Positions 1 to 64,000 of a DNA stretch of 64,000 bases are shown here, piece after piece; position 1 is the first letter of the stretch; each line of letters begins with the position of its first letter. A program made the translations under genes and the position numbers. A model generated the notes under the pieces. The model saw only the letters and a program-made list of their open reading frames with translations. It had not been told where the DNA came from and made no database searches. The stretch is from Sphaerolaimus hirsutus (lineage: Eukaryota; Nematoda; Chromadorea; Monhysterida; Sphaerolaimidae), in the NCBI GenBank assembly GCA_964036195.1, contig OZ038452.1, positions 23,385,785 to 23,449,784 on the forward strand, read 5' to 3'.

Positions 1-647
1 TTTTAACTTTCATAAATTTAAGTTCCAAATAAAATTAAATAAAATCATTCAACCGTGTTCATTAATTTGCATTTGAAAAAATTTCAGTTTTCCCACGAAG
101 TCACGGTGAAAACTAGTGTGTGTAGGCACAATTACCGCACTCCCAAAACAAACGAAAACTTCCCGGTAAGCTGTATAAATTCTGATTTTATTTGTTGCAG
201 TATTTTTGATGCTTTCCTGACTTAAATAAGTGTCAAAATGATAGTCAAAATGCAGAAACATTGCAGCATAGATTTCACAAATCTACTGAAAATTAGCATA
301 GAACTGCTGCATAATTCTTCTAGTGATATATTGACATGATGAGTCATAGATATTTCAAAATCCTCGACACTTTTATTGTCACTTGAAAGGTACATATCTT
401 GCTTCAGCATCAAATACAACACCTTGCTAAGCGTCGCGAACGAGATAAAGTGTCAAGTGTCAAATGCACTTTCACTATTTAAATTGACAATACACCTAGA
501 CATGTTATGTCATGCTATTCGCAAGTTCTCCACATTCAAGACACTAATCTCGTTCATCACTTAAGATAAGGCACGGATCGCCCGACAAAACCAAATCCAC
601 AATAACGCTACACCCTATACCCTACTACACACCCTACAGGAACCTAC
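1..647. other. CanA intron 3' of exon 10b (continues off window)
   Basis: Downstream intron of the minus-strand calcineurin gene after exon 10b. Positions 1-132 are the end of an inverted-repeat element whose terminus (CACTAGTTTTCACCGTGAC on the complementary reading) recurs at 3076-3323 and 9523-9772. I see no exon in the remainder. The missing C-terminal exons (autoinhibitory helix) must lie further left. Confidence 0.6.
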
Positions 648-27373
<26,726 letters not shown>

Positions 27374-29083
27374 GCCCCCACCTACTGGGGGGTGGCCGGG
27401 GGTAAGGCTGAGGGGTCCTGAGTGGGGGGGTTGGTGGAGGGTTAAGGATGTTTGGTGGATTGGAGGGATTGGGGAACGAGTGTGGCAGCGAGATTCGTTC
27501 CAACGAGAAAACATGTTAATCGAACAAAGATTATTCCCGGATGCAACGTCGCGCTGAAAGTTTGGTCTCGCGTGTTTGATTCAACCGGAGCGCAAAGGGC
27601 GCCCAAAAATTGTTGTTTTGGTATTACAAAAGATATTATTATCACAGTGGCGCACTACGAGTTTTTGGTAAAATTTTGAGTTATGCGTTCGAACGTTTTT
27701 TTGGACGCGGAAACGGAACTCATATCTTCAGAACAATCTAAATTTTGGATTCTAAACAAAACAGTCGACCAAAGAAGTTTGAATTCGTTGTCCTGTATGG
27801 GATTCCGCTCGGTAGATTTCTCATTTGCACATTGTAGTTCCGCATACAAAAAAAAACGTCCATACGCATAAAACACAATTTCACCTTGTGGTGGGCAATA
27901 ACACAGCCACCACACAACCAAATTTACTGAAAAAGTGACTAAGACGATTCATAAGAAACCGATAATCCATGAATTCTAACCAAATTATTTTTTCGCTCCT
28001 CACAATTGTTCCAAACGCTGGAATTGTAAAGTCGCGTTTTTCGGTTGTTCAAAAAGTTATGATGCACTTAGCGGTTTTAAAACATCACTGAACAAATGTT
28101 GATTCTCTGTCATTCGCCTTTAAATCGTCTGAATAATGTCCACACGTGGGTAAATTATAATTCCTTCGGAATAGACTTTTTTTAGAATTGAGAAGTAATT
28201 TGTTACCCGTCTAAGTAACCAATGAATAGGGAATATTGAGAAAAATCTGCATGGAACAAGCATAAATATATAGGCACTCATCAATACTTAAGCATTGAAG
28301 TTAATATAAGCAACTGTAACAAATCACATCATCCACAGGAGGGGGAGGGGGCAAGGGGGTGGCCGACCCCCTCCCTTTCTGAGCCAGACATAAGAAGTGC
28401 CAAAAATGGCACTTTTTAATAGCAATTTTGTAGGCATGTGCAAAAAATGTACATGCAAGCATGCATTTTTCTATCACACAATAACTTATTTCAATATTTA
28501 AGTCAACACAGGGCCAAGTACAATATTTTTAGGTGCAAATATGTAACTATGTATGTGCAGTAAACAATAGTATTATTTTCTATCACATTGCATTGCTTTC
28601 ACTATGTGTGAATCTGCATAATGCACTTTGCACAATTTTCACTATGCACTATGCATGTGACACTATTCACGAAATTATGGAAGCGTGCTTTGTAGAGCAT
28701 AGATGGGAGCTGTAGAGCAACACTGGTGCTGTGATCTACCTTTGTTGCATAGTTGTACAGATTTTCAGTGAATAATAGAGCTGTAGCGCAACATAAAGCC
28801 ACTGGTGCTGAGATCTAACTTTCTTTCATAGTTGTGTTAATTTTCAGTGCTTATGCATCAGAATTTATGTTTATCAACTTATGATTATGCTTATTTATGC
28901 TTTCTGAGTTATGCTTATCAACTTTCCATCAGAATTTTCATGGGTGGCATAAAAAAAAAATTTTGGATTTTGCTTTTTTGACAAATATATTTAAAGACAT
29001 GTTCAAAATAACAGCTGTACTATTAACCAGCTAAATACTATTAAAATCATTAACATAACTAAATTTAGCCACTCAATTCAACA

Positions 29084-29201
29084 CCAGGATGTATCCAGGG
29101 GTGGGGGTTGCAGCCCCCTTCCCAGGGTGAGACAACAAAAGTCCAGGAAAATGCAACTTTCATACAAATTTACCAGGGGTCCATAAGTGGATACATCCCT
29201 G
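29084..29201. mobile_element. Short hAT-like MITE, relative of 19711-20155
   Basis: Ends CCAGGATGTATCCAGG and GGATACATCCCTG. Flanking 8-mers are ATTCAACA and GTTCAACA (7 of 8). Shares the GCAGCCCC...CCCAGGGTGAGAC segment with the larger element. Confidence 0.75.
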
Positions 29202-30003
29202 GTTCAACAATTGAAGGAAATATTTACACACATTCAATAAACATAAACATGTATACATGTATACCAACAGGACATCTGTTCACTTTTATGAGGCATCACA
29301 AAGATCATCAGTTATATTGAAAATGTAAAAGGAGTAAAAATAGAAACACATTGCAACAGTGTTGACAGGAATGTGATTTCAAGTGCAGTGTAAATAAAGT
29401 CAATTGAGTAAGACAAATCGGTTCTAATGTGTTCAGAAAATAAATAAACAAACAAATTAGATGTCCAAGAACTTTTTGAGACTTAAAATAGGCAACTTAA
29501 ATCACACTCGCTGCTATCTTTATCGGTTAAAAAAACGACTTTAAAAAACCTTCAAGCCTACAAAAGCGCACAATCCAAGATCCAAGTACAGATAATCCCA
29601 GTTGAGAAAAAAAAGTTGCAAACGAAAACAGCGAGTAAATAAAAATATCCACAATGCTGCAAAGTCCGAAAACCCGGCCAAAAGTCGAGCCAAAAGTTAA
29701 AAATAAAACAAAACGATCTAAAAGCGACTTCGCGTTTCGACACTCGAAAAGCTACAAAAGCGCCGCAAGTGCGCCACTTTAAGAATGCAAGAATGCTTCA
29801 GGTTTCAGCTAATGAGTGGGTGTCCAGTTTCACATCGATTGGACACTGTTGCGCGGTTTACATTTTGAGCGAGATTTGTAAAATGAGCGACATTTTGCAC
29901 GTTGAAGGGCGGGTGAATGGCTTTTGATGGTTTAAGTGCCTTAAATGAGATTTGAGTGCGAAAGATTGGTTTGAAATTCATTAATTAATGTTTTGTTTGC
30001 ACT

Positions 30004-30306
30004 ATGTGCCCCTTATCAGCATTTTGTTTGCACGCCGCGTATGAAGTGACACGTTTTTATGCCATTTTCGGCACTCTATCACTGTTTTACGAGTGCATTG
30101 TCTACGATATAAATATTTATACATTCAATCTTCTCCGAAAGACATTTACTGATCATATTTTCCCCGGAGATGTTCAAAATTGGTGTAATTTTCTCAATTT
30201 TAAGCACAATATCACCATGGATATCAGGAGCGCCTCTTATGGAAAGTTATCCATCAGCATCTACTTACGAAATTCCGTGGTATTCAAAAAGTCGCCTGTG
30301 AGTTAA
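30004..30306 (+). CDS. Unrecognised 100-aa ORF
   Basis: Opens with a true ATG at 30004 (MCPLSAFCLHAAYEVTRF) and ends at TAA after FKKSPVS. Mixed hydrophobic and charged composition without low-complexity repeats, unlike most open frames nearby. I do not recognise a family. It could be a single-exon remnant, a terminal exon or chance. Confidence 0.25.
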   Translation: MCPLSAFCLHAAYEVTRFYAIFGTLSLFYECIVYDINIYTFNLLRKTFTDHIFPGDVQNWCNFLNFKHNITMDIRSASYGKLSISIYLRNSVVFKKSPVS

Positions 30307-33019
30307 ATGTGGTAGAATTTTGGCTTCTGAAGTCGATTTCGCAATTACCTATATGGGTTAAGTGACTAGAAAAGTGGTAAGTGGTAAGTAAAGTTGCGTG
30401 GTAATTCAAGTACCCAATTCAAGTAGATAACTGCGTAAAATGTCAGGTAAAATAAAGTTTCGAATGTTAAAATGCTTGTCACTTTTTTTCATCAGTTGAC
30501 CTACCACTTTTCTTGTCATTTGTACACCACATTAAATGGTTGCGAAAACGTTTCATTTTACATAAAAGTGTACGTTTACTCGGATAGTGTATAATAATAC
30601 GTTTAGGTAATATTTCTTCCAAAAAATTACTGATAGGTACTCTGCTTTTCTATATTTTATCCGAGGACCGAGGACGGAAAACGTATTCAGTTAGAAAGAT
30701 TTTACTTTGCGTTTTCAGTTTTTGGCACTGATTAATCTGAAAAAAACTTTACGGTAAAAATAACTTTCTACTGTTTGAAATATTCAGCACTTCAAAGGCC
30801 TCTATTGTCAAGTTGCAGAAGTGACCCCAGTCTTACATTCTTGCAAAAAAAATATTTCACACCCCCGCCCCCAGTTTCAATGAACAATCAACAGACAGGG
30901 CAAGATTTATTGTCCTTCAATGGTATGATCGAATAAAATTTCTATGTGCCCCTTTGGGGGATACGGAACAGACAATAGCGTATTTGGTGAGTAAATGGGG
31001 GTACTGTTGACGCCAAAAAGTTGCACGAGTTAATAATAGCTTACTGTATTTTTGTAAAAGAATAGGTACCGTATTTCCTCGAATCACCCCCATGGGTTTC
31101 TTTTTCAGAGTGGAAATTTTGTGGGGGGGGGGCGGTAAACGAAGGGGGGTTATAATTTCGCCAGACATTTTTTGAAATCCCAGTATTACGTTGTTGTTTG
31201 TAACGTACACATAAGTACCTACCGTATTACTTCGAAATACCCCCATGGAGGTTTATTATTTCGCCAGCAACATTTGAGGGGGGTTAATTCGGGGTGGGGG
31301 GTTATTCGATGGGTTTTTTATTATTATTTCGTCAGAAATTTGCGTAAGGATCGTAGTGTGAGCAAAAGTGGGTGTCAAAAATTGTAAAATTTCAAAAATT
31401 TTAAGCGTAAATGTATATGTAGTACACTTAATGAATTTATGTAGAGGGTTGTTTACACTTCCGAGCTTACAATAATTTAAACATTTCAGTTCTACTTCGA
31501 CGTTGGTTTTGGGCGATTCGGTGGGCGAACAATGTGGCGTTGACGTTTTCGGCTACGTCGCTGCGCTACGTCGGCAACGTGGCAACGTGCATTTCCGTTT
31601 TTCCGGTGCCCCATTGTGTTATGTGTGTCTTCTTTTGGCCAAGGGAAGGATTGGAGGTATTGAGGATCTGACACAAAGTTGACGCTGTGATGTAAATAGT
31701 TGTTTTTATTTGTTTAGAATATTTTTTTAATTAGGTAGTTTTTTTTTTTAGAAAGTGAGACAAGTGAGTTGGCAACAATTTTAATTGTGACAGTTTAATT
31801 TAAAAGTATTTTTTCTATTCCTACTAGCGGTTTGGATTGCATAACAAAGTTTCAGTTATTTTCTCTAAGTAAAAAGAGTGACGCTGCGGTTACGTGTCGT
31901 AGTGCGTGAATGGTCAGTGATAACTGAGGGCACATAGGTTGAATTTTGACTAACTTTCGCTGCATTCTTTTGAATTGCAGGCCGTGGCTATTGATCTAGT
32001 ATGTATTGTGCATTGCTGCATTTCCGGATTGGGAAACAAAAGTTAATTTACACGCGATTTTACAAAGGTACACTGATTATAGAGGTGCGATGATGATTGG
32101 TGTTGAAAATGAGAGGTAATTAAAAGAATCGAGTCTAACTCGACAGGCATGATCGCATGTCTAAATGCCTACTCCCTTGGCTTGTTGTGAGAACAGCCCA
32201 GTCCGCCGATCTCATCGAAACAAGCACCCATACAGTGACAAGTGTACCTATTTTTGAGTGAATTGAGCAGTTCGGTATTTTCGGGGTGTGGTTTTTGCAC
32301 AGTGCGTATGGGATCAGAAAGCCGTGGCTGAAAAATTAACATTCTGGTAGCAGAGTGAGTGGTGTAGCAGCGGGAGTGGTCATTTTCGTGATAAGTGCCT
32401 TCGGTAGTTAATGGCTGTTGCGTTTCGGCATGTGGCAGTGGATTCACTTGAGTTTGTTTTGTTTTTGTTTTTATTTTAAACTTCAAAAAGTCATGCAATC
32501 TAAACATGCATTTAAGCTACAAAGATTGAAATTTATAAACTTTCAAGTTGCCAATCATTTGCGTTCGTATTTCTGTTAAGCGTTATACCGACTTCATATT
32601 CATTTTAACTTTAGGTTTGGTAGGGAATAGGTAAAACTCGAGTATGTTAATTTTTATTTGATTTTACGTTTGCAACTTCGCTATTTTTTTTATCTACCTA
32701 ATCCTAGATTGAATTTTTTTGTATTTTCCTTTCCCCTAGAAAACTGATAACTTGACATTTGGATATTTAGGAATTTATGCAAATTTCGTGGTTGATCTTT
32801 ATTATACAAAGAGATGAAATAATAAGCCGCTTGTTTTTCCTGTTTTTTCCCCGAATATTTTGATAAGTGTAAAGGTGATCTGATTTGAGTGCGTATTTAT
32901 TTTATCACTCTGATAGAATTTCCGCTAAGAGTCTTTAAAACGGTACCGTAATTCATTTTTTCCTTGACAGTCAGTGTGAAAATTAATTTCGTTCGCCTTA
33001 CCGGTATCCTAATCTTATC

Positions 33020-33226
33020 ATGGATTATCCCGCTTACGACATTTTTTCGTTGTGCATTAATAATACGTGTGCTTCTTACGCTTTGGATATCAACGTCATT
33101 TTCGTTTATTATACGCTCTTTTTGCTGATGGGATTACTGTTCGCGTGTTTATTTGTTTCGCTAATTGCTGTGTGTTTCCCCGTTCGTGGAGGTGGTTTTG
33201 GGATTTCGGTAGAGTTCGCTGAGTAA
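33020..33226 (+). CDS. 68-aa single-pass membrane ORF in U3 of the LTR
   Basis: ATG at 33020. Short polar head (MDYPAYDIFSLCINNTCAS), then one long hydrophobic stretch from about residue 25 to 52 (FVYYTLFLLMGLLFACLFVS core), then a short Gly-rich tail. Present identically in both LTRs. It lies upstream of the LTR start site, so it would be in the 3' end of element RNA. May be chance; no family recognised. Confidence 0.3.
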   Translation: MDYPAYDIFSLCINNTCASYALDINVIFVYYTLFLLMGLLFACLFVSLIAVCFPVRGGGFGISVEFAE

Positions 33227-33547
33227 AATTTGAATCGCCCGCCATTTTTTTCGCGCTAAAACAAGTTTTTACAGTATCTCGTGTGTGTTTTTCCTGTTCT
33301 TTTTATTCTTGTCGCATTCGTTCATTTTCTCATTTTCTATTTTTGTACTCGCTCTTGTTCCCATCCCGATTTTTGGCGCGTGAATTCTTTGTGTTTTTGT
33401 GTAGTTGATCGACGTATCCTGTAAACTGACGCCGTGAATAATTTTAGGTATGCCCGTTTTAAAATTCTGTGTGTCTGTAAAGTCGTTTGTAAGCATGCTT
33501 CTCGTGGTATGTGGAAGTGTTGTCTGGACTTGGCTTATGTTGTTGCG

Positions 33548-33588
33548 TATAAAAGCGTACCGTAATTTAGAGTAGGGGTCGATTCAGT
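33548..33588 (+). promoter_or_regulatory. LTR core promoter: TATAAAAG and TCAGT initiator
   Basis: TATAAAAG at 33548-33555 and TCAGT at 33584-33588 (start A at 33586), the arthropod initiator consensus. The spacing of 38 bp from TATA start to the initiator A is slightly long. The duplicate is at 48859-48899. Confidence 0.65.
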
Positions 33589-33717
33589 CGAAATTGCTTC
33601 GGTTTCATTTTCTTGGAGTTTTTTCGAAGGTTTTGTGCCGCTGGTTAGAAACTCGCTCTCAGTGTGTTCCCTGTGTTCTATCTAAATGTGTGAATTCTGA
33701 GTCTAAAAATCGCCTAA

Positions 33718-33723
33718 AATAAA
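33718..33723 (+). promoter_or_regulatory. LTR polyadenylation signal AATAAA
   Basis: AATAAA about 130 bp after the predicted start site. In the 3' LTR (49029-49034) it would terminate element transcripts, giving an R region of roughly 150 bp. Confidence 0.6.
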
Positions 33724-34016
33724 ATCTCTTCTAAAAACTTCGGACCCCTTGGTGTAAATTAGACATTCAACTAATCGCTGGTGCGTTGATAAAGACGCCA
33801 TTCGCTAAAAAGCTAACTTAATTGACGTAGCGTACACCTGTGATATTCACTTCGGTGAATTCACCATTGTGCGTTGCGAATTCAATCGGTAGTCGCTTTT
33901 CCGTTGCCTTACTTTGTCGCTCATCCAACGAGTAGGTGTGAGATCGGTAAAACTTGGCAGTTTGCCATAGTGGAATTTGGTTGAGTAAAAAGTAGCCGGT
34001 GAAAATTCATGACAAC

Positions 34017-34029
34017 TGGTAGCAGCGAG
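34017..34029 (+). promoter_or_regulatory. Primer-binding site candidate
   Basis: TGGTAGCAGCGAG starts 2 bp after the LTR, as expected for a tRNA 3'-CCA primer. The first nine bases fit the CUGCUACCA end typical of initiator Met tRNA; the next four do not. Primer identity is therefore tentative. Confidence 0.65.
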
Positions 34030-34444
34030 TGGTTTGTTTAATATTCCCAGTGAGTTCAGGCGACTGATCACCGTTTGACAATCGCTGGTGAGAACAAACG
34101 AACCACCGCCCGGCTGGAGGAACGGAAGGCTACCCGATCGACGCAACCGATAAGCACGGATATTTTTGTTTTGGGACGTGAAACTGACGAAATTATTAGT
34201 GGGCAAAAAAGGGAAAAGCGGAAAAGTAAGAAAAAATCGAAATTGGTTCAGTTCAGTACGGACGCGCACTGTTCTGAACCGGGAACCGCTGAGTTGAGTG
34301 ACGAACCTAACGACTTTGACGTCAACTGCTGGGTGGACGCGGAAGGACCGGTCCCTGAAAGAGGTGCGGAGGAGTCATTCCCGACCTTTGAGCAAGGCAA
34401 GCCAAGTGCGGGTGCGGAGGTGCCATTCCCGACCGTAGGGCAAA

Positions 34445-34450
34445 GTAAGT
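34445..34450 (+). promoter_or_regulatory. Candidate splice donor GTAAGT in leader
   Basis: CAAA|GTAAGT upstream of the gag ATG is a strong donor match. It could feed a spliced mRNA for the distal helicase ORF, as retroviruses do for env. A weaker donor CTG|GTGAGA is at 34088. The acceptor is not identified with confidence. Confidence 0.35.
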
Positions 34451-34539
34451 TAGGGCACCGAAGCGCGAGTGCCGGGTACCGAAGCGCGAGTACCCAGTCG
34501 TCGAGTGAGTGTGTGTTTTTCCGGTATTCTACCTTGAGT

Positions 34540-37500
34540 ATGGCGCATGCGAGCGGTAGTGGTGTGAACACGGGTCCCGATGTGGTGCAATTGTTGATTC
34601 AAGCGAAAAATTTGACTTTGAATCAAATTAATTCGTCGATAGTGGGGAATTCGGTTCAGGGGTCAGAATGGAACCTTAGTCAGGTTGTGACTCAAACGGT
34701 GAGTATTGCCGCTTATTTGTATAATCAGCGACCCATGAGTTCTTTGGAAAATGGGAACATGAGTGATAATGACGAAAAATTAGTGTCATTAGTAAAGTTA
34801 GGTGTTGACTGCTATAATTTGCGAAATGATGTGAGTCAAATTGCGGACGCGATTAATGCATTTGCCGAGTATATTCATTTAGAAAAGCCTGACATGCAAG
34901 CGATTAATTCTATAATTAGCGCTGTTTCTAATTCGGGAGGGTGCTCTACCGCTACCACACCACCTATACCTGCTGTGAGTATGATTGCTACTAGTAGGGA
35001 GGGTTATGCTGCTGCCATGACCGCGCTTACTGGACAGGTGATACCATTTAAGGGGCGCGCTGATGATAAATTTGCTGATTGGCGTAAAAATTGGGACGCA
35101 GTTTGTGAGGCGTTGCAAATTCCGACGGATGAGCGAAAATCGCTGCTTCCGGTTTATTTGCGTGACAGCGCGCAATCGATTTACATGTCGCATAAGAGTG
35201 AATTGATCAATTTGGATTATGAGGAGTTCATGGATGCTTTGGAACGTTATTATACTAACCCCATTTCGGAGCATCATGCGCAAAGGGAAGTAATTAGTAG
35301 TGAGCAGGGCGAAGATGAAGATGTGTTAAATTGGTCAGTGCGGCTGGAGAAGATTATAAAACGCGCTTTTCCGAAACTTTCAAAACTTGAACGCGAAAAG
35401 ATGGCAGTGGCGAAATTTGTTAGTGGATTGTATCCTGATATTCGTAGGAATGTATCTATTACTGCTGGGGCTAAGTTTCAAGATGTAGTTAATAATGCGC
35501 GCACACAAGAAAGTTTTCTGGAAATTGATAAGGACAAAGTGGGTGGTAAGAAAAAGTCAAAATCCAACGCTGAATTAGTTTCAGAAGCCACCAATTCGGT
35601 AATCGAGCGAATTTTTGCTTTAGGGGGTGCGGGAGCTTTCGGAAATTCCCCGCCCGTTCCGGCGGCGGCGGAAAATCCAAAGTTTGAGGAACAGCGAGTG
35701 AAATTGGAAGAACTTTCTAGGCAGTTAGAGGATAAGGATAAGCGTTTAGTTGACTTGGAAAAGCAATTGATAGGTAACAATGCTGCGAAACCAGTTTCCA
35801 AATTTAGGCCGCGTAAATTTGATGAGGGCTGTTATGAATGTGGGGCAGATGATCACTTTCGCTCTGATTGTCCTAAATTGACAGAAGAGGAAAGAGCGCG
35901 TTTTAGAAATTTTCGGCGCGGCCCGTCGCAACGGCCAATGAATAACTTTAGAGGTCCAGCGAACATGATGCGCTCTGCACAGCAACCTGTATATTCCATG
36001 CAAGCGGCGCCTTACCTGTATTATCCCCCTCCCGCGCAAGTGTCAACTACTGGTTGGTCTCCAGTGCAACAAGTTCAATCATCGCAAATGGCCATTGCGG
36101 CCCCTCCGTCAACTGAATTGACTGCGTTAAATCCGACGCGCGTGTCTGCGAACTCAGTGAATCATGCACGCAGCGTGCAAGAAAGTAAGGAATATGTGCG
36201 CATGATTAGGGTTTTACCAGGTCTTGAAAGTTCGGATGAGGAAGCAGAGGATCCATGCAATCCGCCTGAAATAACGCCGCAAGAACATCAATTCATGCTC
36301 GAAAGAGAGGCTTGGATTATGCCTTGGGTTTATGCGCGTTCGTTAGATAGCATGATATTTCGAACTAAGTGGTGGGCTCAATTGCAACACATGGGTTTGC
36401 AGGGGTTAAATATTAGCGGGTTTTGTGAGCATGCTGATGAGCATCCGCATGACGACCCTGAGGACACGTTGACGTATGTTAAGTTAGCAGCGCTGTTAGA
36501 ATTGACCATGCATACGTTTAGGTGTGAACCGCCGGACATTAGTTTGTCGCGAACGTCATCTGACTCTGAATTGTATGTGTTGTCCGATTATTGTGAAGCG
36601 AGCGTGCCAACTTTGTACCGAACGTGGTCGGAACCGAGTATGTTGCCCAGTGTGTTGAACCGTGTGTTTTTCCTGTGCTGTCTATTTACGTTTTTTGCAA
36701 GTGTTGACGCCCTGGGTGTTCCAAGTGGTGGCGTTGTTAAGAAAAAAGGAGTGTCAGATGAGTGGATTTTGACCGTGCGAAATTTTCTTGAGGGATTTAT
36801 CGCTGGAATGTGCACTTCCGTGTTTTTGAGATATATTCTGCCCGCTTTGTGTGAACTGGTGTTGTATTTAGTGTTCACAGTGTGTGATTGGATAAAAATG
36901 AGAGTGTTGCGGGTTCAATTAAATCGCATGTTAGCGATAGAAAATAGGCGCAATCCTGCAAGGGGTGCGACCCCCGTGACACCGCCGCAAAAGTTAAATC
37001 CAGTTAGCGCTGACAGTTCAGGGTATGGCGCCGATATTGAAGAAACGCCAGTGAGTAGATTTAAGCGTTTGCCGCCGCTGCGCGTTCCTAAAGGTTCTGC
37101 CGTCATGGAAAAGGTGAATGTAGTCACGCTGACCAGTGAAGAAATTGCGAACATCAAAAGTATTACGGCTAAGCGTAAAGAACTCGTGCCAATTTACTAT
37201 AGTCCGTCGATTACGGTAGAAATTGAGGGGAATGAATACAAAAGGTGTCTGTTGGACACAGGTGCGATGAGGTCATTGTGCAGCCCGCTGGTGTTGGCTA
37301 GGCATCGAAATAATTGCATAGCGTTTGATGAGGTCACGCCTGTGGGGGGATTGCAAAGCGCGTCTCAATGCAAATTGCAAATTGAGGGTCAGTTGGAACT
37401 TCAAGTGATGATTACCGGGAAAGCATTTTCTATTGTGTTTCAGGTGATTAGCGGGTTGTCGGACGATATTTTATTGGGCGCTGATGTGTTGAGGCATATG

Positions 37501-38466
37501 GTTATTGATATGCCTGCGCGTGAGTTGCGAATTGAGAGTGGTGATGCGCGTAAAAAGTTGATTGTGCCTTTTGACAACCCGTCGCCTGTAGTGCAAGAAC
37601 GGCATATTTATGCAGTTGTGACTGAACCGACTGAAATTAAGCCGCGGCATGAAACGATAATTAGTGCGAAATTATCTGAACCAATTGATGAATTGACGTT
37701 TGCGATTGAGCCTTTGAACGAATTTCATGTGAAAACGGGTGTGTTTGCAGCTAATGCTGTTTATGAAAGCGCGAGTGAATTATTTCCGGTGAGGTGTGTT
37801 AATGTGACTGAGGTGCCAGTAAAGTTGCAGGTGGGCCAGAAAATTGCCATCGTAGAGCCAGTGGAGTGTGTTTTACAAGTGCGTCGAGGTGATCCACCTG
37901 CTGAGTGGGTGCGAGAGTGCCGCGAGCGTGATATGAGTTTTACCGATACTATACTTGAAGCTAGTGAGGAAAAAGTACCAACGAAGGGCACTGTACCTTC
38001 AAAAGCGGCGAATACGACTATGAAAGTGGTTTGTGCCGATGGGAGGGAAATGGATTTTGAAGTACCGGTTGAATTGGACGAAATTAAGCGCCAGCAATTA
38101 AAAGAGTTAATTTTGACTCATCAGGATGCTTTCGCCAGGGATAAGTATGATTTGGGATACAGTGAATTGGTTGATTATCGACTTCAGTTGACTAGTAAAA
38201 TTCCGGTCGCGTGTCGAATGTATAGGTTGAGTTTGGATGACCAGCAGTATTTAGAAAAGCATTTAAGTTGCCTGCTCGAGCATGACGTCATTGAACACAG
38301 TACGAGTCCGTACTGCGCGCCGACATTAGTTGTTACTAAGCCGGATGGTGCCAAGCGCATGGTGATAGATTATCGACGATTAAATGCAGTAGTTCACGCT
38401 CCCCAATTTCCGCTGCCCAGATTAGACGATACGATAGAGTCATTGCACAGTTGCAAATATTTTTAG
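34540..38466 (+). CDS. Gag-protease-RT polyprotein, N-terminal part (stops inside RT)
   Basis: 1,308 aa from the first in-frame ATG at 34540 (MAHASGSGVNTGPDVVQL). Order: capsid-like region with a Ty3-type segment RYYTNPISEHHAQREV; coiled-coil; CCHC knuckle C431-X2-C434-X4-H439-X4-C444; a 460-residue linker with hydrophobic segments at about 709-725 and 750-787; aspartic protease with DTG at 906-908; RT fingers with YCAPTLVVTKPDGAKRMVID. The frame ends at TAG 38464-38466 within a T5 run in the middle of RT, and the RT continues in the +1 frame. Gag and Pol share one frame with no stop between them. Confidence 0.93.
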   Translation: MAHASGSGVNTGPDVVQLLIQAKNLTLNQINSSIVGNSVQGSEWNLSQVVTQTVSIAAYLYNQRPMSSLENGNMSDNDEKLVSLVKLGVDCYNLRNDVSQIADAINAFAEYIHLEKPDMQAINSIISAVSNSGGCSTATTPPIPAVSMIATSREGYAAAMTALTGQVIPFKGRADDKFADWRKNWDAVCEALQIPTDERKSLLPVYLRDSAQSIYMSHKSELINLDYEEFMDALERYYTNPISEHHAQREVISSEQGEDEDVLNWSVRLEKIIKRAFPKLSKLEREKMAVAKFVSGLYPDIRRNVSITAGAKFQDVVNNARTQESFLEIDKDKVGGKKKSKSNAELVSEATNSVIERIFALGGAGAFGNSPPVPAAAENPKFEEQRVKLEELSRQLEDKDKRLVDLEKQLIGNNAAKPVSKFRPRKFDEGCYECGADDHFRSDCPKLTEEERARFRNFRRGPSQRPMNNFRGPANMMRSAQQPVYSMQAAPYLYYPPPAQVSTTGWSPVQQVQSSQMAIAAPPSTELTALNPTRVSANSVNHARSVQESKEYVRMIRVLPGLESSDEEAEDPCNPPEITPQEHQFMLEREAWIMPWVYARSLDSMIFRTKWWAQLQHMGLQGLNISGFCEHADEHPHDDPEDTLTYVKLAALLELTMHTFRCEPPDISLSRTSSDSELYVLSDYCEASVPTLYRTWSEPSMLPSVLNRVFFLCCLFTFFASVDALGVPSGGVVKKKGVSDEWILTVRNFLEGFIAGMCTSVFLRYILPALCELVLYLVFTVCDWIKMRVLRVQLNRMLAIENRRNPARGATPVTPPQKLNPVSADSSGYGADIEETPVSRFKRLPPLRVPKGSAVMEKVNVVTLTSEEIANIKSITAKRKELVPIYYSPSITVEIEGNEYKRCLLDTGAMRSLCSPLVLARHRNNCIAFDEVTPVGGLQSASQCKLQIEGQLELQVMITGKAFSIVFQVISGLSDDILLGADVLRHMVIDMPARELRIESGDARKKLIVPFDNPSPVVQERHIYAVVTEPTEIKPRHETIISAKLSEPIDELTFAIEPLNEFHVKTGVFAANAVYESASELFPVRCVNVTEVPVKLQVGQKIAIVEPVECVLQVRRGDPPAEWVRECRERDMSFTDTILEASEEKVPTKGTVPSKAANTTMKVVCADGREMDFEVPVELDEIKRQQLKELILTHQDAFARDKYDLGYSELVDYRLQLTSKIPVACRMYRLSLDDQQYLEKHLSCLLEHDVIEHSTSPYCAPTLVVTKPDGAKRMVIDYRRLNAVVHAPQFPLPRLDDTIESLHSCKYF

Positions 38467-41269
38467 CAGTGTCGATATCAATCAAGCGTTTTACAACATT
38501 GCGCTGCATCCGGATGATAGACATATTACGTCGTTTCGTAATTGTTTTGGTCAATTTCAGATGAAACGCTTGCCGATGGGATTAAAGTGTTCCCCGGCTT
38601 TAGCGCAGCGCTGTTTTGAAGTTACAATGGCTGGATTATTGCATCGAAATGTGTTGGTATATATAGATGATTTGCTCATTTACAGTAGGTCATGGGAAGA
38701 TCATTTGAGTGATATAAGTCAGGTTTTGTCGCGTTTGATAAGTAGCAGTTTTAAAATACACCCAAAAAAGTGTTTTTTCGCGCGCACAACTGCTGTTAAA
38801 TTCCTGGGTTATATGGTAGGGCGTGAAGGGATTTGTATACCGGATGACAAGCGAAAGTATTTGAGTGATTGGCCGCTACCTGTATGTGTGCGTGAAGTTA
38901 AAGCGTTCCTAGGCGCTGTTGGGTTTTTCCGGAGATTAATTCATAAATGTGCTGAATATGCCGCTCCTTTGTCTAATTTAACTCGAACAAAAACTGAATT
39001 AGGAACTGAAAAGTATAGCGGAAGTACTCCCGTAGATTTAAATGCGAACCCCGCCGCTTTGGAAGCTTTTAATAAGTTGAAAGTGATGGTGGCTGAAAGT
39101 CCCTGTATACAGTATCCTGATCCCAGTAAACCGTTCATAATTATTACCGATGCTTCTAAAGTTGCATTAGCTGGCATTTTAGTACAACGCGCTGAACCTG
39201 CCGCCGCTTTGCATGCGTGTTCATTTTATAGTCGAAAACTTTCTGAAGCGCAATCCCGATGGCCTGCAATTACGCAAGAAGCATGTGCTATTTTTGAGAG
39301 CATACGCAATTGGCATTGTTATTTAGCGGGCCGGCCGTTTGAAGTTTGGACTGATGCGAAAAGTATTTCATGGGTAAAAAATCCAAATTTGGAAACCCAT
39401 CCCCATACGGGTTTGCACCGATTTGCGCTTGCTATTCAATCATATCAAGTTACTTTTAAGCATTTGCGTGGGAAAAGTAACGAATTGGCTGATGCTTTGT
39501 CGCGCCGGCGTGATGCACCCGTTGAATTTGATGAGCGTGTTAATTTGGACGAAGCGTTTGAAGAATATGCATTTGATATACCTGTTGATGAATTGGCGAG
39601 AATTTTGACTGAGGAAATGGCGTTGTTAACATCTGAGGAACATTTGGCTTGTCAAGCGGTAGCTAAGGCCATGGCGCGATTGGCTGCTGCTCAAAATTGG
39701 CTGAAACATGCGAAAATGAAGTCTTTGGAACCGTCAGTTACGGTAGCTACTGAACTGCCAGTGGCAAGCGTTGCTACTGTGCGGGCGCCGCATCCAATGA
39801 CAATGCGTGTGCGAAGTAAAAAGAAGGTGGAGTCCAATTCTGAAAATGCTTTGAAATCGCCGCCCAAAAGTGACGATGCGCCTAAATTAATGGCTGGTGG
39901 CCGCCGTTCTGTTCAATTAATTAAGAAACCGGAAAAACTCGATGCTTTACCTCCTCCCATTACTCCAATTGAAGAGTTGTCGCGTTTGCAAAAAGAAGAA
40001 CCGTATATAATTACGATTCGTCGCATGTGCGAGGAATCTACTTTGCGTAGGGCCTCACCGTTTTTCATTGATCAATTTGATGTGATCAGGCGTGATGCAG
40101 ACCCGTCAATATTAGTGGGTGAAAGGAAATACGACCCTGCGTGCATTCCCCAGTCACTAGTTGTCACTGTGTTAGAATTGGCTCATAATCATCCCACTGC
40201 TGGACATTTAGGTGTGATGAAAACGTTTGAAAGATTGCGTGAATTTGCTTGGTTTACAAATATGCGTCCAGAATGCGCTAGATGGGTTTCTACTTGCCCT
40301 TCGTGCAACGCGAAGAAAGGATTGCGCCGCTCAATGAAAACTCAAATTCAGAGCCGGAAAATCGCTAAGTTTCCTGGTGATTTTATTGCGATTGATGCAG
40401 TAGGGCCATTGCCAATTACCGAAAAAAGGAATGTGCATGTATTGGTATTTGTGGATCAATGTACGCGTTTTGGTTTAGCAGTGCCTGTTCCTAATTTGAA
40501 GCAAGATACTGTGGCTATTGCGTTTTTGCAACATGTGTTACCGATTTTTGGTGTGCCCGCTGTAATCTTATCCGACAATGCACCAAGCTTCATTGGCGGC
40601 ATTTTTGCGGAATTGCTGCGTTATCTAAATACAGTGCAGCATAAGTGTTTCAATTATACGCCAAAGGGGAATGGTTTGGTTGAGCGTAGGAATGGCGTCT
40701 TAATGGAAATAATTTCACATTATGTGAATGGCTCGCATTCGGATTGGGACAAACACTTAGGCGCCGCTGTCTATGCGTATAATACGTCTATGCACCCCTC
40801 TATGAAAGTGACACCATATGCGTTGCTATTTGGATCAAATTCTCCGTCACTTTGGGAGCGTATGATCGAGCCGACGGGAAATGGCACCGATAAGACCGAT
40901 AAGCCGATGGCGTACAGTCCCTTTGTGTCAAATTTAGACGCGCGACTTTCGGACGTCCGCACGGCCGCGCATTCGGCTTTACAGCGCGCGCAAGAAAAAG
41001 AGTGTTTTTATGCAAATCGCAGTGCGCGCCGCTTGAATTTGAAGCCCGGTCAATCAGTTCGTGTTTATTCGCCCCGAATTCTTCGAAAGTTAGGTCGCGT
41101 TAAGAAATTCACGCATCATTATATTGGCCCGTATGAATGTTTAGATTATGTGCATCCCATTGTGACCGTGTTTAATAGGTTGTCTAAGAAAACTTATACC
41201 GTTCATGCTGATCGCGTTAAACTGACAAATGAGCCAGTTAATCCCACTTATTCGCAGATTTTCGGTTAA
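38465..41269 (+). CDS. RT palm, RNase H and integrase (displaced frame)
   Basis: The frame is open from 38465, one base out of register with the upstream ORF; the first ATG is 38561. RT active site YIDD at 38660-38671. RNase H region begins with IIITDASK and includes a TQEACAIFE segment. Integrase: zinc finger with HNH...GHLG and CPSC, then D612, D672, E708 (D-59-D-35-E; numbering from 38561), and a GPY-type C-terminal module (HHYIGPYECLD). A roughly 110-residue Ala/Lys/Ser-rich linker separates RNase H and integrase. Without the base displacement this would be one Gag-Pol. Confidence 0.93.
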   Translation, partial: SSVDINQAFYNIALHPDDRHITSFRNCFGQFQMKRLPMGLKCSPALAQRCFEVTMAGLLHRNVLVYIDDLLIYSRSWEDHLSDISQVLSRLISSSFKIHPKKCFFARTTAVKFLGYMVGREGICIPDDKRKYLSDWPLPVCVREVKAFLGAVGFFRRLIHKCAEYAAPLSNLTRTKTELGTEKYSGSTPVDLNANPAALEAFNKLKVMVAESPCIQYPDPSKPFIIITDASKVALAGILVQRAEPAAALHACSFYSRKLSEAQSRWPAITQEACAIFESIRNWHCYLAGRPFEVWTDAKSISWVKNPNLETHPHTGLHRFALAIQSYQVTFKHLRGKSNELADALSRRRDAPVEFDERVNLDEAFEEYAFDIPVDELARILTEEMALLTSEEHLACQAVAKAMARLAAAQNWLKHAKMKSLEPSVTVATELPVASVATVRAPHPMTMRVRSKKKVESNSENALKSPPKSDDAPKLMAGGRRSVQLIKKPEKLDALPPPITPIEELSRLQKEEPYIITIRRMCEESTLRRASPFFIDQFDVIRRDADPSILVGERKYDPACIPQSLVVTVLELAHNHPTAGHLGVMKTFERLREFAWFTNMRPECARWVSTCPSCNAKKGLRRSMKTQIQSRKIAKFPGDFIAIDAVGPLPITEKRNVHVLVFVDQCTRFGLAVPVPNLKQDTVAIAFLQHVLPIFGVPAVILSDNAPSFIGGIFAELLRYLNTVQHKCFNYTPKGNGLVERRNGVLMEIISHYVNGSHSDWDKHLGAAVYAYNTSMHPSMKVTPYALLFGSNSPSLWERMIEPTGNGTDKTDKPMAYSPFVSNLDARLSDVRTAAHSALQRAQEKECFYANRSARRLNLKPGQSVRVYSPRILRKLGRVKKFTHHYIGPYECLDYVHPIVTVFNRLSKKTYTVHADRVKLTNEPVNPTYSQIFG

Positions 41270-41792
41270 AAAACCCTGAGATTTTCCGCTCTTCAACCTA
41301 AAGTGCTTCAAGTTAATTATTCCGTTCGAAAATTCAATTAAAATTTATTTTTGGATTATTCGCGTTTAATTCTGACCGTCAATTCGTGGTGAGTTCGGGG
41401 TTGCAAATTTGGTATTTTTGATTGTGCGCAAGGTAATTTTGAGGTAAAAAGTTGTTCTTTATGTAAAAGGTAAAGCGCGAAAATTTTATCGGTGTTATTA
41501 ATTGTTCGTTTCTAATTATCGCCGCAAGTTTAATTCGTTAGTTGTTCATACCATCGCATTTATTTCGTTCTAAATTTGTTCTTTAATTTCATTCTCATTT
41601 TCGCCCGTTTCGCAACAAAATAAAAATTATTTTTGGCGCAATACGTTCAACGTAGTGCGTTGAAAATAATTCGCAACTTTTCGATTAGGGTGTCGCTCAG
41701 ACCTTCGTGCATTTCGGTGCCGACATTCTGGGTGGCGCATTTTAAGTAGCAATAAGTTGTGTTTTCCGGTGCTCTACTTTGAAGTGTGAAAT
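41270..41792 (+). other. Spacer between pol and helicase ORFs
   Basis: 523 bp with stops in all forward frames and no ORF. It may hold the acceptor for a spliced helicase mRNA, or internal promoter signals. AG dinucleotides just upstream of the ATG (for example CTACTTTGAAG at 41773-41783) are candidates only. Confidence 0.5.
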
Positions 41793-44700
41793 ATGACTAG
41801 TTCGGGTGGCGTACCTATGGGTGGGTATGGAGCGAGTTCCAGTTCGTACCGTGGCGGGCGCATAGCCAAGGCCCCGCTCAAGTCGTGGACTTCTCATGGA
41901 AAACAGGGCGGTGACACTATTCCGCCGCTGCCCTACAATCCTCCTCGAAACGCCCGATCGACTTGTCCTGAATTTGTCATCAACCAGAAGTTGTCGGGAA
42001 TAGTGGATCGAGTTCACGTCGGTAACGAGCAGCGTCCTACCAGTTATCAATGCCACATTCGTTTCGACGGCGATGCGCAGGCGCTTTTGGAAAGTTATCC
42101 GGAGTGGTCGGAAGCGGAAACGGCTTATCCCTTTTTCTCCTATTCGGTCAACAAAGCGGAGCGCGCTCGTGAGCGGTCGGTGCAGAAAATTTTGAGGGAA
42201 TATCGCGAGACTAACGAAGCTTACGACATGTTTTTGCCGCTTGTCCGCCACGGCATGCATTTTGTCGCGACTGGTATCAGTAGGGTTAGCGCCAATCCGA
42301 AATATTGGGAATTGCGAGGCGTCACAATTATGAAAAATGACGCTCAAATGCCATTGTTTTTGGGCCGCCCTGTTGTCATTGTTTCGCAAGGACAGGTTGA
42401 CCTCTCCGTCGATGAGCCAGTGTCGGAAGTTTCACAGAGAGGACAGGAAAATCGCGAAGGATATCATCCTTATCCGGCCAAGTGGAGATATTTGCGTTTG
42501 AGGGCAGCGTTCACCCCTTCGCGGTACATCAGTGCACCCCCCTTCAAAGGCGCCGACGAGCGGGATCCGGGCCCTGAAAAGTTGATTTTTGCGCACAGCG
42601 AAAATGTCATGGAAAGTGACATACACCCGCACGCCGGACAATTAGGTGTGGCGCATGTAGAGTATCACGCTTTTGATGACGCCGGCAAGGTTAACAACTT
42701 TTATTGGGGTCATGCGTATGGCGTGCGTATTTTTTCGGCGCGGCAAATTGAGGCTGGTATGGAGTGGAAGGGCGAAATGAATAGAAATTGTCTCACTTCT
42801 CAGCTGCAGCTCCGTTCCATCTTTTTGGCCGCTGCTAACGTGTGTCACGAAGCGCATTTGCGATACACTGCGACTAGGGCGAAAGCGGTGCGCGCGCAGG
42901 TGACTTGGCAAAATGGGCCGCGGGGATTAATTGCGATAATTAGGTGGGAGCGCGTGCATTTGAATCCAGCTGCTGCGATGCGCGACACGGCCGAGTGGCA
43001 CAGGAATAAGGCGCAGGGCTACATGTTGAATTTTACTTCGCCCATGTCGTCGCTACAAATCGTCGAAGCTGATCCCCGGGGGGAAGAGCGTGCTCTGACT
43101 GGCCGCCCGCAAATAAATTTACGCACGGTCAGCGCCGACATCACTGCCGAGGCGGTGCAGCTGGTCGCCAAACCGGATGTGTTGGTGCCGCAGGCGCTGT
43201 CGCCGCATTTGCTGCCTAATTGCGATTACATGGTGCGCGGTTCCGCTTTGACGCCTAGCTACAATGGCCGCATGGAAATTTTGGAGCGGTTGTGCATAAT
43301 GGGGCCTAGTGGTTACCGGCCAACCGAGAGCAACACCGGAATGCTCGCTGTGGAAGACCAGGTCAAAATGGCGGTAGTGCTGCACAAGCAGTTGAACCAA
43401 GTTGAGACTGATTGGCAGCGCACGCTCGAAAAAATTGAGTCTGACGGGTTGTATGCCGAGGTGCGCAGAGGCACATGCGAAGATTTATTGCAAGCGCATC
43501 AGGGTGATTTTCGGCCGCAGGAGGGGCAGGGGCGTGTGATTGCGTCAGTTATCAAGTCTGTGCGAAAAACTGCGCCGCTATTGTTGATGTGTGATTCACC
43601 GTTCGGTTCCGGTAAAACGACTGTGCAAAGTCAGTGTGCGTACGCGGTTGCGTTCAAATTTACTGAGAAAAATGACCCGCCGAACCCGCTGAAGAGGGAA
43701 TTGCCCTCTGATGCAAACAAAAATGCGCTTTACCACTCCACAATGATTACTTGCAGTGTGAATTCGGCCGCTGATGAGTCTGCTAGACGATCGTTGCAAA
43801 GTTTGGCGGACATCGGTTTGCCTACTTTGGAAAGGGTCGTGGAAGTTTTGCTGCGCAGTAGGGAGACGTGGACTGCGATGGATAACAAACCGAATTTCGA
43901 AACACCTGGCTATGCGCGTTTCTGTCAGGTGCGCGCTGCTTTCGCGATTCGCGTGCTGAGTCCATTGTTGGAAGTTGACGATCGCTACGTCGATATGACG
44001 CTCCAGCAATTGCCGCTGCTGAATTTGATCGCGCAAAACATGCCCATGCATGTGATCCGATTGAATGACCACTGGCTAACTGCTTATGAACGCTTTACCG
44101 CTCAACGCCATATTTGTGACACTTTGAACGAGATCATCGCGAACAATCAGCACCCCGCCGACATTTTCGAAGCCATTCGGTCGCAGTTGCCTTTGGTTCG
44201 TTTGTCCATCGACGAAGACGACGAGGATGAATTGGTGCCACTGGACGATGGTCAAGAGGAGGGCGTGCAGGCGTGGGGGGCCGCGGCTGGCTTTGTCGAT
44301 GACAACCAGGTGTGGGGCAAAATTTACAAGCGCGAAATGCGACGCCTCGTTAGGGTGGCTACTAGGTTGCATAAGGTGGTGTTGAATGTGCTGCAGCCAG
44401 GCCAAGTCCATGTGACCTTGGATTCATCGCGCGATAAGCGACTGCAAGTTTTGAAATATGCCGCGGTATTTGTGGACGAGGCGTCTCTGGCGGATGAAAC
44501 TGCCATTTTTGGCGCTGTTTCAAACGCTCGACTCCCCCACAATGGCTTGGTGCTTTTGTTTGGCGATAGCAAGCAGTTGACCCGAATGGTCAGGCCGCAT
44601 TCATGGATTGCCCCGATCCTGAAACCTGATCCATCGTTGATCAACAGGTTGGTGGAAGGTGTGCTGTGCCCAATTCTGAAGCTCGAGACTGTTTTCCGCG

Positions 44701-46349
44701 GCCACGACGCGCTGATTCAAGCGAATTCTGTCGCTGCGTACGATGGCCAATTGCGCGCGTTTCACGATTACAGTCAGTGGCGAGATACTTTGCCGCTCAT
44801 GGCTTGCGGTGCAGATCAGGTGCCTTTGTCTTCTGTGATCGTGCACATGGGTTTCGAAACGAGCGAGGGCGTGTCTGTTAAAAATTTGACGGAGGTAGAC
44901 ATTGTGGTGCGCGCTGTGCAGCAATTTGTCATTTTGGCGCTGAACAGCGAGGGCGAGAATGTCGTTCCGTGGAGTGATTTAGAAAGCGCCGATTCGCTGC
45001 TGGTTGTGTGTTTCTATTCAGCGCAGGAGAGAAGAGTGATTGACGAATTGGTGCGATTGAGCTGGGCGCAGTTGTTAGGGGGTGAGGGGTTCCCTGGCTA
45101 TTTAGCGACCCCAGCATTTTGGCGGAAAAAAGTCATCACTGCTGATCGAGCGCAAGCTCGTGAAGCGCACGTGGTGATTGTGTCATGTGTGAGGGGTAGC
45201 GCGCCGCGCGTGGACGCTACTGGACACCCGTCGCAGCGCGAGCGCGATGTGATGGACAGAATTGGCTTTTTGGCGATGCCGGAGCGGTGCAACGTGGCCA
45301 CGTCTCGCGCCAAAACGGCCAGAGTCGTGATCATGAACGCCGCTACTGTGCTGCATTCTGAATTTTTCTGGCGCTTTGTGGCGGTGGAATTAGGAAAGGG
45401 ACGCGTTTTTGCGTACCACGAGCGACATTTGTGGGAAAGTGACCCGTTGGCTAGGTTTCTGGGCCACTGGAGAAGTGCCCCGGTCGATCTGCAAGAACCC
45501 GCTCCGCCCGTGCAAGAAGAAGAAGAAAATGAGGTTCCGCCGTCGCCGGAAGAAGTTCAGGAGGTGGATGTGAGCGAACAGCGAGCGTCCCCTCAGCCAG
45601 ACGCTGACATCGTTCCCGCTCCCGATTCCCCAGACGTGCAAATGTTGCCGCCGGAAGAGCAGGAGGAGGAGTCAGAGAAAGTTCAGCCGCGCGCGGATGA
45701 AAAAGCGAGTTGTTCTCGGTCTCGGCGTCGGTATCGCGGTCGTCGTCGCTCTCCCTCGTCGAGTTCTTCCTCTTCCTCTAGTTCTTCGTCGGGTTCGTCA
45801 AAATCGGGATCGAGTGAGACCGATTCGGCCTCGGAGTCTGAACACGCGCCGCCCGTACCGGCACACAAACAGAAAACGCACCAGGAGGAGGAAGTGATGG
45901 AGGTGGAACAGGAGCAAAGTGAACAAGGTGCTCAACAGCAGGAACCGGCAATGGAAGGTCAACGGCAAGAGCAAGAACCAGAGCCAGATACTGAAGAGGC
46001 CAATAATGCAATTATTGGAGAAAAATTGGATGAGTTAATTCAAATGGCGGGCGAGTTGAACACCGAGTTGGACGCTGAGCGACAGCAACAGTCCATGAGC
46101 CCAGACCGGCAGATGCTAAGACAAATGGACGCCATCCAGGAGGAGGCCAATGAATCTGCTGAGCCCATGCAGGAAGATGAGCAGGAGCAGGAGCAGCCTG
46201 AGGAAGTGGCCGCACAGCAGCTGCAGCAACCTGTTCAGGTTGTTGTAGTTGGCGCGTCACCGCCACCACAAGAGGAACAGAGTCCGCCCCCGCCAGTGAC
46301 TCCAACTTTGGCAGGTTTGGAGCCAGAGGAGGAGATGGAAGCGGAGTAA
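41793..46349 (+). CDS. UPF1-like superfamily 1 helicase, retrotransposon-encoded (1,518 aa)
   Basis: Starts at a true ATG (MTSSGGVPMGG). Residues 1-590 are an N-terminal region I do not recognise. Helicase motifs: Walker A variant DSPFGSGKTT (GSGKT 605-609), Walker B VDEAS (DE 895-896), motif III GDSKQL (924-929), motif IV ETVFRG (965-970), motif V region TADRAQAREAHVVIVSC (1116-1132) matching the UPF1 QGRE...ILSC segment, and motif VI NVATSRAK (1167-1174). This is the SF1B UPF1/SMG2/MOV10-like arrangement. The 285-residue gap between motifs I and II is longer than in UPF1 and includes a very acidic patch. Residues 1230-1518 are disordered: acidic, then Arg/Ser-rich with a run of serines, then Gln/Glu-rich. 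Catalytic motifs look intact and the frame is uninterrupted. Likely made from a separate (spliced) mRNA. Alternatives such as Helitron Rep-helicase or viral envelope are not supported. Confidence 0.93.
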   Translation: MTSSGGVPMGGYGASSSSYRGGRIAKAPLKSWTSHGKQGGDTIPPLPYNPPRNARSTCPEFVINQKLSGIVDRVHVGNEQRPTSYQCHIRFDGDAQALLESYPEWSEAETAYPFFSYSVNKAERARERSVQKILREYRETNEAYDMFLPLVRHGMHFVATGISRVSANPKYWELRGVTIMKNDAQMPLFLGRPVVIVSQGQVDLSVDEPVSEVSQRGQENREGYHPYPAKWRYLRLRAAFTPSRYISAPPFKGADERDPGPEKLIFAHSENVMESDIHPHAGQLGVAHVEYHAFDDAGKVNNFYWGHAYGVRIFSARQIEAGMEWKGEMNRNCLTSQLQLRSIFLAAANVCHEAHLRYTATRAKAVRAQVTWQNGPRGLIAIIRWERVHLNPAAAMRDTAEWHRNKAQGYMLNFTSPMSSLQIVEADPRGEERALTGRPQINLRTVSADITAEAVQLVAKPDVLVPQALSPHLLPNCDYMVRGSALTPSYNGRMEILERLCIMGPSGYRPTESNTGMLAVEDQVKMAVVLHKQLNQVETDWQRTLEKIESDGLYAEVRRGTCEDLLQAHQGDFRPQEGQGRVIASVIKSVRKTAPLLLMCDSPFGSGKTTVQSQCAYAVAFKFTEKNDPPNPLKRELPSDANKNALYHSTMITCSVNSAADESARRSLQSLADIGLPTLERVVEVLLRSRETWTAMDNKPNFETPGYARFCQVRAAFAIRVLSPLLEVDDRYVDMTLQQLPLLNLIAQNMPMHVIRLNDHWLTAYERFTAQRHICDTLNEIIANNQHPADIFEAIRSQLPLVRLSIDEDDEDELVPLDDGQEEGVQAWGAAAGFVDDNQVWGKIYKREMRRLVRVATRLHKVVLNVLQPGQVHVTLDSSRDKRLQVLKYAAVFVDEASLADETAIFGAVSNARLPHNGLVLLFGDSKQLTRMVRPHSWIAPILKPDPSLINRLVEGVLCPILKLETVFRGHDALIQANSVAAYDGQLRAFHDYSQWRDTLPLMACGADQVPLSSVIVHMGFETSEGVSVKNLTEVDIVVRAVQQFVILALNSEGENVVPWSDLESADSLLVVCFYSAQERRVIDELVRLSWAQLLGGEGFPGYLATPAFWRKKVITADRAQAREAHVVIVSCVRGSAPRVDATGHPSQRERDVMDRIGFLAMPERCNVATSRAKTARVVIMNAATVLHSEFFWRFVAVELGKGRVFAYHERHLWESDPLARFLGHWRSAPVDLQEPAPPVQEEEENEVPPSPEEVQEVDVSEQRASPQPDADIVPAPDSPDVQMLPPEEQEEESEKVQPRADEKASCSRSRRRYRGRRRSPSSSSSSSSSSSSGSSKSGSSETDSASESEHAPPVPAHKQKTHQEEEVMEVEQEQSEQGAQQQEPAMEGQRQEQEPEPDTEEANNAIIGEKLDELIQMAGELNTELDAERQQQSMSPDRQMLRQMDAIQEEANESAEPMQEDEQEQEQPEEVAAQQLQQPVQVVVVGASPPPQEEQSPPPPVTPTLAGLEPEEEMEAE

Positions 46350-46667
46350 TGGTAATTTAGGTGTACAGGAAGTTTTTTTTTGTTTTGGTTGTTTTTGTAT
46401 TTAGTCGTTTTTGTTAGAGCGAACGTTTTACCAGTAAAATTGAGCTTTTGTTGAATTGAAAATTGAATTTTCATTGAGTTTTACCGGTTCAAAAGTTTTT
46501 CTTTGTGTTTTCAACAAAGTGTGGAAGAATGCGTAATGGTTGTCAACAAATTTAAAATTGGTTTAAAATAGTTCTTAAAAAACGGGAATTTATTTCAATT
46601 CGTTTCTTTCATAGTTTTGCTGCGTTTCGATTTTAGCCGGGAGGTAAAATGTATGGCTGGTGGAGTT
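46350..46667 (+). other. 3' untranslated segment before the 3' LTR
   Basis: Mostly A/T-rich, no ORF. The expected polypurine tract should abut 46668. The nearest purine-rich pieces are GGGAGGTAAAA (46639-46649) and GGTGGAG (46660-46666). Neither is a classic tract. Confidence 0.5.
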
Positions 46668-49325
46668 TGTGAGCAAAAGTGGGTGTCAAAAATTGTAAAA
46701 TTTCAAAAATTTTAAGCGTAAATGTATATGTAGTACACTTAATGAATTTATGTAGAGGGTTGTTTACACTTCCGAGCTTACAATAATTTAAACATTTCAG
46801 TTCTACTTCGACGTTGGTTTTGGGCGATTCGGTGGGCGAACAATGTGGCGTTGACGTTTTCGGCTACGTCGCTGCGCTACGTCGGCAACGTGGCAACGTG
46901 CATTTCCGTTTTTCCGGTGCCCCATTGTGTTATGTGTGTCTTCTTTTGGCCAAGGGAAGGATTGGAGGTATTGAGGATCTGACACAAAGTTGACGCTGTG
47001 ATGTAAATAGTTGTTTTTATTTGTTTAGAATATTTTTTTAATTAGGTAGTTTTTTTTTTTAGAAAGTGAGACAAGTGAGTTGGCAACAATTTTAATTGTG
47101 ACAGTTTAATTTAAAAGTATTTTTTCTATTCCTACTAGCGGTTTGGATTGCATAACAAAGTTTCAGTTATTTTCTCTAAGTAAAAAGAGTGACGCTGCGG
47201 TTACGTGTCGTAGTGCGTGAATGGTCAGTGATAACTGAGGGCACATAGGTTGAATTTTGACTAACTTTCGCTGCATTCTTTTGAATTGCAGGCCGTGGCT
47301 ATTGATCTAGTATGTATTGTGCATTGCTGCATTTCCGGATTGGGAAACAAAAGTTAATTTACACGCGATTTTACAAAGGTACACTGATTATAGAGGTGCG
47401 ATGATGATTGGTGTTGAAAATGAGAGGTAATTAAAAGAATCGAGTCTAACTCGACAGGCATGATTGCATGTCTAAATGCCTACTCCCTTGGCTTGTTGTG
47501 AGAACAGCCCAGTCCGCCGATCTCATCGAAACAAGCACCCATACAGTGACAAGTGTACCTATTTTTGAGTGAATTGAGCAGTTCGGTATTTTCGGGGTGT
47601 GGTTTTTGCACAGTGCGTATGGGATCAGAAAGCCGTGGCTGAAAAATTAACATTCTGGTAGCAGAGTGAGTGGTGTAGCAGCGGGAGTGGTCATTTTCGT
47701 GATAAGTGCCTTCGGTAGTTAATGGCTGTTGCGTTTCGGCATGTGGCAGTGGATTCACTTGAGTTTGTTTTGTTTTTGTTTTTATTTTAAACTTCAAAAA
47801 GTCATGCAATCTAAACATGCATTTAAGCTACAAAGATTGAAATTTATAAACTTTCAAGTTGCCAATCATTTGCGTTCGTATTTCTGTTAAGCGTTATACC
47901 GACTTCATATTCATTTTAACTTTAGGTTTGGTAGGGAATAGGTAAAACTCGAGTATGTTAATTTTTATTTGATTTTACGTTTGCAACTTCGCTATTTTTT
48001 TTATCTACCTAATCCTAGATTGAATTTTTTTGTATTTTCCTTTCCCCTAGAAAACTGATAACTTGACATTTGGATATTTAGGAATTTATGCAAATTTCGT
48101 GGTTGATCTTTATTATACAAAGAGATGAAATAATAAGCCGCTTGTTTTTCCTGTTTTTTCCCCGAATATTTTGATAAGTGTAAAGGTGATCTGATTTGAG
48201 TGCGTATTTATTTTATCACTCTGATAGAATTTCCGCTAAGAGTCTTTAAAACGGTACCGTAATTCATTTTTTCCTTGACAGTCAGTGTGAAAATTAATTT
48301 CGTTCGCCTTACCGGTATCCTAATCTTATCATGGATTATCCCGCTTACGACATTTTTTCGTTGTGCATTAATAATACGTGTGCTTCTTACGCTTTGGATA
48401 TCAACGTCATTTTCGTTTATTATACGCTCTTTTTGCTGATGGGATTACTGTTCGCGTGTTTATTTGTTTCGCTAATTGCTGTGTGTTTCCCCGTTCGTGG
48501 AGGTGGTTTTGGGATTTCGGTAGAGTTCGCTGAGTAAAATTTGAATCGCCCGCCATTTTTTTCGCGCTAAAACAAGTTTTTACAGTATCTCGTGTGTGTT
48601 TTTCCTGTTCTTTTTATTCTTGTCGCATTCGTTCATTTTCTCATTTTCTATTTTTGTACTCGCTCTTGTTCCCATCCCGATTTTTGGCGCGTGAATTCTT
48701 TGTGTTTTTGTGTAGTTGATCGACGTATCCTGTAAACTGACGCCGTGAATAATTTTAGGTATGCCCGTTTTAAAATTCCGTGTGTCTGTAAAGTCGTTTG
48801 TAAGCATGCTTCTCGTGGTATGTGGAAGTGTTGTCTGGACTTGGCTTATGTTGTTGCGTATAAAAGCGTACCGTAATTTAGAGTAGGGGTCGATTCAGTC
48901 GAAATTGCTTCGGTTTCATTTTCTTGGAGTTTTTTCGAAGGTTTTGTGCCGCTGGTTAGAAACTCGCTCTCAGTGTGTTCCCTGTGTTCTATCTAAATGT
49001 GTGAATTCTGAGTCTAAAAATCGCCTAAAATAAAATCTCTTCTAAAAACTTCGGACCCCTTGGTGTAAATTAGACATTCAACTAATCGCTGGTGCGTTGA
49101 TAAAGACGCCATTCGCTAAAAAGCTAACTTAATTGACGTAGCGTACACCTGTGATATTCACTTCAGTGAATTCACCATTGTGCGTTGCGAATTCAATCGG
49201 TAGTCGCTTTTCCGTTGCCTTACTTTGTCGCTCATCCAACGAGTAGGTGTGAGATCGGTAAAACTTGGCAGTTTGCCATAGTGGAATTTGGTTGAGTAAA
49301 AAGTAGCCGGTGAAAATTCATGACA
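46668..49325 (+). repeat. 3' LTR (2,658 bp)
   Basis: Same length as the 5' LTR, with three substitutions seen. TATA at 48859-48866 and AATAAA at 49029-49034. Followed by the target duplication GTAG. Confidence 0.97.
48331..48537 (+). CDS. 68-aa membrane ORF, 3' LTR copy
   Basis: Identical to 33020-33226. In this copy it would be part of the 3' end of genomic element RNA. Confidence 0.3.
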   Translation: MDYPAYDIFSLCINNTCASYALDINVIFVYYTLFLLMGLLFACLFVSLIAVCFPVRGGGFGISVEFAE

Positions 49326-50009
49326 GTAGTAAGAAGTAGGCATTTGCGTACCCAGAACAGGTAATAAATGTGCCCAAACGGGGGTATATTAGGACATCAA
49401 AATGTAGATAGCTACACAAACTAGTCTATGTGTAGCTGCAATGCTAATTAGCAATAACATACATCATGTACATTGCATACATGACGTATTTATTACGTAC
49501 AAGACGTACATCATTCCGAAGGGGGGTATTTCGAGGGGGGTATTATTTCCCCAGCCCATTTTGAGGGGGGATAATTCGAGGTAATACAGTATGTACGCGT
49601 AGACGGTATAAACCCTGTTTTAACATAACACAGTCATGGTTTTTAACGTGTTCTGCGTTTCAAAAACCGTAGCTTTCGTCATTTACGTTCTCTATACACT
49701 AAATTTCGGAGGGGGAGTATTTCGAAGTTCGGGGTTATAAATTCATAGTGTCCATTTTGAGGGAGGTATTTCGAGCTAGGGGAGCTATTTCGACGAAAAC
49801 GGTAATCGTTTTACGGAATTTTGAGGTCCCTATCTCTTTGAATAGATCCACCCTTGAACAAACCCCCTGGATAACCTAAATCGACCAAGTGTGGCAATTC
49901 ACTCCACCTACAATAGTGATGTAGACGGTGCAATTAGGTAATTTTAGATTATAACACGGAATTACGGAATATAGTCCCCCGCAATGCAACCCTATGCGTT
50001 TCGATAGAT

Positions 50010-50298
50010 TAGTGATGGAAAACCGCCATGGCGCTTTTGGCGCCTGGCGCTGTATTGCTGTGGCGCCATGGGCGCTTGGTGCCACACCCATGAAATATGC
50101 CATGGCGCTTTTGGCGCTTGGCGTTATTTTTGCATTGTGCCGGGAGTAAAACGCCAGCGCCAGCGCCTAAGCAAAAAGCGGCATGGTGGGCGTTCTTGGC
50201 GCTTGTAACCATTTTGCTCTGGCGCCATCGACGCTTGGCGATGGGGTTCGGAAAAGCGCCATGGCGCCCAAAAAGTTCTGGCGCTTTTTCCATCACTA
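50010..50298. mobile_element. hAT-like GCGCC-rich MITE, second copy
   Basis: Ends TAGTGATGGAAAACCGCC and GGCGCTTTTTCCATCACTA. Flanking 8-mers CGATAGAT (50002-50009) and CAATAGAT (50299-50306) agree at 7 of 8. Same family as 4746-4921 but 113 bp longer. Confidence 0.87.
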
Positions 50299-50406
50299 CA
50301 ATAGATCTATCATTGCCACACCAGAATATACAAAAATTCACAGGTAACAGGCCAACACGCGAGGAACTGTGAACTGGGCCCGCGGCCCGTCGAATTAGCC
50401 AGGGGC

Positions 50407-50521
50407 CAGATCCAATTAGAGCATAAGGCCCACGTAAGGCGCCCGACACATGAGAAACCGTTGAAATTGTGCGTGACACTGACGGGCGCCTTACGCGCGC
50501 CTTACGTTCTAATTGAATCTG
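50407..50521. repeat. CGTAAGGCGC inverted-repeat MITE
   Basis: Left arm CAGATCCAATTAGAGCATAA and right arm TTACGTTCTAATTGAATCTG. Related to the arms around 2174-2601. Confidence 0.75.
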
Positions 50522-51549
50522 CTACCAGGTGTTCATCAGCCAGAATGAGTGTACCTGTATTCGCTGGCGGTGTTTTCCAGCCGGGAAAAATGCACTACAT
50601 TATCTGTTTGTATGGGGTTGGGGTTGGATCCGTGGCACAGTGCACGTCGGTGCCATAGGACAAGCACCAGCATCGTGGCGCGTTACCATCACTAGGTCCA
50701 TTTCCATCACTACCGTAACTCAAATTTCTCAAAAACACAGCCACGAGCAATGGAACGATCGCCGGTTTGCACAATAGGCGGGGCGGTCTCTGTGAAACTG
50801 CCAAAATGCAATTGTCACTGTTTGTGATGCCAATGGCAGAGAGCCAGACGCCACAAAGTGGGGGTCGGGCGCCGGTGAATCTACCGAATCAACCCCGTGG
50901 CACTACGGTCAGGTGAGATTGGTTGAATGGCGCTGCGTAATTAGCACCTAATTGGGGTGGGTGGTGATGTATTTAGATGCGCCTTGGTGCTCTTGGCGCT
51001 TTGCACTATTTTTCTGTGGCGCTACTGGCGGTTGGCGCTGTGGGTTGGAACGGCACCACGAATGGCGCCAAGAATAAAATGTCTGGCGCTGGCGCTTTGT
51101 GCTAGCGCCAAAGCAAAAATTGCCATGGCACTCTTAGAGCCTGGTGTTGTTTTGCTCTGGCGCCACCGGCGCTTGGCGATGGAGGTTGCAAGCAAAGGCG
51201 CCATGACGCTTTTGGCGCTTGCCCCTTTTTACATCACTAGGCCTGAGTGAATTTATAGCAGTTGTCAATTTTTTTTTTAAATTTAAGTGTTAAGTGTGTA
51301 AGAGTCATTTATTTAGTTAATCAATGATCTACACTATCAGTTGACACCTGAAATTTCCAAAACTGATAAATCACATTTAATGGCATTGAAATTTACTGGA
51401 ACAAGGAATCTATCAGCTACTGATGACGAAGATCAAAACTGACTCGTTCCGGTAAACTCAAACATTATTTAAACAGATTAATCACCTTTAGAAATTTCGC
51501 CTGTCAACTCCCAGTTGATCAATTTTTGTCGACATCTATCACTTTTCAG

Positions 51550-51694
51550 AGCACGCACTCGACCGGAAGTTGACAGAATTGCCGCGGGCGGAGCTACAGC
51601 GGATCCATTTGGGCTGGCCGGTGCTGTTTTGAGTGCTCTAATATTCATGCAATTTGTATTTAGGATCAAGAAAAAACAAAATTTTACGCCATAA
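51550..51694 (+). CDS. Candidate terminal exon of an unrecognised membrane protein
   Basis: After the acceptor CACTTTTCAG the frame reads ARTRPEVDRIAAGGATADP, then a hydrophobic segment GLAGAVLSALIFMQFVF, then RIKKKQNFTP and TAA. A transmembrane helix followed by a basic tail is plausible for a real C-terminus. No upstream exon was found, and the opposite strand is also open (an ATG frame ending near 51480). Function unknown. Confidence 0.35.
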
Positions 51695-51781
51695 GCGACC
51701 AAAATAGTATTAAGATTTTTGTCTCACAAGTCAAAACTATTATCCTCATTCAGCAAATCCTTAGAGCATCCAAAACACATC

Positions 51782-52416
51782 ATGGGTTCCGGTCCAGAAC
51801 CCGAAAAACCCGGAACGCATCAAACCGAACCAATATTCCCGCCCCCTCCACCAATGGTACCCACGCCGCCACCGATCGACAGCCAATCAGCATTGAACGG
51901 GCACAGGAGACCAGGTGCCAGTCCCAGACCCTGTAAAGTGTAAAGTGAAGTGTCAAGTGTCATGTAAAATGTCACGAAAAGTGTCAATTGTCATGATATA
52001 TGTAAAGTAAAGTGTCAATTGTGTCATGCAACGTGTCAAATGTCATGTCAAATGGAAAGTCAAGCGACATGACAATTGGCACTGCATCACTATTGACACT
52101 TTACTTTACATTTGACATGGCATTTGAAACTATACTTTACCCTTCACAATGTCTAGGGCTGTCCTCAGATGCACAAGCTCCGCCCACTTTGAGAACGGAT
52201 GGGAGAAATTGCGACAGCGAAAAGGGTGAAAATGAGAATGAGAATGAGCAGAGATTGGAACGAGAAATGAAATCTTTGAGGCTTTACGTTTTGACGTTGG
52301 AATGTGCCGAATTGGAGAGAAATGCTGACATGCCAGGTTTTGTTTATTTCATTTTAGAAAATGTGAAACTTGATTTTTCAGAGAAAAAAATGAAAACGAA
52401 AATTTTCAAGGCTTGA
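51782..52416 (+). CDS. Candidate two-exon gene, about 126 aa, unrecognised
   Basis: Exon 51782-51914 begins ATG (MGSGPEPEKPGTHQTEP) and is Pro-rich (FPPPPPMVPTPPP). Donor G|GTGCCA. Exon 52169-52416 after GTCCTCAG continues in phase: acidic and Asn/Glu-rich (GENENENEQRLEREMKSL), a probable helix, then a Lys-rich end and TGA. A further optional 45-nt intron (GTTTTG...TTTCAG) would keep the same stop. I do not recognise it. The intron is a MITE. Real gene status is inferred only from phase and composition. Confidence 0.4.
51915..52168. mobile_element. MITE that coincides with the intron of the candidate gene
   Basis: Left end GTGCCAGTCCCAGACCCTGT and right end (reverse complement) ACAGCCCTAGACATTGTGAA are imperfect inverted repeats followed by GTGTCATGTAAAATGTC-type interior in both arms. 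Relatives start GGTGCCAGTCCCGCAC (7603) and GAGCAGTCCCGCACCCTGTG (16631). The MITE end supplies the GT donor and the other end lies within a few bases of the acceptor AG. Confidence 0.55.
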
Positions 52417-52811
52417 ATCGGTGTTCTGAGCAATTGAAGAAAAATTATGTCGACCAAATTCAGAGGAATGGAGCTGAGTGATTTGAATTTTTGCGATAAA
52501 ATTGAACATTAAGCATTTGTGATATGAGATATTTACAGTTTTATACCACTGCCATACTTTTGCTAAAGCCACTGTGAAAATTTAAGTGTTTTCTGAACGA
52601 TTCACAAAGTGACTTTTCAAAAGTTTTAGAAGCGAATTTCAAGTTGTCGGAATGTCGAACAATGAAATTAAACTCGACTTCGTAGCATTTACGTTCTCAA
52701 GGGTGATACAATTGAATATTATTTAAAGTGCCATAAAATTACTTGATTTTACACATTTCGGTTAACTTTCACAAGCGTAAAAACGGAATAATAATATACC
52801 TAATGTGAAAA

Positions 52812-53401
52812 ATACCGTATTTGCTTGAAATCCCCCCGGTGGTGATTGTTTCAGAGTGAGAATTTTGAGGGGGGGGGGGGGGGTTAAACGAGGGGTAGGG
52901 GTATTTCGAGGGGAGAGGGCTTATTATTTCGCCAGAAATTTGTTTGAACTTGCAGGGGCCAGTTCCGCAAAATGAGAAGTGAGAAGTGAAATAGCAAAGG
53001 CGAAGTAAAACGGCAAGTGAATTGCCTTTGCCATTGCACTTCTCACTTCTCATTTTGCGGAACTGGCACCTGTACTAATTTGTTGTTTGTAACGTAAGCA
53101 GACGTAGAAAAATGCAAAAATAAGCACCATGTATAAGAGTCTATAGACTCATAAAAGTATGAAGATAGTAAATACATACCCTGTTCTAACGTATCACAGA
53201 CATTGTTTTTACGTGTGTTCTGCATTAAATCATCACAAACCGCAGTTTTTGTCATTTACGTTCTCTTGATACTCAATTTGGGAGGGGAGTATTTAGGGGG
53301 GGGGCTAATAAATTCATAGTGCCCATTTTGAGGGGGGGGGGGGGGGGGGTATTTCGTGACGGGGGTATTTTGAGGGGGCGTATATCGAGGAAATGCGGTA
53401 T
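52812..53401. repeat. ACCGTATT-family element with nested MITE
   Basis: Ends ACCGTATTTGCTTGAAATCC and ATATCGAGGAAATGCGGTAT. Long G runs (14-19) lie inside. A 120-bp MITE has inserted at 52953-53072. Confidence 0.75.
52953..53072. repeat. Near-perfect palindromic MITE, GCCAGTTCCGC ends
   Basis: Arms CCAGTTCCGCAAAATGAGAA and TTCTCATTTTGCGGAACTGG run about 40 bp and meet around a short AGCAAAGGCG...CCTTTGCC centre. Same terminus type as the other GGTGCCA MITEs. Confidence 0.85.
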
Positions 53402-53765
53402 CTTGAAAATTGTCTATAATCCGTACCATATTTTTGATTTGAACGCAAAGCCATACAACGAAAACAATTTCCATTTGCCTCTCTGTTTTAACAAAAAAAA
53501 TTGTGTAATGTTTCACATTTGATCATTTTAAGATCTCTTGCATCGTTATATCCTCTTGTTATCTCTTTCACCCGATGTCAAATAGGCTTCAAAACTCCAT
53601 ACTAACAAGAATTTCACTTGGTTCCTTGTCATTGAATTTATCAGTAAAGTGAATCCCAATGCAATAAAATTTCAACACCCATAAAATTCTGAACATCAAG
53701 GTCACATTATAATAGCAAACAATGTACAGAGTAGCTGGCACTTTGCCAGCGTACGCAAAATAAAA

Positions 53766-53935
53766 ATGTCTTTCCAAATATGCAGCGCGGTCGTCCGATG
53801 TAATGTCAATCTTGTATTCCGTCGAATATGTCCAAAAATCGGCCAAAAATTCGTCCGATCTCAGTGCAAGCCGATTTTTGTTCGTTTGGCACCTGTTTTT
53901 CTGGCCGGCGGTTATACGGTGTATCTGAGTACCAG
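53766..53935 (+). CDS. ABCB8: ABCB8 exon 1 (targeting peptide)
   Basis: ATG at 53766 ([18 protein letters not shown]). 56 codons plus 2 nt, with seven Arg, five Lys and no acidic residue. Donor GTAAGA. Confidence 0.85.
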
Positions 53936-55589
53936 GTAAGATTTTTTGGCACTGTTCCAATTAGATGTAAATGACAAGTCAAGTGTTATATGTCTTGTCA
54001 AGTGACAACCAGGAATTTTCAAGTTGTTAATGCATTTGTTTTTGTTTTGGAAGGTTTTGTTATACTCGGTGTATCCAAGTCTGCTGACCGCATAACTTTA
54101 AATGTTAAATATTTATCTAGCCCATCTTAAAAAAACCTGAAAACTTTTTTCTCGTCATTGCATAATCGCGCACATCACTATTTTTATACGTCAAATTTTC
54201 ATTTCCAGGGTGGCCCAAGCCAAAGGAAAAACTTCCACTGCGCACTACTCAGTTGCGTTGGACAGGGCGCAGTCTCAAAACGCCCAGCATAAACAACCCG
54301 AACTTAAATGGAGTCATTTGTGGTACTTGCTCAAGCCATTTGCTGCTTGGCTTGTGGCTGCTGTTGCGGTTGGGTCACTTTGGGTTTTTAGATTTTTTTA
54401 TTTTTTAAATTTGTGGATTCAGTTCCAATTCAATTCATTTCGTGATATTTTTATTGTGGGGAGAGGGAGGTGCATTAATGGAGAGAATTGTGGGATGCAT
54501 TTGTGAAGACATCTGTTCATAAGGCAGAAATCTATCGATTATAAATGCATTATAAAACTTTATAGAGTTTCTGTCCTATAAATTCTGTCCAGACAGAAAA
54601 GACACTTGAAATCGCAAAAAAACACACTCAACCATCTAGCAAAACCCAACCCAAACCCAGAATGCACGCAACAGTAATCCCAACCCTTCACAGACAGCCA
54701 TCCTCACAGCAGTGGTAAACATCCGGATGCCTTTGGCACTGGGCCAACTTGTAAACGAAATCGCCCGCGTGCAATCGGCCGGCCCCGCTGCATTGACACA
54801 AGTTGCTCAAGCCGCGAAACCTGTACTCTCGTTGTATTTTGTTCAGGTTGTGTGGGTGATATGGAAGTGTTTTGGCTTTTTTGGGATGTGTATACTCGGC
54901 GGATCGCAAAGTATGCGCAGAATCCTACCACAATTAAATGAATAAAATCCTGTGATAAATTTCGTTATTACGATTTACATAGTAAAAACGAAATATTATG
55001 ATGACAAAACCGTATAATTTTTGCTCCATTATTCAGATGGGTTATGGTAAGTTTCCATACTTGTTTCCAGTTTCCATAGTGTGCTGTCTGCCAAGTATAA
55101 ATAGCTAAGGTTGCAGATGTGATCCCGAAGCCGAATTTCGGTAGATCAATGAGATGAACACTTGGTTTGCGTTCCTAATAATTCAAATCACACAGAAGCG
55201 CAAGAAAATAAAGTATTAAGTAAGTTTTGTTAGATACATGTGAAGGGGTTTCAGCCACGCTTAGTAGACATCCAAAAATCATCAAAATCTTCACGCAGGC
55301 CGGTCTAACGGCGCTATACATCGGATTCGTATCAGCGCTCGGCGAGCGGGTTGCCCACGCGCTCCGTTGTAAACTTTTCGGCGCCCTTCTCAGGTGAAAA
55401 TGAAACTTGAAAAGTATTTAAAGTTCCTTGAGGACCGAGGCAACTTTACGCACTTTTCGCAGACAAGACATGGCGTTTTTTGATGCGCAACGGACGGGCG
55501 AGCTCGTGACCAGGGTTGGGGCGGATGTGCAGGAATTCAAGAGTGCGCTTAAAGCGTGCATTTCGCAGGGATTGCGCACTGCTACACAG
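53766..55589 (+). CDS. ABCB8: ABCB8-like mitochondrial ABC transporter, first five exons
   Basis: Inner-membrane half-transporter of the ABCB8 (MITOSUR) family. Exons 53766-53935, 54209-54368, 54694-54846, 55299-55393, 55463-55589: 705 nt, 235 codons, all phases consistent. Residues 1-56 are rich in Arg/Lys/Ser and poor in acids, as for mitochondrial targeting. TM1 spans the exon 2/3 junction ([17 protein letters not shown]) before [12 protein letters not shown]2 is [13 protein letters not shown]; the coupling segment [18 protein letters not shown] and [18 protein letters not shown] matches ABCB8 closely. The remaining TM helices and the whole ATP-binding domain (Walker A, LSGGQ) are not found to the right within the window, so the gene is truncated or continues past 64000 around the opposite-strand TMEM144 gene. 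Confidence 0.93.
54209..54368 (+). CDS. ABCB8: ABCB8 exon 2
   Basis: (R)[18 protein letters not shown] then [18 protein letters not shown], the pre-TM1 signature (human FQWRLLWRFLRP region). Acceptor TTTCCAG. The donor is taken as GTTGGG for phase agreement. Confidence 0.85.
54694..54846 (+). CDS. ABCB8: ABCB8 exon 3
   Basis: [20 protein letters not shown] through PVLSLYFVQ. Acceptor CCCTTCACAG, donor GTTGTG, phase 0 at both ends. Confidence 0.92.
54891..55099. repeat. TATACTCGG-family MITE in ABCB8 intron 3
   Basis: Opposite orientation to 7356-7548 and sharing its interior. Left end TATACTCGGCGGATCGCAAA. Starts 45 bp after the exon 3 donor. Confidence 0.82.
55299..55393 (+). CDS. ABCB8: ABCB8 exon 4
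   Basis: [20 protein letters not shown] then [11 protein letters not shown](R). TM2 and the start of the coupling loop. Acceptor CACGCAG, donor GTGAAA. Confidence 0.93.
55463..55589 (+). CDS. ABCB8: ABCB8 exon 5
   Basis: (R)[19 protein letters not shown] then [18 protein letters not shown] and TATQ. Acceptor TTTTCGCAG, donor GTGGTT. Confidence 0.95.
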
Positions 55590-56681
55590 GTGGTTTTTCG
55601 ATATTTTGTTTTAGTTTTGCAAGTTGGGACGGTATTTTAGCGGCGGTTTGGAGTTATATTCAGTAGCCGATTCGGCTTCTATCGGAGATTGTGCGATACA
55701 AATTTTTGGCCCATTTACCTACATTGAGTGTGACTGGTGTGCTTCCGCCGCAAATTCAATTATCTTTGATGTGCCAACACACTCTAGTTTTGAACGAAAT
55801 ATTGAAAACTTGTAAACAAGCTTTGAACATATTTGATTTTACTAGAATGAGGTGACTGTCAACTAGTTGACTGAAATGAAAAACATACTCATACATGTAA
55901 ATGAAAAACAACAAAAAGAAAAACTGAGTGATGTTTTTCATTTCCGTCAACTAGTTGACAGTCACCTCATTCCAGTAAACTCAAATGCAAACTCGTGCAC
56001 ACAAAGTTGGTGTTCAAAATACCATAATTTTATGAGTGCATGTTGCGTGTGTTAGCCTGTGCTGTTTACGTTAAAGGGCTCTGGGCCAATTTCTCTTACC
56101 GCGCGCGCGCGCAACCTATAATTCAAATTTCTGCTGAACATAACTCAGTGTAATCATTTCAGCAGTAAAGATTTTCCTTATTTCATATCCGTTAAGTATT
56201 TGACTCTTGTGTATAGGGATGGAAAAACGTGTTTTTAACAACCCCGTTTTTTAAAAGAAACTCATGTTAAACTTTGAAAAAATAGTGACATAAGGGTATC
56301 CAACTTTTGCGGAAAGTGGTGGCGGGTAGAATTTACTGTACCACAGTGAAAGATTGAAAACCAACCAGACCAGACCTTTTATCGCAAAAGTGAAGATTCA
56401 CTTTACCATATTATTTACTGCAAAAATAGACAATTTACTGTACCATATGGCTTACCGCACAAGCGGCACACCGTTTGTCACTCTACCTTGCTAAATGCTG
56501 TGGTAAACAACATTGTGTTTAATAAATGGAATAAAACTCTTGAATAAATGTCAACCCAGATTAAACTCAGATGGCAACATGAAAATAAAACCGAAAAGTT
56601 AAAGTTTAAGCAAAGATAAGGTAGCATAATGTGCACTACTAATCACTGACATCCCATGTAAACAATTGCCATTTGCGTGCA
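55590..56681. other. Region between ABCB8 exon 5 and TMEM144 3' end
   Basis: No ABCB8 exon found. A palindromic element occupies about 55773-56020 (arms AATGAGGTGACTGTCAACTA and TAGTTGACAGTCACCTCATT). A GCGCGCGCGC run is at about 56100. A TAGGGATGG end with homopolymers at 56214-56280 resembles the TAGGGTTGG elements. Confidence 0.6.
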
Positions 56682-56816
56682 CTAATTTTGTGTGACTTTG
56701 GTCTGAAGTAAAACAAATATCATATCCATGTCAAGTTGATTGGCAAGTCCCACACAAACTACACCAATGAAGGCTACAGCACACGCGACACCGAGAATCA
56801 ACAAATTTCTGGAACC
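56682..56816 (-). CDS. TMEM144: TMEM144 exon 11 (last)
   Basis: GSRNLLILGVACAVAFIGVV, the last TM helix, then a tail to KVTQN and TAG at 56684-56682. Acceptor TTTCAG. Confidence 0.9.
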   Translation of the reverse strand, partial: GSRNLLILGVACAVAFIGVVCVGLANQLDMDMIFVLLQTKVTQN

Positions 56817-59800
56817 CTGAAATGTACAAAAGTGCACAACTATAAACTGGTGTATGTTGCAGCACATAGTAAATTCTGGTCCTGTATCCAGACGTTTTTG
56901 ATTGTGTTGATATGGAAATGATATTATCAAAAATAATAATCTTTAGCAAAGACCCTACCCGTCACAGAAAGTTTGTTTCTGCATTTGTAATTCTGTGTTC
57001 AAAAAGCATTCAGATGTGAGGGTGAATTTTCTGTGTGCCATGTGGATATTAATTTCAATCAACAAACTTGAACTTCCTTGAAATAGAAGACACCCCAGAT
57101 GCCAGCCAAAATTGCAGGTGCCTGAAGTGATGTAAATTCATATAATGCATTATCTTTTGTAGGTGACCTTGAATTTTAAATCCATACCCTAGCATATATT
57201 GGGTAGCTAATGGATTGAGAAAGCCTGCCATTTCCATAGAACCAAGCAAATTGTGCTGTAGCCCACATAAGCCCGCTAATCTGATATCATAGGGAAGTTT
57301 GGTTTGCCTGACTTCATCAATACACAACTTAATTTGAAAAACAACATGCCAATGCAGGTAGTGCAGTTTCCACATTGATGTATGGCTGATTGTGCATGAA
57401 TGCAGTGTAAATGGAAAAATGTATTGTTGCCATAAACAGAATGCCAGTTGAAAAAGCAAATGCATAGCATAGGCCTGTATTGCATAAACTGATACATGTG
57501 GAATTTTAATGTGTAAAGCATAAATAATAACCTTCTTTTGGTGAATTATCCACTTTAGTCTGCAAATAAGTGATTGGGGTCATATGAAAACCATACAGAA
57601 TCCCAGAGAAAACAGCTAGGCAGATTGCACTGAAAAATGGCATGTGTGTATTTAAGTAAATATCAAAGCAACACAACCTTTAACAAACAATATTTTGACA
57701 TTCAAATGGGTCAGCCCATTTCCTGTCCTATCCTTTTTTGATTCACTAGGCAATTGTTTGTGCATATTTCTGCTCTCCAACAACATATCAACTCCTATAT
57801 TTTGAGTATAGACCATGCTGATTGGTGTAGTGACCATTATCTGATTAGGTTGGGCATAACACGAGATTAAAGTTTGTCAAAAATAAACGTAAACTGTTAA
57901 ACATAAAACATATCACTTAACTTAAAAATTGAATTTTGAAGCTTACTTATTTTGAAATAACCTTGTGAGTAGCATAAATAGATCTATCCCCCTCTGAGGT
58001 GATTCCACTGACACAAGTGCCCTCAGAAAAATATCTATATCCAAATAAATGGCTTTAACTGATCAATTTATAACCAGCTTCAGTGCCAACCTGCACAGGA
58101 GCCTGAATATACACCAAATTTAGGTAGCTAATGGTTGTAGTTTCATCGGGTAGATCCTTATAATGCTTGTCAGAGTATTTCACCAATGCAAAAAGTACAG
58201 CACTGGAAAGGAAAGGGTAAATAAATGGCTGGAGTTGAGAATAATGTTTGAAAGGATGCAGTTTATACCTGAAAATAGTTAGAGCCACACCGGCATATTC
58301 CAGTAAATCACTTTTTGGAACCTCTGCATCCAAGCCAAACCAACCAAACCTGTAATAATGCTAACGGTAGGTAAGTACCTGAAATATGCCAAATAGTAAA
58401 ACAATGAGTGATGTTGAAGGTTAAAGGTTGCTGGGCATAAAAATTACCTAGTGATATGGATGATCGATTTACCATCTACTGTATTTCCTCTAATTACCCC
58501 GGGGGGGGGGGGTATTTTTCCAGAGTGAAAATTTTGAGGGGTATTTCGACGGGGGGGGGTATTTTTTCGCCAGAATTTTTTGAAATTCCAGTTCTAAACT
58601 GCCGTTTGTTAAGTACACGGACGAAGAAAAAAATGAAACAAAAACGGCCATGTGTAAGACTCTAAGTATGTAGATGGTATAAACCATGTTCTAGCATAAC
58701 TAGGGTTGGAAAAAAAACGTTTTTTTTTAACTCGATGTTTTTTTTATAATAAAAAACGTTTTTTTTTAAAAGCTCCCAGATATAACCTTGTGTCAACATA
58801 TATAGGTATATCAGACAGTGGCAATACTCTGTGATGTTATATATGACCATATAATGTCTGTGGAGCCATGGGATAGCATTATAAGTGGTGATTTGTGTCA
58901 AAAATATCCATTTTTCATCGACCTATTGTTCGTATATCGCCTTATAGTCAAATGTTCGTGACTTCAGGTAAAGTTTGGCACGGAATAGTGATCAAACAAC
59001 GTTATAAAACAAGGTTGTTACTTTGGGAGTGAAGTTACACACTGTGGAGGTACATGGAAGCACATTACCTCAATATTATATACTACAGCAACATATGACG
59101 GCTTATTAACCCATGGTAGCATATATAAATGGATACTTTGATACTAAAAATGCCACAAAACCAATGAAAACAACCAGCAATGTCAATTTGTGTGTGAAAT
59201 TGCGCGCTTGCGCGCAAAATTTTTGCAAAATACCCAGTGCTTAGTACTAAAAATTTCGGTCGATGTTTTTTAAAAAAAACATTTCGGACGTCATGTTTTT
59301 TTATAAAAAAAACGTTTAAAAAAAAACATCGGCCAACCCTAAGCATAACACAGTCATTGTTTTTAACGTGTGTTCTGCATTGACCGGATCGCGAACCGCA
59401 GCTTTTATCGTTAACGTTCTCTATACACAAAATGGGGAGGGGGTATTTCGAGGGGCGGGGGTTATAAATTCATAGTGTACATGTTGAGTGGGGGTATTAC
59501 AAGGAAATACGTCAAATATATTAACCCCCACAGGGGTCCCAAATTCAATAAACCCCTGTGTTGGGGGTAATTCACTGTTTGTAGACAGCAATGTCCAGAT
59601 AAAAAACATAAGTGGTAACCTGGCAGTAGCCCAACCAAATGTAATCTCAACGGATCCCCAGATAAGGTAGCCCAATGCGGAACCGATCATATTTGTTATT
59701 GGCTCAGCACAAATGCTTCCTGGAACACTTAAGATATAAGCTTCACTTTCAAACTTGAAATTGACAAAAACGTTGCTCATATACCGTTGCTCACCAGTTG

Positions 59801-61160
59801 CATATATCATGCCAGCCACTGCGGCCCGCGTGTGAAATTGTGGATATGAGCAAATAATATTCGCTATTGTGCCGAGCAAAAATATTCCAATGGACTGAAT
59901 CCACATTACGAAAACGCCTGTTCATTGCAGTAATATATTTAAATCAAAAGTGTGTGCCTAGACTTTCAATACAGACACCCCCTGAATACAAACCCGGCCC
60001 ATTTTATGCCATTTCAATTCAAGGGCGTAAAACTGATGAATTGAATTCAATTACACCATAAGGTGACACCACGACTGGTTCTAGCGTCAAGGGCGTAAAA
60101 CTGATGAACATAGAACTGAAATTATACACTTCAATGTTCACATGTTACAGTCACTGGGGTTTATTTCGAAGGGGGGTCCACTAGGGTTCAAACAGGACCG
60201 CGGTCCCGGTACATGGTTCGGCAAAAAGTCTGTACTGGGCGGTCCCGTTCCCGACCACCCAATCCCGGTCCCCTTCCCGACCACCCAGTTCCGGTCCCGG
60301 TCCCGACCACCCAGTCCCGGTCCCGACCACCCAGTCCCGGTCCCGACAACCCAGTCCCGGTCCCGACCACTCAGTCCCGGTCCCGACCACCCAGTCCCGG
60401 TCCCGACCACCCAGTCCCGGTCCCGACCACCCAGTTACGGGTCCCGACCACCCAGTCCCGGTCCCGACCACCCAGTCCCGGTCCCGACAACCCAGTCCCG
60501 GTCCCGACCACCCAGTCCCGGTCCCGACCACCCAGTCCCGGTCCCGACCACCCAGTTATGGGTCCCGACCACCCAGTCCCGGTACCGACCACCCAGTCCC
60601 GGTCCCGACCACCCAGTCCCGGTCCCGACCACCCAGTCCCGGTCCCGACCACCCAGTTACGGGTCCCGACCACCCAGTCCCGGTCCCGACCACCCAGTCC
60701 CGGTCCCGACAACCCAGTCCCGGTCCCGACCACCCAGTCCCGGTCCCGACCACCCAGTCCCGGTCCCGACCACCCAGTTATGGGTCCCGACCACCCAGTC
60801 CCGGTACCGACCACCCAGTCCCGGTCCCGACCACCCAGTTCCGGTCCCGACCACCCAATCCCGGTCCCGAAAACCCAGTCCCGCTCCCGGTCCCGACATT
60901 AGAATATTTCTGGTCCCAGTTCCGGTCCGAAAAAATGGTCACGTTTGAACCTAGGGTCCACAACGCGAAACAGTTACCAACAATTGACCGACAGAAAGTC
61001 TTGGACACACATTTAAATAGTTATCGCTATTAAAACCTATCCAAAAAGTACACCAACCATCTCTGGTTTCATAAGGTTTCAGTGGCACAAACATGCTGCC
61101 AAAAAAGAGTGTCGCTACTACCAAAGATATTATTCCGTTTATATAGTCTGGTTCAAACAT
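56682..61160 (-). CDS. TMEM144: TMEM144-like multipass transporter gene, 11 exons
   Basis: TMEM144 (GRP-type drug/metabolite transporter fold, about ten TM helices); carbohydrate transport is suggested for the family. Exons on the minus strand: 61160-61058, 59917-59795, 59719-59620, 58349-58269, 58202-58075, 57794-57689, 57629-57532, 57474-about 57356, 57280-57188, 57121-57068, 56816-56682: about 379 aa against 345 in human. Signature matches: LFFGSMFVPLK, MIYATG, GSALGYLIWGS, GWFGLDAE, LAVFSGILYG, ISGLMWATAQFAWF, AILAGIWGVFYFKE. The frame is intact, so probably functional. The exon 8 end is uncertain (no phase-compatible GT donor; a GC donor at 57356 fits). It ends convergently with ABCB8 exon 5. 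Confidence 0.9.
57068..57121 (-). CDS. TMEM144: TMEM144 exon 10
   Basis: 18 codons APAILAGIWGVFYFKEVQ, matching the family FIAAMWGIFMFKEI helix. Acceptor CACTTCAG, donor GTTTGT. Confidence 0.9.
57188..57280 (-). CDS. TMEM144: TMEM144 exon 9
   Basis: ISGLMWATAQFAWFYGNGRL then SQSISYPIYAR. Matches the family LSGVLWAIATCCWF and VVSFPI segments. Acceptor ATATCAG, donor GTATGG. Confidence 0.88.
57356..57474 (-). CDS. TMEM144: TMEM144 exon 8 (3' boundary uncertain)
   Basis: (G)LCYAFAFSTGILFMATIHF then TAFMHNQPYINVETALP, matching the family HFSGIFLTSTVYFL and LYPEAVLP region. Acceptor ATACAG. No GT donor in the right phase; a GC donor after 57356 is assumed. Confidence 0.75.
57532..57629 (-). CDS. 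TMEM144: TMEM144 exon 7
   Basis: (F)AICLAVFSGILYGFHMTPI then TYLQTKVDNSPKE. Matches family SLAVISGVLYGSTFVPI. Acceptor TTTTTCAG, donor GTTATT. Confidence 0.92.
57689..57794 (-). CDS. TMEM144: TMEM144 exon 6 (lumenal loop)
   Basis: (G)VDMLLESRNMHKQLPSESK through HLNVKI(F). Hydrophilic loop, weakly conserved in the family. Acceptor AAAATATAG is weak; donor GTTTGT chosen because it restores the family alignment into exon 7. Confidence 0.65.
58075..58202 (-). CDS. TMEM144: TMEM144 exon 5
   Basis: (S)AVLFALVKYSDKHYKDLPD through IQAPVQVGTEA(G). The first part is the end of a TM helix. Donor GTTATA fits phase with exon 6; an alternative donor GTTGGC at 58090 would end in phase 0. Confidence 0.75.
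58269..58349 (-). CDS. TMEM144: TMEM144 exon 4
   Basis: (R)FGWFGLDAEVPKSDLLEYA then GVALTIF(R). FGWFGLDAE is a TMEM144 signature. Donor GTATAA. Confidence 0.93.
58479..59513. repeat. ACCGTATT-family element in TMEM144 intron 3, split by a hAT-like insertion
   Basis: Ends ACTGTATTTCCTCTAATTAC and ATTACAAGGAAATACGT. The two halves share internal phrases with 52812-53401. The hAT-like element 58701-59341 has inserted within it. Confidence 0.75.
58701..59341. mobile_element. hAT-like MITE, TAGGGTTGG ends (second copy)
   Basis: TIRs TAGGGTTGGAAAAAAAACG and CGGCCAACCCTA, with target duplication AGCATAAC at 58693-58700 and 59342-59349. Core nearly identical to 24775-25450, in the same orientation. 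Confidence 0.94.
59620..59719 (-). CDS. TMEM144: TMEM144 exon 3
   Basis: (G)SICAEPITNMIGSALGYLI then WGSVEITFGWATA(R). Matches family [20 protein letters not shown]. Acceptor GTTCCAG, donor GTTACC. Confidence 0.92.
59795..59917 (-). CDS. TMEM144: TMEM144 exon 2
   Basis: (G)VFVMWIQSIGIFLLGTIAN then AAVAGMIYAT(G). Second TM helix and the conserved WATG-type motif (here YATG). Acceptor AACAG, donor GTGAGC. Confidence 0.93.
60182..60953. mobile_element. hAT-like element made of a 20-bp satellite with 222-bp higher-order repeat
   Basis: Left end TAGGGTTCAAACAGGACC, right end GTTTGAACCTA, target duplication GGGTCCAC at 60174-60181 and 60954-60961. The body is about 30 units of CCGGTCCCGACCACCCAGTC. 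Variant units (AGTTACGGG at 60433 and 60655; AGTTATGGG at 60554 and 60776; GGTACC) recur at exactly 222 bp, showing block duplication. Lies in TMEM144 intron 1. Long Pro/Ser/Arg or Gly-rich frames here are repeat artefacts. Confidence 0.93.
61058..61160 (-). CDS. TMEM144: TMEM144 exon 1
   Basis: ATG at 61160: MFEPDYINGIISLVVATLFF then GSMFVPLKPYETRD(G). First TM helix and the family FGSNFVPLK motif. Donor GTTGGT. Confidence 0.92.
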
Positions 61161-61835
61161 TTTTTATGGACTTTTTTTTGGAAATTTCTTGAATTTTACG
61201 TGAAATTCTTAAGACTTGTTTCGTGGAGATACTTTACCAATAAAAACGAACACGGAATTAATATTTTTGCTGTATGCGCTGTAAAAACGAGTATGCTTTG
61301 TCTTATCTACAACGATGGAAAAAACACAGAAATTGAATACAAAAACTCATTGAGTTTCTGTGTTTTTGTTTTACACAGAAACACGGAAACTCATAAATTT
61401 TGAAAAACTCAAAACTCAAATGAGTTTTTTTTTGAGAACACAGAAACACAGAAACACGGAAACACAGAAAAGTTTTTTGAGTTTTTGTGTTTTTTTCAGC
61501 GAAGTGGTTGAATGCACATTAATTCAGTTAAACTAAACAAGATAAGATAAGCATCTATAGTATGTAAATATGTACATAATGTATTCATATTTTATAATGG
61601 TACAAAAAAGTAATTAAAGATGGCATGCACATCTCATGGTGGATTTGACAATTTAAGTTTTGACATTTAAGTATACCTTATTACCTTGAATAAACCCCCC
61701 CTTGAATTAACTCCCCTCAAAATGGACTGGTGAAATAATAAGTCCCGCCCCCCTTGAAATACCCCCCTCCGGGATGATGTACATCATGTATCCAATGTAC
61801 ATGATGTATTTATTACTGCTTATTTGCATCGCAGC
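61161..61835. other. TMEM144 upstream flank
   Basis: Short ACACAGAAACACGGAAAC-type repeats at 61365-61495 and an ACCGTATT-family fragment from about 61676 that continues after the hAT-like insertion at 63787. No clear promoter motif. Confidence 0.5.
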
Positions 61836-63778
61836 TAGGGTGTCAAAAAATTTTTTTTACGGAAAACGGAAAGGTAAAATTTTTTCACTTTACGGAAAAC
61901 GGAAAACGGAAAGGTAAAAAAAATTTTCTGCCGGAAAACGGAAAGGTAAAAAAATTTCACTCCGCGGAAAACGGAAAACGGAAAGGTAAAAAAAAATTGT
62001 CGGCCGGAAAACAGAAAAATGAAATGCCGGAAAACGGAAAACGGAAAGCAAAATTTTCACGGAAACGGAAAAAAATAAAGTGAAATTAGCATGGTAATAG
62101 ACAAATTTGCAGAAGGAAAACCTGCATGCAGGTTTGCCTGTTTGGCTTTGATTGTGGTAGCTGTACATTCTGCAACTATGGATCATGCCTGTAACTTCAC
62201 TTGTAGTTCAAGCTTAACTGAACCAACAAAAAATCATCAAAAAGTAGCCATAGTGGCCATAGGAAAGGAAACACTACAACAATTTCACAGTCTAGAAGCA
62301 GTGGGAATCACTGATGACCCCTATGCAATTGATAACAACATTGCAGAGGAGATGATAATAAATAGCATAAAATTCAACGACAACAACAAACAATACTATA
62401 TTGACTGGCCGTATAAAGAGAGTATCAGTGACCTGCCCACGGGAAAAGCAGAAGCCTTGGTGCAGTTTAAATCACTGATAAGAAGATTCAACAAAGATCC
62501 AAACTTATTTGAACAATACTGGAAAGTTTTGGACGACCAACTAGAAAAGGGAATAATTGAGATCTGTGACAACAAAACAGACAACAAGGGGATTCATTAC
62601 CTGCCACACCAGCCAGTAATCACGCCATCCAAATCGACATCATGCAGAATCGTGTACAATGGGTCGGCAGGTAAGCCCAGTTTCAACGAGTGCCTTTTTA
62701 GAGGACCAATTACAACACCATTAGCACTGGGCCTACTCCTGAAGTTCAGGGCAGGCAATCTAGCATTAATTGCCGATATTGAAAAAGCATTTTTGCAAAT
62801 AGGATTGCATGACCAAGCTAGAGACTACACATGATTTTTCTGGCTGAAAGATGCCTCAAAACCAGTAACTGAAAATAACTTAATAGTACTTCGTTTTAAA
62901 CGCGTACTGTTTGGACTTGTCTGCAGCCCAGCAATTTTGGGAGCAGTCATAAAATACCATTTAAATGTGACAATAAACAACATGAATGAATATGAAGAAA
63001 ATGAAGGGAACAAAACCAGTTGGCGATGATAATAAACAACATTTACGTCGATAACTTCATCATGAGTGTCACAAATGAAGTTGAAGCTTTAGAACTATAT
63101 TACAAAGTCAAAGCTTTATTTAACCAATGTTCTATGAACATGAGGGAATGGCTGTCAAACTCCAGATCAGTCATGAATGAAATAGCAGAAAATGACAGGA
63201 GTCCAAAGGTGAATAAAATTGTCGCAGTAATGGGCATGAAGTAAAATCACCGAATGGACATGCTGGCAATATCAACACCAAAATTGCAAATTGACAGCAT
63301 CACAACACCAACCAGACGAAACTTGAATAAATTATTGGTGTCAGCATATGACCCAATTGGGTTCACAGCACCTGTTTCACTGACCCTGAAATCCCAGTTG
63401 TCAATGCTGCTCCAAGAGACAAAAACAACACAATGGGCTGAGCCAATTGAAGATAAATACAGAATGGAAAAACAATGGAAAAATGCCAGAAAACTGAAAA
63501 TCGAGCCAGAAAATGAAAAAATGGCCTGGTAAAACGGAAACGGAAAGGTAAAAATTTTTCAGCCGGAAAACGGAAAAATGGGCCAAAAAAACGGAAACGG
63601 AAAGGTAAAAAATTTTCAGCTGCCGGAAAACGGAAAGGTAAAATTTTTTCGGCTGCCGGAAAACGGAAAACGGAAAGGTAAAAATTTTTCGGCTGCCGGA
63701 AAACGGAAAACGGAAAGGTAAAAAATTTCCCTGCGGAAAGGCGGAAACGGAAAACGGAAACGGAAATTTGACACCCTA
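61836..63778. mobile_element. hAT-like element of GGAAAACGGAAAGG satellite carrying a BEL/Pao fragment
   Basis: TIRs TAGGGTGTCAAA and TTTGACACCCTA, target duplication ATCGCAGC at 61828-61835 and 63779-63786. Satellite ACGGAAAACGGAAAGGTAAA occupies about 61858-62075 and 63530-63765. Between them is 1.45 kb of BEL/Pao pol. Inserted in an ACCGTATT-family repeat. Confidence 0.92.
62091..63532 (+). pseudogene. BEL/Pao retrotransposon reverse-transcriptase fragment, inactivated
   Basis: First frame 62091-62834 shows BEL/Pao RT landmarks: HSLEAVGITDD, WPYKESISDLP, GIIEI, HYLPHQPVITP, CRIVYNGSA, FRGPITTPLALGLLLKFR and ADIEKAFLQIGL. An in-frame TGA at 62832 sits where the family has a sense codon. 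The frame then resumes (FFWLKD ... RVLFGLVCSPAILG), shifts before 63020, and the catalytic box reads YVDN instead of YVDD. Another stop follows at 63242. Protease, RNase H and integrase are not evident and there are no BEL LTRs. Confidence 0.9.
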
Positions 63779-63786
63779 ATCGCAGC

Positions 63787-64000
63787 TACACATAGACTTT
63801 ACTAGGTTGTTTAGCTGACTACCGTATTACCTCGAATTAACCCCCCCTTGAATTAACCTCCCCTCGAAATACCCCCCCTAAATTTCGGCTGAGGAAATAA
63901 TAAACCCCCCCCCTCGAAATACCCCCCTAAAATTGAATGTAACGTGAACGTACATGACAAATACCGCAGTTTGTGATTTGTACAATGCAGAACACACGTT
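63787..64000. repeat. ACCGTATT-family element, right part
   Basis: ACCGTATTACCTCGAATTAA at 63821 followed by CCCCCC-rich phrases. From about 63928 it matches 14770-14850 (GTACATGACAAATAC.GCAG and CAATGCAGAACACACGTT). Cut by the window end. Confidence 0.75.

Follow-up and report, generated by a model that had tools for sequence, protein, structure and literature searches.

An SF1B helicase gene between integrase and 3' LTR in Ty3/gypsy-type retrotransposons

The 64-kb window analysed here, by which we mean the whole stretch of DNA under study, contains one complete LTR element, about 18 kb long, with a long helicase reading frame in the place occupied by env in env-bearing Ty3/gypsy elements. 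This raises the question of whether the helicase is a gene of the element, kept for some function, or whether it came to lie there by accident and was copied along. If it is a gene of the element, it must also be asked what an LTR retrotransposon might do with it.

The element and its helicase reading frame

By its LTRs, target-site duplication (TSD) and pol domain order, we classify the window element as Ty3/gypsy-type (Table 1). It has in common with Ty3/gypsy elements (Metaviridae) the LTRs, candidates for a primer-binding site and a polypurine tract, a CCHC Gag, the order PR-RT-RNase H-IN and a short TSD. The two LTRs differ at only three positions (32154, 33468 and 33854), and the insertion is therefore recent. 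The polypurine tract is likely contained in the motif adjoining the 3' LTR, although this motif is longer than a plain tract. ORF1, whose first Met at 34540 is the likely start of gag, ends in TAG at 38464. Its Gag match (Pfam PNMA, E 1.4e-05) is just at the cut-off, and the CCHC and protease matches are both below it, the protease (E 0.044) being in the expected place. The hydrophobic segments of ORF1 gave no Pfam match over cut-off. ORF2 is matched by RVT_1 (1.1e-25), RNase H (5.1e-26), H2C2 (1.3e-15) and rve (5.2e-09), so that the Pfam order reads PR, RT, RNase H, IN, with PR below cut-off. A search with pol returned gypsy-type matches; the best were about 35% identical and covered about 45% of the query, and a few were named gypsy or 17.6.

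Table 1. Features of the retrotransposon, in window coordinates.
Feature	Position	Strand	Basis or content
TSD GTAG, 5' copy, 4 bp	31353..31356	.	flank comparison
5' LTR, 2658 bp, TGT...ACA	31357..34014	+	3 mismatches versus 3' LTR
Candidate primer-binding site TGGTAGCAGCGAGTGG	34017..34032	+	immediately 3' of 5' LTR
ORF1, stop to stop	34054..38466	+	Gag (PNMA-like), CCHC, protease region, initial RT part
Hydrophobic, membrane-like segments of ORF1, CCHC-protease interval	36640..36894	+	hydropathy scan
ORF2, stop to stop	38438..41269	+	remaining RT, RNase H, integrase
UUU-UAG-C, candidate programmed +1 frameshift site in RT	38461..38467	+	conservation across copies
Pol-helicase spacer, 523 bp	41270..41792	+	one weak splice-acceptor-like site at 41687
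SF1B (UPF1/SMUBP2-like) helicase ORF, 1518 aa	41793..46349	+	open from ATG; Pfam AAA_12
3' non-coding motif TTTTAGCCGGGAGGTAAAATGTATGGCTGGTGGAGTT adjoining 3' LTR	46631..46667	+	similar in other two families
3' LTR, 2658 bp	46668..49325	+	LTR-LTR comparison
TSD GTAG, 3' copy	49326..49329	.	flank comparison

Some further features of the window may be recorded here. ARAGORN found no tRNA genes in it. Within the LTR, TGGTAGCAGAGTGAGTGG (32345-32362) forms a second primer-binding-like stretch, close to the site after the LTR. A tandem repeat, PSPGPDHPVPVP-like and open in several frames on both strands, occupies 60085-61033 and is likely a satellite. Two exon-like stretches on the minus strand (12109-12537 and 17033-17575) resemble, by eye, a PP1/calcineurin-type phosphatase. 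An ORF at 62079-62834 we took, also by eye, to resemble a BEL/Pao-type element protein; Pfam gave no BEL/Pao-type match for it.

The original prediction of an intact 1,518-aa helicase with SF1B motifs was borne out. All 1518 codons are open from the ATG, AAA_12 matches at E 4.1e-19 over profile positions 4-193 of 195, and GSGKT (aa 605), DEASL (895), GDSKQL (924), QAREAH (1121) and NVATSRAK (1167) are what we take to be motifs I, II, III, V and VI, in order, in the I-VI numbering. The protein consists of an N-terminal part, a core at about 590-1226 and an acidic tail at 1231-1518 (net charge -51). The N-terminal part (aa 1-536 in family 1, and the like part of the sister family 2 described below) has no Pfam match at E up to 5, and no known RNA-binding domain was matched there at that threshold. 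At E up to 0.1, Pfam matched AAA_12, with AAA_11 and AAA_30 in addition in families 2 and 3, and no viral helicase family in the helicases of any of the three families. PHROGs gave no match, and AlphaFold2 run on the helicase without an alignment reached a pLDDT of 33.8.

Its likeness to UPF1 and SMUBP2 lies in the core. A profile of the three families, searched against PDB, matched human UPF1 first (E 2.8e-08) and SMUBP2 second (1.7e-06), followed by a '5'-3' RNA helicase-like protein' (8ftm, 2.3e-06) and yeast NAM7 (7.6e-05), with SEN1 a weak match (0.41). The IGHMBP2 family of NCBIfam scored 34.7 bits, far under its cut-off of 348.9. The stretch from DEAS to NVATSRA aligns with UPF1, whereas motifs I and II are about 290 aa apart in the element helicase and about 145 in UPF1 in the profile alignment. 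In common with UPF1 and SMUBP2 (IGHMBP2) it has the AAA_12 core, to which it adds the unmatched N-terminal part and the long acidic tail. A CxxC pair was absent from the family-1 and family-2 helicases, the two scanned, and UPF1's Cys/His (UPF2-binding) module was not found in either. The label "UPF1-like", given when the locus was first described, thus stands for the core and not for the rest of the protein.

Two readings of the third ORF were rejected. Env-bearing Ty3/gypsy elements also have an extra ORF in this place, but here its product is an SF1B helicase in which no segment is strongly hydrophobic (maximum 19-residue hydropathy 1.51, below the 1.6 threshold), and a membrane glycoprotein was rejected on that ground. 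Recent capture of host UPF1 was rejected as well. The host UPF1-like exons, which match human UPF1 at E 1.2e-57, share only 26-32% identity with the element helicases over 75-138 aa, and the latter are therefore not recent copies of host UPF1. As a side observation, the host UPF1 core exon is encoded at two nearly alike places, C65:86011-86712 and C14:4125120-4125530, of which that on C65 may be an unplaced duplicate.

Linkage of the helicase to the element across the genome

The helicase was searched for in the window's own genome (348 Mb, 762 contigs), with 31 of 928 candidates scored. All 31, the window's included, were full-length matches, and 30 had no internal stop. Twenty of the 30 other copies, picked through their helicase match, were examined in context. 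The order integrase end, spacer, helicase, 3' LTR was the same in 20 of 20, with an insertion of about 430 bp separating helicase from LTR in one (L010). An exact 4-bp TSD was present in 16 of the 18 copies with both ends scorable, the remaining two matching at 3 of 4 bases, and in 19 of 19 the 5' LTR, compared over its first 130 bases, was closest to the same copy's 3' LTR, ties included. Together with the LTR pair and GTAG duplication of the window, these copies confirm the claim that the helicase lies inside a complete element, between integrase and 3' LTR.

Copies selected by their helicase could be expected to have one, which is why the reverse test, starting from integrase, matters. Here 150 of 2534 candidates were scored for a short integrase query and 150 of 432 for a short helicase query, so that counts are lower bounds: at least 121 family-1 integrase matches (89-100% identical) and at least 117 family-1 helicase matches (74-100% identical). 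Among the matches listed, 112 of 121 integrases had a helicase downstream, no more than 20 kb away and on the same strand, and in 101 cases it lay at the window's spacing of 4.2-4.5 kb; the 112 use 111 helicase matches, one being counted for two integrases. Nine integrases had no helicase within 20 kb and, among the same matches, 6 of 117 helicases had no integrase. Two of the nine were examined. In one (L072), the 5' part of the helicase remains, up to window position 44205. The other (L073, C4:21280900-21284400) has lost nearly the whole helicase by internal deletion while keeping integrase and LTR sequence; at 89-94% identity it is an older copy, possibly a non-autonomous derivative. An open frame of 1510-1525 aa surrounds 70 of the 117 helicase matches listed (47 were not full-length open), and the long ORF is therefore not due to chance.

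Sequence comparison among copies points in the same direction. Uncorrected Nei-Gojobori counts gave pN/pS of 0.122 for the helicase (21 copies) and 0.186 for integrase (20 copies, L011 being omitted for an indel), a comparison that is only indicative, since the copies were the best-scoring by helicase and thus biased to intact ones, which pushes the helicase ratio down. Along the protein, the ratio was 0.108 for aa 1-250, 0.051 for 251-500, 0.228 for 501-700 (motif I), 0.141 for 701-890 and 0.081 for 891-1220 (motifs II-VI). Constraint was weakest in the acidic tail (0.255) and then in the motif I stretch. Length changes of the ORF were of whole codons in the 20 other copies, with a stop in one (L025). 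Pairwise distances among 20 copies correlated between helicase and integrase (r 0.79), helicase and LTR (0.90) and integrase and LTR (0.77), with 0 of 2000 shuffles for each. These sequence data, with their signs of purifying selection and of co-inheritance with integrase and LTR, give good support to the view that the helicase belongs to the element as a gene under selection. A selected element gene had been part of the original prediction, which is strengthened by the many independent insertions and by the divergent families described next.

Sister families, a frame change inside RT and relatives elsewhere

A search of the same genome with Pfam AAA_12 (150 of 454 candidates scored) returned two UPF1-like exons (on C65 and C14) and at least 148 frames, often 1332 aa long, which represent family 2. 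In the copy examined (L029), integrase lies upstream; its helicase is 40% identical to that of the window over 1220 aa and its integrase part 65%. An LTR piece of this copy occurs twice, at 100% identity over 396 bp and 15.88 kb apart, flanking the helicase, and ten further pairs of the piece were 15.4-15.9 kb apart among 40 matches listed. Family 2 is abundant, and the identical LTR pair suggests that it has been active very recently. Among the matches listed, 27 of 29 family-2 integrases had a helicase downstream. A third group has at least 33 helicase matches at 55-56% identity over a core piece, none within 3 kb of a family-2 match. Its one copy examined through the helicase (L071; family 2 was likewise examined through one) encodes a 1334-aa protein about 39% identical to that of family 1 and 44% to that of family 2.

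The helicases of the three families are thus 39-44% identical over about 1200 aa, including the N-terminal half that has no Pfam match; between families 1 and 2, identity is 30-46% in this half and 38-54% in the core. All three have the helicase motifs and an acidic tail (net charge -51, -24 and -39), and their N-terminal halves are homologous. The 3' non-coding motif TAGCCnGGAGGTAAA...ATGGCTGGTGG lies directly before the LTR in all three (window, L029 and L077). The reading that best fits these comparisons is a Ty3/gypsy-type lineage in which an SF1B helicase, lying as a separate gene after integrase, was present before the three sampled families split and has been kept since.

A second peculiarity is common to the families. 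Gag-Pol of the window element is not one frame but changes frame within RT. At TTT TAG, frame 0 reads C K Y F stop, and the +1 frame continues RT as SSVDINQAFY. The ORF2 frame is exactly 943 aa in 80 of the 121 family-1 integrase matches listed. All 10 family-1 and all 10 family-2 pieces examined for it (L031-L050) retain TTT TAG C, preceded by TAC in one, and so do L030 and the sole family-3 copy examined (L076). A defect of the window copy alone was therefore rejected, the change being common to many copies and three families. UUU-UAG-C, where the two open frames overlap, is a candidate site of programmed +1 frameshifting, and is similar to antizyme-type +1 sites, which place a stop codon in the A site. 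To our knowledge, a frameshift inside RT is unusual. In the sections available of one study, a stop codon at the A site makes a +1 shift more effective in yeast, and Ty1-Ty4 are described as shifting near the 3' end of gag (PMC5009743), whereas the window element would do so inside RT.

Relatives outside this genome were looked for in protein, viral and prokaryote sets. Among 5.8 billion protein sequences, neither the helicase core (7986 word-sharing candidates scored) nor a two-family alignment (7996 scored) had a match, a search in which scoring of word-sharing candidates only may miss distant relatives. A three-family alignment found no relative among 25 pattern matches in viral contigs or 38 in prokaryote genome contigs. 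No Ty3/gypsy element with a UPF1-like helicase was the subject of any of the open-access papers listed in the literature search. To that extent the statement that no such class had been described holds; it did not take into account the SF1 helicases of insect retroelements. Virus-type SF1 helicases are known from insect LINEs (PMC4686597, PMC5563155), and SF1 helicase domains fused to LTR-retrotransposon proteins from Diptera and Hymenoptera (PMC6338049), as far as the available parts of these reports go. What appears to be new is thus a separate UPF1/SMUBP2-like helicase gene in several Ty3/gypsy-type families, and not the presence of an SF1 helicase in a retroelement.

Comparison with these systems is instructive. 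Like the window element, the insect LINEs TRAS and Jockey encode an SF1 helicase with conserved motifs, for which silencing escape or reverse transcription has been proposed as a role, as it is here (PMC4686597, PMC5563155, in the parts available). According to the same excerpts, the LINE helicases are virga/tobamo-like and mostly lie within LINE proteins, whereas that of the window has a UPF1/SMUBP2-like core and its own large N-terminal part, and is a separate gene of an LTR element. Burro of planarians and Ogre of plants are, like the window element, very large gypsy-type elements with extra coding capacity; the extra domains of Burro lie mainly in one giant polyprotein in the accessible account, and the window helicase is a separate ORF (PMC6431247).

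Possible roles of the helicase

The original prediction had suggested RNA stability, silencing escape or particle RNA handling as possible roles. The most likely role that we infer is one in which the helicase acts on the RNA of its element, remodelling or protecting it, and to this reading as a whole we give slightly better than even odds. Within this reading, we put the probability that the helicase is a selected element gene at about 0.93; RNA as its main substrate is reasonably probable, and a cofactor of the RNP or of replication, rather than a decoy, has a little less than an even chance. The protein would be translated from a reading frame of its own, probably from a spliced, subgenomic mRNA like env in env-bearing relatives, with an internal promoter or reinitiation as alternative routes; the spacer holds only one weak splice-acceptor-like site. 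It would bind the element's own RNA, perhaps via the unmatched N-terminal half, and spend ATP stripping proteins and structure from it. Such activity would help the RNP to assemble and a very long template to be packaged and reverse transcribed, and would blunt decay of an RNA whose frame-0 stop precedes the 3' LTR by 8.2 kb. The element would then do in-house what Ty1 takes from host Upf1: Ty1 cDNA is reported at 0.25 of wild type on upf1 deletion in the section available to us (PMC3522557). In the excerpt of another study, L1 retrotransposition was unaffected by UPF1 overexpression (PMC4982230), which speaks against a simple link between UPF1 and retrotransposition.

A broader version of this reading, which we offer tentatively, is that a whole Ty3/gypsy lineage internalised a UPF1-type helicase as a core gene and couples it with a +1 shift of antizyme-like kind inside RT. 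Because of its frame-0 stop, the genomic RNA of 15 kb would be a classic target of decay, to which the element would respond with its helicase. The helicase would then be to a retroelement what the UPF1-like helicases are to large RNA viruses.

Rather unlikely, although one of the two main rivals, is a role in counter-defence, with the helicase as decoy or competitor of host UPF1, MOV10/Armitage or ZNFX1 in RNA decay and small-RNA silencing, so that element RNA escapes. Retroelements are restricted by MOV10, itself a UPF1-like helicase of SF1, which also promotes the decay induced by UPF1 (PMC4982230, in part), and insect retrotransposon SF1 helicases weakly suppress RNA silencing in a plant system in the portion available of PMC6338049. 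The element core is UPF1/SMUBP2-like without the Cys/His module, as a decoy might be, and a separate ORF permits expression independent of particles. However, the catalytic motifs are kept in three families, which a passive decoy does not need, and the likeness to host UPF1 (26-32%) is low.

Less probable still is the other main rival, a function on the DNA side, in which the helicase would aid strand displacement and the making of long double-stranded cDNA that bears 2.66-kb LTRs, or else integration. The size of the element (about 18 kb) and of its LTRs and the SMUBP2/IGHMBP2-type similarity of the helicase are consistent with it, and helicases accompany large genomes in other replicons. On the other hand, the helicase is not fused to Pol, and we saw nothing that would put it in the particle. 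Such a helicase is also missing from the descriptions of Ogre (16-25 kb) and Burro (over 30 kb) in the accessible sections of PMC6431247.

That one element picked up a host helicase gene, which was then copied along without function, is very improbable. The original prediction had named copies lacking the helicase, or homologues found only as single host genes, as signs of such a one-off capture. Copies of the first kind do exist as a minority (9 of 121 integrases, one true deletion, L073, among the two examined) against 112 of 121 that carry it, and the second is contradicted by homologues in two further families. With at least 117, 148 and 33 helicase matches in families 1, 2 and 3, about 40% identity among them, pN/pS of 0.12 and the motifs kept, we reject it on the three-family result. 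Least credible of all, and rejected too, is a nested element or assembly join having put the helicase beside the LTR element, which only the unusual gene content favours and which is contradicted by the same junctions at different loci (20 of 20), each copy's own exact TSD (16 of 18 scorable) and the agreeing divergence of helicase, integrase and LTR.

Some host RNA helicases are needed by LTR retrotransposons, and others restrict them. In this regard, a lineage with an SF1B helicase of its own makes it possible to test what such helicases do for and against retroelements. If it is translated by +1 shifting, the frame change conserved within RT would in addition be an unusual means of setting the ratio of Gag to Pol.
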